DNA of 64,000 nt from Agrobacterium tumefaciens (GTDB lineage: Bacteria > Pseudomonadota > Alphaproteobacteria > Rhizobiales > Rhizobiaceae). Below, in pieces: positions 1 to 64,000 of the stretch. The position numbers and the translations under genes were made by a program. The DNA is taken from assembly GCA_025560025.1 (NCBI GenBank), contig CP048485.1:2262501-2326500 (forward strand), given 5' to 3'. Positions within the stretch are counted from its first letter, which is position 1. Each line of letters opens with the position of its first letter. The notes below the pieces were generated by a model. That model made no database searches. It had not been told where the DNA came from and was given only the letters and a program-made list of their open reading frames with translations.

Positions 1-170
1 TCTATGCCCCCGCCGATATTCCGCCCCTGTCGAACACCGTGCTCCACGCGCTTACAAGCGTAATCCATCCCGTCCTCCTGGCACGGGAAGACATCGGCAA
101 TTTAGCAACACGTTGCGATCAACTCGTCGATTTAATCGATGCGGGATTGCGCAATCCGCTTGCTAAGTGA
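1..170 (+). CDS. C-terminal end of a probable TetR-family regulator (partial)
   Basis: An open frame runs in from the left edge to a TGA at 168-170 and gives about 55 residues ending in ...GLRNPLAK. It is largely helical and Leu-rich (LHALTSVIHPVLLARED, DQLVDLIDAG), which fits the C-terminal ligand/dimerisation domain of a TetR-type repressor. The DNA-binding half lies outside the window, so the family is inferred mainly from context: the gene directly precedes an RND efflux operon on the same strand, where such pumps usually have a TetR repressor. It could be another helical protein. Confidence 0.5.
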   Translation, partial: YAPADIPPLSNTVLHALTSVIHPVLLAREDIGNLATRCDQLVDLIDAGLRNPLAK

Positions 171-194
171 CGATTCCCAATTTACGTCACCTTC

Positions 195-210
195 TCGCAA
201 TTGCTTGCGA
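195..210. promoter_or_regulatory. Inverted repeat, candidate operator of the RND pump
   Basis: TCGCAA-TTGC-TTGCGA is a perfect 6-bp inverted repeat with a 4-bp spacer, lying between the regulator stop (170) and the adaptor start (370). Size and position suit a TetR-type operator, but no promoter elements were firmly placed and binding is inferred only. Confidence 0.35.
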
Positions 211-369
211 AGCGCTAAAGCCTGCGCTTCTATGCGCTTGGCGGTCCGGACAGAATGAGCGAATCGGGTCCCTGTAAGGCCTTCGCCTGTCGTGTCTGTT
301 TCCGGGACGCGCATCCGCCGAGCGACATTGCGCTTAAAGTTGAATGCGACCCATACGCAGGGAAGAACA

Positions 370-1572
370 ATGAGCCGACGTATTTTACCCCTATTTGCTT
401 CTCTGTGTGTAACCGCGGTTCTGGCGGGATGCAGCGATGGCGGCGAGAGCGGCCAGGCCGCTGGCCAGGGCGCCGAGCGCCCACCTTCTCCGGTCAGCAT
501 CATCCTGATGAAGACCAGTGAATATCCCCTGACCACCGTTCTTCCAGGCCGTGCCAGCGCGTTCCAGACGGCGGAAATCCGTCCGCGCGTCACCGGCATC
601 ATCCGCGAAATTCCCTTCAAGGAAGGCAGCGAGGTCAAGCAGGGCGATGTTCTCTATCAGATCGAGGACAACACCTATCTGGCGGAAGTGGCACAGGCCA
701 AGGCAAGCGTGGCGAAGGCCGAAGCAAGCGTTCCAAGCGCCGAGGCGAACCTTGCCCGTTACGAGCGGCTGGTCAACAGCGGCGCAACGCAGATCGAATA
801 TGAAAACGCCAAGGTGACGCTGCTACAGGCTCAGGCCGATGTGGCCCAGACCAAGGCGGCGCTGGAAACGGCTGAAATCAACCTCGATCTCACCAAGGTC
901 CGCGCGCCCTTTGACGGCATTACCAGCGCGACCGCCTTCAGCATCGGCAACGTCGTGACGGCAAACCAGACGACGGCTTTGACGACGCTGCGCCGCATCG
1001 ATCCGATCTATATCGATCTGATGGAATCCAGCATCAATCTCCTGCGTCTGAAAAAGGCGATCTCGTCGGGCCAGCTCGGCGGCGATACGAAGGAAACGGG
1101 TATTCACCTGACCCTGGAAGACGGCACCGAATACAAACATGACGGCAAGATCGACATGTCGGACATGGCGGTGAGCGAAACCACCGGCACCTTCTCCATC
1201 CGCGCTCTCTTCGAGAACCCGGACGATCTCCTGCTTCCCGGCACCTATGTCCGCGCCACGCTGACCATCGGCAAGGAAAAGGGTTTCCGCATTCCGCAGC
1301 GCGCGGCAAGCCGCAACGCCAATGGCGAACTGACCGCAAAGTTCGTCTCGGCGGAAAACAAGGTGGAAACCCGCACTTTCCCGTCCAGCCAGCAGTCGGG
1401 CAATGCCTGGCTGGTGACGGAGAACATCAAGGATGGCGACAAGCTCATCGTCGACGGTTTCCAGTGGATTGCCGACGGTGCGACGGTCGCGCCGGTTGAA
1501 GTGACCATCGACGATCGCGGTATCGTCGTTCTGCCGCAGCAAGCTCAGCCTGCCGCCGCCCCCACGAAATAA
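370..1572 (+). CDS. RND efflux periplasmic adaptor (membrane fusion protein), AcrA/MexA type
   Basis: This is a 400-aa periplasmic adaptor that would link an inner-membrane RND pump to an outer-membrane channel. The start at 370 is preferred over the longer frame from 292: AGGGAAG lies just upstream and the product then begins with a lipoprotein signal (LAGC, lipidated Cys21). Biotinyl/lipoyl-like halves flank an alpha-helical hairpin rich in Ala, Glu and Lys (roughly residues 85-160); the first half carries RVTGIIREIPFKEGSEV. Beta-barrel and membrane-proximal domains follow. It is first in a three-gene pump operon, 53 bases before the permease. The substrate cannot be read from sequence; the AmeABC and IfeAB pumps of Agrobacterium are the obvious comparisons. 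Confidence 0.93.
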   Translation: MSRRILPLFASLCVTAVLAGCSDGGESGQAAGQGAERPPSPVSIILMKTSEYPLTTVLPGRASAFQTAEIRPRVTGIIREIPFKEGSEVKQGDVLYQIEDNTYLAEVAQAKASVAKAEASVPSAEANLARYERLVNSGATQIEYENAKVTLLQAQADVAQTKAALETAEINLDLTKVRAPFDGITSATAFSIGNVVTANQTTALTTLRRIDPIYIDLMESSINLLRLKKAISSGQLGGDTKETGIHLTLEDGTEYKHDGKIDMSDMAVSETTGTFSIRALFENPDDLLLPGTYVRATLTIGKEKGFRIPQRAASRNANGELTAKFVSAENKVETRTFPSSQQSGNAWLVTENIKDGDKLIVDGFQWIADGATVAPVEVTIDDRGIVVLPQQAQPAAAPTK

Positions 1573-1625
1573 GCATGAGCACGAAACCCTCGGTCGAAGC
1601 TCGTAAAAGGTAAGGCAGGACTGCC

Positions 1626-4600
1626 ATGGCCCATTTCTTCATCCGGCGCCCCGTGTTTGCATGGGTTATCGCCATCGTCATCATGCTGGGCGGCGCCCTT
1701 GCGATCTGGACGCTTTCCATTTCGCAATATCCCGATATTGCCCCGACGACGGTACGCGTCAGCGCGACCTATAATGGCGCGAGCGCCGAGACCGTCGAGA
1801 AATCGGTGACGACCATCATCGAGGACGGCATGACCGGCCTTGACGACCTCACCTATATGACCTCGTCATCCTCCACCGGCAGCGCCGAAGTGACACTGAC
1901 CTTCGGCAACAGCATCATGCCTGACATCGCGCAGGTTCAGGTGCAGAACAAGCTGCAGCTGGTCCAGTCGCAATTGCCCGATACCGTGCAGCAGCAGGGT
2001 ATCCAGGTCAGCCGCTCCACATCGAGCATTCTGATGGTGGGTGCGCTTATCTCGACCGACGGCAAGCGCAATTCGGCCGATCTCGGCGACGTCTTCTCCT
2101 CGCGTGTCGAAGACCAGATCAAGCGCCTCGAAGGCGTGGGCAGCATCAACGTCTTCGGTTCCGAATATGCGATGCGTATCTGGCTGGATCCGTTCAAGCT
2201 CAACAAGTACCAGCTGACCACGGCCGACGTGACAAGCGCGATCGAAAGCCAGAACACCCAGGTTTCGGTCGGTTCACTTGGCGCCGTACCCGCCGTCAAG
2301 GGCCAGCAGCTGAACGTGACGGTGACGGCACAGAGCCAGCTCACCACCGTTGCCGATTTCGAATCGGTCATCCTGAAAGTCGAGAAAGACGGCGCAACCG
2401 TTCGCCTGAGCGACGTGGCCCGCATCGAAATCGGCCAGGAAACCTATGGTGGCGATTCCCGTTCGAACGGCCGTCCCTCTGCCGGTTTCGCGGTCAACCT
2501 CGCCACGGGCGCCAACGCGCTCGATACGGCAGCGCGTGTAAAGTCGGCGCTTTCCGCCGTCGAGGGTTCGCTGCCCGAGGGGGTTTCGATCGAATATCCC
2601 TATGACACGACACCCTTCGTGAAGCTATCGATCGAGAAAGTGGTGCATACGCTGATCGAGGCGATCATTCTCGTCTTCGTCGTGCTTCTGGTGTTCCTGC
2701 AAAATCTCAGAGCCACCTTCATTCCGATGATCGCGGTTCCCGTCGTGCTTCTCGGCACCTTCGGCGTGCTTGCACTGACAGGATATTCCATCAACACGCT
2801 CACCATGTTCGCCATGGTTCTGGCCATCGGCCTTCTCGTCGACGACGCCATCGTTGTTGTCGAAAACGTCGAGCGCATCATGTCGGAAGAGGGCCTGTCG
2901 CCGGTCGAGGCAACCGAAAAATCGATGGGTGAAATCACCGGCGCGATCATCGGCATCGCGCTCGTGCTGACGGCCGTGTTCATTCCGATGGCATTCTTTG
3001 GCGGATCGACCGGCATCATCTATCGCCAGTTCTCGATCACCATCGTTTCGGCCATGCTGCTTTCGGCAGTGGTCGCCATCGTTCTGACGCCGGCGCTTTG
3101 CGCCACGATGCTGAAGCCGATCGACCATCACAAGAAGCAGCGCGGACCGGGCGCCTGGTTCAACCGCGGCTTCGGCAAGACGACGGACGGTTATGTTTCC
3201 TCCATCGGCTACCTGCTGAAGCGGCCTCTGCGCGTGATGATTATTTTCGCGATCGTGATCGGCGGCTGCGCCTGGTTCTTTTCCAAGCTGCCCAGCTCGT
3301 TCCTGCCGCAGGAAGACCAGGGTGTGCTGCTGACGATCATTCAGACGCCGACGGGTTCGAATATCGAACGCACCAACGAGGTGGTGAAGCAGGTCGAAAA
3401 CTACTTCCGTGAAAAGGAAGCCAACAATGTCGAATCGGTTTTCGGTGTTCTGGGCTTCAGCTTCAGCGGTTCCGGCCAGAACAACGCCATCGTCTTCACC
3501 AAGCTCAAGGATTTCGCCGAGAGAACCGCACCGGACCAGCACGCAGCCGCCATCGTGCAGCGTGCGATGGGCACATTCTTCGGCTTCCGCGATGCGCAGG
3601 TGTTCCCGCTTCTGCCGCCGGCCATTCAGGGCATGGGCACATCGAGCGGTTTCTCGATGTATCTCGTGGATAGCGGCCGTAACGGCACAGAGGCACTGAC
3701 GGCCACGTCCAAGGAGCTGATCGCGCTTGCGACCAGCAATCCGAAGGTCAGCTCGCTCAGAAGCGACAGCCAGGACAACGAAACGCAGATGAAGATCATT
3801 CTCGATCAGGAAAAGATGGGAGCCATGGGGGTCGATCTTTCCTCCGTGAACCTCATGCTGTCGACGATCTTTGCCGGCCGGGATGTCAACGACTTCACCC
3901 TCAACGGTGAACTCAAGCCGGTCTATGTCCAGGGTGATGCGCCTTATCGTATGCAGCCGGACGACCTGAAGTTCTGGTATGCCCGCAATACCAGCGGCGA
4001 AATGGTGCCCTTCTCCTCCTTCAGCGAGGTGAAATGGGTCAATGCGCCGCCGTCTCTCGCCCGTTTCAACGGCACGGGTGCGATCTCGCTTGAAGGCACC
4101 GCCGGCGCGGGTGTCGCGTCCGGTGATGCGATGGACGAGATGGAACGCCTGACGGCGAGCCTGCCGGGCGGTTACACCGTGGCATGGCAGGGCATCTCCT
4201 ATCAGGAGCGGCTTTCGGGTTCACAGGCTCCGATGCTCTATGCGCTGTCGGTTCTGATCGTGTTCCTCTGCCTTGCCGCCCTTTATGAAAGCTGGTCGAT
4301 CCCCTTCTCGGTCATCATGGCCGTGCCGGTGGGCGTCCTCGGTGCTCTGACCGCGGCCCATTTCTTCGGCCAGTCGAACGACGTCTACTTCAAGGTGGGC
4401 CTGCTCACGACAATCGGCCTTGCCGCGAAAAACGCGATCCTGATCGTCGAATTCGCCAAGGAACGGCAGGAGCACGGCTTGAGTCTGCTGGAAGCGACAC
4501 TGGAAGCGGCGAAGCTTCGTCTGCGTCCGATCATCATGACATCGCTCGCCTTCATCCTCGGTGTCGTACCTCTGGCGATTGCAACCGGGGCAGGTTCCGC

Positions 4601-4715
4601 CGCGCAAAATGCAATCGGCATCGGGGTGCTGGGTGGTATGCTTTCTGCAACACTGCTCGGAATTTTCTTCGTTCCGTCCTTTTTCGTCATCATTCGTCGC
4701 CTTTCAAGGCGTTAA
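1626..4715 (+). CDS. RND multidrug efflux permease, HAE1 family (AcrB-like)
   Basis: A full-length 1029-aa hydrophobe/amphiphile efflux permease. The N-terminus (AHFFIRRPVFAWVIAI) is the classic HAE1 start with TM1. The proton-relay Asp pair in TM4 is present (LLVDDAIVVVENVER), as is the TM10 Lys (AAKNAILIVEFAK). Two large periplasmic loops lie between TM1-2 and TM7-8, as expected for a trimeric drug/proton antiporter. A GGCAGGA-type ribosome binding site precedes the ATG. It sits between the adaptor and the outer-membrane factor, so the pump appears complete. No key residue seems missing; substrate range is unknown. Confidence 0.96.
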   Translation: MAHFFIRRPVFAWVIAIVIMLGGALAIWTLSISQYPDIAPTTVRVSATYNGASAETVEKSVTTIIEDGMTGLDDLTYMTSSSSTGSAEVTLTFGNSIMPDIAQVQVQNKLQLVQSQLPDTVQQQGIQVSRSTSSILMVGALISTDGKRNSADLGDVFSSRVEDQIKRLEGVGSINVFGSEYAMRIWLDPFKLNKYQLTTADVTSAIESQNTQVSVGSLGAVPAVKGQQLNVTVTAQSQLTTVADFESVILKVEKDGATVRLSDVARIEIGQETYGGDSRSNGRPSAGFAVNLATGANALDTAARVKSALSAVEGSLPEGVSIEYPYDTTPFVKLSIEKVVHTLIEAIILVFVVLLVFLQNLRATFIPMIAVPVVLLGTFGVLALTGYSINTLTMFAMVLAIGLLVDDAIVVVENVERIMSEEGLSPVEATEKSMGEITGAIIGIALVLTAVFIPMAFFGGSTGIIYRQFSITIVSAMLLSAVVAIVLTPALCATMLKPIDHHKKQRGPGAWFNRGFGKTTDGYVSSIGYLLKRPLRVMIIFAIVIGGCAWFFSKLPSSFLPQEDQGVLLTIIQTPTGSNIERTNEVVKQVENYFREKEANNVESVFGVLGFSFSGSGQNNAIVFTKLKDFAERTAPDQHAAAIVQRAMGTFFGFRDAQVFPLLPPAIQGMGTSSGFSMYLVDSGRNGTEALTATSKELIALATSNPKVSSLRSDSQDNETQMKIILDQEKMGAMGVDLSSVNLMLSTIFAGRDVNDFTLNGELKPVYVQGDAPYRMQPDDLKFWYARNTSGEMVPFSSFSEVKWVNAPPSLARFNGTGAISLEGTAGAGVASGDAMDEMERLTASLPGGYTVAWQGISYQERLSGSQAPMLYALSVLIVFLCLAALYESWSIPFSVIMAVPVGVLGALTAAHFFGQSNDVYFKVGLLTTIGLAAKNAILIVEFAKERQEHGLSLLEATLEAAKLRLRPIIMTSLAFILGVVPLAIATGAGSAAQNAIGIGVLGGMLSATLLGIFFVPSFFVIIRRLSRR

Positions 4716-4723
4716 CAAAACAA

Positions 4724-4816
4724 AAATGGGCTGTGCCAACCGTTAATACGCTGCTAGAAATGTTGCCGATTTGGCAAATGCACGTTTCTACGGCATATCG
4801 ACCGCGCAGCCCATTT
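4724..4816. repeat. Nested inverted repeat between pump permease and outer-membrane gene
   Basis: AAATGGGCTG (4724-4733) pairs perfectly with CAGCCCATTT (4807-4816). Inside it TAGAAA (4755-4760) pairs with TTTCTA (4785-4790), and TTGCC (4763-4767) with GGCAA (4773-4777) around a 5-base loop. There is no T-tract, so it does not look like a terminator. It may be a dispersed intergenic element or an mRNA structure that adjusts expression of the third pump gene. Confidence 0.5.
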
Positions 4817-4864
4817 GTCAGCAAGCCGCGCTCGGTAAGCCAACCAGAGAATTGGGAAAACTAT

Positions 4865-6307
4865 ATGCTGTCTATTCGCGCTACTCTTCCCCTGACAATG
4901 CTGCTGCTTTCAGGCTGTGTTGTTGGACCCGACCACAAGACGCCGGAAATCCAATTGCCGGGAAAGTTTGCGGAAGCCGGAAAAACCAGTAATGGCGACA
5001 TCAGCAGCGTTGCATGGTGGACTGCTTTCAACGACAGCCGTCTGAACGGTTACGTTTCCACCGGCCTCGCACAGAACCTCACCGTGATGCAGGCTATCGA
5101 GCGCATCAATCAGGCGCAGGCCCAGGTGATCGTGGACGGCGCCGGCGGCCTGCCGAGCCTGACGGGCAGTGGCAGCCACACGACCAGCGAGACCAAGGGC
5201 AGCTATCGTGACGTTCCCGTCACCAACGTGTCTTCCGGCAGCCTCAGCGTTTCCTGGTTCCTCGACCTCTTCGGCCGCTATCGCCGGGCAACGGAAAGCG
5301 CCAATGCGTCGCTCGATGCAGCTTACTCCACCGTCGACGTTCAGCGTCTGACGCTGATTTCATCCGTCGCCGCTGCCTATATCGACGTGCGCTATTATCA
5401 GGAACGTCTGGCGATTGCCCGCCAAAACCTGGGCTCACGCCGTGAAACGCTCGATCTGACCAAGCTGCAGCTCGAAGCGGGTGCCGCCTCGCGCCTCGAT
5501 GTCGTCCAGTCCGAAGGTCTGGTCAATTCCACGCTGTCACAGATCCCCGGCCTCGAAACCAGCTTCCGCAAGGCCGCGCATCGCATCGCGACCCTGCTCG
5601 GCATGCCGGCCTCGTCGCTCATCGCTGAACTTCAGAAGGGTGCACGCCAGCCTGTTGCCCGCGCAGTGCCCCGCACCGGCATTCCGGCTGACCTGATCCG
5701 CAACCGTCCGGACATCCGCGTCGCCGAACGTAATCTCGCCGCTGCGGTCGCCACGATCGGTGTAACCGAGGCGCAACTTTATCCGAGCATCGAGCTTGGT
5801 GGCGCGATCACCCCGAGCTACAATTTCCTGAGTGGCGGCGGCAGGGGAACGGCCAATAGCTGGTCCTTCGGTCCGAGCCTCACCCTTCCGATCCTCGACG
5901 GTGGCAGACTCCGCGCCAATGTCGACATCGCCAACTCACAGGCACGCGAGCAATATCTCGTCTGGAAGGCGACCGTTCTCAACGCGGTGGAAGAAGTCGA
6001 AAACGCCCTGGCCGCCATCAATCGCGACCAGCGCACCGTCGACGCTCTGAGAAAGACCGTCGCCTCCTACCAGGAAGCACTGCAGCTCTCGACCGCCAGC
6101 TATCGCGATGGTGCATCGTCTCTGCTCGACGTTCTGGATGCCCAGCGCTCGGTCTCGGACGCGCAGGCAAACCTTGCTACGGCGATCCAGACGACCGCGC
6201 AGGACTATGTCTCGCTCAACGTGGCTCTCGGTGGCGGTTATGCCGTTGGACAGCCAGCCCCGAAGAAGTCAGCCGGCCCGACCGTGGCCGCCGCGAAGGG
6301 CATGTAA
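4865..6307 (+). CDS. Outer-membrane efflux lipoprotein, NodT/TolC family
   Basis: A 480-aa outer-membrane factor that would complete the RND pump. An in-frame ATG exists at 4733, but the start at 4865 gives a proper lipoprotein signal (MLLLSGC, Cys18) followed by the common family beginning VGPDHKTPE. Two homologous TolC-like halves with long coiled helices are visible; the second repeats the LDVVQSEG-like pattern as LLDVLDAQRS near residue 420. The 149-base gap after the permease contains a large nested inverted repeat, so this third gene may be expressed at a different level or from its own promoter. A strong terminator follows. Confidence 0.93.
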   Translation: MLSIRATLPLTMLLLSGCVVGPDHKTPEIQLPGKFAEAGKTSNGDISSVAWWTAFNDSRLNGYVSTGLAQNLTVMQAIERINQAQAQVIVDGAGGLPSLTGSGSHTTSETKGSYRDVPVTNVSSGSLSVSWFLDLFGRYRRATESANASLDAAYSTVDVQRLTLISSVAAAYIDVRYYQERLAIARQNLGSRRETLDLTKLQLEAGAASRLDVVQSEGLVNSTLSQIPGLETSFRKAAHRIATLLGMPASSLIAELQKGARQPVARAVPRTGIPADLIRNRPDIRVAERNLAAAVATIGVTEAQLYPSIELGGAITPSYNFLSGGGRGTANSWSFGPSLTLPILDGGRLRANVDIANSQAREQYLVWKATVLNAVEEVENALAAINRDQRTVDALRKTVASYQEALQLSTASYRDGASSLLDVLDAQRSVSDAQANLATAIQTTAQDYVSLNVALGGGYAVGQPAPKKSAGPTVAAAKGM

Positions 6308-6330
6308 GAACGGCCCAAAAAGGCAAACAA

Positions 6331-6362
6331 AAAGCCCGCGTCTTTCGACGCGGGCTTTTTGT
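6331..6362 (+). terminator. Rho-independent terminator of the RND operon
   Basis: AAAGCCCGCGTC (6331-6342) pairs with GACGCGGGCTTT around TTTC and is followed by a T-run. It lies 24 bases after the outer-membrane factor stop. Confidence 0.85.
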
Positions 6363-6373
6363 TATTCAGGGCA

Positions 6374-6403
6374 TAAAAAAAGCACCGGTCACCCGGTGCT
6401 TTT
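6374..6403. terminator. Bidirectional terminator between pump operon and efp
   Basis: AGCACCGG and CCGGTGCT form a short stem flanked by A-tracts on the left and T-tracts on the right, so it can end transcription from either side. It would terminate efp, which arrives from the right. Confidence 0.75.
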
Positions 6404-6423
6404 TGTTTAACCAGCCATCAGGC

Positions 6424-6993
6424 TCAGCTCTTGGCGCGCTCGACGTAGGAATTGTCTTCCGTCGCGATGACCACGCGGATGCCGGCATCGATATGCGGCG
6501 GAACCATGGTGCGGATACCGTTGGAAAGGATTGCCGGCTTGTAGGAAGAAGAAGCCGTCTGGCCCTTCACAACCGGTTCCGTTTCCATGATTTCCAGCGT
6601 TACGTGGCGCGGCAGTTCGACAGCCAGCGGATTGCCTTCGTGGATGGAAAGAACGCAGGTCATGCCTTCCTGCAGATAGGCCTTCTGGTCGCCCATCGTG
6701 TCGACGTCGACAACAACCTGATCGTAGTTTTCCGGGTTCATGAAGTGGAAGCCTTCGCCATCTTCATAAAGGAACTGGAAGTTCAGGTCTTCGACGAAAG
6801 CGCGCTCGACCTGCTCGGTGGTGCGCCAGCGCTCGGAGACCTTCACGCCGTCAACGATGCGGCGCATGTCTACCTGCGTGACCGGCGTGCCCTTGCCGGG
6901 GTGAAAGTTCTGCGCGGTAAGAACGACGTAAAGCTTGCCGTCCACGTCGAGAACATTGCCCTTGCGGACGGATGAGGCGATAACCTTGACCAT
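6424..6993 (-). CDS. efp: Elongation factor P
   Basis: A 189-aa EF-P of normal length, which relieves ribosomes stalled at polyproline stretches. The KOW-like N-domain carries HPGKGTP with Lys34, the residue beta-lysylated in E. coli; both modifying enzymes are encoded divergently next door. Two OB-type domains follow, ending near [22 protein letters not shown]. The ATG at 6993 follows TTACAAGGAAGTC on its own strand, a good ribosome binding site. The modification system and its target share a 251-base divergent intergenic region. Confidence 0.97.
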
Positions 6994-7244
6994 ATGACTT
7001 CCTTGTAACTCGATGAAATGCGTCGTAAAGGACTGCGCGGCAGCACCGGCCCCGGCAGACGTTTTGTCTTTTTTCTGGGGCGCAACTACCTTAAATCCGC
7101 GCGAATTGCCAGCCTTCTACAGCAATTCGCGAAAGAGTGCCTAGCGGTTTTCCGCCCGGAATTGCTTTAAATGATGCGATCAGGCGTTTTGCGGGCCGTT
7201 TATCCGCAACAGGGCCCGCAGGGAAGACGGAAAAGAAAAGAGAA

Positions 7245-8309
7245 ATGGGCTCGAACAACGAGACAATGTCGCCATGGTGGACGCCCGATGTTCACGCAGA
7301 CCGCCGCGCTTTCCTGCTTGGACGCAATGCGATCCAGTCGGCGTTTCGCAGCCATTTCGCGTGCGCCGATTTTCTCGAAGTCGACACCGCCACGCTGCAG
7401 ATTTCCCCCGGCAACGAGGCACATCTGCACGCCTTCGCCACCCAGGGCCTGACATCAGCCGGCGACAGCGCTCCGCTCTATCTCCACACCTCGCCGGAAT
7501 TTGCCTGCAAGAAGCTGCTCGCGGCCGGTGAAGAACGCATCCTCTGTTTCGCCCATGTTTACCGAAACCGGGAGAGAGGCCCCCTGCACCACCCGGAATT
7601 CACCATGCTGGAATGGTATCGGGTCGGTGAGACCTACGAGACCCTGATGACGGACAGCGCCGACCTTCTTGGGCTGGCCGCCGAGACCGCCAAGACGAAA
7701 AACTTTACCTATCGTGGCCGCAGCGTCGATCCGTTCCTCGAACCGGAACGCCTGAGCGTTGCCGAAGCCTTCGAGCGTTATGCGGCAATTGACCTTCTCG
7801 CGACCATCGGCCGGAACGGTGAAACGGACGAACGGCATCTCGCCGAAAGCCTCACCAATGCCGGCATTCGCGTCGCCGATGACGACACCTGGGCGGATAT
7901 GTTCAGCCGCGTGATTGTCGAGCGGGTGGAGCCGGAACTGGGCTTTGGCCGGGCAACCATTCTTGACGAATATCCGACCTGCGAAGCGGCTCTTGCCCGC
8001 AAATCGCCTGATGATGCGCGGGTGGCGGAACGTTTCGAGCTTTATGCCTGCGGCGTGGAACTTGCCAATGCCTTCGGCGAATTGACCGACGCTGCCGAGC
8101 AGAGACGGCGTTTCGAAATGGAGATGGCCGAGAAGCAGCGGGTTTACGGCGAGACATATCCGCTGGACGAGGATTTTCTCGCAGCACTGGCGATCATGCC
8201 GCCGGCTAGCGGCATAGCACTCGGCTTCGACCGGCTGGTAATGCTGGCAACCGGGGCGCCCCGCATCGATCTCGTCATGTGGGCACCCGTCGCGGAATAT
8301 GGTCGATGA
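7245..8309 (+). CDS. epmA: EF-P beta-lysine ligase EpmA (GenX/PoxA)
   Basis: A truncated class II lysyl-tRNA-synthetase homologue that attaches (R)-beta-lysine to EF-P Lys34 rather than charging tRNA. Class II motif 2 is clear (AHVYRNRERGPLHHPEFTMLEW), as is motif 3 (GIALGFDRLVMLATGA); the anticodon-binding domain is absent, as expected. I chose ATG 7245 (354 aa); ATG 7266 is an alternative and an upstream ATG at 7137 would add a non-conserved tail. It overlaps epmB by four bases (ATGA), so the two are translationally coupled. Confidence 0.92.
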   Translation: MGSNNETMSPWWTPDVHADRRAFLLGRNAIQSAFRSHFACADFLEVDTATLQISPGNEAHLHAFATQGLTSAGDSAPLYLHTSPEFACKKLLAAGEERILCFAHVYRNRERGPLHHPEFTMLEWYRVGETYETLMTDSADLLGLAAETAKTKNFTYRGRSVDPFLEPERLSVAEAFERYAAIDLLATIGRNGETDERHLAESLTNAGIRVADDDTWADMFSRVIVERVEPELGFGRATILDEYPTCEAALARKSPDDARVAERFELYACGVELANAFGELTDAAEQRRRFEMEMAEKQRVYGETYPLDEDFLAALAIMPPASGIALGFDRLVMLATGAPRIDLVMWAPVAEYGR

Positions 8310-9370
8310 CAAGACTTGAAACTATCAAGACACCTGAAGCGCTTCTCGAAGCCGGGCTTATCAAGACCGAGGCGCTCGAGAGCCTTCGTGCGGTCACGCA
8401 GCGTTACGCGCTCGCCATCACGCCAACAATGGCCGGACTGGTGGACAGCCGGGACCCGCAAGACCCCATTGCCCGGCAATTCGTGCCGGATGCCGCGGAA
8501 CTCGTCCATCTCCCCGAGGAGCGGGACGATCCGATTGGCGATGATGCCCATAGTCCCGTCCATGGCATCGTTCACCGTTATCCCGACCGGGTTCTTTTAA
8601 AGGCAGTGCATGTCTGCCCCGTCTATTGCCGTTTCTGTTTCCGTCGCGAGATGGTTGGGCCGCAGGGCAACGGCATGATGAGCCCGGAAGAGCTGGACGC
8701 CGCATTCGACTATATAAAAGCCAACCCGGCCATCTGGGAGGTCATCCTCACCGGCGGCGATCCGCTGGTGCTCTCCCCGCGACGCCTTTCCGATCTGATG
8801 AAGCGGCTGAAAGACATACAGCACGTCAAGATCGTCCGCTTCCATACCCGCGTGCCGGTCGTCGATCCCGACCGCATCGACGGGCCACTGATCGAGGCGC
8901 TGAAGGCCAGCGGCAAGACCACCTATGTCGCCCTGCACGCCAATCACGCGCGCGAACTCGGGCAGGAAGCCCGAAGCGCCTGCGCACGGTTGATCGATGC
9001 CGGCATCGCCATGGTCAGCCAGACAGTGCTTCTGAAGGGCGTCAACGACGATCCGGCAGTTCTGGCCGATCTGATGCGTGCCTTTGTCGAAACCCGGATC
9101 AAACCCTATTACCTGCATCATCCCGATCTTGCGCCCGGAACCAGCCATTTCCGGCTGACGATCGAGGAGGGCCAGCGAATCGTTTCCGCCCTGCGCGGAC
9201 ATGTCTCCGGTCTATGCCAGCCGACCTATGTTCTCGACATACCGGGCGGCCACGGCAAGGCCACGATCGGCAGAAATGCGGCCGAAAAAACCCGCGATGG
9301 CTGTTATTCCGTCTCTGATTTCAACGGAAACGATCATATTTACCCACCGCCTGCATCTGGCGGCGATTAA
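8306..9370 (+). CDS. epmB: EF-P-specific lysine 2,3-aminomutase EpmB (radical SAM)
   Basis: A 354-aa KamA-family radical SAM enzyme that would convert L-alpha-lysine to beta-lysine for EpmA. The [4Fe-4S] motif CX3CX2C is present (CPVYCRFCF, from about residue 104), and PLP-binding features of the family follow. The start ATG at 8306 overlaps the epmA stop (ATGA). With efp and epmA adjacent, an EF-P role is far more likely than lysine fermentation. A terminator follows ten bases after the stop. Confidence 0.92.
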   Translation: MTRLETIKTPEALLEAGLIKTEALESLRAVTQRYALAITPTMAGLVDSRDPQDPIARQFVPDAAELVHLPEERDDPIGDDAHSPVHGIVHRYPDRVLLKAVHVCPVYCRFCFRREMVGPQGNGMMSPEELDAAFDYIKANPAIWEVILTGGDPLVLSPRRLSDLMKRLKDIQHVKIVRFHTRVPVVDPDRIDGPLIEALKASGKTTYVALHANHARELGQEARSACARLIDAGIAMVSQTVLLKGVNDDPAVLADLMRAFVETRIKPYYLHHPDLAPGTSHFRLTIEEGQRIVSALRGHVSGLCQPTYVLDIPGGHGKATIGRNAAEKTRDGCYSVSDFNGNDHIYPPPASGGD

Positions 9371-9379
9371 AACAGGCAT

Positions 9380-9405
9380 AAAAAGCCCGCCGCGCCGGGC
9401 TTTTT
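9380..9405 (+). terminator. Terminator after epmB
   Basis: AAAAAGCCCG (9380-9389) pairs with CGGGCTTTTT (9396-9405), giving a stem with a 6-base loop and a U-tract. It ends the epmAB operon and, by symmetry, could work in both directions. Confidence 0.8.
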
Positions 9406-9582
9406 GCGACGGCCTCGAGCGAAAACAAAAATTTCACATTTCAGCCCCTCTCCTGTCATCATAAAGAAAAATATTCTACCTATAACAATCAGCATTGATT
9501 TTAGTGGTGGTCTGGATTATCAGTGTGGAACTGGAGAACGAGTCTCCTGATTCTGGGCCAACACCAATACAGGGAGTGTGTC

Positions 9583-9675
9583 ATGTCAAAATATATCAAC
9601 ATCAACGCAATCCTTGGTCTTGAGTCCTGGAATGCTGGATTTAAATCCACGTGTTCCCGCTGCTGTCGAATGTGA
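9583..9675 (+). CDS. Candidate 30-aa Cys-rich micropeptide
   Basis: A short frame with ATG 9583 and TGA 9673-9675 encodes 30 residues beginning MSKYININAILGLE and ending CSRCCRM. AGGGAG lies 9 bases upstream, a strong ribosome binding site, and this is the best supported feature in an otherwise gene-poor stretch (9406-9748). The C-terminal CxxCC cluster could bind metal or sense cysteine or thiol supply during translation, like a leader peptide for the 63-aa gene 73 bases downstream. I do not recognise a family. The case rests on the ribosome binding site and composition only. Confidence 0.35.
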   Translation: MSKYININAILGLESWNAGFKSTCSRCCRM

Positions 9676-9748
9676 CCTGACGGTCTCAATTTCCTGAAAA
9701 TCAGTTCGACAACATGCTGTGTTAATGAGCCACAGCGGGAGTATATCT

Positions 9749-9940
9749 ATGCAAAAGCAAGTTATTGAATTCGCTGGCGAACCCGTCGGCATCGTCATAC
9801 CGGACAACGACCGGCTGAAGTTCATCGCGGTGAAGTTCCACGTTCACGATCTGGACGAGCAGAAGTTCGACAGCGCAGACGACGTGCGGATTGCAATTCG
9901 CGATCTCGTGCGCAACCGGAACCTGGCTGCAGTCGCCTGA
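9749..9940 (+). CDS. Small hypothetical protein (63 aa)
   Basis: A 63-aa soluble, acidic/basic mixed protein starting at ATG 9749 with a GGGAG ribosome binding site. An in-frame ATG at 9719 is also open but has no good site. The sequence (QVIEFAGEPVGIVIPDNDRLKFIAVKFHV) looks like a compact beta-rich fold followed by a helix (DDVRIAIRDLVRNRNL), and codon use resembles the neighbouring genes. Small proteins of this kind are common in rhizobia but I recognise no domain. It has its own likely terminator at 9983-10030, so it may be monocistronic or co-transcribed with the 30-aa frame upstream. Confidence 0.65.
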   Translation: MQKQVIEFAGEPVGIVIPDNDRLKFIAVKFHVHDLDEQKFDSADDVRIAIRDLVRNRNLAAVA

Positions 9941-10314
9941 TGCGGGAAAAATCTCGTCCGCTCGCAGCCCCGTCAAAACCAGAGCGCGCCGCATATCGGA
10001 TCCCGAATATCGGGTCGATGGCGCGCTTTTATCTTGCCTGACAATTCGTCTACTGGTCTGTCAGAGACCATCCTGGGTGTATCAATACGCCCGGCGCTGA
10101 GTTGAAATGGCTTTTCCAAATCCGAATTAGAGTGCCAAACTCCAAGCGTGCGCTCTCGAAGCTCCCACCTCTCCCATTCCTGTGCTCGTCAACAAGGAAT
10201 CTAGCCAGCACAAGTCCTTGGCTGGAAAGGTCTCTCCACCACGCAGACACGCGTCGCCTGAATTCCCGTCACAGGCGCAGAATCAGTGCCGAGCGTGTGA
10301 TTTCGAAACGCGCG
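9941..10314. other. Gene-poor interval
   Basis: This 374-base stretch holds a likely terminator (9983-10030) and a perfect inverted repeat TGGTCT-GTCAG-AGACCA (10054-10070). Short open frames on both strands lack ribosome binding sites and recognisable products. I see no tRNA-like or other RNA gene here. Confidence 0.5.
9983..10030 (+). terminator. Likely terminator of the 63-aa gene
   Basis: AGCGCGCC (9983-9990) pairs with GGCGCGCT (10020-10027), followed by TTT. An inner stem CCCGA/TCGGG (10002-10006 with 10010-10014) sits in the loop. Confidence 0.55.
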
Positions 10315-10557
10315 TCAGAACGCGGTGAATGTCAGCGTCGTCAGCGAGCGAACGATCCCCGGAATATTGACGATGTGCTGGTTGATGAACTTGCCGATAT
10401 CCTCTTCCTGCGGAAGATAGATTTTCAGCAACAGATCATATTCGCCGCTGGTGGAATAAAGCTCGGAAACCAGTTCCGTTTTATAGATGGCATCGGCGAC
10501 ATCGTAGGTCTTGCCGGGCTCGCATTGAAGCTGAACAAAAATGGGCTTCACGGACAT
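10315..10557 (-). CDS. Stand-alone Lrp/AsnC ligand-binding (RAM) domain protein
   Basis: An 80-aa protein made only of the alpha-beta sandwich ligand-binding domain of Lrp/AsnC regulators; the helix-turn-helix half is absent. The start at 10557 (MSVKPIFVQLQCEPG) has a CGGGAG ribosome binding site, whereas the longer frame from 10605 does not. The family pattern is clear (KTYDVADAIYKTE, GEYDLLLKIYLPQEEDIGKFI, VRSLTTLTF). Such proteins form oligomers that bind amino acids and may modify full-length Lrp proteins. Its partner is not evident here; the next gene on this strand is a LysR regulator more than 100 bases upstream. Confidence 0.85.
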   Translation of the reverse strand: MSVKPIFVQLQCEPGKTYDVADAIYKTELVSELYSTSGEYDLLLKIYLPQEEDIGKFINQHIVNIPGIVRSLTTLTFTAF

Positions 10558-10669
10558 CTCCCGTATTGGAACTTGCGGTGCATGGCGCTGTTGGCCACAC
10601 GTCATGGCGCACTATTGGCTTAGCCGCGCCGGTCTTGCAAGACCGCCCACAGGTTTACGCCGAAAAGTC

Positions 10670-11581
10670 TCATCCGCCACCGCCTGTCCCGGCAGCGGCC
10701 TGCGCAACGATCCAGCTTCGGAAACTCTCAAGCGGCGCATACCCGGCGCGATCCGGCATGCAGGCGAGATAATAGGCCTCTTCGCTCTGCACCTCCCCCG
10801 CAACCGCCGCAACAAGCCGGCCGCTTCGCAATTCCTCCTCGATCATGAAGGAAGGAATGAGCGATACCCCAACGCCGACGCTCGCCGCCTCGGCAATCGT
10901 CGTGAACTGATCGAAAAGCATGCCATGCACATTGTCGAAACGCACATCATGGCTGCGAAACCATTGCTCCCAGGCATCCGGCCGGGTCGTCATGTGTAAG
11001 AGCGGCATATGCAGCAGATCAGCCGGCTGTGAAAGCCCGTGGCGCTGCCTGAAAGCCGGGCTGCATACCGGAACGACTTTTTCATGCATCAGAAACACAA
11101 GTTCGGTTCCCGGCCAATGCGGCAACCCGAAATGGATCGCGGCATCGACGGTATCGGTTCGGAAATCGAATAGCGATGACCGCGTCAGAAGATTCACCGA
11201 AACACCCGGATGACTGGCGATGAAATCGGGCAGGCGCGGCACCAGCCAGCGCGTACCAAAACTTGGCAGAACCCCGAGATTGAGCGTGCCGCCATCCGGA
11301 TTGGCGCGCAGATTAAGCGAGGCCGTCGAAATGCGCCGCAGCGCCTCACGGATTTCCCGCGCATAACCTTCTCCCGCCCGGGTGAGCCGGATCGTCTGCC
11401 GTTCGCGCAGAAACAGCGCCACACCGAGCTGCTCTTCAAGTGCCAGGATTTGCCGGCTGACCGCCCCTTGCGTCAGGCCAAGTTCCCTTGCGGCGGCGGT
11501 CACGCTGCCGGTGCGCGAAGCGGCTTCAAAAGCCGCCAGAAGCGAAAGCGACGGCAAAAAGCGGCGCGGCGGAAGAACCAT
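10670..11581 (-). CDS. LysR-family transcriptional regulator (GcvA-like)
   Basis: A 303-aa LysR regulator. The N-terminal winged HTH is clear (GSVTAAARELGLTQGAVSRQ, about residues 24-43), preceded by LPSLSLLAAFEAASR, which is typical of the GcvA/AmpR branch. An effector-binding domain follows (LNLGVLPSFGTRWLVPRLPDF). It is divergent from an FAD-dependent oxidoreductase gene across a 130-base gap, the usual arrangement for a LysR regulator and its target, so it probably controls that gene. The effector is unknown; an amino acid or amine would fit the target enzyme family. Confidence 0.93.
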   Translation of the reverse strand: MVLPPRRFLPSLSLLAAFEAASRTGSVTAAARELGLTQGAVSRQILALEEQLGVALFLRERQTIRLTRAGEGYAREIREALRRISTASLNLRANPDGGTLNLGVLPSFGTRWLVPRLPDFIASHPGVSVNLLTRSSLFDFRTDTVDAAIHFGLPHWPGTELVFLMHEKVVPVCSPAFRQRHGLSQPADLLHMPLLHMTTRPDAWEQWFRSHDVRFDNVHGMLFDQFTTIAEAASVGVGVSLIPSFMIEEELRSGRLVAAVAGEVQSEEAYYLACMPDRAGYAPLESFRSWIVAQAAAGTGGGG

Positions 11582-11711
11582 ATTCCCTCACGGAATGAAC
11601 TCTTGACGATATGTCGATATTCAACAGGAGTTGCAGCTTGTAAAGTCTCATAAACAAGGGCTTGCCACTCATACGAAAAACAAATGAACTCGCCCGGGAA
11701 ATGGTGGAACG

Positions 11712-12995
11712 ATGTATAATGATCCCCGCTCGCACGGTCTCTGGGAAAAGACCGCGCCGCAACCGCCGGTAACGCCCGCATTGGAAGGCGCTGCGGTTGC
11801 CGATGTCGTGATTGTCGGCGGCGGCTTCACCGGACAATCCGCCGCCCTTCATCTTGCGGAAAAGGGTGTGGACGTCGTTCTTCTCGAAGCAAAAGAAATT
11901 GGTTTTGGTGGCGCGGGTCGCAATGTCGGCCTCATCAATGGCGGCATGTGGGTCATGCCAAAGGAGCTCCCCGGCGTACTGGGTGAGACCTATGGGGAAC
12001 GGCTTCTCGGTCTTCTCGGCGATGCGCCATTGCTTGTGCGTGAACTGGTGGAAAAACACGAGATCCCCTGCGAGATCGAAAAGAACGGCACGCTCCATTG
12101 TGCCGTCGGTGAGAAAGGGCTCAGCGAAATTCGCGAGCGCTGCAAACAATGGGCAGCGAGGGGGGCGCCTGTCCGCGTCCTAAATGCTGACGAAACGGCG
12201 AGACGCACCGGCAGCACCGCCTATTCCGGCGCGCTTTTCGATACGCGCGCCGGCACGCTTCAGCCGCTTGCCTTTGTACGCGGACTGGCTGCCGCCGCAC
12301 AGAAAGCCGGCGCGCGGCTGCACACCGCAAGCCCCGTCGTGGCAACCGAGCGCAGCGGCGGAAAATGGGTGGTCAGGACGGCTCGAGGGTCGGTGACCGC
12401 AAACTGGATCGTCGTCGCCACGGAGGCCTATAGTACCGGGCCATGGCAGATCGTCCGTGACGAGCAGACCTACCTGCCCTATTTCAACTTCGCGACCAGA
12501 CCGCTCAGCGACAATGTGCGAAAGAGCATTCTGCCCGGCCGCGAAGGCTGCTGGGATACGAAGGAAATCCTGTCATCGTTCCGCATGGACAAGGCCGGCC
12601 GGCTGGTCTTCGGCAGCGTCGGCGCCTTGCGCGGCCCGGGGGCCACCATTCACCGCGCTTGGGCGAAACGATCCCTGAAGCGTCTTTTTCCGCAACTCGG
12701 CGAGGCGCAATTCGAGTGCGAATGGTACGGCCAGATCGGCATGACCGACAATGCCGTGCCGCGCTTCCATAAATTCGCGGAAAATGTCGTCGGTTTTTCA
12801 GGCTATAACGGCCGGGGCATCGCACCCGGCACGGCCTTCGGCAAGGTGATTGCCCACCACATTCTTGGCGACATCCCTGAGAACGAGTTACCCCTGCCCC
12901 TGACGGAGCCGAAAGCGCAGGCCTTCCGTGCGGTGAAGGAAGCCTATTACGAGGCGGGCGCCCAGATCGCTCATTTCGCTGGTGAACGCTTCTGA
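11712..12995 (+). CDS. FAD-dependent oxidoreductase, DAO/GlpO-type (amine or amino-acid oxidase-like)
   Basis: A 427-aa flavoprotein of the D-amino-acid oxidase fold. The dinucleotide-binding motif is seen near residues 35-45 (VVIVGGGFTGQSAALHLAEKG) with the following acidic strand end (VVLLEAKEIGFGGAGRNVG). The C-terminal GYNGRGIAPGTAFGKVIA is typical of gamma-glutamylputrescine-oxidase-like (PuuB) members. No partner gene for a pathway is adjacent, so the substrate (amine, D-amino acid or N-methyl amino acid) stays open. Regulation by the divergent LysR gene is likely. A terminator follows. Confidence 0.88.
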   Translation: MYNDPRSHGLWEKTAPQPPVTPALEGAAVADVVIVGGGFTGQSAALHLAEKGVDVVLLEAKEIGFGGAGRNVGLINGGMWVMPKELPGVLGETYGERLLGLLGDAPLLVRELVEKHEIPCEIEKNGTLHCAVGEKGLSEIRERCKQWAARGAPVRVLNADETARRTGSTAYSGALFDTRAGTLQPLAFVRGLAAAAQKAGARLHTASPVVATERSGGKWVVRTARGSVTANWIVVATEAYSTGPWQIVRDEQTYLPYFNFATRPLSDNVRKSILPGREGCWDTKEILSSFRMDKAGRLVFGSVGALRGPGATIHRAWAKRSLKRLFPQLGEAQFECEWYGQIGMTDNAVPRFHKFAENVVGFSGYNGRGIAPGTAFGKVIAHHILGDIPENELPLPLTEPKAQAFRAVKEAYYEAGAQIAHFAGERF

Positions 12996-13006
12996 TTCCC
13001 AAACCG

Positions 13007-13034
13007 AAAGCCGCCAGTGAAGGCGGCTTTTTCT
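13007..13034 (+). terminator. Terminator after the FAD oxidoreductase
   Basis: AAAGCCGCC (13007-13015) pairs with GGCGGCTTT (13023-13031) around a 7-base loop, followed by a T-run. It separates this gene from the mod operon promoter. Confidence 0.8.
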
Positions 13035-13040
13035 TCGGCA

Positions 13041-13068
13041 TCGATATATTCTTGAAAATATAATGATT
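13041..13068. promoter_or_regulatory. Mo-box 1: candidate ModE operator overlapping the modA promoter
   Basis: ATCGATATAT-N8-ATATAATGAT closely matches the palindromic ModE site known from E. coli (ATCGnTATATA-N6-TATATAnCGAT). A perfect TATAAT (13060-13065) lies inside it, so binding here would block a -10 element. ModE itself is encoded at 15719-16114. Confidence 0.7.
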
Positions 13069-13081
13069 GCCCTATAGGCCT

Positions 13082-13108
13082 ATCGATATATTCATCAGGA
13101 TATCTCGA
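13082..13108. promoter_or_regulatory. Mo-box 2: second candidate ModE operator
   Basis: ATCGATATAT-N8-ATATCTCGA repeats the first box 41 bases downstream, about four helical turns apart and 17 bases before the modA ATG. The shared left half-site ATCGATATATTC in both copies argues against chance. Confidence 0.6.
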
Positions 13109-13124
13109 ACCCGGGGGACACACC

Positions 13125-13916
13125 ATGACACTCTTGCGTCGCAACTTCTTCAAAACCATCGCCGCGGCGACATCCTTCTGGATGGCGGCATCCTTTGCGG
13201 TCGTTCCCGCCCATGCCGCCGAAAAAGTCACGGTTTTTGCAGCCGCGAGCATGAAAAACGCGCTTGATGCCATCAATGCCGAATGGGCAAAGGAAAGCGG
13301 CAACGAAGCGACCGTTTCCTACGCCGCAAGCTCCGCCCTCGCCAAGCAGATCGAGCAGGGTGCGCCGGCGGATATCTTCATTTCCGCAGACCTTGCATGG
13401 ATGGACTATGTCGCCGACAAGAAATTGATCGATAGTGCAAGCCGCTCCAATCTGCTCGGCAACCGCATCGTTCTCGTCGCTCCCGCCGACAAGGCAAAGA
13501 CAGTCGACATCAAGCAGGGCTTCGATCTCGCCGGACTGGTCGGCGATGGTCGCCTCGCCATGGGCGCAGTCGACTCCGTTCCCGCCGGCAAATACGGCAA
13601 GGCAGCACTGGAAAAACTCGGCGTCTGGTCCTCGGTGGAGAGCAAAGTGGCCGGCGCAGAAAGCGTGCGCGCAGCGCTCCTGCTCGTATCGCGCGGTGAA
13701 GCGCCCTATGGCATCGTTTATCAGACCGATGCTGCCGCCGACCCGGGCGTGAAGATTGTCGGCACCTTCCCGGAAGAAAGCCATCCGCCGATCATCTATC
13801 CGGTTGCCGTTCTTTCCGAGGCGAAATCGCCGGCGGCAAAATCCTATCTGGATTTCCTGAAGTCCGCGAAAGCGACGCCTTTCTTCGAAAAGCAAGGCTT
13901 TACCGTTTTGAAATAA
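13125..13916 (+). CDS. modA: Molybdate ABC transporter substrate-binding protein
   Basis: A 263-aa periplasmic molybdate-binding protein. The signal peptide (about 35 residues, cleavage near AHA-A) contains a twin-arginine-like stretch LRRNFFK, so export by Tat is possible although Sec cannot be excluded. The mature start EKVTVFAAASMKNALDAI is the classic ModA N-terminus, with the oxyanion-binding serine in AAASMK; the middle has the AKQIEQGAPADIFISAD signature. It is the first gene of modABC, behind two Mo-boxes, so repression when molybdate is plentiful is expected. A hairpin separates it from modB. Confidence 0.96.
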   Translation: MTLLRRNFFKTIAAATSFWMAASFAVVPAHAAEKVTVFAAASMKNALDAINAEWAKESGNEATVSYAASSALAKQIEQGAPADIFISADLAWMDYVADKKLIDSASRSNLLGNRIVLVAPADKAKTVDIKQGFDLAGLVGDGRLAMGAVDSVPAGKYGKAALEKLGVWSSVESKVAGAESVRAALLLVSRGEAPYGIVYQTDAAADPGVKIVGTFPEESHPPIIYPVAVLSEAKSPAAKSYLDFLKSAKATPFFEKQGFTVLK

Positions 13917-13926
13917 GCTCATTTCA

Positions 13927-13946
13927 GGCCCGCTTCCCGGCGGGCC
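13927..13946 (+). other. Hairpin between modA and modB
   Basis: GGCCCGC (13927-13933) pairs with GCGGGCC (13940-13946). No T-tract follows. Such stems after the binding-protein gene often stabilise the upstream mRNA and lower expression of the permease genes. Confidence 0.55.
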
Positions 13947-13960
13947 ATGAAACATGACGA

Positions 13961-14677
13961 TTGCAGGATACGGCATTGCATTGGTGGACACTCAGCCCTG
14001 AAGAATGGACGGCGATCAGGCTCAGCCTTTGGGTGTCCTCCATCGCCATGTTCGCCAGCCTGCCCTTCGGCATCGCGGTTGCCGTGGCGCTGGCCCGCGG
14101 CCGCTTCTGGGGGAAGTCGCTGCTCAACGGCATCGTGCACCTGCCGCTCATTCTGCCACCCGTCGTCACCGGTTTTCTGCTCCTGGTCCTCTTCGGCCGC
14201 AGGGGCGCAATCGGCCAATTTCTCGATAGCTGGTTCGGCATCGTCTTTTCATTCCGCTGGACAGGGGCAGCCCTTGCCTGCGCCGTCATGGCCTTTCCCC
14301 TGATGGTCCGCTCAATCCGCCTCTCCATCGAAGCGGTGGACCGCAAGCTGGAGGAGGCCGCGGGAACATTGGGAGCGAGCCCGTTCTGGGTGTTTCTCAC
14401 CGTCACCCTGCCCCTGACGTTACCGGGCATCATCGCGGGCATGATCCTCGCTTTTGCCAAGGCCATGGGCGAATTCGGCGCAACAATCACCTTCGTGTCC
14501 AACATTCCCGGCGAGACCCAGACGCTGTCTGCCGCCATCTACACCTTCACGCAGGTTCCCGGCGGCGACGCAGGCGCATTGCGGCTGACCATCGTTTCGG
14601 TGGTGATTTCCATGCTGGCTTTGCTCGTCTCGGAGTTTCTGGCCCGTATCATCGGAAAACGGGTAAGCATGGAATGA
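13961..14677 (+). CDS. modB: Molybdate ABC transporter permease
   Basis: A 238-aa inner-membrane permease with five or six membrane segments and the EAA loop ([27 protein letters not shown]) that contacts the ATPase. Its final segment ends with [16 protein letters not shown]. The open frame starts with TTG at 13961 ([18 protein letters not shown]); no in-frame ATG lies nearby and the ribosome binding site is weak, which would keep permease levels below those of ModA. Its stop overlaps the modC start in ATGA. Confidence 0.94.
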
Positions 14678-15750
14678 CGCTCTCTGTCACCACCCGCCAT
14701 CACCTCGGTTCCTTTTTGCTGGACGCATCGTTTAGCTCTGAAGGCGGCGTCACGGCCCTGTTCGGGCGTTCCGGTTCCGGCAAGACCTCGATGATCCGCA
14801 TCATCGCGGGTCTGCTGCGGCCCGATGAAGGGCAGGTCTCGCTGGATGGCGAATTGCTGGCCGATAGTCAGAAACGCCTGTTTCTGCCGGCGCATAAGCG
14901 TCGTTTCGGCTATGTCTTTCAGGAAGCACGGCTGTTTCCCCATCTCAGCGTTGTCCAGAACCTGCATTACGGCAAATGGTTCGCCACGGAAAAGGCGAAG
15001 GACGCGAATGAAAACCGCATTGTCGAGATGCTGGGCATCGGCCATCTTTTGCAACGTCGCCCGGACAAACTTTCCGGCGGCGAAAAACAGCGCGTCGCCA
15101 TCGGCCGCGCCCTTCTGTCATCGCCCCGATTGCTCTTGATGGATGAACCTCTCGCCTCGCTGGACGAGGAACGAAAGGCAGAGATCATCCCCTATCTCGA
15201 ACGGCTGCGCGATGAGACGAAAATCCCGATCGTCTACGTCAGTCACTCCATCCAGGAGGTCGCCCGCCTCGCAGACCGCATCGTGGTGATGAAGGATGGC
15301 AAGGTGGAGGCGCAGGGAAAAGCCGCAGACGTGCTGTCGAGACCGGATTTCAGTGCCCACCTCGAAAGGCGTGAAGCGGGCAGCATCCTTTCCGGGCGCA
15401 TCGAAAGTTTCGATGAAAGGCATGGGCTTGCCGCCGTAAGGCTCACCTCGTCACTCCTGCAGGTTCCGGCAAAAAGCGGAAAACCGGGAATGGCGGCCAG
15501 GGTGCTGATACCGGCACGCGATGTGATGCTGGCTTTGGTAAAACCGGAAGGACTGAGCGCGCTCAACATTCTTGAAGGCCAGATTGCCGGCATCTCTGCC
15601 AGCGAAGACGGCATGGTGACCGTTCAGGTGGATTGCGGCGGCGATATCATCCAGTCGCGCATCACCGATCTGTCACGCGAGCGCCTTCAGCTGGACCTCG
15701 GAAAACCCGTGCATGCGATCATAAAGTCGGCGGCTCTCGATCCGTATTAA
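14674..15750 (+). CDS. modC: Molybdate ABC transporter ATP-binding protein
   Basis: A 358-aa ATPase with Walker A ([10 protein letters not shown], near residue 30), signature [16 protein letters not shown], and Walker [15 protein letters not shown]. The region after residue 270 is a TOBE/Mop domain, the regulatory molybdate-binding module typical of ModC. It is coupled to modB by ATGA. Its last 32 bases overlap, tail to tail, the end of modE on the other strand, so the two transcripts are complementary at their 3' ends. Confidence 0.95.
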
Positions 15751-16114
15751 AGGCGGCATCCGGATTGCGGTTGGCCTCGAGCCAGTCGATATCCGGGCTC
15801 AAAGCCTCGTTCATCCGCTTTTCCATACCACGATAGCGCCCAAGCAGTTCGGTGCCGAATGCAGTCAGCGCAGCGCCACCCCCCTGCTTGCCGCCCCGCT
15901 GTGATTCGATGACCGGCTGTTTGAACATATGGTTCAGCGCGTCGACAAGCAGCCATGCGCGGCGATAGGACATATCCATCGCCCGCCCGGCGGCCGAGAT
16001 CGAACCGGTTTCGACAATCAGTTCCATCAATTCGATCTTGCCGTGCCCGAGACGCTCGCCGGGCGGAAAATCGACACGGAGAACAGGTTTCAGCGGTGGG
16101 AGTATCTCACTCAT
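15719..16114 (-). CDS. modE: ModE-like molybdenum-responsive regulator, DNA-binding domain only
   Basis: A 131-aa winged helix-turn-helix protein of the ModE N-terminal type ([38 protein letters not shown]). The C-terminal Mop domains that bind molybdate in E. coli ModE are missing; rhizobial ModE proteins are commonly single-domain, so this is not a truncation. It probably represses modABC through the two Mo-boxes. It lies only 3 bases after a P1 peptidase gene on the minus strand, in line with the thiamine operon, so its own promoter is not evident. Confidence 0.88.
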
Positions 16115-16117
16115 CGT

Positions 16118-17122
16118 TCAAAGACCCCCGCCATGCAGATCGCGATAGGCTTTCTGCGCACCGTGCTGCGGCAAAGCCGTCGCCTCATAGACACCACGTG
16201 CCACAGCCCGCGCCATGACGATGGTGGCCAGATGGCAAAGCTCGGCAAAATGGGCGCCGCCCTCGAGCGGCTTCTCGCCGGTCGCAGCCGCGAACATGGT
16301 GTCGCCATCGCTCGGCAGATGGGCGGGCAGAACGGCACGCGCCAGCCCGTCATGGGCCATGATGGAAAGGCGATGCGCCTGCGACTTCGTAAGGACGGCG
16401 TCTGTCACCACCGCGCCGATCGTCGTCGCGGTCAGGTTCACGCCCTTCAGGCGCAAGGCAGTATGATCGGGCTCGAAACGGTCCGGAAAACGGCAATCGC
16501 CGAACTCACCCTGCACTTCAAAAGGCGCAGACCAGAAATGGCGGCTGGTTCCAACAGTTGCAGAACCGAGCGCATTGACGGCGACGATGGCCGCAACCTT
16601 ATAACCGCCGGAACTGACAGCGCTTGCCGAACCAAGACCGCCCTTGAAGGTGGCGGTTGTCGCACCTGTTCCGGCCCCGACCGTTCCTAGCGCGAAGACT
16701 TCGGCACGCGCCGCCTTGAAGGCCGCATATCCCATCTCACGATAGGGCGAATGCAGCCCCCAATCCTTGTCGCCGCCATTCAGCAGATCCATCAGGATCG
16801 CCTGCGGCACGATGGGAACGCGGGTGGACCCAACCTGCAGACCACGGCCGATCTCGCGCAGCCCGGCCTGAACGCCGCCCGCCGCATCCAGCCCGAAGGC
16901 TGAACCGCCCGAGAGCACGAAGGCATCCACGGTTTCCACCGTCATCGCCGGATCGAGCAGGCCGGTATCGCGCCCGCCGGGCGCACCGCCGAGAACCGAG
17001 CCGGAAGCGACAACGGGCTTTTCGAAAACAATGGCGGTGACGCCGGAGCCGAGGGAAAGATCGGTCACATTGCCAACCGAAACGCCATCGATATCCGTCA
17101 GAAGATTGTTGCGTGCTGCCAT
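16118..17122 (-). CDS. P1-family peptidase / L-aminopeptidase-D-esterase (DmpA-like)
   Basis: A 334-aa member of the DmpA/P1 family of Ntn-type self-processing hydrolases, which release N-terminal or beta-amino-acid residues from small peptides. Family landmarks are NNLLTDIDGVSVGNVTD at the start, ETVDAFVLSGGSAFGLDAAGGV, and the self-cleavage/nucleophile region TATTIGAVVTDA followed by LSIMAHDGLARAVLPAHLPSDGD. The start at 17122 is preferred over 17185, which only adds a non-conserved tail. It lies 88 bases after thiG and 3 bases before modE, so it may be co-transcribed with both. Its physiological substrate is unknown. Confidence 0.88.
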   Translation of the reverse strand: MAARNNLLTDIDGVSVGNVTDLSLGSGVTAIVFEKPVVASGSVLGGAPGGRDTGLLDPAMTVETVDAFVLSGGSAFGLDAAGGVQAGLREIGRGLQVGSTRVPIVPQAILMDLLNGGDKDWGLHSPYREMGYAAFKAARAEVFALGTVGAGTGATTATFKGGLGSASAVSSGGYKVAAIVAVNALGSATVGTSRHFWSAPFEVQGEFGDCRFPDRFEPDHTALRLKGVNLTATTIGAVVTDAVLTKSQAHRLSIMAHDGLARAVLPAHLPSDGDTMFAAATGEKPLEGGAHFAELCHLATIVMARAVARGVYEATALPQHGAQKAYRDLHGGGL

Positions 17123-17210
17123 GCCCTTCCCCTTTTCTCCCGGTATCCCGCCGCCACGGGACACTGTCAACGCAAAAGGTGACATGTCCGATGGCGGCGA
17201 CAGGCCACGA

Positions 17211-17984
17211 TCAGGAGAAAACCGCCGTCCCGATAACGGGTGTCGAGGGGACAGCCATGTCCCTCGGCTCCAGCGGACCGGACAGGAATGCCTGATGGCC
17301 AGCCTCTATGCCGCGGGCGAAAGCCTCCGCCATGCCAACCGGATCACCCGCGCCTGCAACCGCGGTATTGAGCAGAACGGCGTCGTAGCCAAGTTCCATC
17401 ACCGTCACCGCATGGGACGGCCGGCCGATACCGGCATCGACGATCAGCGGTACATCCGCAAATCGCGCCCGCATCGATTTCAGCGCCGTCAGATTGAGCG
17501 GTCCCATGGCGCTGCCGATCGGCGCGCACCAGGGCATCAGCACCTTACAGCCGGCATCCAGCAGCTTCTCAGCCACGACAAGATCGTCCGTTGTATAGGG
17601 AAATACCTCGAAACCATCGTCACAGAGAATTTTCGCCGCTTCGACCAGCGCAAAAACATCGGGCTGCAACGTGTCGTGATGGCCGATGACCTCCAGCTTG
17701 ATCCAGTTGGTCTGAAAAACCTCACGGGCCATCTTCGCCGTCAGCACCGCTTCCTTGACCGTGTGGCAACCGGCCGTGTTGGGCAGGATGCTGCGATCCA
17801 GCTCACGGATCAGCTCAAAAAACTGGCCGCCCTTCTTGCCACCCGCCGTCTCCCGGCGCAGTGAAATCGTCAGAATATCCGTCTTGCTGGCCCGCACCGC
17901 ATCGGCAAGCACCGCCGGCGAAGGGTAACGTGCCGTGCCGAGGAGAAGGCGGGAGGAGACCTCGCGGCCATAAAGCGTCAGCAT
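17211..17984 (-). CDS. thiG: Thiazole synthase ThiG
   Basis: A 257-aa TIM-barrel thiazole synthase, which joins deoxyxylulose 5-phosphate, dehydroglycine and sulfur from ThiS thiocarboxylate. The start at 17984 gives the typical [22 protein letters not shown]; the frame from 18023 only extends into thiS. The Schiff-base Lys is in NWIKLEVIG and the phosphate loop in [14 protein letters not shown]. It lies four bases after thiS. The usual next gene in many rhizobial operons, thiE, is not here. Confidence 0.96.
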
Positions 17985-17988
17985 GATC

Positions 17989-18186
17989 TCAGCCTCCCTG
18001 CATCGGCGAGAGAATTTCGACACGGTCGAACGCCTTCAGCTGATAATTGGCGCGCTCTTCCGAATGCACCAGATCACCGTTCACCGCTGTCGCCAGCCAG
18101 TCGCCTTCATAATCGAGGCTGGCGAGCAAACCGGCCAGCGTTTCAGCGGCGAGATCAAGCTCGTCGCCATTCACCAGAAGTTTCAT
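17989..18186 (-). CDS. thiS: Sulfur carrier protein ThiS
   Basis: A 65-aa ubiquitin-like sulfur carrier ending in MQGG; the terminal Gly-Gly is adenylated and thiocarboxylated to donate sulfur to ThiG. It starts at 18186 ([12 protein letters not shown]) and its first 32 bases overlap the end of thiO, giving tight coupling. Length and C-terminus are normal for ThiS. No ThiF adenylyltransferase is in the window, so a shared or distant enzyme would be needed. Confidence 0.94.
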
Positions 18187-19159
18187 GATCCTGTTCCTTT
18201 TGAGAGAGAGTTTGGCAGAGGATTTCAGCCGTCTGCCGCGCCATTGCCGGCGACAGCAAAAAGCCGTGCCGGTGCGCGCCGTTGATGAAAATTGTCCGGC
18301 CGTCTTCAGTGACTTTCGGCAGATTGTCCGGGTAGGCCGGGCGTATGCCTGTGCCGGTTTCGATGATTTCAGCTTCCAGAAAGGCCGGATGAACGGCATA
18401 GGTGGCGTTCAGGAACTCCATCATCGAGCGGGCGGAAATCGCGCCCGTATCCTCTGTTTCGATCATCGTCGCACCCACCATGAAGCAGCCGGGCTCGCGC
18501 GGCACGATGTAGAGCGGAATACGCGGATGCAGCAGCCGGACGGGACGGGACAGGGAAACTTCTGACGTGGCGAGATAAAGCATCTCTCCCCGCACACCGC
18601 GAAGTCCGGAAATCGCGCCCACCGCCGCAGGGCCGGTGCAATCCATCACCCGGTCGAAAGACTGTTCATCCACCGGAACGCCCATGTGAAACCGCACGCC
18701 CAGGCCGCAAAGCCGCTCATGCAGCGATTTCAGCGCCAGGCGCGGATCCAGATGCCCCTCGCCTGGAAAATAAAGCCCGGAGCGAAACCGCCCTGCAAGA
18801 TCAGGCTCCAGAGCGGCGATTTCCCCCTCATCCACCCAACGATATCCGCTGGTCCTGGATGCGAAACGTGAAAGCTCCGCTTTGTCGCGGGCGGTTGCGA
18901 TAACCAGCGTGCCATTGCGGACGACAAGGCCGGGGGTCGCCTCGTCCCACCAGTCAAGCGCCGCCTGACCGAGCGATAAGACCGCCTGCGCCGCATTTTC
19001 ACGCTCGCACCATGGTGCCAACATGCCGCCGGCATAAAAGGATGCGCCGCGAGAAGATTCGGCATTGCGCTCCGAAACCTCGACGGAGACACCGCTCCGC
19101 GCCAGTTCGAGGGCCGCCGTTAAACCGGCGACCCCCGTTCCCTTGACAAGGACACGCAT
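18155..19159 (-). CDS. thiO: Glycine oxidase ThiO
   Basis: A 334-aa FAD enzyme that oxidises glycine to iminoglycine (dehydroglycine) for thiazole formation. The nucleotide-binding N-terminus is MRVLVKGTGVAGLTAALELARSG with ERNAES ending the second strand; it has GASFYAGGMLAPWCE in the FAD region and GFLLSPAMA near the end. The first Gly of the usual GxGxxG is preserved with a slight variation (KGTGVAG). It starts one base after the thiC stop. The frame continues far upstream inside thiC but that part is a shadow. Confidence 0.93.
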   Translation of the reverse strand: MRVLVKGTGVAGLTAALELARSGVSVEVSERNAESSRGASFYAGGMLAPWCERENAAQAVLSLGQAALDWWDEATPGLVVRNGTLVIATARDKAELSRFASRTSGYRWVDEGEIAALEPDLAGRFRSGLYFPGEGHLDPRLALKSLHERLCGLGVRFHMGVPVDEQSFDRVMDCTGPAAVGAISGLRGVRGEMLYLATSEVSLSRPVRLLHPRIPLYIVPREPGCFMVGATMIETEDTGAISARSMMEFLNATYAVHPAFLEAEIIETGTGIRPAYPDNLPKVTEDGRTIFINGAHRHGFLLSPAMARQTAEILCQTLSQKEQDHETSGEWRRA

Positions 19160-19160
19160 T

Positions 19161-21186
<2,026 letters not shown>

Positions 21187-21193
21187 ATGGTGA

Positions 21194-21224
21194 ATAGCAA
21201 AAGACACCGCCCGGGATTTGTCAA
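21194..21224 (-). promoter_or_regulatory. Candidate sigma-70 promoter of thiC
   Basis: On the minus strand a perfect TTGACA (21224-21219) is followed after 17 bases by TTTGCT(AT). It sits just upstream of the riboswitch, as required for a leader that begins with the aptamer. Confidence 0.5.
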
Positions 21225-21374
21225 GGGCGCGGATCAATGCTTGGCAACGGTGCGGGAATGTCGCATGCTGCCGTTAGTTGTAATTAACCTAACGGTTTAG
21301 GCGAATATTATCGTTTGCAACGTAACGATAAGCACAAACCATCCTGATATGAAATTCATGGGAGATACGTCGGA

Positions 21375-21626
21375 ATGAATGCGACTATTCGTGAAATACT
21401 GGCAAAATTCGGCCAGCTTCCCACCCCCGTCGATACGATCGCGAATGAAGCGGATCTTTATGCAGCAGGCCTTTCTTCCTTTGCATCGGTACAATTGATG
21501 CTGGGTATTGAGGAAGCTTTCGATATCGAGTTTCCCGACAACCTGCTGAACCGCAAGTCCTTTGCCAGCATCAAGGCGATCGAGGATACCGTTAAGCTCA
21601 TTCTGGACGGCAAAGAGGCTGCCTGA
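21375..21626 (+). CDS. Acyl carrier protein-like peptidyl/aminoacyl carrier
   Basis: An 83-aa carrier protein. The phosphopantetheine site is Ser35 in AGLSSFASV; the Asp that usually precedes it (DSL) is replaced by Ser34 and Leu by Phe, marking it as distinct from fatty-acid ACP. The rest has the four-helix pattern (VQLMLGIEEAFDIEFPDNLL). It is the first gene of an operon with a flavin dehydrogenase, an aminoacyl:carrier-protein ligase and a DUF1839 protein, so it is most likely the protein that the ligase charges. Its stop overlaps the next start by one base (TGATG). Confidence 0.9.
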   Translation: MNATIREILAKFGQLPTPVDTIANEADLYAAGLSSFASVQLMLGIEEAFDIEFPDNLLNRKSFASIKAIEDTVKLILDGKEAA

Positions 21627-22807
21627 TGAACGTTACCGTAGCGCCGCAGGATGAAACGCTGTCCGCGCGCGCGGGCCGTGTTGCGACAATTGCAACTAAA
21701 CACGCAGACGAGGTGGATGTCACCGGCCGCTTTCCCGGGGAAGCCGTTGACGCCTTGAAGCGGGAGCGCCTGCTCGGCATTCAGGTTCCTTCTTCCCTTG
21801 GCGGCGAAGGCGCCTCCTTGCAGGAAATCGCCGATATCTGCGCCCGGCTTGGCCAGGCCTGTTCGGCAACGGCAATGATTTTCGCCATGCATCACATCAA
21901 GGCATCGAGCCTTGTGGAACACGGCGAGACAAGCGCGTGGCATGCGGGCTTCATGAGCCGCATCGCCAGCGAACAGCTTCTGCTCGGCTCGGCAACGACC
22001 GAAGGCGGCATCGGCGGCAATCTGCGCAACTCCATCTGCGCCATCGAGGTCGAAGGCGACTTCTGCCGGCTGGAGAAGGACGCCACCGTCATTTCCTATG
22101 GCAGCAATGCCGATGCCATTCTCATTACCTCGCGTGCGCACAAGGATGCCGCGCCCGCCGATCAGGTGATGACCGTCTTTCTGAAAAACCAGTACACGCT
22201 CGAAAAAACCCATGTCTGGGACACGCTCGGCATGCGTGGCACCTGCTCGGACGGGTTCCTGTTCCGCGGCGAAGCGCCGGCGGTGCAGATCTTCCCGAAA
22301 CCATTTGCGGAAATCGCCGCCCAATCCATGCTTGCAAGCTCTCACCTGCTGTGGAGCGCCGTCTGGTACGGCATTGCGTCCGATGCGGTGCTGCGCGCCC
22401 AGTCTTTCGTCAGAGCCGCGGCGCGGAAATCGCCCGGCACCGCACCGCCCGGCGCGATCCGCCTTGCCGAGGTTTCCACCAAGCTGCAGGTGGTCAAGTC
22501 CAACATCATTGCCGGCATCAAAGCTTACGAAGACACCAAGAGCGATGCCGAAAAGCTGATGTCGATGGCCTTTGCAGTCGCGATGAACAATGTGAAAATC
22601 TGCTCTTCGGAAACCATCCTGGAGATCATCGACCACGCCATGCTGGTCTGCGGTATCATGGGTTACAAAAACGGCACGCCCTACAGCCTCGGCCGTCACC
22701 TTCGCGATGCGCATTCCGCCCGCCTGATGATATCCAACGACCGCATTCTCGGTAATTCCGCCAATCTCCTCCTGGTTCACAGGCAGGACACCAGCCTCTT
22801 GGGATAA
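21626..22807 (+). CDS. Acyl-CoA dehydrogenase-like flavoprotein
   Basis: A 393-aa acyl-CoA dehydrogenase-family protein with the usual helical N-domain, central beta-domain ([19 protein letters not shown]) and C-terminal helical bundle. It is embedded between a carrier protein and an amino-acid:carrier-protein ligase, so its substrate may be an aminoacyl or acyl thioester on that carrier rather than a CoA ester; similar carrier-bound dehydrogenases occur in nonribosomal pathways. The catalytic base could not be placed with certainty. Translation is coupled to the carrier gene. Confidence 0.87.
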
Positions 22808-22811
22808 GACC

Positions 22812-23720
22812 ATGGACATGCAAACATCCTTTCTCGATCGCCTGTTCGAAGAAGGCCTGCTGATTGAAACGGGTGTAGACGGTCTTTACGGTCGCAGCGG
22901 CCAGTTCGAGGACGTCATTGCCGCATTCGAACGGCTGATCGACCGCACGGGTGGTGCCGACGGCGCGGAAGCGATCCGTTTTCCGCCGGGCATCAACCGC
23001 GCTTATTTCGAAAAAAGCGGCTATATGAAGAGCTTCCCGCAGCTTGCCGGCACGGTCCACTCCTTCTGCGGCTGCGAGCTCGACCATGTCAGCCTGCTGA
23101 AAACCATGGATGAGGGCGGCGACTGGACCAAGGACCAGAAAGCCACCGACATCGTGCTGACGCCGGCAGCCTGCTATCCACTTTATCCGACCATTGCCAA
23201 ACGCGGCGCCTTGCCTTCCGGCGGCGGTCTTTACGACATCCAGTCCTATTGCTTCCGCCATGAGCCATCCAAGGACCCCGCGCGTCAGCAGCTTTTCCGC
23301 ATGCGTGAATATGTGCGCATAGGCACGGAGGCCGATGTGACCGAATTCCGCCAGATCTGGATGGATCGTGGCGTGGCGATGATGGAAGCTGTCGGGCTTG
23401 ATGTGACCATCGACGTGGCCAACGATCCCTTCTTCGGCCGTGCGGGCAAGATGCTGGCCAACAACCAGCGCGACCAGAACCTGAAATTCGAATTGCTGAT
23501 ACCCGTTACATCCGCCACCAATCCGACGGCCTGCATGAGCTTCAATTACCATCAGGACGCCTTTGGCCAGAAATGGGACTTGAACCTCGACAATGGCGCC
23601 GTGGCTCACACCGCCTGTATCGGCTTCGGCCTTGAGCGTATTGCGCTGGCGCTTTTTGCCCATCACGGTCTCAATGTGAAGCAATGGCCTTCGAAGGTCG
23701 TGGAAACGCTCTGGGGCTGA
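22812..23720 (+). CDS. Amino acid:[carrier protein] ligase (class II aaRS-like, seryl-tRNA-synthetase homologue)
   Basis: A 302-aa class II synthetase core without tRNA-binding arm. Such enzymes activate an amino acid (Gly or Ala in characterised cases) and load it onto the phosphopantetheine of a small carrier protein. Motif 2 is SYCFRHEPS (about 146-154) and motif 3 [12 protein letters not shown] (271-282). Cys121, Glu166 and Cys269 match the spacing of the active-site zinc ligands I recall for the Bradyrhizobium enzyme (Cys131, Glu176, Cys279), all shifted by ten. As I recall, A. tumefaciens Atu2573 is a characterised member. It starts four bases after the dehydrogenase stop. Confidence 0.93.
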
Positions 23721-23726
23721 TCATCC

Positions 23727-24710
23727 ATGCAGCAGATTTTCCCCGGTCTCGATCCTCAAAATTATGTGCAGCATCCGCTTCATTCCTCAGAGAGAATGTG
23801 GCCGGAAACCAATTGCTACATTGATCTGTGGATCGAGGTGCTGGCCGCCAGGGGCCTGCCGCCGGAAGCCATGTTCGGTTTCACCCTGACGCAGGATTTC
23901 GAAGGCGACCAGTTCACCTTCTTCAAGGTGCCGCTGGAAGATCTCGAAGCGCTTTATGGCGTTCGTGCCACCGAGCTTGCGATCTTCGACCGGGTGGAAA
24001 ACCACATTGAGGCGCAGCTGGAGCGCGGCCGCATCTGCCTGATCGAGATGGATAGCTTCTATATGCCCGATACCCACGGGGTGGGCTACCAGAAGGAGCA
24101 CGGCAAGACCACCATCGCCATCAACCGGCTCGATCTGGCGAAGCGGGAACTCGACTATTTCCACAATGCCGGTTTTTTCCATTTATCGGGCGAAGACTTT
24201 GACGGCCTGTTCCAGCATCATCTGCAGGAAACCGACCCGCCATTCTTGCCCTATACGGAATTTGCAAAATTCGCGGACACCAATCCTTCACCGGCCCATA
24301 TCCGCAAGACAGCCGAACGGCTGCTGAAGTTTCATTTTTCAAGACGCCCTTCCGCCAACCCGGTCAAGGCTTTCGCGGCCGTGTTTCCGGCCCAGGTGGA
24401 GAAGGTCGCCGACAGGCCTTTCGGCTTTTTCCATAAATATGCCTTCAACACGCTGCGCCAGCTCGGTGCCAATTTCGAACTGGCGGCAAGCCATCTCGAA
24501 TGGCTGGACAAGGACGGCTTTTCTGAAGCCAGAGATCATGCATTGCGCATTTCCGAGGTCGCCAAGACCGTACAGTTCCAGCTTGCCCGCGCCGTGACGC
24601 GCCGCAAGTTCGATGCGCTCGCCTCCGTGCTCGATCCGGCTGCGGAAGCATGGGATGGCCTGATGGAGAGCCTGGCCGCAGAACTGTCGAACGCGAGCGA
24701 GGCCGCGTGA
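23727..24710 (+). CDS. DUF1839 family protein
   Basis: A 327-aa soluble protein of the DUF1839 family, which repeatedly accompanies aminoacyl:carrier-protein ligases in rhizobia. The N-terminal half has well conserved blocks (RMWPETNCYIDLWIEVL, FEGDQFTFFKVPLEDLE, CLIEMDSFYMPDT, YFHNAGFFHLSGEDFDGLF). The Cys in ETNCYIDLW and the histidine residues resemble a papain-like or transferase active site, but this is only a guess. A role in taking the aminoacyl group off the carrier, or transferring it, fits the context. It is six bases after the ligase and overlaps the next start (GTGA). Confidence 0.85.
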   Translation: MQQIFPGLDPQNYVQHPLHSSERMWPETNCYIDLWIEVLAARGLPPEAMFGFTLTQDFEGDQFTFFKVPLEDLEALYGVRATELAIFDRVENHIEAQLERGRICLIEMDSFYMPDTHGVGYQKEHGKTTIAINRLDLAKRELDYFHNAGFFHLSGEDFDGLFQHHLQETDPPFLPYTEFAKFADTNPSPAHIRKTAERLLKFHFSRRPSANPVKAFAAVFPAQVEKVADRPFGFFHKYAFNTLRQLGANFELAASHLEWLDKDGFSEARDHALRISEVAKTVQFQLARAVTRRKFDALASVLDPAAEAWDGLMESLAAELSNASEAA

Positions 24711-27163
24711 GGACTTATCTTCCGGGTGAAAGCGTGGAATTGCTGAGCGAAGGCTGGACGCTGACGCTGACGCCGGCCAATGCCTTTGAGACGCCGTCCG
24801 ATATTTCCGCAACCCTTGAAAGCCTCAACGTATCCGTTCCGGGCACAGTGGCGCAGGCGTTGGAAATGGCCGGAAAATTCGACAGCCTTGCCCCGGTGCC
24901 CCTGAACGACAAGGACGCCTGGTATCGCCTGACCATGATTTCCGATGCGCGAGAGCGGGCGATCCTGCGCTTCGATGGTCTTTCCACAATTGCCGAAATT
25001 TTCTTCAACGGGGAGTTGATTGCGGCCAGCCAGAGCATGTTCGAAAGGCTGGAGGTCCCAGTCAAGCTGACCGGTGCGGACGAGCTGTCGATCTGCTTCC
25101 GGGCGCTTGCGCCGAGGCTGGAGAAAACCGGACCCCGTGCCCGCTGGCGGCCGCAGATGATGAACACGCAAGGGCTGCGGCTGATCCGCACCACGGCGCT
25201 CGGCTATATGCCCGGCTGGTGCCCGGAAATCCATGCCGCCGGCCCATGGCGACCCATCAGCCTGATAAGGCAGGAGGGTGTACTCTGCACGGTCCGGTCC
25301 TCGCTGGATGAAACCGGCACGGGAACCGTCGCTATTGCCGTGGAGACAGGCCGTACCGTGGTAACGGCGCGGCTGACCTGCGCCGGTTACAGCACCGATC
25401 TTTCGAGCGCCGAAAACGGCAAATTCTTCGGTGAACTCCAGATACCCGGCATCGAAACCTGGTGGCCCCACACGCACGGCCGACCGGCGCTCCACGAAAT
25501 CTTTCTGGAGCTGGACGGCGAGCAACACCGGCTTGGCCGCACCGGCTTCCGAAAGCTGGAGATCGATCAAGGCGAAGACGGCGACGGTTTCGGGCTCAGG
25601 ATAAACGGACAATCCGTCTTCTGCCGCGGCGCGGTCTGGACAACGGCAGATATTGTACGCCTGCCGGGATCGAGGGCGGATTACAAGCCGTGGCTCAAAA
25701 AAGCGGCCGAAGCCGGCATGAACATGATCCGTGTCGGCGGAACCATGGCCTATGAGACGCCGGAATTCTTCGCGCTTTGCGACGAACTCGGCATCATGGT
25801 CTGGCAGGACGCCATGCTCGCCAACTTCGATTACCCGGCAAAAGATGAGGCCCTCCACCAGCATATCGTCACGGAAATCTCGCAGTTCCTTGAGGCGATT
25901 GCCCTTTCTCCCTCGCTCACCGTTTTTTGCGGTGGCAGCGAAATGTACCAGCAGGGCGCAATGCTCGGTCTGCCGGAGCAGATCTGGAAGGGAATGCTCA
26001 CTGAAGAAATCCTGCCGGACGTGGTGGCCGAGAAACGGCCGGACGCGGTCTATGTCGCCAATTCACCCTCAGGCGGCGCATTGCCGTTTTTCCCCAATGC
26101 CGGGATCGGCCATTATTATGGCGTCGGCGCCTATTGCCGCCCGCTTGAAGACGCCCGCCGTGCCGATGTGCGCTTTGCCGCCGAATGCCTCGCCTTCGCC
26201 AATATCCCTGAACAGGAAACACTCGACAGACATCTTCCCGCACTGGCGGTGCATGATCCGCGATGGAAGGCCCGCGCGCCACGCGATCGCGGCGCCTCCT
26301 GGGATTTCGAGGATGTCCGCGACCATTATCTAAAACTGCTTTACGAGGTCGAACCGGATGTGCTGCGCCGCGAGGATGGCGGCCTCTATCTCGACATGTC
26401 CCGCGCCGCCACCGCCGAGGTCATGGAAGCAACCTTCGCCGAATGGCGGCGTGACGCCTCCTCCTGCCGGGGCGCGCTGGTCTGGACCTTGCAGGATCTG
26501 GTTCCCGGCACGGGCTGGGGTGTCATTGACGCCACCGGCAGGCCAAAATCCGTCTGGCATGCGCTGAAGAGAGCGTTTCGCCCGGTGCAGGTCAGTCTTT
26601 CCGATGAAGGCACCAACGGGCTGGACATTCATCTGATCAATGAAACCGGCAATGGCCTCGAAGCCATGCTGGAACTGACCTGCCTGCGCGACGGCACGCA
26701 ACCCGTTGTCCACGCCAAACGGCCGCTTAAGCTCCTGCCACGACAGGGCCAGACAATCGCCGCAACCGATTTGTTCGGCGCCTTTTTCGATACGACCTAT
26801 GCCTATCGTTTCGGCCCGCCATCCCATGATGTCACCGTGGCCCGGCTTCGTGATGTCGCGACCGGGCTTGTCATCGCCGACGCATTCCATTTTCCGCTCG
26901 GTCGGAAAAAGGCGCTGCATGCCGCCAATCTTCAGCTGGGAGCAAGTGAGGAAAAAGGGGTGTGGTCGCTCGAGATCGGCACCGACCGGTTGGCCCAATC
27001 CGTCCATATCACGACGGAAGGGTACCGCGCCTCGGAAAACTGGTTCCACCTCGCTCCCGGCGAGAGCAAGAAAATCACCCTTCTGCCGGATACCGCAACA
27101 CCCGAAACGCCACCGACGGGCGAGGTGATGTCACTCGGGTCAAGCCGGCGTTTTTCCTTTTAG
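24707..27163 (+). CDS. Glycoside hydrolase family 2, beta-mannosidase-like
   Basis: An 818-aa protein with the GH2 plan: jelly-roll sugar-binding domain (about 1-160), Ig-like domain, TIM barrel (about 280-600) and C-terminal beta domains. The GTG at 24707 overlaps the DUF1839 stop (GTGA) and is the likely start; the ATG at 24650 lies inside the previous gene. The acid/base motif WNGNNE of beta-mannosidases is replaced by FCGGSEMY, keeping the Glu, and the nucleophile region reads AAECLAFANIPEQE. The late WTLQDLVPGTGWGVID is typical of the family. No signal peptide is visible, so it would act in the cytoplasm. Its presence in a carrier-protein operon is unexplained. Confidence 0.85.
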   Translation: MRTYLPGESVELLSEGWTLTLTPANAFETPSDISATLESLNVSVPGTVAQALEMAGKFDSLAPVPLNDKDAWYRLTMISDARERAILRFDGLSTIAEIFFNGELIAASQSMFERLEVPVKLTGADELSICFRALAPRLEKTGPRARWRPQMMNTQGLRLIRTTALGYMPGWCPEIHAAGPWRPISLIRQEGVLCTVRSSLDETGTGTVAIAVETGRTVVTARLTCAGYSTDLSSAENGKFFGELQIPGIETWWPHTHGRPALHEIFLELDGEQHRLGRTGFRKLEIDQGEDGDGFGLRINGQSVFCRGAVWTTADIVRLPGSRADYKPWLKKAAEAGMNMIRVGGTMAYETPEFFALCDELGIMVWQDAMLANFDYPAKDEALHQHIVTEISQFLEAIALSPSLTVFCGGSEMYQQGAMLGLPEQIWKGMLTEEILPDVVAEKRPDAVYVANSPSGGALPFFPNAGIGHYYGVGAYCRPLEDARRADVRFAAECLAFANIPEQETLDRHLPALAVHDPRWKARAPRDRGASWDFEDVRDHYLKLLYEVEPDVLRREDGGLYLDMSRAATAEVMEATFAEWRRDASSCRGALVWTLQDLVPGTGWGVIDATGRPKSVWHALKRAFRPVQVSLSDEGTNGLDIHLINETGNGLEAMLELTCLRDGTQPVVHAKRPLKLLPRQGQTIAATDLFGAFFDTTYAYRFGPPSHDVTVARLRDVATGLVIADAFHFPLGRKKALHAANLQLGASEEKGVWSLEIGTDRLAQSVHITTEGYRASENWFHLAPGESKKITLLPDTATPETPPTGEVMSLGSSRRFSF

Positions 27164-28990
27164 GGCCAGCCGCTTCACCGTATCGATATAGATTTTTTTC
27201 GCTTCGGGCGTAGAAAGATTGTGATCTGCATCGGGAATGATGGTCAGCGACACATTCCTGTAGTCCGATAATCCCTTGCCATCGGCATCGAAATAATACC
27301 GGAAATGCTCAAGACCGTCGTCATTGTCGCTGTAAAGCAGGCTGATGGCGGTGTTTTGCGCTTTAAGTTTCTCAAAAGCGCCATAGACGGCACGCCCTTC
27401 TTCGCTCCCCTTACGGAAAAGCCTCGCCGTTTTTGTCGAAAGCTTCTTGAGTGTCGCCTTGCCGATGTTCAGTCCGGCACTCATCACATCGACATCACCG
27501 CTGATGAGGCGCTTGAATGTCGCGCCCTGGCGAAAACGCTGGCTGTACTCACCGAAGGAACGCGGCCGCTTGTGCAGCGCCTCATCCACCGAGCGCCCTT
27601 TCTGCCAATGGAAGACAACCGGATTGACCGCAACCACGGCGCTGATCCGGCTATCGGCAAGCGCACCGTTAAAGGCGAGATAGGCGCCGCTGCAGCGGCC
27701 CGCCGCAATCAAAGGTCCATTGCCACGCCGGTCAAGGAAATCGAGCGCGGCGGACACGTCATCATTCTGCGCAAGATCGTAGAGAACCTGATCCGGCACG
27801 TTCTTGACGGGAGGGCTGTCGGCAATATTGGCCGCGTCGAACCGGAGCGAGGCGATGCCTTCGCGTGCAAGCGCGCGGGCCGTCTGGACGGATAGCCTGC
27901 CCCAACCCGCGTGCCGGTCATAGGCCGCACCGAGAAGAAGAACCGATGAAACACTCTCCCTATCGTCCGGCTCACAAAGGACGCCGAAAAGCCGCCCGCT
28001 TTCGCCAAATTGCACCGGCTGTTCGTAAAAGTCGCGACCGCGATGCGAGGCGTTGACGGCAAAATCCTCCTGCGGCCCCACTGCGTTCCCGGCGCGGATC
28101 TGCGACAGAACCCAGCCCGCCAGCCGGTTCACCACATCGTCGGATATTTTCGAGAGCGTGGGACTGGAGACGAGATCGTCATAGCCTGAAAATTCCGCCT
28201 CCTCCACCTCGCTCCCAATCGTGGCAAGGTGTCTGGCAAAATCGCTGTCGGTCACCCGGCCCGGTCTCGACAGGAGCAGAACCGTATGTGCCGGGGCGGC
28301 ATCCATATTTGAAAGATTGACCTTCTTGATGCTGTCCGCAATGCCTGCCGGCATGGCCATGCCGGCAATGGACCCCGCCTGCGCCATGCGCTGCGCGGGG
28401 AGAAGGCCAAGGCCATCGTCGATCATGGACGACCACATGGCCAGTTCGCGAAGATAGGCGCGTCCGGAAACGACAGGCGCCAAAAGCGCCATAGAACCGA
28501 CGGCCGCCGCATCGGCAAGTGCCTGTATTGCGATCAGACAACCGAGGCCCTGAGCGATGACCACCACACCGGAACAGCCGGAAAGACGCTTCAGATAATC
28601 GAGCGCCGCCCGCGTATCGGAAAGCCAGTCCGCCGCGCGGCCGGTATCTTCCGGATCGAGCGCATCGCCTGCACCATGATAGTCAAAGCGAAGGCTGGCG
28701 ACGCCGGAGGCGGCCAGCCGCTCGGCGATAACACGCTGAAACTTGCGGCTGCACAGCTCTTCCATACCCCAGGGGCTGACGAAAAGAACCGCGTGACCCT
28801 GTTTGACGTCTTTGCGTGCCGGATGGAAAATACCCGTACACCCTTGAAAAGAAACCGGGTGTGCCATCGACCCATCCGATGCAATGCCGAAAAGCGACAA
28901 CGTATCAAGGGAAGGTTCACTGCCTGCACGCTCAGAAATATCTATTGCCATTGACCTTGCCATCATTGCGCCAGTGTCTGGCTCAACCAT
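27140..28990 (-). CDS. Tandem alpha/beta-hydrolase protein (two hydrolase domains)
   Basis: A 616-aa fusion of two alpha/beta-hydrolase domains (about 40-300 and 320-610) that resemble the S33/exosortase-associated hydrolases (VLFVSPWGMEELCSRK, LRFDYHGAGDA). In domain 1 the nucleophile elbow GxSxG reads AQGLG, with Gly148 instead of Ser, so it is probably not catalytic. In domain 2 it reads GRCSG with Cys433 at the nucleophile position, as in dienelactone hydrolase; the acid/His pair may lie in YSDNDDG and DADHNLS. The start may be 28990 or one of the in-frame ATGs up to residue 14. It is divergent from the ABC-like gene and overlaps the GH2 end by 24 bases. The substrate is unknown. Confidence 0.85.
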   Translation of the reverse strand: MVEPDTGAMMARSMAIDISERAGSEPSLDTLSLFGIASDGSMAHPVSFQGCTGIFHPARKDVKQGHAVLFVSPWGMEELCSRKFQRVIAERLAASGVASLRFDYHGAGDALDPEDTGRAADWLSDTRAALDYLKRLSGCSGVVVIAQGLGCLIAIQALADAAAVGSMALLAPVVSGRAYLRELAMWSSMIDDGLGLLPAQRMAQAGSIAGMAMPAGIADSIKKVNLSNMDAAPAHTVLLLSRPGRVTDSDFARHLATIGSEVEEAEFSGYDDLVSSPTLSKISDDVVNRLAGWVLSQIRAGNAVGPQEDFAVNASHRGRDFYEQPVQFGESGRLFGVLCEPDDRESVSSVLLLGAAYDRHAGWGRLSVQTARALAREGIASLRFDAANIADSPPVKNVPDQVLYDLAQNDDVSAALDFLDRRGNGPLIAAGRCSGAYLAFNGALADSRISAVVAVNPVVFHWQKGRSVDEALHKRPRSFGEYSQRFRQGATFKRLISGDVDVMSAGLNIGKATLKKLSTKTARLFRKGSEEGRAVYGAFEKLKAQNTAISLLYSDNDDGLEHFRYYFDADGKGLSDYRNVSLTIIPDADHNLSTPEAKKIYIDTVKRLALKGKTPA

Positions 28991-29294
28991 TTACGGGATC
29001 ACTATACCGAAGCGTCTTAACGCCTGTTCTACAATAAAAATAGTAACATTAGAAAAATCTAAACATATCGCGACCTTCACAACTATCAAAAGACGCGCGG
29101 CAACATGATCACGGCAAAGACCGGCAAGCGCTCGACACGAGCGCTATTTTGCTCGAAACCGCTTGAATATACTGATAAATAGCGAGTCCCGTACCTATTT
29201 GCAGGAGGAGGTTCCGCCGCCCGGCAGCCTGACCGTCTTGACACCGCGCAAACCAACACGCCGGGCCCGGCCCGACAGGTCATAGAAGTTTTAT
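28991..29294. promoter_or_regulatory. Divergent intergenic region between hydrolase and ABC-like gene
   Basis: This 304-base region must hold promoters for both directions. It contains a perfect 8-bp hairpin (29127-29145) and AT-rich DNA near 29030-29070 and 29160-29185. A GCAGGAGGAGG-like purine run at 29202-29212 is not positioned to serve the ABC start at 29295. No gene is seen in it. Confidence 0.5.
29127..29145. repeat. Perfect short hairpin upstream of the ABC-like gene
   Basis: AGCGCTCG-ACA-CGAGCGCT, an 8-bp stem with a 3-base loop, followed by ATTTT. It lies about 150 bases before the ABC start. Because the flanking genes diverge it cannot end either of them; it may be an operator or a leader attenuator. 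Confidence 0.5.
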
Positions 29295-32012
29295 ATGGAA
29301 CAAAGCCTTACGCGTTACATCTGGTCGCATACGAGGCGGCAGCAGCTTTTCATCCTGCTGATCGTCGCCCTGTCCATGATCCCCTATTTCCTGGCTTTCG
29401 ATCTGCCCAAGCAGATTGTCAACGGCCCTATTCAGGGGGACGGCTTCGAAGGGGCAAACGCGACGCAGCTTTTCATGCATCTCACGGTGGATATTCCCTA
29501 TTGGGGAACCGTGACACTGTTCCCGGGGTTAGAACTCAACCGCATGTCGATGCTGATGGCGCTCAGCCTCACCTTCCTTGCGCTTGTCATCATCAACGGC
29601 CTTTTCAAATATTACATCAATACCTACAAGGGCCGCCTCGGTGAACGGCTGCTCCGGCGCATCCGCTTCGAGCTTATCGACAAGATCCTGCGGTTTCCGC
29701 CCACCCACTTCAAGCGGGTCAAGGGCGCCGAAATATCCAGCATGGTGAAGGATGAGGTCGAGCCACTGGGCGGATTTACCGGCGACGCCTTCGTACAGCC
29801 GGCGCTTCTCGGTGGTCAGGCGCTCTCTGCCCTCTTCTTCATTCTCGTGCAGAATTTCTGGCTGGGCCTGATTGCCGCCTTCATGGCCGCCATTCAGGTG
29901 GGCATCATCCCCAAGATGCGCCGCCGGCTCATCGAACTCGGTCGGCAACGGCAGCTGAGCGCGCGCCAGCTTGCCGGACGCATCGGCGAAATGGTCGACG
30001 GCATCGGCACCATCCACGCCTATGACACCTCCAATTTCGAGCGAGCCGACGCCTCCCACCGGCTGGGCGATATCTTCAAGATTCGCTACGATCTCTACCA
30101 GTGGAAGTTCCTGGTCAAATTCATCAACAACTTCCTCGCACAGCTCACCCCCTTCTTCTTTTATGCGCTCGGCGGTTATCTCACCCTCAAGGGCAGCCTC
30201 GATGTCGGCCAGCTGGTCGCGGTCATCAACGCCTACAAGGAACTGCCCGGACCGCTCAAGGAGCTGATCGACTGGGATCAGGCGCGTCAGGATGTCCAGG
30301 TTAAATACGAGCAGGTCTTCGAACAGTTCGATGCCCCGAACATGATCGACGAAAAAGTGCAGAAGCTGTCCCCGGGAACGGTGGCGGCAATCACCGCACC
30401 GATCGTGGTCACCAATCTGACGCTCGAAGACGATAGCGGCAGCCGGCTTCTGGAGCAGGCATCGCTGAAAATCGAGCCAGGCGAGGTAATCGCCATCGTC
30501 GGCGGCTCCGGGGCAGAGGCGCTGGCGGATGCGATCGGCCGCACGCTGTGGCCGACCTCCGGCAAGATCAGCATCAACGATGTCGACATATTGGAACTGC
30601 CGGAATCGCTGACGGGACGACGCATCTCCTATGTGTCTTCCGACAGCTATTTTTTCCATGCCAGCCTGATGGATAACCTGCTTTACGGCCTCAAACACGC
30701 CCCGCTTGCGGATAAGGACTATGAGGGTGCGGCGCTCGAACATCGCAAATGGGAGATCCGGGAAGCCAAGTTGGCCGGCAATCCGCTGATCGACATCAAC
30801 AGCGAATGGATCGACTATGCCGCCAGCCCAGCGGGTGACGGCAGACCGGAAAACCTCATCAAGGCCATTCTTGCCGTTCTCGATAGCGTCGAGCTCTCGC
30901 AGGATATTCTGGAATTTGCGCTGCGTTCGTCGATCGATCCTCTGACCGACCTGCATCTTGCCGCCCGCATCGTGGAACTGCGGCATGTCCTGCGCGCCGA
31001 ACTGGAAAAGGAGAATCTCAGCGGCCTCATCGCGCCCTTCGAACTGGAGAGCTACAACAGCGAGGCGACGGTTGGCGAAAACCTGCTGTTCGGCACCATG
31101 CGCGACTCCACCCAGACGATCAGGACCATCATCGAAAGCGACTATTTCCGATCCTTGATGCGCGAGACCGGCCTTGTCAAAGTCCTGTTCGAGATGGGTT
31201 ACACGATTGCCGAAAACATCGTGGAAATCTTCGCCGACCTGCCGGGGGACCACCCGTTCTTCCAGCAGCTCACATTCATGACGCCTGACGACATTCCGGT
31301 CTATCAGCAAATGCTGCAACGCCTTCAGGGCCGGGGTTTCGACGAGGCCAATGAAAGCGAAAAGCGTGCGATGCTGCGGCTGAGCTTCTTTTACATCGAG
31401 CCCAGGCAGCGTTTCGGCCTTCTGTCACCGGAGATCATGAACCGGATCGTCGAAGTCCGGCACATGTTCCATGAAAACCTGCCCGACAGCCTGAAGAACG
31501 TGATCGAAATCTACGATCCGACAAAATACATGAGCGCCACCAGCCTCCTGGACAATATTCTCTTCGGCAAGGTCAGCCACCGCTATACGGACGCATCGCG
31601 GCGCATCACCCGCATTGTCGCGGATGTCATGCGCAAGCAGGGCGTTTACGAGCGTGTTCTGGCAGTGGGTCTGGATTTCAACCTCGGCGCCGGCGGCAAG
31701 CGGCTCGGGCCGCTCCAGCGCCAGAAACTCAACCTTGCAAGGGCGCTGATCCGCAAGTCCGATTATTATGTCTTCAACCGCCCTCTTCCCGGCCTTGATC
31801 CCCGACAGCAGGAGGAAATTGTCGAACGGGTCATCACATTCCTGAAACAGAACAACAATAACCCCTCGATCGTATGGGTTCTGTCGAATGCAACGCTTTC
31901 GCGCATGTTTGGCCGGGTTATCGTTGTCCACCAGGGCCTGATCACCGCCGACGGAAGTTACGAGACTCTCGCTGAGGAAAACGGTACATTCAAGGAAATG
32001 GTCGCAACATAA
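29295..32012 (+). CDS. ABC-exporter-like membrane protein with degenerate ATPase motifs (905 aa)
   Basis: The N-terminal 345 residues form an ABC exporter membrane domain, with hydrophobic segments near 18-36, 85-105, 170-205 and 278-300. The C-terminal part resembles an exporter nucleotide-binding domain but the catalytic motifs are altered: Walker A reads VGGSGAEAL (402-410), so the Lys is lost; the Q-loop Gln is gone (YVSSDSYFF); the signature LSGGQ is LGPLQ (804-808); Walker B Asp-Glu is Asn828-Arg829; and the H-loop His appears to be Asn865. About 330 extra residues lie between Walker A and the signature, and the post-Q-loop box occurs three times (LMDNLLYG, VGENLLFG, LLDNILFG). The frame is long and clean, so this is not a pseudogene. 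It is the first gene of a cluster with cyclic-nucleotide genes. Confidence 0.85.
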   Translation: MEQSLTRYIWSHTRRQQLFILLIVALSMIPYFLAFDLPKQIVNGPIQGDGFEGANATQLFMHLTVDIPYWGTVTLFPGLELNRMSMLMALSLTFLALVIINGLFKYYINTYKGRLGERLLRRIRFELIDKILRFPPTHFKRVKGAEISSMVKDEVEPLGGFTGDAFVQPALLGGQALSALFFILVQNFWLGLIAAFMAAIQVGIIPKMRRRLIELGRQRQLSARQLAGRIGEMVDGIGTIHAYDTSNFERADASHRLGDIFKIRYDLYQWKFLVKFINNFLAQLTPFFFYALGGYLTLKGSLDVGQLVAVINAYKELPGPLKELIDWDQARQDVQVKYEQVFEQFDAPNMIDEKVQKLSPGTVAAITAPIVVTNLTLEDDSGSRLLEQASLKIEPGEVIAIVGGSGAEALADAIGRTLWPTSGKISINDVDILELPESLTGRRISYVSSDSYFFHASLMDNLLYGLKHAPLADKDYEGAALEHRKWEIREAKLAGNPLIDINSEWIDYAASPAGDGRPENLIKAILAVLDSVELSQDILEFALRSSIDPLTDLHLAARIVELRHVLRAELEKENLSGLIAPFELESYNSEATVGENLLFGTMRDSTQTIRTIIESDYFRSLMRETGLVKVLFEMGYTIAENIVEIFADLPGDHPFFQQLTFMTPDDIPVYQQMLQRLQGRGFDEANESEKRAMLRLSFFYIEPRQRFGLLSPEIMNRIVEVRHMFHENLPDSLKNVIEIYDPTKYMSATSLLDNILFGKVSHRYTDASRRITRIVADVMRKQGVYERVLAVGLDFNLGAGGKRLGPLQRQKLNLARALIRKSDYYVFNRPLPGLDPRQQEEIVERVITFLKQNNNNPSIVWVLSNATLSRMFGRVIVVHQGLITADGSYETLAEENGTFKEMVAT

Positions 32013-32054
32013 ATCCAAGAAGTGGCCGAGGTGGAACAGGAACAGGGTAAGACG

Positions 32055-32510
32055 ATGCTATTCAAAGACGAAATTCAAATGCTGAAACGAGTCCCATTTT
32101 TTTCGGAAATGGAACCGTCGAAGCTTAAACTACTCGCATTTGCCTCCGATCGGGTGTCCTATCACACCGGCGACGTGTTGTTCCGGCAGGGCGATGTTGG
32201 AGATGCCGCCTATGTTCTTTTGACCGGAAAAGTCGATGTTCTGGTCGATTCTCCATCGGGCACGCTGAAAGTGGCCGAAATGACCGGCAATGCCATCGTC
32301 GGCGAAATCGCCATCCTCTGTGACAGCGTCAGAACGGCAACCATCCGCGCTTCGACCGATGTGGAAGCCCTGCGGATCGGCAAGGAGCAGTTCTTCAAGC
32401 TCATGTCGGATTTCCCTGACATTACCATCAAGGTCATGCGCGTTCTTGCCGAACGCCTCACCCAGACGACGACGGAACTGAGCAAAGCGCGCGCAAACGC
32501 CAGAACATGA
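32055..32510 (+). CDS. Cyclic nucleotide-binding domain protein
   Basis: A 151-aa protein consisting of one CNB domain (about residues 5-135) with a short helical tail and no DNA-binding domain. The phosphate-binding cassette looks intact: GEIAILCDSVRTAT with Gly83, Glu84, Arg93, Thr94, so cAMP or cGMP binding is plausible. ATG 32055 with GGTAAG upstream is preferred; a GTG at 32022, ten bases after the ABC-like stop, would add eleven residues. Proximity implies co-transcription and a role as a soluble regulator of the ABC-like protein. Confidence 0.87.
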   Translation: MLFKDEIQMLKRVPFFSEMEPSKLKLLAFASDRVSYHTGDVLFRQGDVGDAAYVLLTGKVDVLVDSPSGTLKVAEMTGNAIVGEIAILCDSVRTATIRASTDVEALRIGKEQFFKLMSDFPDITIKVMRVLAERLTQTTTELSKARANART

Positions 32511-32700
32511 GCAGCAATTCCTTGCTACCGTGACGGGCGATATTGGAAAAATAAATGTCGCACCATTGCAATATAAATGAAATGCTGACTGAATAAGGGG
32601 TAAAGGCATCCGCCAAAAAAGGGCGGATATAAGAATCTTTAGAGACAACGGGCTTCATGGGAGGAAAGCGTGCAAGATTCCGTTGTTATTGGGGTGTGTC

Positions 32701-33561
32701 ATGGCGTTCGATTCCGACACAGCAAGTCGGGAAAGTAATAGAAATTTTCGGGTAAAGATCTGGGGTGCGCGGGGAACGCTTCCTGTTTCAGGTGAAAACT
32801 TCCGAAAATACGGCGGAAATACCATCTGCATCGAGGTACGATGCGGCGATCACGTTCTTTTGTTCGACGCAGGATCAGGGCTGCATCCCGCCGGTCTGGC
32901 CTTGCGGGCGGAAGGTGTGACCGACGTCAACCTGTTCTTCTCGCACTGTCATTACGACCATATTGTCGGCTTTCCCTATTTCAAGCCGTTTTATAACAGC
33001 TGCAACGATGTCGCCATCTGGTCTGGCCACCTCGCAGGTGCCATGACAACACGGCAAATGCTCAGGGAATTCATGAGTCCGCCGTGGTTTCCCGTGCCGC
33101 TGGAGGTTTGCTGCGCAAAAATGGCGACGCGGGACTTCATGCCGGGCGACGCTCTGGATGTGCATCCGGGACTCTCGATCAGAACCGGAATGCTCAATCA
33201 TCCCGGCAACGCCATCGGCTACCGCCTGGATTGGGAAGGAAAATCCTTCGCCATCATCACCGACACCGAACATGAGCCGGGCAGCACCGACAACAATGTC
33301 CTCGACCTTATCAGGGACGTCGATCTTTTTCTCTACGATGCCATGTTCACCGATGAGGAAATGGGCCTTTATCGCGGCTATGGTCACTCATCCTGGCAGG
33401 AGGCGATCCGCCTCGCGAAGCTCGCGGGCGCAAAGAATGTCGGCTTCATCCATCATGCCCCAAGCCGCAGCGACGAGGAGCTGGACGATATCGAAAAACA
33501 GGCAAAAGCCCTGTTCAGCGGCGCGTTCGCGGCCATGGACGGCCAGATCATCCAGCTCTGA
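32701..33561 (+). CDS. Metallo-beta-lactamase-fold hydrolase, possible cyclic-nucleotide phosphodiesterase
   Basis: A 286-aa MBL-fold enzyme with a full metal set: His82, His84, Asp86 and His87 in HCHYDH, His167 (MLNHPGN), Asp188 or Asp213, and His229/His251. It begins VKIWGARGTLPVSGENFRKYGGNT, a pattern shared with MBL proteins linked to signalling. The start at 32701 follows GGGGTG; an ATG-like start at 32683 is less likely. Location between a CNB protein and an adenylate cyclase suggests cyclic-nucleotide hydrolysis, but class II phosphodiesterases have HxHLDH, so activity is inference. A phosphonate- or RNA-active role is an alternative. Confidence 0.85.
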   Translation: MAFDSDTASRESNRNFRVKIWGARGTLPVSGENFRKYGGNTICIEVRCGDHVLLFDAGSGLHPAGLALRAEGVTDVNLFFSHCHYDHIVGFPYFKPFYNSCNDVAIWSGHLAGAMTTRQMLREFMSPPWFPVPLEVCCAKMATRDFMPGDALDVHPGLSIRTGMLNHPGNAIGYRLDWEGKSFAIITDTEHEPGSTDNNVLDLIRDVDLFLYDAMFTDEEMGLYRGYGHSSWQEAIRLAKLAGAKNVGFIHHAPSRSDEELDDIEKQAKALFSGAFAAMDGQIIQL

Positions 33562-33776
33562 GCACGATTTGACGTCGCCTGCGGCCTGATCTGCCCGACG
33601 GTTTTTCGAAATTCTGATCAACACCCTTCGTCATGCGGCGGGCATTCGAACACGCACAATTGACCGGTCCGGATCAATTGCTCCACGATATTGCCACGAG
33701 ACGGCCTGCACTAAGGGGATTGCCACCACATATTACATGATGATTCTACGCCGAATGACCATCTGATGGGATTTGC

Positions 33777-35471
33777 ATGATCCGTTTCTTTTCGGAGACC
33801 AATTTGAGACGCGCCCGGATTTTATCCGGCCTCATCATATTTGCTTTCGTCTTTTCCCATCTTTTCAACCATTCCCTTGCACTCATCTCCATCGATACCG
33901 CTGAGCGGGCGCGAAAATGGTTCAGCCTGATCTGGCTCAATCCCGTCAGCAGCCTGCTTTTTTATGGCTCGGTTGTAGTGCATGTCTGTCTTGTTCTGCG
34001 CTCGCTTTATCAGCGTCGAACCCTGCGCATGCCGCTTCGTGAAGCGCTCCAGGTCATATTCGGCCTGTCCATCCCATTTCTGATCATCGGCCATGCCGTC
34101 AATATCCGTGTATCGCATATGCTTTATGGCATTGATGTCGGCTACTACTCGGTCATCCGCCGGCTATGGATCAACAACCCGATACAGGGCATGTGGCAAA
34201 GCCTCGCACTGATCGTGATCTGGGTCCACGGATGCATCGGCCTCTATTTCTGGCTGCGATACCGGGACTGGTATCCACGCATAGCGGGGCTGTTCATGAC
34301 GGTAGCGGTGATGCTGCCGCTTCTGGCACTCCTGGGTTTTAGCGATGCCGGTCGCTGGCTGGCGGAGATTGATGAAAAATACGCCCTTCCTCCCGGGCTG
34401 ACCGACAATACCATTCAGAAAGACGAACTGCCGCTGCAACGGGAAATGGAGACGCGGATCCGCTTCATCACCGGCGCGACGGAGACCCTGTTCGCCGGCG
34501 CGGTGATGCTGGTATTTGTGCTGCGCGGTGTGCGCAGCTTCCGGCAACGGCTGACGGCCATAGAAATCCGCTATGAACATGGCGCACAGGCGCGCGTGCC
34601 GGCCGGGCTCAGCATTCTGGAAGCCAGCCGGCTTGCGGGCATCCCGCATTATTCCGTCTGCGGCGGCAAAGGACGCTGCTCGACCTGCCGTGTCAGAGTT
34701 GTCGGCAGCAAGGGCCCGCTTCCGCCTCCCGGAGATATTGAGCAAACTACGTTGAGACGTATCCACGCCGATTCGGATGTGCGCCTCGGCTGCCAGTTGC
34801 GGCCCACCCACGATCTTGGGGTGGCGCTTCTCGTATCGCCGCCGCAGCAAAGCGACCTGCCGCCGGATGCCCAACCCGCCCGACCCGGCACGGAAGAGGA
34901 GATCGCCATCCTCTTTTGCGATCTGCGCAATTTCACCACGCTTTCCGAAGCCAAGCTGCCCTATGACGTCGTATTTCTCCTGAACCGCTACTTCACCATC
35001 GTCGGTCAGGCCGTCGAACAGGCTGGCGGCCATCTCGACAAATTTATCGGCGACGGTGCCATGGCTCTCTTCGGACTTGGCGATAACGCGGAAAATGCCT
35101 GCCGCAATGCCATGAAGGCGGCCGCGATCATCCTGCGGGAACTTTCGATCCTGAACGAGGGTCTGGAAAAGCAGTTTGCCGTCCGGCTGGATGTGGTGGT
35201 CGGCATCCATGCCGGCCCAACCATCGTCGGCGTCATGGGCTATGGCGCCGCAAAAACCCTGACGGCTATCGGCGACACCGTGAACGTGGCAAGCAGGCTG
35301 GAGTCCAAGGCCAAGGAATTTGGCGCCGCCATTGTCGTTTCCGAGCCCGCCATTCTCCAGGCGGGGCAGGAGATTGCCGATCTGCGAAGCGAAAAAATCG
35401 CCATTCGCGGGCGAAACTCGCAAATGAGGGTCTTCCTGCTGTCGAAGGAAGAGAGCGAGCGCTATCTATAG
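33777..35471 (+). CDS. Membrane adenylate cyclase with 6TM anchor and [2Fe-2S] ferredoxin domain (CyaC-like)
   Basis: A 564-aa three-part sensor. Residues 15-250 form about six membrane helices with several His in or near helices (28, 32, 69, 106, 114, 151), resembling the succinate-dehydrogenase-type dihaem anchor described for S. meliloti CyaC. Residues 262-350 are a plant-type ferredoxin with Cys295, Cys301, Cys304 and Cys339. Residues 375-555 are a class III cyclase with metal Asp382 and Asp426, substrate-selecting Lys422 and Asp500 (ATP type), and Asn503/Arg507. It would sense quinone or redox state and make cAMP. It starts at 33777, 215 bases after the MBL gene. Confidence 0.92.
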   Translation: MIRFFSETNLRRARILSGLIIFAFVFSHLFNHSLALISIDTAERARKWFSLIWLNPVSSLLFYGSVVVHVCLVLRSLYQRRTLRMPLREALQVIFGLSIPFLIIGHAVNIRVSHMLYGIDVGYYSVIRRLWINNPIQGMWQSLALIVIWVHGCIGLYFWLRYRDWYPRIAGLFMTVAVMLPLLALLGFSDAGRWLAEIDEKYALPPGLTDNTIQKDELPLQREMETRIRFITGATETLFAGAVMLVFVLRGVRSFRQRLTAIEIRYEHGAQARVPAGLSILEASRLAGIPHYSVCGGKGRCSTCRVRVVGSKGPLPPPGDIEQTTLRRIHADSDVRLGCQLRPTHDLGVALLVSPPQQSDLPPDAQPARPGTEEEIAILFCDLRNFTTLSEAKLPYDVVFLLNRYFTIVGQAVEQAGGHLDKFIGDGAMALFGLGDNAENACRNAMKAAAIILRELSILNEGLEKQFAVRLDVVVGIHAGPTIVGVMGYGAAKTLTAIGDTVNVASRLESKAKEFGAAIVVSEPAILQAGQEIADLRSEKIAIRGRNSQMRVFLLSKEESERYL

Positions 35472-35507
35472 GACAATCGGGCGCGCTCGCTGCCGGGCGG
35501 CGCGGCC

Positions 35508-36005
35508 TCAAATCTTGCGATAGAGAAAATAGCGGTCGGTCGGCACGCTTTCCGGCACCGGCAACGGTTTCAGCATGGGATGATCCAGTGGCAGACCACT
35601 GACCGCAACGCCGCCTTTCGCCAGCATAGCCGCGGCAAGATCAGGCAGCCACGTCAAGGTGATCGCATCCTTCTCAGGGTAGCCGGTACCGATATCGGCA
35701 TGGACCAGAGCCGCTTCGGCGCCGATGAAGGCGGGAGCGGTTTGCGATATTTCGCCGATTACGAGATCTTCTTCCGGCGGGACGGACGAGGCATGTGCGC
35801 CCATGGCCCTGTCAAAGGCGACGATACGGCGTTCCGGAAACAGTTCCCGCAAATGATTGAACGTGCGGCCGTTTCCAAGCCCGATTTCCATAATCGCGCC
35901 TTCATTCGGGAGATCGAGATCGGCCTCGACATGGTTGAGGATATCCCGCTGCGCGGTCAACCGGCGAATGAAACTGTCCAATCTGCTCATAGTCCGTCCA
36001 TTCAT
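35508..36005 (-). CDS. Class I SAM-dependent methyltransferase-like protein
   Basis: A 165-aa small methyltransferase-like protein with SAM motif I as IMEIGLGNGRTFNHL (about 38-52), an acidic end to strand 2 (RIVAFDRAM), and a later ITLTWLPDLAAAML helix. The core is complete but no substrate domain is visible. ATG 35990 (MSRLDSF) is an alternative start. It converges on the cyclase gene and lies downstream of the nucleotide-sugar dehydrogenase on the same strand, so it may belong to the polysaccharide region. The substrate is unknown. Confidence 0.75.
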   Translation of the reverse strand: MNGRTMSRLDSFIRRLTAQRDILNHVEADLDLPNEGAIMEIGLGNGRTFNHLRELFPERRIVAFDRAMGAHASSVPPEEDLVIGEISQTAPAFIGAEAALVHADIGTGYPEKDAITLTWLPDLAAAMLAKGGVAVSGLPLDHPMLKPLPVPESVPTDRYFLYRKI

Positions 36006-36068
36006 GAATGCCGGGCATTTCCAGTAAAAGCATGCAGCGATTTTGCTGGAAATGCCTGATGAAGCCGA

Positions 36069-37409
36069 TCAGGCCTTGATGATGTGTTTTGCGGCTATAT
36101 CCCGGCGTGCAAAGACATTTCGCGTGTCGATGATCAGCGGTGCCCATTCGCAGAGAGCGGCGTAGTCCACATTGTCGTGATCGGTCGCCACGAGAACGGC
36201 ATCGAAGGTGCCGACCGTCTGCTTGTCCCATGCAACGGATTTCATGCCCATCAAGTGGCTATATTCCCGGGTTTTGGGGATTTCCGCCACATGAGGATCG
36301 AAATAGGCCGCTTCACCGCCGCGCTCCTGGATGAGCTCGATGAGCTTCAGCGAGGGGCTTTCGCGAATATCGGGCACATTTTTCTTATAGGCGAGACCAA
36401 CGACTAGCACCTTCGAGCGGCTCAGCGCCTTGCCGGAATGAATGTCGAGCGCTTCCGCGACGCGCCCGATGACATGGCGCGGCATGCCGGTGTTGATTTC
36501 GCCGGCAAGCTCGATGAACCGCGTCGGCAACTCATATTCCCGCGATTTCCAGGTGAGGTAGAAAGGGTCGATCGGTATGCAATGGCCGCCGAGGCCCGGG
36601 CCGGGATAAAACGGCATGAAACCGAAAGGCTTGGTTTTCGCCGCGTCGATCACCTCCCATATGTCGATGCCCATGGCCTCGTAGACGACCTTGAGTTCAT
36701 TGACGAGCGCGATATTGACCGCACGAAAGACGTTTTCGGTGATCTTCACAGCCTCGGCCGTGGCGTTTGTCGAGACCGGAACGATCTTCTTCACCACCGC
36801 ACCGTAGAAGGCGGCCATCAGTTTTCCGGCAGCCTCGCCATCACCGGCAACAACCTTTGGAATGGTCGAGGTCTCGAAATCGCGATTGCCTGGATCTTCC
36901 CGCTCGGGCGAAAAGCCGATGAAGAAATCAACGCCGGAGACAAGCCCGGTGCTTTCCAGAATGGTCTTTACCACCCCATCGGTCGTACCGGGATAGGTAG
37001 TCGATTCCAGAACGACGAGCTGCCCCTTGCGAAGATGGGCGGCAATATCCCGGCAGGTCTTTTCGACATAGGAAAGGTCCGGCTCGCGATATTTCGTCAA
37101 GGGCGTCGGCACGCAGATGGCGATCACATCGCATTCTGCCAGTCGGGAAAAATCGCAGGTGGCAACAAAGCCGTCATCACGCCTGACGTCTGAAAGCACC
37201 TCATCCGACACAGCCTCAATATAGCTGCGGCCCACTTCGATCGCGGTAATTTTGCCGGGGTCTATATCGAAACCGACAACCTTGAAACCGGCCCTGGCGA
37301 TCGTCATGGCAAGCGGCAGGCCCACGTAGCCAAGGCCGATCACGCCCGCTTTGGCGCTTTTGTTTTCGATGCTGGAAAGCAGGTTTTGGGAAATGTCTGG
37401 GGAAGTCAA
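36069..37409 (-). CDS. Nucleotide sugar dehydrogenase (WbpA/TviB-like UDP-HexNAc 6-dehydrogenase)
   Basis: A 446-aa four-electron dehydrogenase making a UDP-hexuronic acid. The NAD motif is GVIGLGYVGLPLA (about 19-31), the catalytic Cys is in GPGLGGHCIPIDP (about residue 275), and it has the family's central and C-terminal UDP-binding domains (VLVVGLAYKKNVPDIRESPSLKL). The proportions and motifs match the UDP-N-acetylglucosamine/galactosamine 6-dehydrogenase branch better than Ugd. It starts a group of surface-polysaccharide genes and is divergent from a glycosyltransferase across 127 bases. Confidence 0.92.
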   Translation of the reverse strand: MTSPDISQNLLSSIENKSAKAGVIGLGYVGLPLAMTIARAGFKVVGFDIDPGKITAIEVGRSYIEAVSDEVLSDVRRDDGFVATCDFSRLAECDVIAICVPTPLTKYREPDLSYVEKTCRDIAAHLRKGQLVVLESTTYPGTTDGVVKTILESTGLVSGVDFFIGFSPEREDPGNRDFETSTIPKVVAGDGEAAGKLMAAFYGAVVKKIVPVSTNATAEAVKITENVFRAVNIALVNELKVVYEAMGIDIWEVIDAAKTKPFGFMPFYPGPGLGGHCIPIDPFYLTWKSREYELPTRFIELAGEINTGMPRHVIGRVAEALDIHSGKALSRSKVLVVGLAYKKNVPDIRESPSLKLIELIQERGGEAAYFDPHVAEIPKTREYSHLMGMKSVAWDKQTVGTFDAVLVATDHDNVDYAALCEWAPLIIDTRNVFARRDIAAKHIIKA

Positions 37410-37536
37410 AGCGTGTCACGCTCCGCGCATGTGCAAAAGATGCCTTTCAGTTGGGCAAGAATGGCCGGGCTGTCAAGACTGCGCCCTTTCAAATTCCGGT
37501 TGACGCCGCAGCCGCGACCAACGCACAACCATCGGC

Positions 37537-38634
37537 ATGAAGATCGCCTTTTATTCGCCGCTCAAATCGCCCAACCATCCCGTTCCCTCCGGCGATCGGC
37601 TGATGGCCCGTCTGCTGATGACGGCGATGACCATGGGCGGCCATGAGGTTTGCGTCGCCTCCGAGTTGCGCAGCTTTCTGAAACAGGCGGATGATCCGGC
37701 GCGCGCCTCTCTCACCGATGCCGCCGAACACGAGACCGAAACAATTGCAGAGCTTTGGCGGCGGCAGGGCGTGCCGGACCTCTGGTTTTGCTACCACCCC
37801 TACTACAAGGCCCCGGATCTGCTCGGGCCGGAACTCAGCAGGCGTTTCGATATCCCCTATGTCACCGCCGAGGCCTCCTATTCACCCAAGCGCAACGGCA
37901 TGGGCTGGCAGGCCGTTCAGGACGACCTGCTGGCCTCATTGACGGCCGCCGCGGTCAATATCTGCTTCACCGCGCGGGATCGCGATGGGCTTCTGCGTGC
38001 CTCTCCCGCCATCCGCCATGCGACCTTGCAGCCCTTTATCGACGCCGGCGCCTTTCTCGAAAACGAGCCTCGCCCGACGCCGGCAAGGCTGATCACCGTC
38101 GCCATGATGCGGGCGGGCGACAAGCTTGGCAGCTATCGCGCGCTTTCCCAGGCACTTGCCCTCCTGCCGCAAGATCTGGACTGGACATTGGATATCGTCG
38201 GCGACGGGCCGGAACGCGCGACCGTTCAAGCCATGTTCGGCTCTTTTCCCGGAAACCGCCTCGTCTGGCACGGGGAAAAAACCGCAGCCGAGATCGCCGC
38301 TCTTCTTTCCCGCGCATCCCTTTATGTCTGGCCGGGGCATGGCGAGGCCTATGGTCTTGCCTATCTCGAAGCACAGGCCGCCGGGCTGCCCGTGGTGGCC
38401 GAAGAGGTGGCAGGCGTTCCCGAAGTGGTAAAATCCGGTACCACCGGATTACTGACACCGGAAAATGATACAGCCGCCTATGCCGGTGCAATTGAAACCC
38501 TGCTCGGCAATGACAGGCGGCGTGAAGAACTGGCAAAGGCGGCCCGGCAATTCGTCAAGGATGAACGGTCTCTGCAAAACGCCGCGAAAGAACTGAACCA
38601 TATTCTGTTGCGAGCAAAGGCACGAACACCATGA
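37537..38634 (+). CDS. Glycosyltransferase family 4 (GT-B fold)
   Basis: A 365-aa GT-B glycosyltransferase. The acceptor half starts MKIAFYSPLKSPNHPVPSGDRLMARLL, and the donor half holds the EX7E-type site in HGEAYGLAYLEAQAAGLPVVAEEVAGVPEVV (split across about residues 268-298). It has no membrane segment and would act at the cytoplasmic face. Its stop overlaps the deacetylase start (ATGA). Together with the divergent nucleotide-sugar dehydrogenase it suggests synthesis of an acidic surface glycan. The sugar donor cannot be read from sequence. Confidence 0.9.
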   Translation: MKIAFYSPLKSPNHPVPSGDRLMARLLMTAMTMGGHEVCVASELRSFLKQADDPARASLTDAAEHETETIAELWRRQGVPDLWFCYHPYYKAPDLLGPELSRRFDIPYVTAEASYSPKRNGMGWQAVQDDLLASLTAAAVNICFTARDRDGLLRASPAIRHATLQPFIDAGAFLENEPRPTPARLITVAMMRAGDKLGSYRALSQALALLPQDLDWTLDIVGDGPERATVQAMFGSFPGNRLVWHGEKTAAEIAALLSRASLYVWPGHGEAYGLAYLEAQAAGLPVVAEEVAGVPEVVKSGTTGLLTPENDTAAYAGAIETLLGNDRRREELAKAARQFVKDERSLQNAAKELNHILLRAKARTP

Positions 38635-39377
38635 GTCTGGAAAAACTCGTAACGGCACTGGACGAATGCGCGCAGCGCGGCATAACCGCCGACCTCTGGC
38701 TGAGAGACGACGACGCGGTGGAGCCGACGCCGGCGCTCGACACGCTGCTCGCTCTTTGCAGCAGCTTTTCCGTTCCGGTCACCCTTGCGGTCATACCCGA
38801 GATGACGACGGGCAGGCTCGCGCAATATCTGGATAAAGCCGATATTGCCCATGTCGCCGTCCATGGCTGGTCCCACACCAATTATGCCGGTGAGAAAGAA
38901 AAGAAACGGGAACTCGGATTGCACCGCGATCTGTCCATCGTTCTCGACGAGTTGCAATCCGGGCTGGAAAAATTGCACGATCTGCATGGCGAACGTCTGG
39001 TACCGATGCTGGTGCCACCGTGGAACCGTATCGATACCGGTGTCGTGGCGGAACTGACCGGCCTCGGCTATCGTGCATTGTCCGTTTTTGGCCCGGAGAA
39101 AAACACCGTCCCACCCTGCCTGAACACCCATGTCGACGTGATCGACTGGCACGGCAGCCGTGGCGGCCGCGAAGACGACAGTCTTTTCGTCGAAACCGCC
39201 GCCCGTATGCGCTGGGCAGCGGACCATGGCGGCGGCTCCACAGGCATCCTGACCCATCATCTCGTTCATGACGACAATGTCTGGCGCTTCCTGAGACGGC
39301 TTTTCGAGGTAACCGCCAACCATCCCGCCGCCCGCTGGCGTTCCTCGGCAGACCTCGTCAACGGAATCTCACCATGA
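38631..39377 (+). CDS. Polysaccharide deacetylase-like protein
   Basis: A 248-aa protein of the NodB-homology type in a shortened form. The metal Asp motif is DLWLRDDDAVEPTP (about 21-34), and the His motif is AVHGWSHTN (about 79-87, HxxxH). A later PPWNRI block supports the fold. It would remove N- or O-acetyl groups from sugar residues; the lack of a signal peptide suggests a cytoplasmic precursor as substrate. It is coupled to the glycosyltransferase before it and overlaps the next gene tail to tail by 9 bases. Confidence 0.88.
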   Translation: MSLEKLVTALDECAQRGITADLWLRDDDAVEPTPALDTLLALCSSFSVPVTLAVIPEMTTGRLAQYLDKADIAHVAVHGWSHTNYAGEKEKKRELGLHRDLSIVLDELQSGLEKLHDLHGERLVPMLVPPWNRIDTGVVAELTGLGYRALSVFGPEKNTVPPCLNTHVDVIDWHGSRGGREDDSLFVETAARMRWAADHGGGSTGILTHHLVHDDNVWRFLRRLFEVTANHPAARWRSSADLVNGISP

Positions 39378-40331
39378 CTTCCAGGCAATCAGCAATCCGT
39401 CCATCCCGGCAGCGTGCTCACGCCTGAGTGCCTCCACCGCCTCAAACGGCGCACGATCGGGAAGAGAGGCGGCAACAAAGGATGCAGGCGCAAGGCTGAT
39501 GCTTCCCACCCGAGCGATGACGGTGAAGATCAGCGGGCCTGTCGACCACCAGGCCGGCGCGCGCGGCATATCGGCGATGATCCCGGGAAAAGCCTCCAGC
39601 ATTCGTCGAAAGACGGGATGGCCGGCCGGGGCGGCGATGAAGGAATTGGCGAGAAGCATGCTGCCCTGCCCGGTATCACGCGGCGTTTTTTCATCAAACG
39701 CCGTCAGCCCCATCAAGGGCAGGAAAGCGTCGAAACTCAGATCGTCCCTGGCCGGATACCAGTCACAATCGAGATAGATACCGCCAAAACGTTCCAGCAG
39801 AATGTAACGGGCCACATCCACCGCGCCCGGATAATCGCCCTGATCCAACATCGTTCTGAAGACGTCGTTTGCAAGCACGCCTTCCCGCTCAAGATCGGCC
39901 TCGCGCCAGAGGCGATACTCGTAACCGTGTGAGGCGGCATGGGAAGCCCAGGCTTCAACCGATACCGGCGGGGCTTTTTCCCCGATCCATATCTGGTGAA
40001 CGAGCCTCGGCACCTCCTCCCTGTTTTTCAGGTTGATCGTGCGGCGTTCTTCCGGAGAAAATTGTGCATATTTTGCCAGCGCCCGTGGTGGCGGAACCAG
40101 CGTATATTGATAGCCGATTTTCGCGACCAAATCGCCTTCAGCCTTGGCGAGACGCAGCCGCGCCGCGTGCAGCCGACGCGGCAGGCCGAGCACTGTTTCC
40201 TCGCCCATGAGATGCCTGTCTTTTACTGCAACCAGCGATAAGAGAAGCGCATTCGCTTCCGCATATTGCCCTTCATTTTGCAACTGCCGGGCTCTGTCCA
40301 GCTGGGCATCGTAATATTTCTTGTCGGACAT
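39369..40331 (-). CDS. OCH1-like glycosyltransferase (DXD-containing sugar transferase)
   Basis: A 320-aa glycosyltransferase with the DXD-containing sugar-transferase motif FGGIYLDCDWYP (about 210-221), preceded by VDVARYILLERFGG and VPRLVHQIWIGEKAPP, the standard start of the OCH1/capsule type. Residues 1-45 are an extra helical segment like a TPR hairpin (ARQLQNEGQYAEANALLLSLVA). It probably transfers a hexose in capsule or glycolipid synthesis. It converges on the deacetylase and is divergent from an ABC importer across 211 bases. Confidence 0.88.
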   Translation of the reverse strand: MSDKKYYDAQLDRARQLQNEGQYAEANALLLSLVAVKDRHLMGEETVLGLPRRLHAARLRLAKAEGDLVAKIGYQYTLVPPPRALAKYAQFSPEERRTINLKNREEVPRLVHQIWIGEKAPPVSVEAWASHAASHGYEYRLWREADLEREGVLANDVFRTMLDQGDYPGAVDVARYILLERFGGIYLDCDWYPARDDLSFDAFLPLMGLTAFDEKTPRDTGQGSMLLANSFIAAPAGHPVFRRMLEAFPGIIADMPRAPAWWSTGPLIFTVIARVGSISLAPASFVAASLPDRAPFEAVEALRREHAAGMDGLLIAWKSW

Positions 40332-40542
40332 GGATCCTCATCCAGAAACGCTCGTTAACATATCGTCAAACAGAAGCCGTCGCGCAAGCCGTCAGGTTTC
40401 AGAAGCCGGCTTTGAATTTGCTAAACAATTCGATGTTTCAGAAGCATAGACAGACAACAAACCCTGCGATAACGTGAATTTAAGCCCTCCTGAGCAAGTT
40501 GTCACAAGGCAACGATAAAGAGACGGCAAGGAACCCTTTGGC

Positions 40543-42435
40543 ATGAGCGCAGGCGCAGATTTGCTCCGTATTGAAAACCTGCGGGTCTCGTTTTCTCTTA
40601 TGGGTGGTACGATTGATGCCGTGAGGGGCGCCAGCCTTCGCATTCTTCCGGGAAAAGTAACCGCGCTGGTCGGAGAGTCCGGCTCGGGAAAATCCGTCAT
40701 CGGCCAGACGATCATGGGCATCCATCCCAAGACGGCGCGCGTGAATGGCCGCGTGCTCTTCACCGATCCCCAAAATACCGCCGCCGGCCCCGTCAATCTG
40801 CTGCAACTGCCGAAGGACGGCCGGGAAATACGGGCCATCCGCGGAAATCGCATCGGGCTGATTTTTCAGGAGCCGATGACATCTTTTTCACCGCTGCACA
40901 CCATCGGCAACCAGATCGACGAGGCGCTGCGAATCCACAGCATCCTGTCGCCGGCCGAGCGCGCGGAAAAAATGCATGAAACGCTCGATCTTGTAGGGTT
41001 TTCCAACCCGAAGAAGGTCGTGAACATGTATCCCTTCGAATTATCGGGCGGCATGCGCCAGCGCGCCATGATCGCCATGGCGCTGATCTGTCGCCCGGCC
41101 CTTCTGATCGCTGACGAACCGACGACGGCGCTTGATGTGACCATACAGGCGCAGATCCTCAAGCTCCTGCGCGATCTGCAGAGCCGGCTGAACATGAGCA
41201 TGCTGCTCATCACCCACGATCTCGGCGTGGTGGCGAACATCGCCGATGAGGTTGCCGTGATCTATCAGGGCGAGATCATGGAGGCAGGCACCGTCGACGA
41301 CATCTTCAAGTCGCCGGGCCATCCCTATCTCAAGGGCCTGATGGCCGCCGTGCCGCATTTCGATATGAAGCCCGGCGAGAGACTGAAGGCACTGCGCGAA
41401 ATCACGGTTGATCATGAAAGCCTTGTCGGCAAAAAAACCGCCGCGGTGAACAAGACGCCCGGACCGCTTCTGACCGTGGACAACATCAGCAAGACCTTCA
41501 CCACCCGCAAATCCAGCTGGTTCCGCAAAGGCGACGCACACGCCACCAAGGCGGTCAACAGCGTCAGTTTTGAAATCCGCCGGGGCGAATGCCTTGGGCT
41601 GGTGGGAGAAAGCGGCAGCGGCAAAACCACCGTCAGCAAGATCCTCATGCGCGCCGTCCGCCCCGACGAAGGTTCTGTAACCTTCCACCGGCCGCAGGGC
41701 GATATCGACGTCCTCAATGCCAGGGACGGCGATCTCAAGGAATTGCGCTCGAAGATACAGATGGTCTTTCAGGACCCGATCTCATCGCTTTCTCCGCGCA
41801 TGACCGTGGGCAACATCCTGAGTGAACCGCTTGAAATCCACGGGCGCGGCGACGCAAAATATCGCGCGGAGAAAGTCCGCAATCTCCTGAAGGCAATCGG
41901 TCTTGGCGAAAGTGCCCTGAACCGCTACCCGCACAGTTTCTCCGGCGGCCAGCGGCAGCGCATTGGCATCGCGAGAGCCCTGGCGCTCGGTCCTGAATTG
42001 CTGATCTGCGATGAACCCGTTTCCGCCCTCGATGTCTCGGTGCAGGCGCAAATTCTCAACCTGCTCAAGGATTTGCAAAAGGACCTCGGCCTCACTTACC
42101 TCTTCATCTCGCATAATCTGGCGGTCGTGGATTATATGGCCGACCGCGTGGCCGTGATGTGCGAGGGCCGCATCGTCGAGCTGGCACCGCGGGAAGTCCT
42201 GATGCGCTCCCCCGTACATCCCTATACCAAATCGCTGCTGGCGGCCGTGCCCTTTCCCGATCTCGATCGTCCACTCGATTTCCGCACCATCGGCAAGATC
42301 AGCGCGACGGGCAAGTTCGACTGGGGCAGGCAATTCCGCGACGAGGGTGATGGTGCGATGATCTCCGCCGATCTGGGCGAAGGCCATTTCGTTCTTGCCA
42401 ACGGCAATGCCGACATCCGGGAGCTCCGCCCTTGA
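40543..42435 (+). CDS. Oligopeptide/dipeptide-type ABC importer, fused double ATPase (DppDF/OppDF-like)
   Basis: A 630-aa protein with two complete ATPase domains in one chain. Domain 1 has GESGSGKSV, LSGGMRQRAMIAMAL and LLIADEPTTALD; domain 2 has GESGSGKTT, FSGGQRQRIGIARAL and LLICDEPVSALD. Each is followed by an Opp-type C-terminal extension (GHPYLKGLMAAVP, VHPYTKSLLAAVP). Both are intact, unlike the exporter-like gene at 29295. A GCAAGGAAC site precedes ATG 40543. It overlaps the binding-protein gene by four bases (TTGA) and heads a seven-gene row on the plus strand. Confidence 0.95.
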   Translation: MSAGADLLRIENLRVSFSLMGGTIDAVRGASLRILPGKVTALVGESGSGKSVIGQTIMGIHPKTARVNGRVLFTDPQNTAAGPVNLLQLPKDGREIRAIRGNRIGLIFQEPMTSFSPLHTIGNQIDEALRIHSILSPAERAEKMHETLDLVGFSNPKKVVNMYPFELSGGMRQRAMIAMALICRPALLIADEPTTALDVTIQAQILKLLRDLQSRLNMSMLLITHDLGVVANIADEVAVIYQGEIMEAGTVDDIFKSPGHPYLKGLMAAVPHFDMKPGERLKALREITVDHESLVGKKTAAVNKTPGPLLTVDNISKTFTTRKSSWFRKGDAHATKAVNSVSFEIRRGECLGLVGESGSGKTTVSKILMRAVRPDEGSVTFHRPQGDIDVLNARDGDLKELRSKIQMVFQDPISSLSPRMTVGNILSEPLEIHGRGDAKYRAEKVRNLLKAIGLGESALNRYPHSFSGGQRQRIGIARALALGPELLICDEPVSALDVSVQAQILNLLKDLQKDLGLTYLFISHNLAVVDYMADRVAVMCEGRIVELAPREVLMRSPVHPYTKSLLAAVPFPDLDRPLDFRTIGKISATGKFDWGRQFRDEGDGAMISADLGEGHFVLANGNADIRELRP

Positions 42436-44333
42436 TCACGCGCCGCACCACCCTTGCCCTGCTCGCATCCGTCTTTTTGCCGGCCTACGCACGCGCCGCC
42501 TATACCGATCCCGACTACTTCAAGGAAAAGCGGGAGAAGGGCGAATTGCCGGATGTGGCGGAACGCCTGCCGAAGAACCCGCGCGTCATCGATATGAAAG
42601 CGCTTGGCCGCGAGCCGGGAAAACATGGTGGCTCCGTGCGGATGCTGATTGGCGGCCAGCGCGATATCAGGCTTATGCCGATCAGCAACTATGCCCGCCT
42701 TGTCGGTTATGACGAAAAATTCGAGCTGCACCCGGACATTCTGGAAAGCTACGATGTCGAGGAAGAGCGCATCTTCACCTTCAAGCTGCGCGAGGGCCAC
42801 AAATGGTCCGATGGCAGCGATTTAACCTCCGAGGATTTCCGTTATTTCTGGGAGGATGTCGCCCTCAACAAGGAAATCCACAAGGGCGGTCCGCCGATCG
42901 AACTTCTGGTCAACAATAAGCCGCCCCTGATCGAGGTCATCGATCGGTTCACCGTGCGTTATACCTGGGAAGGCCCCAACCCGGATTTTCTGGCGAAGCT
43001 CGCGGCCGCCTCGCCGGCGCGGCTGTTCCTCCCCGCCGCTTATATGAAGCAGTTCCACGTCAAATATCAGACGGCGGAAAATCTCGCCAAGCTCATCAAG
43101 AAGAACAAGGCGGATGACTGGAGCGGGCTGCATATCAAGATGTCGAGACAGGTCCGGCCGGAAAATCCCGCCTTGCCGACGCTCGACGCATGGCGAAACA
43201 CGACCTCGCCGCCGGCCGAACAATTCGTGTTCGAACGCAATCCCTATTATCACCGCGTCGACGAAAATGGCCTGCAGCTGCCCTATCTCGACCGGTTCCT
43301 GCTGAACGTCACCTCGTCCGATATCATCTCGGCGAAGACCGCGTCGGGCGACAGCGACCTGCAATATTTCGGCCTCGACTTCGCCGATTACACCTTTCTG
43401 AAGGATGCCGAAAAGCGCTTTCCCCTGAAGGTGAACCTCTACAAGCGCTCCCAGGGCTCACGCATCGCGCTTCTGCCCAATCTGAACTGCGCCGATCCTG
43501 TGTGGCGTGGCTATTTCCAGGATGTGCGCGTGCGCCGGGCCTTGTCGCTCGCGATCAACCGGCATGAAATCAACATGGTCTGCTTTTACGGGCTGGCGAA
43601 GGAAAGCGCCGACACGGTTCTGCCGGAAAGCCCGCTTTACCGACCCGAATTCGCCGAAGCCTGGAGCGCCTTCGACCGTGCGGCAGCCAACAGGCTGCTC
43701 GATGAAGTGGGTCTCGACAAGCGCGACAACGCCGGCATAAGGCTCCTGCCGGATGGACGCCCAGCCTATATCATCGTCGAGACAACAGGCGAAAGCACGC
43801 TCGAGACCGACGTGATGGAACTGGTGACGGATCATTGGCGGCATATCGGTATTGCGGTTTCCGTCCGCCCCACCCAGCGTGATGTCTTCCGCAAGCGCGC
43901 CATGGGCGGCGAGGTGCTGATGTCGGTATGGATGGGCATGGACAATGGCGTACCGACCTCGGATATGCTGCCATCCGGCCTTGCCCCCACCGGCGACGAC
44001 CAGTTGCAATGGCCGGTCTGGGGCATCCATTATCTGTCCGGCGGACGTGAAGGCAAGGAACCCGATCTGCCGGAGGCGGCGCATCTGCTCGATCTCCTGA
44101 AGAAATGGCGCCGAAGCGTCACCGAGGAAGAACGCGAAGCCATCTGGCTGGAGATGCTGGGTATCTATACACAGCAGGTCTTTTCCATCGGCATCGTCAA
44201 CGGCGCGCTTCAGCCCGTCGTCCATGTCAAACGCATGCGAAATGTGCCGGAAAAGGCGCTTTTCGGTTACGAACCCACATCGTATCTCGGCGTCTACCTG
44301 CCGGATGCCTTCTGGTACGACGGAGACGCCTGA
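42432..44333 (+). CDS. ABC importer substrate-binding protein, SBP family 5
   Basis: A 633-aa periplasmic binding protein with a signal peptide ending near ARA-AYTDPDYF; the start is TTG at 42432, overlapping the ATPase stop. SBP5 landmarks are FKLREGHKWSDGSDLTSEDFRYFWEDV and VRRALSLAINRHEI. It is larger than typical dipeptide-binding proteins (about 530 aa), which suits long or bulky ligands such as oligosaccharides or glycopeptides; several large SBP5 proteins bind sugars. It is followed two bases later by the first permease. Confidence 0.92.
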   Translation: MITRRTTLALLASVFLPAYARAAYTDPDYFKEKREKGELPDVAERLPKNPRVIDMKALGREPGKHGGSVRMLIGGQRDIRLMPISNYARLVGYDEKFELHPDILESYDVEEERIFTFKLREGHKWSDGSDLTSEDFRYFWEDVALNKEIHKGGPPIELLVNNKPPLIEVIDRFTVRYTWEGPNPDFLAKLAAASPARLFLPAAYMKQFHVKYQTAENLAKLIKKNKADDWSGLHIKMSRQVRPENPALPTLDAWRNTTSPPAEQFVFERNPYYHRVDENGLQLPYLDRFLLNVTSSDIISAKTASGDSDLQYFGLDFADYTFLKDAEKRFPLKVNLYKRSQGSRIALLPNLNCADPVWRGYFQDVRVRRALSLAINRHEINMVCFYGLAKESADTVLPESPLYRPEFAEAWSAFDRAAANRLLDEVGLDKRDNAGIRLLPDGRPAYIIVETTGESTLETDVMELVTDHWRHIGIAVSVRPTQRDVFRKRAMGGEVLMSVWMGMDNGVPTSDMLPSGLAPTGDDQLQWPVWGIHYLSGGREGKEPDLPEAAHLLDLLKKWRRSVTEEEREAIWLEMLGIYTQQVFSIGIVNGALQPVVHVKRMRNVPEKALFGYEPTSYLGVYLPDAFWYDGDA

Positions 44334-44334
44334 T

Positions 44335-45333
44335 ATGCTGCGGTATATTTTGAAGCGCATCCTCGTCATGATCCCCACGCTGATTCTGATCTCGATGCTG
44401 GTTTTCACCATCATCGAACTGCCGCCGGGCGATTATTTCGAAAGCTATGTCGCCGAACTGCGCGCCATGGGCGAGACGGCGAACCTTGCCGAAATCGAGG
44501 AGCTGCGTACCCGCTATGGCTTCGATCAGCCGGCACCGATCCGCTACTTCCGCTGGGCAACCGGCATGCTGGTCGGCGATTTCGGTTATTCCTTCGAATA
44601 TCAGCTGCCCGTCAGCGACGTGGTGGGAGACCGCCTGTGGTTGACGGTCCTGGTATCCTTCGTCACCATCATCGTCACATGGCTCCTCGCCTTCCCGATC
44701 GGCATCTATTCCGCCACGCATAAATATAGCTGGGGTGATTACGGGCTCACCTTCCTCGGCCTGCTCGGCATCGCCATCCCCAATTTCATGCTGGCGTTGA
44801 TCCTGATGTATTTTGCCAATATCTGGTTCGGCATCTCCATCGGCCATCTGATGGACCGGGAATATCTGAACCAGGCAATGAGCTGGGCGAAGTTCAAGTC
44901 GATCCTCGAACATATCTGGATACCCGTCCTCATTATCGGAACCGCAGGCACGGCCGGCATGATCCGCCGCCTGCGCGCCAACCTCCTGGACGAATTGCAG
45001 AAGCAATATGTCGTAACGGCGCGTGCGAAGGGGCTTCACCCCTTCAAGGTGCTGATCAAATATCCCCTGCGCATGGCGTTGAATTTCTTCATTTCGGACA
45101 TCGGCTCGATCCTGCCTGCCATTATTTCCGGCGCGGAAATTACCGCCGTCGTGCTGTCGCTCGAAACCACCGGTCCGATGCTCATCAGGGCTTTGCAGAG
45201 CCAGGACATGTATCTGGCCGGTTCGTTCCTGATGTTCCTCGCTTTCCTGACGGTGATCGGCGTTCTGGTCTCGGATATCGCCCTTGCCATACTCGACCCG
45301 AGAATTCGCTTTGGAGGTGGTAACGTCAAATGA
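44335..45333 (+). CDS. ABC importer permease (DppB/OppB-like)
   Basis: A 332-aa permease starting MLRYILKRILVMIPTLILISM, the standard DppB/OppB N-terminus with TM1. A periplasmic loop follows, then five more membrane helices and the coupling helix near VVTARAKGLHPFKVLIKYPLRMAL. The start at 44335 lies one base after the binding-protein stop; the ATG at 44224 in the same frame is inside that gene. It ends with ILDPRIRFGGGNVK and overlaps the second permease (ATGA). Confidence 0.94.
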   Translation: MLRYILKRILVMIPTLILISMLVFTIIELPPGDYFESYVAELRAMGETANLAEIEELRTRYGFDQPAPIRYFRWATGMLVGDFGYSFEYQLPVSDVVGDRLWLTVLVSFVTIIVTWLLAFPIGIYSATHKYSWGDYGLTFLGLLGIAIPNFMLALILMYFANIWFGISIGHLMDREYLNQAMSWAKFKSILEHIWIPVLIIGTAGTAGMIRRLRANLLDELQKQYVVTARAKGLHPFKVLIKYPLRMALNFFISDIGSILPAIISGAEITAVVLSLETTGPMLIRALQSQDMYLAGSFLMFLAFLTVIGVLVSDIALAILDPRIRFGGGNVK

Positions 45334-46505
45334 CTTCATCCATCCCGAACTCAGGCGAAGCGCTGACCCATTACGTCTCGACGGCGCCATTCGACCCGTC
45401 GCTCATCGAACCCAACACGTCCGGAATGGCGGCCTTCAGCAAGGCATCGCAATTGCGGCTCATGTGGTGGCAGTTCCGCCAGCACAAGATCGCGGTGTGG
45501 TCCGGCGCTTTTCTGGTGGTGCTTTATCTCTCGATCCTGATCAGCGAGTTCCTGGCGCCGTATAATCTCCACACCCGCAATATCGAGCATATCTACGCTC
45601 CGCCGCAGGCTATTCATCTCTTCAATGACGGGAAGTTTGTCGGCCCCTTCGTTTATGGCCGGGAGATGACGCTCGACATGGACAATCTGAGGCGCGTCTA
45701 CCGCGATGTACCGACGGATATCCAGCCGCTGCGCTTCTTCTGCAAGGGCGATACCTACCGTTTCTGGGGCATGTTCGAAGGCAGAACCCACCTTGTATGC
45801 CCCGCTGAAGGCGGCGAAATGTTCCTGCTCGGCACCGACCGGCTGGGACGCGACGTGCTGTCGCGCATCATCTATGGCGCACGCATCTCGCTGACCATCG
45901 GCCTTCTTGGCGTCGCCATGAGCTTTGTTCTCGGCATTGTGATCGGCGGTTTAGCTGGCTATCGCGGCGGCACCTTCGATCTGATCGTTCAGCGCATCAT
46001 CGAGGTCCTGCAATCCATCCCAAGCATTCCGCTGTGGCTAGCGCTTGCGGCGATCATGCCAGTGACCTGGAGTCCTATTCTCGTTTATCTCGGCATCACC
46101 ATCATTCTTGGCATGTTGGACTGGACGGGACTGGCGCGCGCCGTGCGCTCTAAATTGCTGGCGCTTCGCGAGGAAGACTATGTTTTGGCTGCGCAATTGA
46201 TGGGTGCGGGCACGCCGCGCATCATTGGCAGGCACCTTATTCCCGGTTTCATGTCGCACCTCATCGCCTCGGCAACGCTGACTATACCGGGCATGATTCT
46301 TGGCGAAACCGCGCTGAGCTTCCTTGGTCTCGGCCTCAGGCCACCGATCACAAGTTGGGGAATTCTGCTCACGGAGGCGCGCAGCGTCAGCGTCATTGCG
46401 CTATATCCGTGGCTTCTGCTACCGACGATCCCGGTCGTTCTCGTCATTCTGGCCTTTAATTTCTTCGGTGACGGACTACGTGATGCTGCGGATCCCTTCA
46501 GATAA
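45330..46505 (+). CDS. ABC importer permease (DppC/OppC-like)
   Basis: A 391-aa permease with an extended cytoplasmic N-terminus (about 60 residues) and a large periplasmic loop between TM1 and TM2 (about 85-175), longer than in DppC. The core is typical (LGTDRLGRDVLSRIIYGARISLTIGL) and the coupling helix reads AAQLMGAGTPRIIGRHLIPGFM. The extra loop may help grip a large ligand or the large binding protein. The next glycosyltransferase follows after 63-72 bases without a terminator. Confidence 0.93.
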   Translation: MTSSIPNSGEALTHYVSTAPFDPSLIEPNTSGMAAFSKASQLRLMWWQFRQHKIAVWSGAFLVVLYLSILISEFLAPYNLHTRNIEHIYAPPQAIHLFNDGKFVGPFVYGREMTLDMDNLRRVYRDVPTDIQPLRFFCKGDTYRFWGMFEGRTHLVCPAEGGEMFLLGTDRLGRDVLSRIIYGARISLTIGLLGVAMSFVLGIVIGGLAGYRGGTFDLIVQRIIEVLQSIPSIPLWLALAAIMPVTWSPILVYLGITIILGMLDWTGLARAVRSKLLALREEDYVLAAQLMGAGTPRIIGRHLIPGFMSHLIASATLTIPGMILGETALSFLGLGLRPPITSWGILLTEARSVSVIALYPWLLLPTIPVVLVILAFNFFGDGLRDAADPFR

Positions 46506-46577
46506 AATGGAACACCCTTTGATAAACTGCTCTTCCGCCATCGCCTTTTTTCTGAAAGGCAAAAAGAGGTGTGGCCT

Positions 46578-47786
46578 TTGACCTCCCGTTTGAACGACGC
46601 GCGTATCCTCATGTACAGCCACGATTCCTTCGGCCTCGGGCATCTGCGGCGGTGTCGCACGATTGCACATGCGCTGGTGGAGGATTATCGCGGCCTCAAC
46701 GTTCTCATCATTTCCGGCGCGACAATTGCCGGCGCCTTCGATTATCGCGCCCGCGTGGATTTCGTGAAAATCCCGAGCGTCATCAAGCTGCGCAATGGCG
46801 AATATACCTCAATGGACAGGCATATCGATCTTCAGGAAACGCTGAAGATGCGCCGTTCCATCATCTATCATACCGCCGAAAGCTTTCAGCCGGATATCTT
46901 CATCGTCGACAAGGAGCCCATGGGCCTTCGCGGTGAGGTGGAGGAAACGCTTGCCTATCTCAAGGGTCAGGGAACCAAGCTCGTCATCGGCCTGCGCGAT
47001 GTCATGGATGCGCCGCAACTGCTTGAAGCGGAGTGGAAGCGCAATAACGTCATGACCAAGATCGGCCAGTTTTACGACCATGTCTGGGTCTATGGCCCGC
47101 CGGATTTCCACGACCCGTTGACGGGGCTGGATGTTCCCGAGACCGTTCGCGACAAGATGGATTTCGTCGGCTTCCTGCAGCGCTCGAAAACGCAGGCGGA
47201 AACCGTGGCGCATCGTCCGGAGGGGGACTATCTTCTCATCACCACCGGCGGCGGCGGCGATGGCAGCGAATTGATCGACGACGTCATCAACGCCTATCGC
47301 CATGATAGCGAATTGACGCACAAGGCGCTTGTGGTGCTCGGCCCCTATATGCCGGCCGATCAGCGCCAGCGCTTCATGAGCAGCGTTGCCGATATTCCAC
47401 ATATAGAAATCATCGAATTCGACAATCGCATGGAAGACCTCGTCGCCGGCGCGCAGGCCGTCGTGTCGATGGGCGGCTATAATACCGTCTGCGAGATATT
47501 GTCCTTCGACAAGCCCGCCCTTGTCGTGCCGCGCACGGTGCCGCGGGAAGAGCAGCTTATCCGCGCCAGCCGCGCGTCCGAACTCGGCCTGTTCGACATG
47601 CTTTTGCCGGAAGATGCCGAGAACCCCGCCAAGATGGCGGCGGCTCTCAAGGCGCTGCCGAACCGTGCACCGCCCTCCGTCAATTCGAGGGAACTGAAAC
47701 TCGACGGTCTGGAAAACATATCGAAAAGGATCGCCGAGTGGCTGCCGCCCGAGGGCGAAAAGGCGCCAATCCCGCTGACCGCGTGA
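46578..47786 (+). CDS. Predicted glycosyltransferase (COG4671/MurG-like GT-B)
   Basis: A 402-aa GT-B enzyme beginning LTSRLNDARILMYSHDSFGLGHLRRCR. TTG at 46578 is preferred since AGAGGT lies eight bases upstream; GTG at 46569 would put that site inside the start region and adds three residues. The donor domain has the MurG-like loop SMGGYNTVCEILSFDKPALVVPR. No signal or membrane segment is seen. It resembles the third glycosyltransferase in this row (49074), and both flank a GT4 gene. The location directly behind an ABC importer suggests a joint role, for example modifying an imported molecule or recycling a glycan. Confidence 0.85.
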   Translation: MTSRLNDARILMYSHDSFGLGHLRRCRTIAHALVEDYRGLNVLIISGATIAGAFDYRARVDFVKIPSVIKLRNGEYTSMDRHIDLQETLKMRRSIIYHTAESFQPDIFIVDKEPMGLRGEVEETLAYLKGQGTKLVIGLRDVMDAPQLLEAEWKRNNVMTKIGQFYDHVWVYGPPDFHDPLTGLDVPETVRDKMDFVGFLQRSKTQAETVAHRPEGDYLLITTGGGGDGSELIDDVINAYRHDSELTHKALVVLGPYMPADQRQRFMSSVADIPHIEIIEFDNRMEDLVAGAQAVVSMGGYNTVCEILSFDKPALVVPRTVPREEQLIRASRASELGLFDMLLPEDAENPAKMAAALKALPNRAPPSVNSRELKLDGLENISKRIAEWLPPEGEKAPIPLTA

Positions 47787-47829
47787 CCTGCTCCCCAATA
47801 ACCACCACTTTAAAAGAGACACGCGCAAC

Positions 47830-49077
47830 GTGACCGATACAAAAAAAATCGTGGTGCTCCTCAAGGGCTATCCGCGCCTGTCGGAGACTTTCATCGCCCA
47901 GGAACTTCTGGGGCTGGAGAAAGCCGGGCTGCAACTCGAACTCATGTCCATGCGCCGGCCGACGGATAAAAAACGCCACCCCGTTCATGATGAAATTCGC
48001 GCACCCGTCACCTACCTGCCGGAATATCTGCATGAAGAACCGCTGCGCGTTCTAAAGGCATTGTGGGCGTGCCGCAAAAAGCCGGGCTTCACCAAGGCGC
48101 TCCGCCGCTTTTTCAGCGATCTGCCGCATGATCTCAGCCGCAACCGGTTCCGCCGTTTCGGGCAGGCCGCCGTCCTTGCGCATGAATGGCCGGCGGATGC
48201 CGAATGGCTGCATGTCCATTTCATCCACACACCCGCCTCGGTCGCCGCCTATACCCATCTCATTACTGGCACACCCTGGACGATTTCGGCGCATGCGAAG
48301 GACATCTGGACCTCGAACGACCGTGACCTTGCCGCCAAGCTGCAAAGCGCCCGCTGGGCCGTGACCTGCACTGCCGGCGGCTTCCAGCATCTGCAGACCC
48401 TTTCCGGGGCCAGGCAGAATGTGCATCTGAGTTATCATGGCCTCGATCTCACCCGCTTCCCGCATTTCGAAACGCCACGCCCGGCGAGAGACGGTTCAGA
48501 TGCCGGTGACCCGGTCAGGATTTTAAGCGTCGGCCGGGCGGTCAAGAAAAAGGGCATCGATATTCTCCTGCGCGCGCTGGCTTCACTCCCGCAGGATATC
48601 CATTGGCGTTTCACCCATATTGGCGGCGGTGATGAACTGGTCGCGCTGAAGAAACTCGCAGACGAGCTTGGCCTCGCCGACAGGATCGTCTGGACCGGGG
48701 CCATGGACCAGAAGCAGGTGCTGGAGAATTACCGGGAGGCGGATCTCTTCGCCCTTGCCTGCCGCATTACCAGCGATGGCGATCGTGACGGCCTTCCCAA
48801 TGTGCTGGTTGAGGCCGCGAGCCAGGCGCTGACCTGCATTTCCACCAAAATCTCAGGCATTCCGGAATTCTTCGTCGACGGTGAAAACGGGCTGCTGACC
48901 GATCCGGAAAATCCGGCCGCATTCGCCGAAGCACTGCGTGCGGCCATCACCGATGCGCAATTACGCCAGCGTCTGGGTGCTGCCGCCGAAAACCGCGTTC
49001 GAACCGCTTTCGATCATCGCACCAGCATTGCCGAACTGAAGGCCCTGTTCGAAACCGAGTGGGAAAAGACGCCATGA
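47830..49077 (+). CDS. Glycosyltransferase family 4
   Basis: A 415-aa GT-B glycosyltransferase starting with GTG at 47830 (MTDTKKIVVLLKGYPRLSETFIAQELLGLE), a common beginning of exopolysaccharide GT4 enzymes. The acceptor domain has HVHFIHTPASVAAYTHLITG and WTISAHAKDIW; the donor domain has ILSVGRAVKKKGIDILLRAL and GDRDGLPNVLVEAASQALTCI. It is soluble or membrane-associated at the cytoplasmic face. Its stop overlaps the next glycosyltransferase start (ATGA), so the pair is coupled. Confidence 0.92.
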   Translation: MTDTKKIVVLLKGYPRLSETFIAQELLGLEKAGLQLELMSMRRPTDKKRHPVHDEIRAPVTYLPEYLHEEPLRVLKALWACRKKPGFTKALRRFFSDLPHDLSRNRFRRFGQAAVLAHEWPADAEWLHVHFIHTPASVAAYTHLITGTPWTISAHAKDIWTSNDRDLAAKLQSARWAVTCTAGGFQHLQTLSGARQNVHLSYHGLDLTRFPHFETPRPARDGSDAGDPVRILSVGRAVKKKGIDILLRALASLPQDIHWRFTHIGGGDELVALKKLADELGLADRIVWTGAMDQKQVLENYREADLFALACRITSDGDRDGLPNVLVEAASQALTCISTKISGIPEFFVDGENGLLTDPENPAAFAEALRAAITDAQLRQRLGAAAENRVRTAFDHRTSIAELKALFETEWEKTP

Positions 49078-50225
49078 GTGATACGGAAAAGCGTCCTTCA
49101 GTCTTCTTTTATGTCCAGCATCTTCTCGGCATCGGCCATATCGCCCGCGCCAGCCGCATTGCCAACGCCCTGCAGGCGGATGGTTTCGATGTCGTTCTGG
49201 TGACGGGCGGCACCCCGGTTCCGGGCTTTCCGGGTGAGGGCATCCGCCATGTCGAATTGCCGCCCATCGCCGTCAGCGACGGCAGCTTTTCCGGCCTTGT
49301 CGATAGTTCCGGCAAACCGGTGGATGACGCCTTCAAAAAGCTTCGAACAGACATGCTGATCGGTGCTTACCATGGCGCAAAGCCTGACATCGTCATCATC
49401 GAGGCCTTCCCCTTCGGGCGCAGACAGGTGCGTTTCGAATTGCTGCCGCTTCTGGACGAGATCGAGGATAGCGAACCGCGCCCGCTCGTCATGACGTCGC
49501 TGCGTGACATTCTGCAGGAAAAAACCAAACCCGGCCGTGACGAAGAAACCGTGTCGCTGGTGAAGAAACATTTCGACGCGGTGCTGGTCCATGGCGATCC
49601 GGAATTTGTGCGACTGGAGGATACCTTTCCTCTTGCCGGCGAAATCAGCCAGCGCATCATCTATACGGGCCTTGTTGCACCGCTACCGCCCCCCGAACCG
49701 GCGGAGAAATTCGATATTGTGGTATCCGCAGGCGGCGGCGCGGTTGGCGCAGCACTCGTCCGGGCCGCACTTGAAGCCGCCCCGCTGCTGGATGACATCA
49801 CAAGCTGGTGCCTCGTAACCGGCCCCAATATGCCGCAAGCGGATTTCGATGCGATCTCGGCTGAGGCGGCGGACAATGTATCCGTCTTCCGCTTCCGCAA
49901 GGATTTCGCAAGCCTGCTTGCCGGCGCGCGGCTTTCGGTTTCACAGGCCGGTTACAACACCGTCTGCGATATTCTTCAGGCAAAATGCCGCTCGCTTCTG
50001 ATCCCCTTCGCAGCCGGTGGCGAAACGGAACAGAGCGCCCGCGCCGAACGACTGGCGCGGCTGGGACTGGCGCAGGTGCTGGAGGAGAAAGATATCTCCG
50101 CGCAATCCATGGCCGATGCCATCAGGGCCGCATTGGCTCTGCCGGCCCCGGATAAGATCAAACTCGATCTCGACGGCGCTGCCGGAACGGCTAGAGTCTT
50201 GCGCCGCCTTTTTGATGAGCGGTGA
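49074..50225 (+). CDS. Predicted glycosyltransferase (COG4671/MurG-like GT-B)
   Basis: A 383-aa paralogue of the enzyme at 46578. It begins MSDTEKRPSVFFYVQHLLGIGHIARASRI and has the same donor loop, SQAGYNTVCDILQAKCRSLLIPF, with GGETEQSARAERL after it. The start at 49074 overlaps the GT4 stop; the in-frame ATG at 49059 lies inside that gene. It is last in the plus-strand row, and its final 35 bases overlap the end of cutC on the other strand. Two paralogues in one operon suggest sequential transfers onto one glycan. Confidence 0.87.
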   Translation: MSDTEKRPSVFFYVQHLLGIGHIARASRIANALQADGFDVVLVTGGTPVPGFPGEGIRHVELPPIAVSDGSFSGLVDSSGKPVDDAFKKLRTDMLIGAYHGAKPDIVIIEAFPFGRRQVRFELLPLLDEIEDSEPRPLVMTSLRDILQEKTKPGRDEETVSLVKKHFDAVLVHGDPEFVRLEDTFPLAGEISQRIIYTGLVAPLPPPEPAEKFDIVVSAGGGAVGAALVRAALEAAPLLDDITSWCLVTGPNMPQADFDAISAEAADNVSVFRFRKDFASLLAGARLSVSQAGYNTVCDILQAKCRSLLIPFAAGGETEQSARAERLARLGLAQVLEEKDISAQSMADAIRAALALPAPDKIKLDLDGAAGTARVLRRLFDER

Positions 50226-50931
50226 GGATCGCCTTTAACTCGCGAACCGCCGCTTCGTCCGTTCCCTTGCGCCCATCGCCGGTAAAACCGAGCTTCGCCA
50301 CCTTGCTTTCTGGATCATAAGACGGAACGGCGGAACAGGATGCGTGGATTTCCGTGATCGGAAAGCGGTCCAGCAATGTCTGCACGATCTGTGGACGCAC
50401 GCCTGCACCTGGCATGATGACAATCCGGCCAGCGGCCTTCTCGGATAATCGCGCCAGCGTCTCCATGCCCTCAAGCGCCGAACGCGCGCCGCCGGAGGTT
50501 AGAATTCTCGGGAAACCGAGCGCGATGGCGGCCTCCAAAGCCTCATCCATGTCGGGAACGACATCGATCGCCCGGTGCAGCGTCGAATCCAGCCCATCGG
50601 CGTGGCGGCGCAATTCCTCGAGCAGTGGAATATCAAGCGATCCGTCGCCAAGCGATGCGCCGAGCACCACGCCGGAAAGCCCCGCAGCACGCGCCGCATC
50701 AATATCGCGTTTCATCACATCGGCTTCGTCACGTGTGAACACGAAATCACCGGCGCGCGGTCTGATCATCACGCTGACCGGCAATCCATAGGCCGCCGCT
50801 CGCTGCATGAAACCCGCAGACGGTGTGACGCCGCCACCGGACAATGCCGCGCAGAGCTCGATACGATCGGCACCACCCCTGACCGCCGCTTCCAGCCCGG
50901 CCACATCGTCCACGCAAATCTCGAGAATCAT
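50191..50931 (-). CDS. cutC: CutC family protein
   Basis: A 246-aa TIM-barrel protein of the CutC family (MILEICVDDVAGLEAAVRGGADRIELCAALSGGG). The start at 50931 follows AGAGG with good spacing; ATG 50946 is an alternative. CutC was named for copper tolerance in E. coli, but that role is disputed, and here the gene closes an operon of sugar and peptide catabolism. A role in degradation of an amino sugar or glycan is therefore more likely; this is inference. Its 3' end overlaps the converging glycosyltransferase by 35 bases. Confidence 0.9.
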   Translation of the reverse strand: MILEICVDDVAGLEAAVRGGADRIELCAALSGGGVTPSAGFMQRAAAYGLPVSVMIRPRAGDFVFTRDEADVMKRDIDAARAAGLSGVVLGASLGDGSLDIPLLEELRRHADGLDSTLHRAIDVVPDMDEALEAAIALGFPRILTSGGARSALEGMETLARLSEKAAGRIVIMPGAGVRPQIVQTLLDRFPITEIHASCSAVPSYDPESKVAKLGFTGDGRKGTDEAAVRELKAILTAHQKGGARL

Positions 50932-51010
50932 CGTAACCTCTTTCATTCGAACGTGCTCTGTTCACGCACCGGGTTATCCGAAAGCCGCCCACACTTTTCG
51001 GCCCGACGCT

Positions 51011-52216
51011 CTACCTGCGGCGACCCGTCCCATCAAGCGCATAGAGCATGTAAACGCCGCCGAGACCCACAACTGCTCCCAGAATGGAGGTTCCCGAATA
51101 GCTTGTGACAAATGTGCCCAGGGCGAAAATCAGCGCACCCAGGCCGGCACCAAGGAAGATATTGACGGCGATCAGCGAGCTTCCAAGCCCCGGCCGATCC
51201 GCGATCAGCTCCTGCAGATAGGTAATCGGGATACTGATGATGGCCGCCGCGCCCAGCGCGCTGATGACGGTTTGTGCGTAAATGTGCCATGGCGCGGAAG
51301 CGAGGCCCTGCAGGATGAGATAAATGGCATAAAGCACCGCTCCCGCCGCCAGCGTCAGCGTTTGCGGCACCTTTTTCTCGATCCAGCCCCACAGGAGAAT
51401 GAAAACGATTTCCAGCGCCGCGACGATGCCCGCCACGATGCCGATATCCGCGACCGTGCCCTGCGCCTGACCCGTTATGATCAGCGAACGTATGGAATCA
51501 TTGAGATGCAGCATTGAGCAGATCAGGGCTATGGCGATGATCCGTAGCAGCACCCGCCGAGACCCGACTTCCGCAAGCGAAGCGCGGAAACCGAACCGCG
51601 CCTCGGTGTTCACGGTCGCCGGCGTGGCGGCGCGCGGGAGGCAAAAGGCCACGAGCAGAAAGCAGATAAGCGCACAAATACCCGAGAAAAGGAAAGCCAG
51701 CAGCATATTGCCGGAATTCACCAGAAAGATACCGACGATGCCCGGCACCAATACCCAGGAGAGAGAAATCGTTGCCCGCATGATCGAATTCACGGCGATC
51801 ATGTCGCCCGTGGAAAGATTGCGGGCATCGGCACGCACATGCGCGAAAATCAGCGAATTCATCGCCCCGAAGATCGGCAGAAGAACGAGCTTGGCGCTCA
51901 CGAAAGCCGTGGCGTTGCCAACCAGATAGACCAGCATATAGCCGCTGACACCGAAGAGCGCGATGAACAGCATGGGCTTGCGATATTCGCCCAGCCTGTC
52001 GGCGACGATGCCCATCAGCACGCTGGCGCTGACATTGATGACGGCGGCAAACAGCATCAGCAGGGAATAGACGGTGTTGCTGAGCCCGATTTCACGAATG
52101 CCGATAACCGCCTGATAGGGAGCGGTGGCTGCATTCGAAAACCCGAAAAACAGAATAGCGAGCGCCCCGATGCGGATCGACGGATTATTGATAACGATGG
52201 AAAGAGCCGACGGCAT
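51011..52216 (-). CDS. MFS transporter, sugar-efflux (SetA-like) type
   Basis: A 401-aa major-facilitator protein with about twelve membrane helices. The start at 52216 (MPSALSIVINNPSIRIGALAILFFGFSNAATAPYQ) is preferred over 52243. The first half has VLMGIVADRLGEYRKPMLF, the MFS motif A loop; the family resemblance is to sugar efflux transporters of the SetA/SotB group. It lies in an operon with a hexosaminidase, so it may export excess sugar or take up an oligosaccharide product. Confidence 0.88.
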   Translation of the reverse strand: MPSALSIVINNPSIRIGALAILFFGFSNAATAPYQAVIGIREIGLSNTVYSLLMLFAAVINVSASVLMGIVADRLGEYRKPMLFIALFGVSGYMLVYLVGNATAFVSAKLVLLPIFGAMNSLIFAHVRADARNLSTGDMIAVNSIMRATISLSWVLVPGIVGIFLVNSGNMLLAFLFSGICALICFLLVAFCLPRAATPATVNTEARFGFRASLAEVGSRRVLLRIIAIALICSMLHLNDSIRSLIITGQAQGTVADIGIVAGIVAALEIVFILLWGWIEKKVPQTLTLAAGAVLYAIYLILQGLASAPWHIYAQTVISALGAAAIISIPITYLQELIADRPGLGSSLIAVNIFLGAGLGALIFALGTFVTSYSGTSILGAVVGLGGVYMLYALDGTGRRR

Positions 52217-52278
52217 GGATATTCGCCTGAGATGATCCGGCATCGCCGGATCGCTTGATAAAACCTATCGAACCGCCG

Positions 52279-53715
52279 TCATCGCCAGCGGGCAGAAAGG
52301 ATGGGTTTCGGGATATAGTCGAAATGCGGCTTCCATGGGTAAAAATCGCCGTCCCGGCGGCGATTGGGAAGATTTTCGATATCCTGATTGATAACCCCCT
52401 CCGTCAGCGCCATCAGATTGGGATTGGCGATCGGCGCAAGCTCCGGCGAAAGATAACCTGACTTGACGACCAGCAGCCTCACCGTCTTCAGATCGAAGCC
52501 CAAACGGGTGAAATCCGAAATCATGTGATAGGGCCTGCGCCTGGCGGCCAGAATAACGGTAATGCCACCGATGCCGACCACCGCCTGCCGCTGATCCGTA
52601 GCACCTGGATCGTCCAGTTTCAGGACCCTGGCTTCGGCGGTGACGGATGGGCTCTCGGGATCGAGACTGCCGCCGATTTTCAGGGAAAGCGTCGCATCCT
52701 CGCCCGCCGCAAAACAGGCTTCGACCGCTGGCCCGTCGGTGATGCCGCCCAGCAACGCGCCCTGCCAGTTGCGCGCAATCAGCGCCGCCAGAACATCGGC
52801 GCGATCGCCCACCCCGCCGCCGGTCGGATTGTCGCCCGAATCCGCGAGAATGATCGGACCGGTGGTCGTTTTTGCCGCAATATCGAGAATGGCGTCGAGC
52901 GGCTCAGTCACCGGCCCGAAACGGAAATCCTGCCGGGCATTCCAGTAGGATTGCGCGATCTCACTGGCAACCGCCTGCGCGGCCTCCCTGTCTGTCCCCG
53001 TCACCACCGCACAGGACGTCGCCCTTGGTTCGTCGGCCCAGACATAGCCGATCATGAAATTCGCATCCCATATGCCGGGCCGGGCATCATGATCCGGCAG
53101 AACGGCATAGAGGCTTTTTGTGGGTTCATCTTCCGTGGATGTCTTTTCACCCGGCAGCAGAATGGGGATTTTCGCCCAGGCCACACCAGGCTTCTCGCCC
53201 GTCTTCAGCGCCTTAAGCAGCATCGTCCACGCCCGCACCATCGTCTCGCGCACATCGATATGCGGCGCGGTTCGGTAGCCGGCGAAAATATCGAGCTGAT
53301 CGATGATCGTCTGGCTAACATTGCCATGCAGGTCGTAGCTCGCAGAAATAATCACATCCGGCCCGACCACGGCGCGGGCGCTGGAAATCCAGTCCCCCTC
53401 GGCATCGTCCATGCCTTCGACATTCATCGCGCCGTGCATCGCGAGATAAAGCCCGTCAAGCGGCAACGAGGCTCTCAAACGTTCGAGAAACTCCGCCTTG
53501 AACGCCTCATAGGCCACACGCGACACGGGGCCGCCCGGCACCGCCCGCGCATGCAGAAGTGGCAATACTTCCGCCCCGCTCCCGCCGAGAAAGTTGAAAT
53601 ACTCGGCTTCCAGCAGCTCCGCGCCGCGAAAAACGCGAAAGTCCTCCTGGCGCATCAGCACCGGCGAGTAGGTGCTGCATTCGGTATGAATACCACCAAC
53701 GGCAATACGCATCAC
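52279..53715 (-). CDS. M81 family metallopeptidase (MlrC-like)
   Basis: A 478-aa member of the MlrC family, named after the microcystin-degrading peptidase C. It begins MMRIAVGGIHTECSTYSPVLMRQEDF, with probable metal ligands in IHTEC and later in ADSGDNPTGGG and LYLAMHGAMNVEGMDDAEGDW. Most members have unknown substrates and occur in operons for small molecules or sugars. It starts 9 bases after the hexosaminidase stop, so the two are likely co-translated. It may cleave an amide bond of a sugar-peptide conjugate. Confidence 0.88.
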   Translation of the reverse strand: MMRIAVGGIHTECSTYSPVLMRQEDFRVFRGAELLEAEYFNFLGGSGAEVLPLLHARAVPGGPVSRVAYEAFKAEFLERLRASLPLDGLYLAMHGAMNVEGMDDAEGDWISSARAVVGPDVIISASYDLHGNVSQTIIDQLDIFAGYRTAPHIDVRETMVRAWTMLLKALKTGEKPGVAWAKIPILLPGEKTSTEDEPTKSLYAVLPDHDARPGIWDANFMIGYVWADEPRATSCAVVTGTDREAAQAVASEIAQSYWNARQDFRFGPVTEPLDAILDIAAKTTTGPIILADSGDNPTGGGVGDRADVLAALIARNWQGALLGGITDGPAVEACFAAGEDATLSLKIGGSLDPESPSVTAEARVLKLDDPGATDQRQAVVGIGGITVILAARRRPYHMISDFTRLGFDLKTVRLLVVKSGYLSPELAPIANPNLMALTEGVINQDIENLPNRRRDGDFYPWKPHFDYIPKPILSARWR

Positions 53716-53724
53716 GCCTTCTCC

Positions 53725-55644
53725 TCAATAAACCGGATTGAGGGGAACGATGGCGGAAAACCTCAGCCAGTCTTTCTGCGCTTTCGGCGTCCATGCCGCC
53801 TCTGCGATGGCCGGCAGTCTTGGGAAAACCAGATGGTTGAAATAAGCGCGGTTGAGGAAATGTTCGGACCAGATGCAGGCCTGAACGCCCTTCATCCGTT
53901 CCTTCAACTCCTCTGGAAAATCGCCAACCGCCTCATAGGCATAGGTGTGCGAAGGCGGAACGGTGCCGGCCCAGCTTGCACCGGGCTCCTGCCAGGCTTC
54001 ATCCTGCACCATGTCGAGATAATAGGCCTGTCCGGGCGTCATCACCACGTCATAACCCTGCTTTGCAAGCTCAAGGCCAACTTCCGGCTTCTGCCATGCC
54101 ATCAGCAATGTTCCCGCCGGATCCACACCGCCGCCATGCGAAACCTCGTCCCAGCCGGCAAGCTGGCGGCCACGCTCATGCAGCATCCCCTGGATGCGCT
54201 TCATGAAATAGGACTGGATGCCGAAGGTACCGTCGAGCCCTTCCTTTTCCATCAACGTTTTGGCAAGCGGCGAGGCAAGCCAGGAACCATCCGCAACCTC
54301 GTCGCCACCGATGTGGATCAGCCGCGAGGGGAACAACTCCACCATCTCGTCGAATATCTTGCCGAGGAACTCGTAGGTCGGCTCGATGGCCGGGTTGAGC
54401 GCATTGTTGGGATAGCCCTGTACCGAACGGTAGCTGTCCGGCGCTTCCTGCCCGTCCGTCAGATCCGGATAGGCGACGAGAGCCGCCGTGCTGTGGCCGG
54501 GTATATCAACCTCCGGAACGATTTCGACGTTCAAAGCCGCCGCATGTGCAACGACCTTGCGTACATCCTCCTGGCTGTAATAACCGGACACCGGTTCGGC
54601 GCCGTTGCCGAGCTGCGGCAGAAGCGGCCCATCCGGCCCGCGTGTCGCGCCGACGGTGGTCAGCAGCGGATAGGCCTTGATTTCAAGCCGCCACGCCTCG
54701 TCATCGGTCAAGTGCCAATGGAACCGGTTCATGCGCAGCCATGCGAGGATATCGATAAGCCGTACGACATCGCCAGTCGGATAGAATTGCCGCGAGACAT
54801 CCAGATGGCAGCCGCGCCAGCTATAACGCGGCGCATCGCCGATGCTGCCGGAAGCCGGGAAACGGAATTTGGGATCGACACGCGCACCATGCAGCAATTG
54901 CGCCAGAACCGTCAGGCCATATTGCAGGCCGGCAGCGGCCGAATATTCCACGACGACGGCCTCATCCGAGAAAGACAGGCGATAACCTTCCGCTTCCAGC
55001 CCGCTATGCTGTTTGAAACGAAGCGGTTTTCCCTCATGAACGGGCGCAAGGCTGAAAGGCACGTGTCCCACGGCAAAAAGCCTGCGGAACAGCGAAAGCA
55101 CGGTTTCCACCGCAAGTACTTCCTCAGCCTTCGCATTATCCGCCGGGTAAAGCGCGACGGGAAAGCCCTCGCCCGGTTCGGCATCGATTTCAGCAGGCCA
55201 GGGCTGGATGGCGAAAGGCAGGTCGAGCTTCCCTTCGGGAAGCAGAACCGGTGCTGGCTCGCTGTGACGCCCATCCAGCATCAGGTCACCGACATCGACC
55301 GCACGATGCGTGCCGTCGGCAAGGCTGATATAAGCGGATTTCGCACCATCCGTGCGATGGCGGGCTGGCCTCAGCAAGCCATCGACGGTGAAACGCCAGG
55401 ATTTACCGGCCTCGAGCACGAAACCGGGCGGCGGCGCAAATTCGTGGAAATTGGCATTGCGGCGCAGATAAACGGCATTGCCGCAAACCGGCTTGTCCAC
55501 CGTCCGGGTGAGGGATGTGTAGACGATGCGAAAGTCCTTCAGCGGCTCGCGGGAAAGATTGACCAGCGTGAACGTAAAGCCGCCGGATGCGGACTCTGCG
55601 AGCGGATGCCATGAATTTTCAAGACGATAATGTGCGAGCGCCAT
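53725..55644 (-). CDS. Beta-N-acetylhexosaminidase, GH20
   Basis: A 639-aa GH20 enzyme releasing terminal GlcNAc or GalNAc. The start at 55644 has GGGGAG upstream; the frame to 55767 only runs into the upstream gene. An N-terminal beta domain (1-250) precedes the barrel, which begins PRYSWRGCHLDVSRQFYP; the catalytic Asp-Glu pair is in IHIGGDEVADGSW. A late motif GTVPPSHTYAYEAVGDFP is typical. There is no signal peptide, so it works in the cytoplasm on imported N-acetylhexosaminides such as chitobiose. Confidence 0.94.
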   Translation of the reverse strand: MALAHYRLENSWHPLAESASGGFTFTLVNLSREPLKDFRIVYTSLTRTVDKPVCGNAVYLRRNANFHEFAPPPGFVLEAGKSWRFTVDGLLRPARHRTDGAKSAYISLADGTHRAVDVGDLMLDGRHSEPAPVLLPEGKLDLPFAIQPWPAEIDAEPGEGFPVALYPADNAKAEEVLAVETVLSLFRRLFAVGHVPFSLAPVHEGKPLRFKQHSGLEAEGYRLSFSDEAVVVEYSAAAGLQYGLTVLAQLLHGARVDPKFRFPASGSIGDAPRYSWRGCHLDVSRQFYPTGDVVRLIDILAWLRMNRFHWHLTDDEAWRLEIKAYPLLTTVGATRGPDGPLLPQLGNGAEPVSGYYSQEDVRKVVAHAAALNVEIVPEVDIPGHSTAALVAYPDLTDGQEAPDSYRSVQGYPNNALNPAIEPTYEFLGKIFDEMVELFPSRLIHIGGDEVADGSWLASPLAKTLMEKEGLDGTFGIQSYFMKRIQGMLHERGRQLAGWDEVSHGGGVDPAGTLLMAWQKPEVGLELAKQGYDVVMTPGQAYYLDMVQDEAWQEPGASWAGTVPPSHTYAYEAVGDFPEELKERMKGVQACIWSEHFLNRAYFNHLVFPRLPAIAEAAWTPKAQKDWLRFSAIVPLNPVY

Positions 55645-55688
55645 AATGCTCCCCTTTATTGCGCAGTGAACCCGGAAGAGGGTTTCGG

Positions 55689-56471
55689 TCAGTAGTGTTC
55701 GGATTGCGAGAAAGTACGGGCAAGCGGCGCCTGCCCCGCCGTCAGCCCGCAGTCCACCGGCAGGCACACGCCGCTGATGGAGGCCGCCTGCGGCCCGGCC
55801 AGAAAGGCGACGGCATTGGCCACATCTTCTGGCCGCACGATGCGCTGCAATGGATACCAGTGCTTGGCTTCCTCAAAAACCTGAGGATTGACCGCCGCCC
55901 GCGCCTCCCATGCCTGCGTGCGCACGGTTCCCGGCGCAACGGCATTGGAACGGATGCCGAATTTACCGTATTCGACGGCGATCAGCTTCGTCAGATGGAT
56001 CAGCCCCGCCTTCGCGGCGCTATAGGCCGGATGGCCGAACACCGACATGCCGTTGACGGAGGTGATATTGATGACAGATCCCTGCGTCCGCTTCAGCGCC
56101 TCTTCGAAAGCCCTGAAGCAGAGAAACGGCGCTTCCAGATTAAGGGCATTGTCCTTGCGCCATATCTCGGCGGTCGTGTCGTGCAGGCTGACCGCTCTTG
56201 CAGCGCCCGCATTGTTGACCAGGGTCGCGACATCACCCAACTCCGCGACCTCCAGGGCCAGCCTTGCAAGGTCCTGCGGATCGGTCACATCGCAGGTTTT
56301 CGGAACGAAGGCGGAACCGGAAAGCAGGGAAAGCGCAGTGGAAAGGGCGTCGGCATCGATATCAACCAACACCACCTTTTCATGGCTTTCAGAAAGCGCC
56401 ACGGCAATTGCCCGGCCTATGTCACCTGCCGCCCCCGTTACGACGGCGACCCGGTCTTTCCTGTCCTGCAT
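55689..56471 (-). CDS. Short-chain dehydrogenase/reductase
   Basis: A 260-aa classical SDR with the NAD(P) motif VVTGAAGDIGRAIAVAL (about 10-26), NNAG at LVNNAGAARA, and the active Ser...Tyr-x3-Lys (NITSVNGMSVFGHPAYSAAKAG). The Asp after strand 2 (VLVDIDAD) favours NAD over NADP. It is second in the RpiR operon, 82 bases after the regulator, and probably oxidises a sugar or sugar alcohol. The substrate is unknown. Confidence 0.92.
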   Translation of the reverse strand: MQDRKDRVAVVTGAAGDIGRAIAVALSESHEKVVLVDIDADALSTALSLLSGSAFVPKTCDVTDPQDLARLALEVAELGDVATLVNNAGAARAVSLHDTTAEIWRKDNALNLEAPFLCFRAFEEALKRTQGSVINITSVNGMSVFGHPAYSAAKAGLIHLTKLIAVEYGKFGIRSNAVAPGTVRTQAWEARAAVNPQVFEEAKHWYPLQRIVRPEDVANAVAFLAGPQAASISGVCLPVDCGLTAGQAPLARTFSQSEHY

Positions 56472-56553
56472 CTCATGCCACTCCTTTAAAGCTTTCCGAC
56501 CAGTTCCAAAGCGGAATTTCAGGTAAACCGCTCACACTTTTCCCATCCCGCTT

Positions 56554-57417
56554 TCAGTCACCCAGCAATTGCCGGTCATCCGGGTCGCGATGTTCCACGA
56601 GTTGCTGCTTGATGTGACGCAGGGTCACCATCGACCTTTGCCGATGGTGATAGGCAGCAAGGGTCGCCAGAATATCGACGGCGGCCAGATAGGCGTAACG
56701 CGATGAGGTCGGACGGAAGATATTGTTTCCCTCAGGTACGTTGACGGCCACCACCATATCGGCCGCCATGGCGACGGGCGTGTCGCTCTGGGTCAGCGCA
56801 ATGGTGGCCACTCCCATTTCCCGTGCCAGCCTGAAGCATTTTACCAGCTCCATGTTGCGGCCGGAAAAAGAGGAGCCGATGATGACGTCTTCCTTCCGGG
56901 CGGCAGCCGTCATCATCAATTGCATGCTGTGGTCGGCGCTTGTCGAAACACGCAGGCCCAGGCGAAACAGCCGGTTCTGGATTTCCGACGCGATCATCGA
57001 GGAGTTCCCGCCCGCACCGAAGGCGTAGATCATGCCACTATTGGCGATCTTGATCGCCGCTTCACCGGCAAGGGCGGGATCAAGCGTCTTGTGCAGCAGG
57101 AAAAGTGCCTCCTGCGCCTTGGCAAGCACCTCCTCGGCGACATCCGACGGACCGGTGCTGGTGGGCTCCGAAGTGAGATAGCGAATACCCACATAGGCGG
57201 TCTTGGCAAGGCTGACCTTAAAATCCGAAAAGCTCTGGCAGCCCAGACGGCGGCAGAAGCGCGTCACCGTTGGCGGGGAAACTTCTGCACGCGCGGCCAG
57301 CTCGATGATCGACGCATTGACGGCGAATTCGAAGTCCGAAACCAGAATCTCGGCGATCCGCCGCTCCGATTGCGAGAACTGCCCCTTGTCTTCCTGAATC
57401 CTTGCGAAAATATCCAT
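56554..57417 (-). CDS. MurR/RpiR-family transcriptional regulator
   Basis: A 287-aa regulator with an RpiR-type N-terminal HTH (DKGQFSQSERRIAEILVSDFEFAVNASIIELAARAEVSPP in part, then TVTRFCRRLGCQSFSDFK) and a C-terminal SIS sugar-phosphate isomerase-like domain (IYAFGAGGNSSMIASEI, VIIGSSFSGRNMELVKC). The start at 57417 (MDIFARIQ) is preferred over 57441. It is the first gene of a six-gene minus-strand operon and probably senses a sugar phosphate. TGAAA/TTTCA palindromes upstream (57558, 57631) and at 63899 are candidate operators. Confidence 0.93.
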   Translation of the reverse strand: MDIFARIQEDKGQFSQSERRIAEILVSDFEFAVNASIIELAARAEVSPPTVTRFCRRLGCQSFSDFKVSLAKTAYVGIRYLTSEPTSTGPSDVAEEVLAKAQEALFLLHKTLDPALAGEAAIKIANSGMIYAFGAGGNSSMIASEIQNRLFRLGLRVSTSADHSMQLMMTAAARKEDVIIGSSFSGRNMELVKCFRLAREMGVATIALTQSDTPVAMAADMVVAVNVPEGNNIFRPTSSRYAYLAAVDILATLAAYHHRQRSMVTLRHIKQQLVEHRDPDDRQLLGD

Positions 57418-57557
57418 GCTCACCGGTCTCCGTTCCGCCAAAACTTAAGGCTTGGCCCCGTTACCGATGCACTCTAATCCGAGACGCCCGTCAACTGTAC
57501 ATACCCATGAATCGATCATGCTTCGTCCCGTTGACGACACGGCGGACACCTTTGATT

Positions 57558-57572
57558 TGAAAATTATTTTCT
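57558..57572. promoter_or_regulatory. RpiR-type operator candidate 1
   Basis: TGAAA-ATTAT-TTTCT, one mismatch from a perfect TGAAA-N5-TTTCA palindrome. It lies in the divergent region between the rpiR-type gene (start 57417) and the NTF2-like gene (57661). Confidence 0.5.
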
Positions 57573-57630
57573 CTGTTGATTGCAAGATGAGCATATGCGA
57601 ACAATATTCGCCAGCGAAATTTCCGAATCC

Positions 57631-57644
57631 TGAAAATAATTTCA
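57631..57644. promoter_or_regulatory. RpiR-type operator candidate 2
   Basis: TGAAA-ATAA-TTTCA, perfect arms with a 4-base centre. It ends 17 bases before the NTF2-like start codon, so a bound protein would block that gene. Confidence 0.55.
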
Positions 57645-57660
57645 ACAATGGACCCAGATC

Positions 57661-58146
57661 ATGCGCGATCCCTTTAAAAACCCCTTTCCCGAAACAGACG
57701 TCGCCCGCCATTCCATATGGGAGATGCTGGTGACGCGGGATATCGACGCGTTCCTCGCCGCCGACTGGTCGAAGGTCGCGGATGATTTCGTCGAAGAGGG
57801 CTTCCTCGGTATCAATGCCAACCGGGATGCGAACCCGGACAACTGGCGTCTGTCCTTCCCGTCGCTCGTGGCCTATCGCGATGAATGGCTGCGACAGGCG
57901 CAGGATTTCCAAACCCAGCACTTCGCCGAAGACCCGCGGGGTGCGATCTTCGCGACCACCACATTGGAAGAAATCGAAGTGGAGGGTGAAACAGCGCTGG
58001 TCCGCAAGAAGTTCGATGGCGGGCTTCGCAAGGCCGATGGCAGCTTCGACGTCATGAAATGGCAGACGCTCTATTATTGCCGGCTGCATGAGGGCCGCTG
58101 GAAAATCAGCGGTTTCACCGGCTACATGCCCAACTCGATGCCTTGA
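57661..58146 (+). CDS. NTF2/SnoaL-like protein (161 aa)
   Basis: A 161-aa soluble protein with the cone-like NTF2 fold pattern: an N-terminal helix (VARHSIWEMLVTRDIDAFLAADWSKVADDF) and strands ending in VRKKFDGG and YYCRLHEGRWKISGFTGYMP. Members are enzymes (isomerases, dehydratases) or binding proteins; no catalytic set could be assigned. It is divergent from the RpiR gene and has an operator-like palindrome just before its start, so it probably belongs to the same sugar regulon. A terminator follows. Confidence 0.8.
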   Translation: MRDPFKNPFPETDVARHSIWEMLVTRDIDAFLAADWSKVADDFVEEGFLGINANRDANPDNWRLSFPSLVAYRDEWLRQAQDFQTQHFAEDPRGAIFATTTLEEIEVEGETALVRKKFDGGLRKADGSFDVMKWQTLYYCRLHEGRWKISGFTGYMPNSMP

Positions 58147-58174
58147 TCCAACGCTTTTGCGAGAAATATTCGAG

Positions 58175-58204
58175 CGCCGGGCCGAAAGCCCGGCGTTATT
58201 TTTT
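58175..58204 (+). terminator. Terminator after the NTF2-like gene
   Basis: CGCCGGGC (58175-58182) pairs with GCCCGGCG (58188-58195) around CGAAA and is followed by TTATTTTTT. Confidence 0.85.
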
Positions 58205-58298
58205 CGTCCGGAAAAGGCGAAAGAAAACCGTCGAGAATGGATCGCGTCAGGAAAAACCGGGCATGGCAATACAGATTTCATGGCCCGGTTCCTGCCCT

Positions 58299-59411
58299 TT
58301 ATTGTATCAGCTTGAGGACTGAAAGATCGACACGCCGTTCCAGCGCGATACCGCTCTCATCAAACAGATGGCAATCCGACGCCTTGATGCCGGTCACGAT
58401 AGGCTCGTCGACGACAACCGGCGCGGAGCCGGAAAGCAGCGCGCAATAGTTCTCGCCCGTTGGGGCAACGCCATAGGCGATCGTATTCACCCCCAGCCGC
58501 TCGATGACGCTCGGTGCAACCTTCACATTGAGGTCAGCCATTTCAAGACCGGTATGTTCCGGACGGATGCCAAGCGTCAGCTGCTTGCCTTCCAGGCCGG
58601 CACGCGGCTCCACCGGCACGGTGATCGTCTGCCCCTCATATTCAACGGTCACCCCATCGGCGCTGGCGGATTTGCAGGTGACCTTCAGGAAGTTCATTTT
58701 TGGGTTGCCGATAAACCCGGCAACGAAGAGATTCGCCGGCTTATGATAAAGCTCCAGCGGCGCCCCGACCTGGGCGATTTCACCGGCATTCAGCACAACG
58801 ATGCGGTCGGCCATGGTCATGGCCTCCACCTGATCGTGCGTCACATAGATCATCGTCGCCTGCAGCGTCCGGTGAAGATTGGTGAGCTCGATACGCATAT
58901 CGGACCGAAGTGCCGCATCGAGGTTGGAAAGCGGCTCGTCAAACAGGAATATCTTCGGCTCGCGAACAATGGCGCGACCGATCGCAACGCGCTGGCGCTG
59001 GCCACCGGACAACATGCCGGGGCGCTGCTGCAGGCGCTGGTCGAGTTGCAGGATCTTGGCAACCCCCTCGACCTTCTCCTTGATCTTGCTTTCTTCCATC
59101 TTTTCGACGCGCAGCGGAAAAGCGATGTTTTCGAAAACCGTCATATGCGGATAGAGCGCATAGGACTGGAAGACCATGGCGATGCCGCGTTTGACCGGCG
59201 GCAATTCATTGACCTTCACGCCGTTAATGACGACGTCGCCGGCGGTAATATCCTCAAGGCCGGCGATCATGCGCAGCAATGTGGATTTGCCGCATCCCGA
59301 GGGGCCGACAAAAACGACGAACTCGCCATCCCTGATGTCGAGCTGAACGCCCTTGATGACTTCGAAATGTCCATAGTTCTTGCGGACGTTATTGAGATAA
59401 AGCTGACCCAA
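58299..59411 (-). CDS. Sugar ABC importer ATP-binding protein (MalK/UgpC type)
   Basis: A 370-aa CUT1-type ATPase with GPSGCGKST (Walker A, about 37-45), [15 protein letters not shown] and FLFDEPLSNLD. The C-terminal third (about 235-370) is the OB/TOBE regulatory domain. Starting with GQLYLNNVRKNYGHFEVIKGV, it resembles UgpC/MsmK. It is last in the five-gene operon starting at 63804, separated from the binding-protein gene by a 187-base spacer with a hairpin. It powers uptake of the sugar handled by this regulon. Confidence 0.95.
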   Translation of the reverse strand: MGQLYLNNVRKNYGHFEVIKGVQLDIRDGEFVVFVGPSGCGKSTLLRMIAGLEDITAGDVVINGVKVNELPPVKRGIAMVFQSYALYPHMTVFENIAFPLRVEKMEESKIKEKVEGVAKILQLDQRLQQRPGMLSGGQRQRVAIGRAIVREPKIFLFDEPLSNLDAALRSDMRIELTNLHRTLQATMIYVTHDQVEAMTMADRIVVLNAGEIAQVGAPLELYHKPANLFVAGFIGNPKMNFLKVTCKSASADGVTVEYEGQTITVPVEPRAGLEGKQLTLGIRPEHTGLEMADLNVKVAPSVIERLGVNTIAYGVAPTGENYCALLSGSAPVVVDEPIVTGIKASDCHLFDESGIALERRVDLSVLKLIQ

Positions 59412-59558
59412 AACTTGCCTCTCCCGTCACCAGCCGACATCAGGCTGCGTTCAGAGACGTTCCGCAACATGGAATAAACCGTGTCGGATCGGAACCGTTA
59501 AAAAACACGGGACGGAGCGGCCATAATGGCGGCAGGCATTCCCGCGGCGAAATATGCC

Positions 59559-59585
59559 GGTTGCGGGCGGCCTTCGCCCGCAACC
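59559..59585 (-). other. Hairpin after the sugar-binding protein gene
   Basis: GGTTGCGGGCG and CGCCCGCAACC form a perfect 11-bp stem with a 5-base loop. There is no U-tract on the minus strand. It lies 13 bases after the binding-protein stop (59599), where such stems protect the abundant upstream message and reduce read-through to the ATPase gene. Confidence 0.65.
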
Positions 59586-59598
59586 TTGTCAATGTGGA

Positions 59599-60831
59599 TT
59601 ACTTATACTGCTCGAGAGCGGACGAGGCCTTCTTCGCGGCATCCTCCGGCGTAGCCTTGCCGGTAACGACAGACTGCACCATCTCGATCATCGTGTCCTG
59701 AAAGCCCTTGTAGTCGGTGAAGAGCGGCTCGGGACCACCATAGGCGATACCGTCGATCAGCGGCTTCCAGAAGGGGTCCTTGGCGATGAATTCATCAACC
59801 TTCGGCGACGGACGAAGCGGGGTGAGGCCAGCGCCGCCCTGCAACTCGTATTCGCCCTGCGGGCCGGGCGAGGTGATGAACTTGGCGAATTCGGTCGCCT
59901 TTTCTTCCACGCCCGTTCCCTTGAAGATCGCGAGGCTGTCGGTGATGAGCAGCGTGCCGGGACCCTTGGCTTCAGGGCCGAGCGGCAGGGTCGCGATGCC
60001 CCAGTTGATCTTGGTTTCCTGCAGACGGGTTGCGGCACCCGAACCGGCCTGGATCATGCCAACCTTGCCATCGAGGAAGATGGCGCGGATTTCGTTCTGC
60101 TCATAGGCGGTCGGACCTTCGACGGAATAAGGCGTGATGTCCTTATAGGCCTTAAGAGCCGCGACAACCTGCGGGCTGTCGACGGTGATCTTGTCACCAT
60201 CGATAACCTTGCCGTTATTGGTGTAAACCCAGTGCATGAACTGGTGCATGGTGTTGTCGAAGGTCTTGGCCGGCAGGCCGTAACCGGCGATGCCGGTCTT
60301 TTCCTTGATCTGCTTGGCGAAGGCGATTTCTTCAGCCCAGGTCTTCGGCGGTGTTTCCGGGTCGAGACCGGCCTGCTTGAACAGGTCCTTGTTCCAGTAA
60401 AGCGCCTTGGTCGAGAAAGCGACCGGCACGCCCCACTGCGTATCCTCGAAGGTGACCGTGTCGACAATGTTCGGGTAATAGGTCTTCTTTTCGTCTTCCG
60501 TCATCGGCACCGGAACGATGAGATCGTTCTGCGCGAACTGCTTCAGCGTGCGCGAACCGACATAGGCCATGGCGACCGGGGTGCCGGCGGCAGCGAGCGT
60601 GGTTGCCTTGTCCTGGCACTGCGCCCAGCCGACGACTTCAGGCACGACCTTGAAGCCGGCATTCTTGCCTTCCCATTCCTTGATATACTTCTCATGGATG
60701 GGGTCCATCTTGTCGCCGCAATAGATCCAGCTGATCTCCTTGTCGGCGGCATGCGCCGTCACCGTGCCAAGGGCAGTGGAACCGGCAAATGCGACAGCGC
60801 AAAGCGCCAATCCGTAATGTTTCAGTGCCAT
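59599..60831 (-). CDS. Sugar ABC importer substrate-binding protein (CUT1)
   Basis: A 410-aa binding protein with a Sec signal (cleavage near AHA-ADKEISW) and the SBP family 1 pattern (VPMTEDEKKTYYPNIVDTVTFEDTQWGVPVAFSTKALYWNKDLFKQAGLD). Aromatic residues near the binding cleft (W-x-Y, YYPN, YWNK) fit an oligosaccharide or glycoside. It lies between the permeases and the ATPase. Context (GH20, RpiR) suggests an N-acetylhexosaminide, though related CUT1 systems carry many sugars. Confidence 0.94.
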   Translation of the reverse strand: MALKHYGLALCAVAFAGSTALGTVTAHAADKEISWIYCGDKMDPIHEKYIKEWEGKNAGFKVVPEVVGWAQCQDKATTLAAAGTPVAMAYVGSRTLKQFAQNDLIVPVPMTEDEKKTYYPNIVDTVTFEDTQWGVPVAFSTKALYWNKDLFKQAGLDPETPPKTWAEEIAFAKQIKEKTGIAGYGLPAKTFDNTMHQFMHWVYTNNGKVIDGDKITVDSPQVVAALKAYKDITPYSVEGPTAYEQNEIRAIFLDGKVGMIQAGSGAATRLQETKINWGIATLPLGPEAKGPGTLLITDSLAIFKGTGVEEKATEFAKFITSPGPQGEYELQGGAGLTPLRPSPKVDEFIAKDPFWKPLIDGIAYGGPEPLFTDYKGFQDTMIEMVQSVVTGKATPEDAAKKASSALEQYK

Positions 60832-60871
60832 AGGTAGTCTCCCATTTTCTGGTGGTCGTTCCGATTGTTGA

Positions 60872-61729
60872 TTATTTCACCGCGCCGGCGGTCAGACCGC
60901 TGACGAGATATCGTTGCATGAAGAAGATGACGACCATGGCCGGCGCAATGCCGACGAAGCTGGCTGCCATCAACTCATTCCAGATGACTTCCTGACGACC
61001 GAAATAAGCGAACAGACCAATGGGCAGCGGCATATATTCGGTCTTGGAATTGAAGGTAAGCGCGAAGATGAACTGCTGGGCATAGGCGCCGATGAAGGTG
61101 GTGATGGAGACGACCGCGATGCCAGGCATCGCAAGCGGCAAGATCACCCGGCGGAAGGTATAGAAATAGCTCGCACCATCCACATAGGCCGCTTCCTCCA
61201 GCTCACGCGGAATACGCAGCATGTAGGTCCGCAAAAGCCAGATGGCGGTGGGGATCAGGAAAGCTGCACCGGGAATGATCATCGCGAAATAAGTGTTCAG
61301 CACGCCCATATTGCGCATCAATCGGTAAAGCGGGATCAGCAGCACCGCGCCGGAGAACATGTTGATCGCCAGAAACGCGCCGAGCAATTGTCCGCGACCG
61401 CGAAACTGGAACCGGGCAAAAGCATAGGAGGCCGGCACCACCAGAAGCAGAACGATGATCGTCGAGATCGTCGAAATGAAGAAGGAGTTGAAGACGTAGC
61501 GGGCAAAGCCGGGAACGCTGACCCACATGGTCCGATAGGCCTCGAAGGAACCGTTCTCCGGCCAGAATTTATACGGCGAGGAAAACAGCAGGCTGAGCGG
61601 TTTCAGCGAAACCAGAAACCCTTCCACGAAAGGCGCCAGGACGAAGGTCAGGAACACGGCGATGCCGCAATAGATCCCGACCATTTCATACCACCTGTAG
61701 CGGTTGATCATCGCATTCTTGTCGGTCAT
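60872..61729 (-). CDS. Sugar ABC importer permease (MalG type)
   Basis: A 285-aa permease with six membrane helices and the EAA coupling motif EEAAYVDGASYFYTFRRVILPLAMPGI (in two parts around residue 185). It ends with MQRYLVSGLTAGAVK, the standard MalG-type end. It overlaps the stop of the first permease gene by four bases, so the two permeases are coupled. Confidence 0.95.
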   Translation of the reverse strand: MTDKNAMINRYRWYEMVGIYCGIAVFLTFVLAPFVEGFLVSLKPLSLLFSSPYKFWPENGSFEAYRTMWVSVPGFARYVFNSFFISTISTIIVLLLVVPASYAFARFQFRGRGQLLGAFLAINMFSGAVLLIPLYRLMRNMGVLNTYFAMIIPGAAFLIPTAIWLLRTYMLRIPRELEEAAYVDGASYFYTFRRVILPLAMPGIAVVSITTFIGAYAQQFIFALTFNSKTEYMPLPIGLFAYFGRQEVIWNELMAASFVGIAPAMVVIFFMQRYLVSGLTAGAVK

Positions 61730-62610
61730 CGGCTGGCCTCCTGCGAGATACGGCTGGTGATGCGGAAGTAGAAATAGGTGAAGATCGACAGGAAGATGCA
61801 GATCAGCACGGCGCGGGCGGCACCCTCACCGTATTTGTAAGAGCCGATCGCCGTCTTGTACGTGTCGATGATCATGGTCGTCGTCTGGCCGGTCGGACCG
61901 CCCTGCGTCAGGATCCAGATGATGTCGAAGGAATTGAAGGTCGAAATCAGCGAGATCATCGACATGGTGATCATGGCGGGCAGCATCAGCGGCAGCGTGA
62001 TGCGGCGGAAGCGGTAGGCGCGGCTTGCCCCATCCGTCCAGGCCGCCTCATAGAGGTCCTGCGGAATGGCCTGAATGGCGGCCAGCAGATAGAGCGTCAC
62101 CATCGGCACGCCGATCCACACATCGGTGATGATGGTCGCCCAGAAGGCCGTATTGCCATAGGCGAGGAAAGCGACCGGACCATTCACAAGGCCAAGGTTC
62201 TGCAGCACGCCGGAAATCATGCCGAACTGGCCGTTATACATCCAGCCCCACATGAAGATGCCGATAGCCATCGGCACGATCCATGGCGGCATGGTCAGGA
62301 TGCGAAACAGCGCGCGGCCCGGAACGGCAGAGTTCAGAAGCACTGCGCCAAATGTGCCGATGATCATCTTTATCGAGACGGAAAAGAACGTCCAGATGAA
62401 GGTCCGCGTGATGACATCGGCAAAAGTCGCGTTGAAGATCTTGTCGTAGTTGATGAAGCCTACCCAATTCGTCGTTTTTCTGAGCGACGCATCGGTAAAG
62501 GACAGGATGAAGGTATCGACGAGCGGATAAGCAACGATAACCGTGATGTATAGAAGTGCCGGCAAAAGAAGAAGCCAGGCAAAGACGACCGCGCTGCGTT
62601 TCGCATCCAT
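61726..62610 (-). CDS. Sugar ABC importer permease (MalF type)
   Basis: A 294-aa permease beginning DAKRSAVVFAWLLLLPALLYI, with six helices and the coupling motif YEAAWTDGASRAYRFRRITLP. It pairs with the MalG-type permease. It starts 12 bases after the Gfo/Idh oxidoreductase stop, so it is in that operon. Confidence 0.95.
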   Translation of the reverse strand: MDAKRSAVVFAWLLLLPALLYITVIVAYPLVDTFILSFTDASLRKTTNWVGFINYDKIFNATFADVITRTFIWTFFSVSIKMIIGTFGAVLLNSAVPGRALFRILTMPPWIVPMAIGIFMWGWMYNGQFGMISGVLQNLGLVNGPVAFLAYGNTAFWATIITDVWIGVPMVTLYLLAAIQAIPQDLYEAAWTDGASRAYRFRRITLPLMLPAMITMSMISLISTFNSFDIIWILTQGGPTGQTTTMIIDTYKTAIGSYKYGEGAARAVLICIFLSIFTYFYFRITSRISQEASR

Positions 62611-62622
62611 CGCCGCGCCCCC

Positions 62623-63804
62623 TTAAGCCGATTTCGCCGCAGGCGTCTTCGGCTGCCCATGAAGCGCCAGATCGTATTCCTCCCACACCGGCTTGAGATC
62701 CACCACCTTGCGGCCGTGGCGCGCCTCATCCATGGCAAGCGCCAGAATACCGGCCTCGATGGCATCAAGTGCGGAAACCGGCAGCGGCGTGCCCTTGACG
62801 ATATGGTCGATCACGTCCTCGGCCATCTGCTCATCCGCACCGTAATGCTGGGAGAGCGCAGTCGCCGCCGAATAGGTCTTGGCGACAGTCTTTTCGTTGG
62901 TCCGGGCATTGTGCACGTTCAGGAAACCGCGCACGAAATCGCCCTCCGCCATGCCTTTGGCGCCGATGACGCAGAAACGGCGGAAATCATCGGGAACGTT
63001 GAGATTGGTATGGAAGGCAAGCGACGCGCCGTTCTCATATTCGACGATCGCCGTCTGATAATCGATGATGTCGCCGTCGCTGTCGAAGACCTTTTCCGAG
63101 CCCATCCAGCCGCTTGGCTTGCGATGGTAGACCTCCATGTCGTTGATACCGTCATTTTGCGGGGCATTCGCAGGCGTGAAGCTCTTGCGTCCGCCGAAAC
63201 TCGACACGAAACGCGGCCGCGCACCGACAACACCATTATAGAGATCGAGGTCGTGGCAGCATTTTTCCAGCATGAAGGAGCCGGAATAATTCTCGTAACG
63301 CCGCCAGTCGCGCATGAAGAATGCGCCGTGATAGGGCGGGATATGTTCCGAAGCCTCGATGGAAACGACATCGCCCAGCTTGCCTTCAGCCTGTGCCGCG
63401 CGCAGATCGCGGTAAAGCGGCGAATAACGCAGGACCAGACCCACCAGCAGCCGCTCATGACCATGCTTGTTGAGCAACCGGGCGAGTTCGAGGCTTTCCT
63501 CGATGCTGACGACGATGGGCTTTTCGGAGAAGATGGTGCAACCGGCCTCAAGCCCGATGCGGATATGCTCAAGATGCATATGGTTCGGCGAGCCGATCAT
63601 CAAGAGGTCGAATTTCTCGCCGGCGATCAGCGCCTCGGGGCTGTCATACGCCTTGCCAACCGAAATGCCCTTTTCCTTGAGACCCGGCAAACCAGCCGGC
63701 GCGGGATCGACGTAACCGACGATCTCGAAGTCCTTGTCAATCTCATGAAAAACGTAGCCCAGATAACCGAGACGGAATCCGAGTCCGATAATTCCCACCT
63801 TCAT
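62623..63804 (-). CDS. Gfo/Idh/MocA family oxidoreductase
   Basis: A 393-aa NAD(P)-dependent sugar oxidoreductase. The N-terminal Rossmann domain begins MKVGIIGLGFRLGYLGYVFHE, with the conserved EKPIV (TIFSEKPIVVSIEES, near 95) and a C-terminal alpha/beta domain with HDLDLYNG. The nucleotide motif differs slightly from GxGxxG (GLGFRLG). It is first in the importer operon and is likely to act on the imported sugar or its cleaved product. A TGAAA-N5-TTTCA palindrome lies 95 bases upstream. Confidence 0.92.
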   Translation of the reverse strand: MKVGIIGLGFRLGYLGYVFHEIDKDFEIVGYVDPAPAGLPGLKEKGISVGKAYDSPEALIAGEKFDLLMIGSPNHMHLEHIRIGLEAGCTIFSEKPIVVSIEESLELARLLNKHGHERLLVGLVLRYSPLYRDLRAAQAEGKLGDVVSIEASEHIPPYHGAFFMRDWRRYENYSGSFMLEKCCHDLDLYNGVVGARPRFVSSFGGRKSFTPANAPQNDGINDMEVYHRKPSGWMGSEKVFDSDGDIIDYQTAIVEYENGASLAFHTNLNVPDDFRRFCVIGAKGMAEGDFVRGFLNVHNARTNEKTVAKTYSAATALSQHYGADEQMAEDVIDHIVKGTPLPVSALDAIEAGILALAMDEARHGRKVVDLKPVWEEYDLALHGQPKTPAAKSA

Positions 63805-64000
63805 GAACTTTGTTCCCTGTTCATTCGTAATTCATTTTCGCAGAAGCAACCATTTCTGTGCTGGTTATTCACATATCTGCGATAATTTCCTGCCACGATG
63901 AAATTAATTTTCACAACGGTCAAGCTAAATTCGATTTCGCAAATCCCGCTGAGGACTGGAAATCGATTTTTCCGCTGACGCGCAAGCGAAACAAGACCGC
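63805..64000. promoter_or_regulatory. Upstream region of the sugar importer operon
   Basis: An AT-rich stretch (63825-63930) with the operator-like palindrome at 63899-63913. I found no coding frame up to the window edge. Confidence 0.45.
63899..63913. promoter_or_regulatory. RpiR-type operator candidate 3
   Basis: TGAAA-TTAAT-TTTCA has perfect arms and the same half-sites as the two sites near 57558 and 57631, linking the importer operon to the rpiR-type gene. Confidence 0.55.

Follow-up and report, generated by a model that had tools for sequence, protein, structure and literature searches.

What does an ABC exporter with degenerate ATPase motifs do beside genes that appear to make, bind and degrade a cyclic nucleotide? 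This question is raised by four genes in a stretch of 64,000 nucleotides of an Agrobacterium tumefaciens contig (CP048485.1, positions 2,262,501 to 2,326,500; hereafter, the window). The source genome comprises 5.68 Mb in 4 contigs, and among named relatives Agrobacterium genomosp. 13 CFBP 6927 comes closest (locus L005; ABC identity 100%). An initial annotation, made from the sequence, treated the four genes as one signalling cassette. Our comparison corrects this reading of a four-gene operon: the core is a pair, the degenerate exporter (pseudo-ABC protein) and a lone cyclic-nucleotide-binding (CNB) protein, together with glycosyltransferases, and the genes for an MBL-fold hydrolase and an adenylate cyclase are looser members.

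The initial description of the run itself held up well. The four ORFs share one direction (Table 1) and their Pfam matches fit the proposed functions, namely ABC_membrane with a weak ABC_tran, cNMP_binding, Lactamase_B_2, and Fer2 with Guanylate_cyc. The gaps of 42, 190 and 215 bases were recovered with the ATG starts of the CNB and MBL ORFs; from the GTG start of the CNB gene, its gap to the ABC gene shrinks from 42 to 9 bases. Likewise, the cyclase residues Asp382, Asp426 and Lys422 are present in the translation, the HxHxDH site is complete (HCHYDH, MBL residues 88-93), and the CNB residues Gly83-Glu84 and Arg93-Thr94 are correctly numbered from ATG (94-95 and 104-105 from GTG). The remark that no obvious terminator separates the genes fared less clearly: none was listed on the forward strand in the gaps, but the scan was a weak one, finding 4 sites against 7.4 in shuffled sequence.

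Table 1. Features of the window around the pseudo-ABC and CNB genes
Feature	Position	Strand	Basis
Pseudo-ABC exporter, 905 aa	29295..32012	+	Pfam, alignment, structural matches, motif counts
Degenerate Walker A, residues 401-412, without GK[ST]	30495..30530	+	Alignment
Insert in the NBD holding the second and third Q-loop/'ENLLFG' segments	30705..31529	+	Profile comparison
Lone cyclic-nucleotide-binding (CNB) protein; alternative ATG 32055	32022..32510, GTG start	+	Pfam cNMP_binding, 74.9 bits
MBL-fold hydrolase (RNase Z/PhnP-like relatives), HxHxDH; alternative ATG 32701	32683..33561, TTG start	+	Lactamase_B_2
CyaC-type adenylate cyclase, 564 aa: membrane part, [2Fe-2S] ferredoxin domain, class III catalytic domain	33777..35471	+	Fer2 and Guanylate_cyc
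SAM methyltransferase	35508..36005	-	PF12692
UDP-sugar dehydrogenase	36069..37409	-	Pfam
GT4 glycosyltransferase, conserved glycan cluster	37537..38634	+	Pfam and locus comparison
Polysaccharide-deacetylase-like protein, conserved glycan cluster	38631..39377	+	By eye; no Pfam/NCBIfam match
Glycosyltransferase-like protein	39369..40331	-	By eye; no NCBIfam match
Oligopeptide-type ABC importer operon within the glycan locus	40543..46505	+	Family match for the ATPase and binding protein; ORF position and appearance for the two permeases
GTx, GT28-like glycosyltransferase	46569..47786	+	Co-occurs with pseudo-ABC protein
GTy, GT4 glycosyltransferase (EpsE/WcaL-like)	47830..49077	+	Family match
GTz, MurG-like glycosyltransferase	49059..50225	+	Family match

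The pseudo-ABC protein has the transmembrane part (residues ~1-345) and the NBD fold of a type IV ABC exporter (MsbA/P-glycoprotein fold), and its structural matches include TmrAB, TM287/288 and SUR2A/SUR2B. A working Walker A GK[ST], signature and Walker B DE are missing from the window protein, in which all three motifs are degenerate, and from almost all of its family. An insert of roughly 275 residues (~471-745) splits the NBD into an N-terminal half (~370-470) and a C-terminal half (~746-905). The Q-loop segment is triplicated; profile comparison paired copies 2 and 3 with a probability of 98.6%, copies 1 and 3 with 89.9% and copies 1 and 2 with 60.4%. We applied identical motif patterns to 140 pseudo-ABC proteins and to 61 other ABC ORFs from the same loci. 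The Walker A pattern matched 1/140 against 61/61, the signature 0/140 against 59/61 and the strict Walker B 0/140 against 41/61, so that Walker A and the signature have gone from almost all members. Loss of Walker B and the signature is graded, because loose patterns still matched 54/140 (Walker B, [DN]E) and 16/140 (signature). In the alignment, distant members keep remnants such as GSGR[ST] or LSAGQ, and one (L148) keeps GSGKS.

The pseudo-ABC gene was carried by 61 of 150 genomes of the order (45/90 genera) and by 79 of 240 genomes of the class; in a draw of 150 genomes from the phylum, just a partial transmembrane match (G485) lay outside the class. We compared gene order at the 140 loci: 80 near loci (the best 80 of 394 relatives), 40 order loci and 20 loci from other orders. 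The order loci were drawn from 66 matches and exclude genomes of the same family, matches that were cut off and some intact ones, and the other-order loci are hand-picked regions from 18 of the 79 class genomes, nine of them chosen for long frames. A CNB gene lay 3' of the ABC gene on the same strand in 80/80 near, 40/40 order and 20/20 other-order loci, at a distance of 9-307 bases among the near loci. Three of these CNB genes (L040, L045 and L061) were missed by the profile rule but recovered in the other comparisons of the near loci, and one whose frame is broken part-way (L029) was counted as it stands.

At 10 of the 60 distant loci (8 genomes; L134, L148, L154, L181-183 and L185-188), the ABC and CNB regions form one open frame; the seven such fusions among the other-order loci give no rate, since those loci were hand-picked. 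Pfam scans of three fusions returned ABC_membrane, ABC_tran and cNMP_binding. For one fused homolog (L188), the predicted structure had a pLDDT of 89.6, and its VIA-align list was filled with ABC rows and says little about the CNB part. That the ABC and CNB proteins would act together is well supported by this synteny and fusion. The initial claim that the CNB protein acts on the membrane protein is strengthened as far as the pairing goes, which is constant at the 140 loci and in some lineages a single chain; control presumably runs from the CNB to the ABC protein.

The CNB in the window has the phosphate-binding cassette G-E...R-[ST]-A, and the pattern GE...R[ST]A was found in 125 of 137 CNBs checked, so the pocket motifs first noted in one protein are canonical in most. 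The pattern is missing from five fusions (L181-183, L185 and L187), half of the ten, whose CNB domain may therefore have lost the usual mode of cyclic-nucleotide recognition. The CNB profile lies nearest to the Toxoplasma PCR12, PKG and PKA domains, and the SthK channel ranks below them.

The MBL-fold protein follows the pair less strictly. Among the matches listed, it was found in 48/61 order genomes with the ABC gene against 5/89 without, and in 72/79 class genomes with it against 38/161 without. Of the 48 order genomes carrying both genes, 33 had them less than 6 kb apart among these same matches. Class genomes with the two genes no more than 30 kb apart numbered at least 25 out of 79, counting the source genome; in 22 the distance was 14-24 kb. 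On the same strand and no more than 3.5 kb from the ABC gene, it was present at 43/80 near, 19/40 order and 0/20 other-order loci. Its PDB relatives are RNase Z, PhnP and Apyc1, so cAMP is no more than a candidate substrate. It scored below the curated cut-offs of the MBL-fold cyclic-nucleotide phosphodiesterase family NF041851 (50.1 bits against 400) and of RNase Z TIGR02651 (71.8 bits against 292.95), and it was the top RNase Z match of the source genome (46.7 bits for the best piece).

The cyclase is of a type already described. Like S. meliloti CyaC (PMC10463352) and ferredoxin-linked 6TM class IIIb cyclases (PMC4821796), it combines a membrane anchor, here a hydrophobic part with six histidines within residues 1-260, with a Fer2 domain and a class III domain bearing the Lys/Thr and Asn/Arg residues. 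The spacing of Lys422, Thr496, Asn503 and Arg507 (74, 7 and 4) is that of K410, T484, N491 and R495 in CyaC (PMC10463352). In S. meliloti, CyaC (SMc01818) was reported to have a 6TM diheme-B anchor, a [2Fe-2S] cluster and quinone-dependent activity, and to interact with Clr and CycR (PMC10463352). The genomic setting differs: a TetR regulator gene precedes cyaC in S. meliloti, where Clr is the partner (PMC10463352), whereas the window gene lies beside the ABC-CNB pair and the glycan locus. It is the only full-length relative in the source genome at E 1e-30.

With at most 20 or 13 cyclases scored per genome, and among the matches listed, every order genome carrying the ABC gene had a class III cyclase (61/61), against 52/89 of those lacking it; in the class set, the figures were 78/79 and 76/161. 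At 24 of the 40 order loci, the ABC gene had a cyclase no more than 9.5 kb away, against 0.75 expected from uniform placement, ancestry ignored. These loci hold 26 cyclases, all members of PF00211, the family used for the chance expectation. Seven have a ferredoxin domain, one CHASE2 and one GAF, and the other, shorter ones mostly have 5-7 hydrophobic segments, four showing none. Thus, the redox-type cyclase proposed in the initial annotation is present here with the CyaC layout, but redox input is not conserved, given that only 7/26 order-locus cyclases carry ferredoxin. Within 9 kb of the ABC gene, a cyclase was found at 23/80 near, 21/40 order and 1/20 other-order loci; two of the 23 near loci (L026 and L035) hold a distant one (32-33% identity).

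Gene order varies accordingly between lineages. The tight ABC-CNB-MBL-cyclase run was seen at 19 Agrobacterium-type loci, three Phyllobacterium loci (L060, L070 and L076) have a less compact version, and the same order recurs at ten distant order loci (L130, L135, L136, L138, L140, L143, L144, L146, L150 and L152). The 20 genomes comprising 19 behind near loci and our own all carry a full-length cyclase relative (20/20) and the MBL gene (20/20). In nine Rhizobium-type genomes, the cyclase gene is 15.8-28.9 kb and the MBL gene 19.5-34.2 kb from the ABC gene on the same contig, with 2.1-3.6 kb between the two; a tenth genome (L066) has both on contigs other than that of the ABC gene. The four families do co-occur, MBL and cyclase being much commoner in genomes with the ABC gene than in those without. 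Adjacency, on which the initial annotation depended, was found for ABC-CNB at 140/140 loci, but for MBL and cyclase in some lineages only, which is why we place the core in the ABC-CNB pair. Being uncorrected for genome size and ancestry, the co-occurrence figures describe a conserved neighborhood and not a corrected probability.

The initial annotation overlooked the glycan locus of which the four genes are part. Around the core it comprises four glycosyltransferases (GTx, GTy, GTz and a GT4 enzyme) and the deacetylase-like protein; in the window, its genes extend to position 50225. GTx was found in 55/61 order-set genomes with the ABC gene against 1/89 without. It lay upstream of and divergent from the ABC gene at 25/40 order and 10/20 other-order loci, and upstream in the direction of the ABC gene at 6/40 order and 58/80 near loci; it was absent from the stretch compared at 9/40 order, 10/20 other-order and 21/80 near loci. 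Peptide-importer ATPases were also observed beside other loci.

By gene order, taken without sequence comparison, the window block fits Atu2577-Atu2592 of A. tumefaciens. Counting from the ABC gene, if this is Atu2577, the UDP-sugar dehydrogenase corresponds to Atu2582 and glycosyltransferases to Atu2583, Atu2590 and Atu2592. These five tags and their functions agree with those named in a study in which disruption of Atu2577, Atu2582, Atu2583, Atu2590 or Atu2592 raised the fitness of a yejABEF mutant (PMC9790009). That cluster of strain C58, with its dehydrogenase and three glycosyltransferases, was described there as likely involved in an 'uncharacterised glycan' and as earlier reported to be required for phenazine resistance; the CNB, MBL and cyclase genes and the loss of ATPase motifs are not named in the available portion of that paper (PMC9790009).

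Taken together, these observations suggest a model in which the four genes would form the regulatory end of a glycan locus conserved among alphaproteobacteria. The 905-residue protein would be a former ABC exporter, its NBD deprived of the normal ATP-cycle motifs, that now acts in the membrane as a controller or conduit of the glycan synthesized by the neighboring glycosyltransferases. The CNB protein, a separate chain here and part of one chain in several lineages, would be its regulatory subunit. cAMP is the probable ligand, the MBL protein may act as the cAMP phosphodiesterase that resets the signal, and the output would be an effect on glycan export or assembly. We give a probability of about one half to the reading that cAMP binds the CNB protein and switches a pseudo-ABC protein that controls glycan assembly or export without an ATP cycle of its own, with the MBL enzyme as reset. 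A more specific version, a cyclic-nucleotide-gated conduit in which quinone-set cAMP (in this genome) would switch glycan export or assembly on or off with no ATP hydrolysis by the pseudo-ABC protein, we consider doubtful. Redox control of CyaC has been shown for the relative in S. meliloti (PMC10463352). The glycan may be linked to this input, as it is tied to resistance against phenazines, which are redox-active, and the cyclase type in this genome senses the quinone redox state.

The pair could instead be a working glycan controller whose ligand is not the cAMP of the neighboring cyclase but cGMP, ppGpp or another nucleotide, while the cyclase and MBL protein would form a separate cAMP circuit whose effector is a CRP-type regulator, the arrangement known from S. 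meliloti. The CNB of the exporter HetC bound ppGpp and not cAMP (PMC10986499), CyaC works with Clr and CycR (PMC10463352), 18 of the 20 other-order loci have no cyclase within 9.5 kb, and the MBL and cyclase genes of the nine Rhizobium-type genomes are close to each other and far from the ABC gene (15.8-34.2 kb). Set against this are the presence of a cyclase in 61/61 order and 78/79 class genomes with the pair, the likeness of the CNB profile to PKG- and PKA-type domains and the CyaC Lys/Thr pair of the window cyclase, and we regard this alternative as possible but on the unlikely side. Another alternative is a chance placement of the signalling genes near the glycan locus, with ABC-CNB alone linked and the Agrobacterium run a local rearrangement. 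The run is indeed broken in many near relatives and absent from the 20 other-order loci, but the recurrence of the same order at ten distant order loci and an MBL gene no more than 30 kb away in at least 25/79 class genomes make chance improbable.

Little credence, in our view, is due to the idea that the degenerate protein is still an ATP-driven transporter, paired in a heterodimer with a canonical half-exporter from another part of the genome, the CNB protein being an extra regulator. The structural matches do include the heterodimeric exporters TmrAB and TM287/288, and the motif remnants of distant members, GSGKS in L148 and the loose Walker B in 54/140 would suit such a partner. Yet Walker A is missing in 139/140 proteins, the insert divides the NBD, and no half-exporter recurs as a neighbor: none of the 61 other ABC ORFs at the 140 loci gave an alignment with the transmembrane portion of the family profile. 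When ten of these ORFs (nine neighbors and the window's own) were put to Pfam, eight were peptide-importer ATPases and one was MalK-like; the tenth, at L181, was a half-exporter overlooked by the profile test.

Some parts of the preferred cAMP-switched model are known already: cAMP signalling, CyaC-type cyclases and CNB-bearing exporters. We found no description in the literature of an exporter family that lacks working ATPase motifs and has a standing CNB partner in a glycan locus. If the model is correct, a large ABC-fold family in one bacterial class has lost its ATPase motifs and kept a cyclic-nucleotide subunit, and a glycan locus linked to phenazine tolerance and cell-wall fitness gains a control hypothesis. 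CyaC-type cyclases would also gain a direct, non-transcriptional target; their downstream cascade was described as hitherto unknown in the 2023 paper reporting Clr and CycR (PMC10463352).

The nearest CNB-bearing exporter that we found is HetC of Nostoc PCC 7120, an ABC exporter whose CNB domain is needed for function (PMC10986499). In HetC, the CNB domain is N-terminal and bound ppGpp but not cAMP, a peptidase domain is present and an ATPase residue is essential (PMC10986499), whereas in the pseudo-ABC family Pfam returned no peptidase domain, the CNB is separate or C-terminal and the ATPase motifs are lost. SUR2A and SUR2B share the ABC exporter fold with the pseudo-ABC protein, and SUR proteins are channel regulators, not pumps. 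They differ in that they belong to the eukaryotic ABCC proteins and that their structures contain Mg-ATP/ADP.

Among the 140 loci of the pseudo-ABC exporter family that we examined, the intact Walker A pattern (GSGKS) occurred in one member only, the ABC protein of locus L148, which is fused to a cyclic-nucleotide-binding (CNB) domain. It is possible that this fusion represents an intermediate form. A single genome, G302, carries three paralogous ABC-CNB fusions (L181, L182 and L183); all three failed the CNB pocket pattern (GE...R[ST]A), and the conserved glycosyltransferase cluster was not found in the stretches fetched for these loci. At another locus, L029, the reading frame of the CNB gene following the ABC match is interrupted part-way, as seen in one assembly only.

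Features of the window and of two related loci
Feature	Location	Strand	Remark
Hydrolase	window 27140-28990	-	two alpha/beta-hydrolase halves
Polysaccharide deacetylase-like protein	window 38631-39377	+	conserved in cluster; label by eye
Oligopeptide-type ABC importer operon	window 40543-46505	+	within glycan locus
Metallophosphatase-like gene	L022:13300-15078	-	between CNB and MBL-fold hydrolase genes; label by eye
ABC protein with CNB domain	L148:8087-11221	-	

The deacetylase-like protein matched none of the Pfam or NCBIfam models at 1e-3. The hydrolase, which combines two alpha/beta-hydrolase halves in a single protein, matched two families of exosortase-associated hydrolases, TIGR03100 and TIGR03101, but scored below the cut-off of each. 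Using a single-sequence profile search, we recovered matches to the metallophosphatase-like gene of locus L022 in 25 of the 80 near loci; the 60 distant loci yielded no match. Importer ATPases like those of the window also lie near the glycosyltransferase cluster elsewhere (for example in loci L050, L060, L173 and L191).
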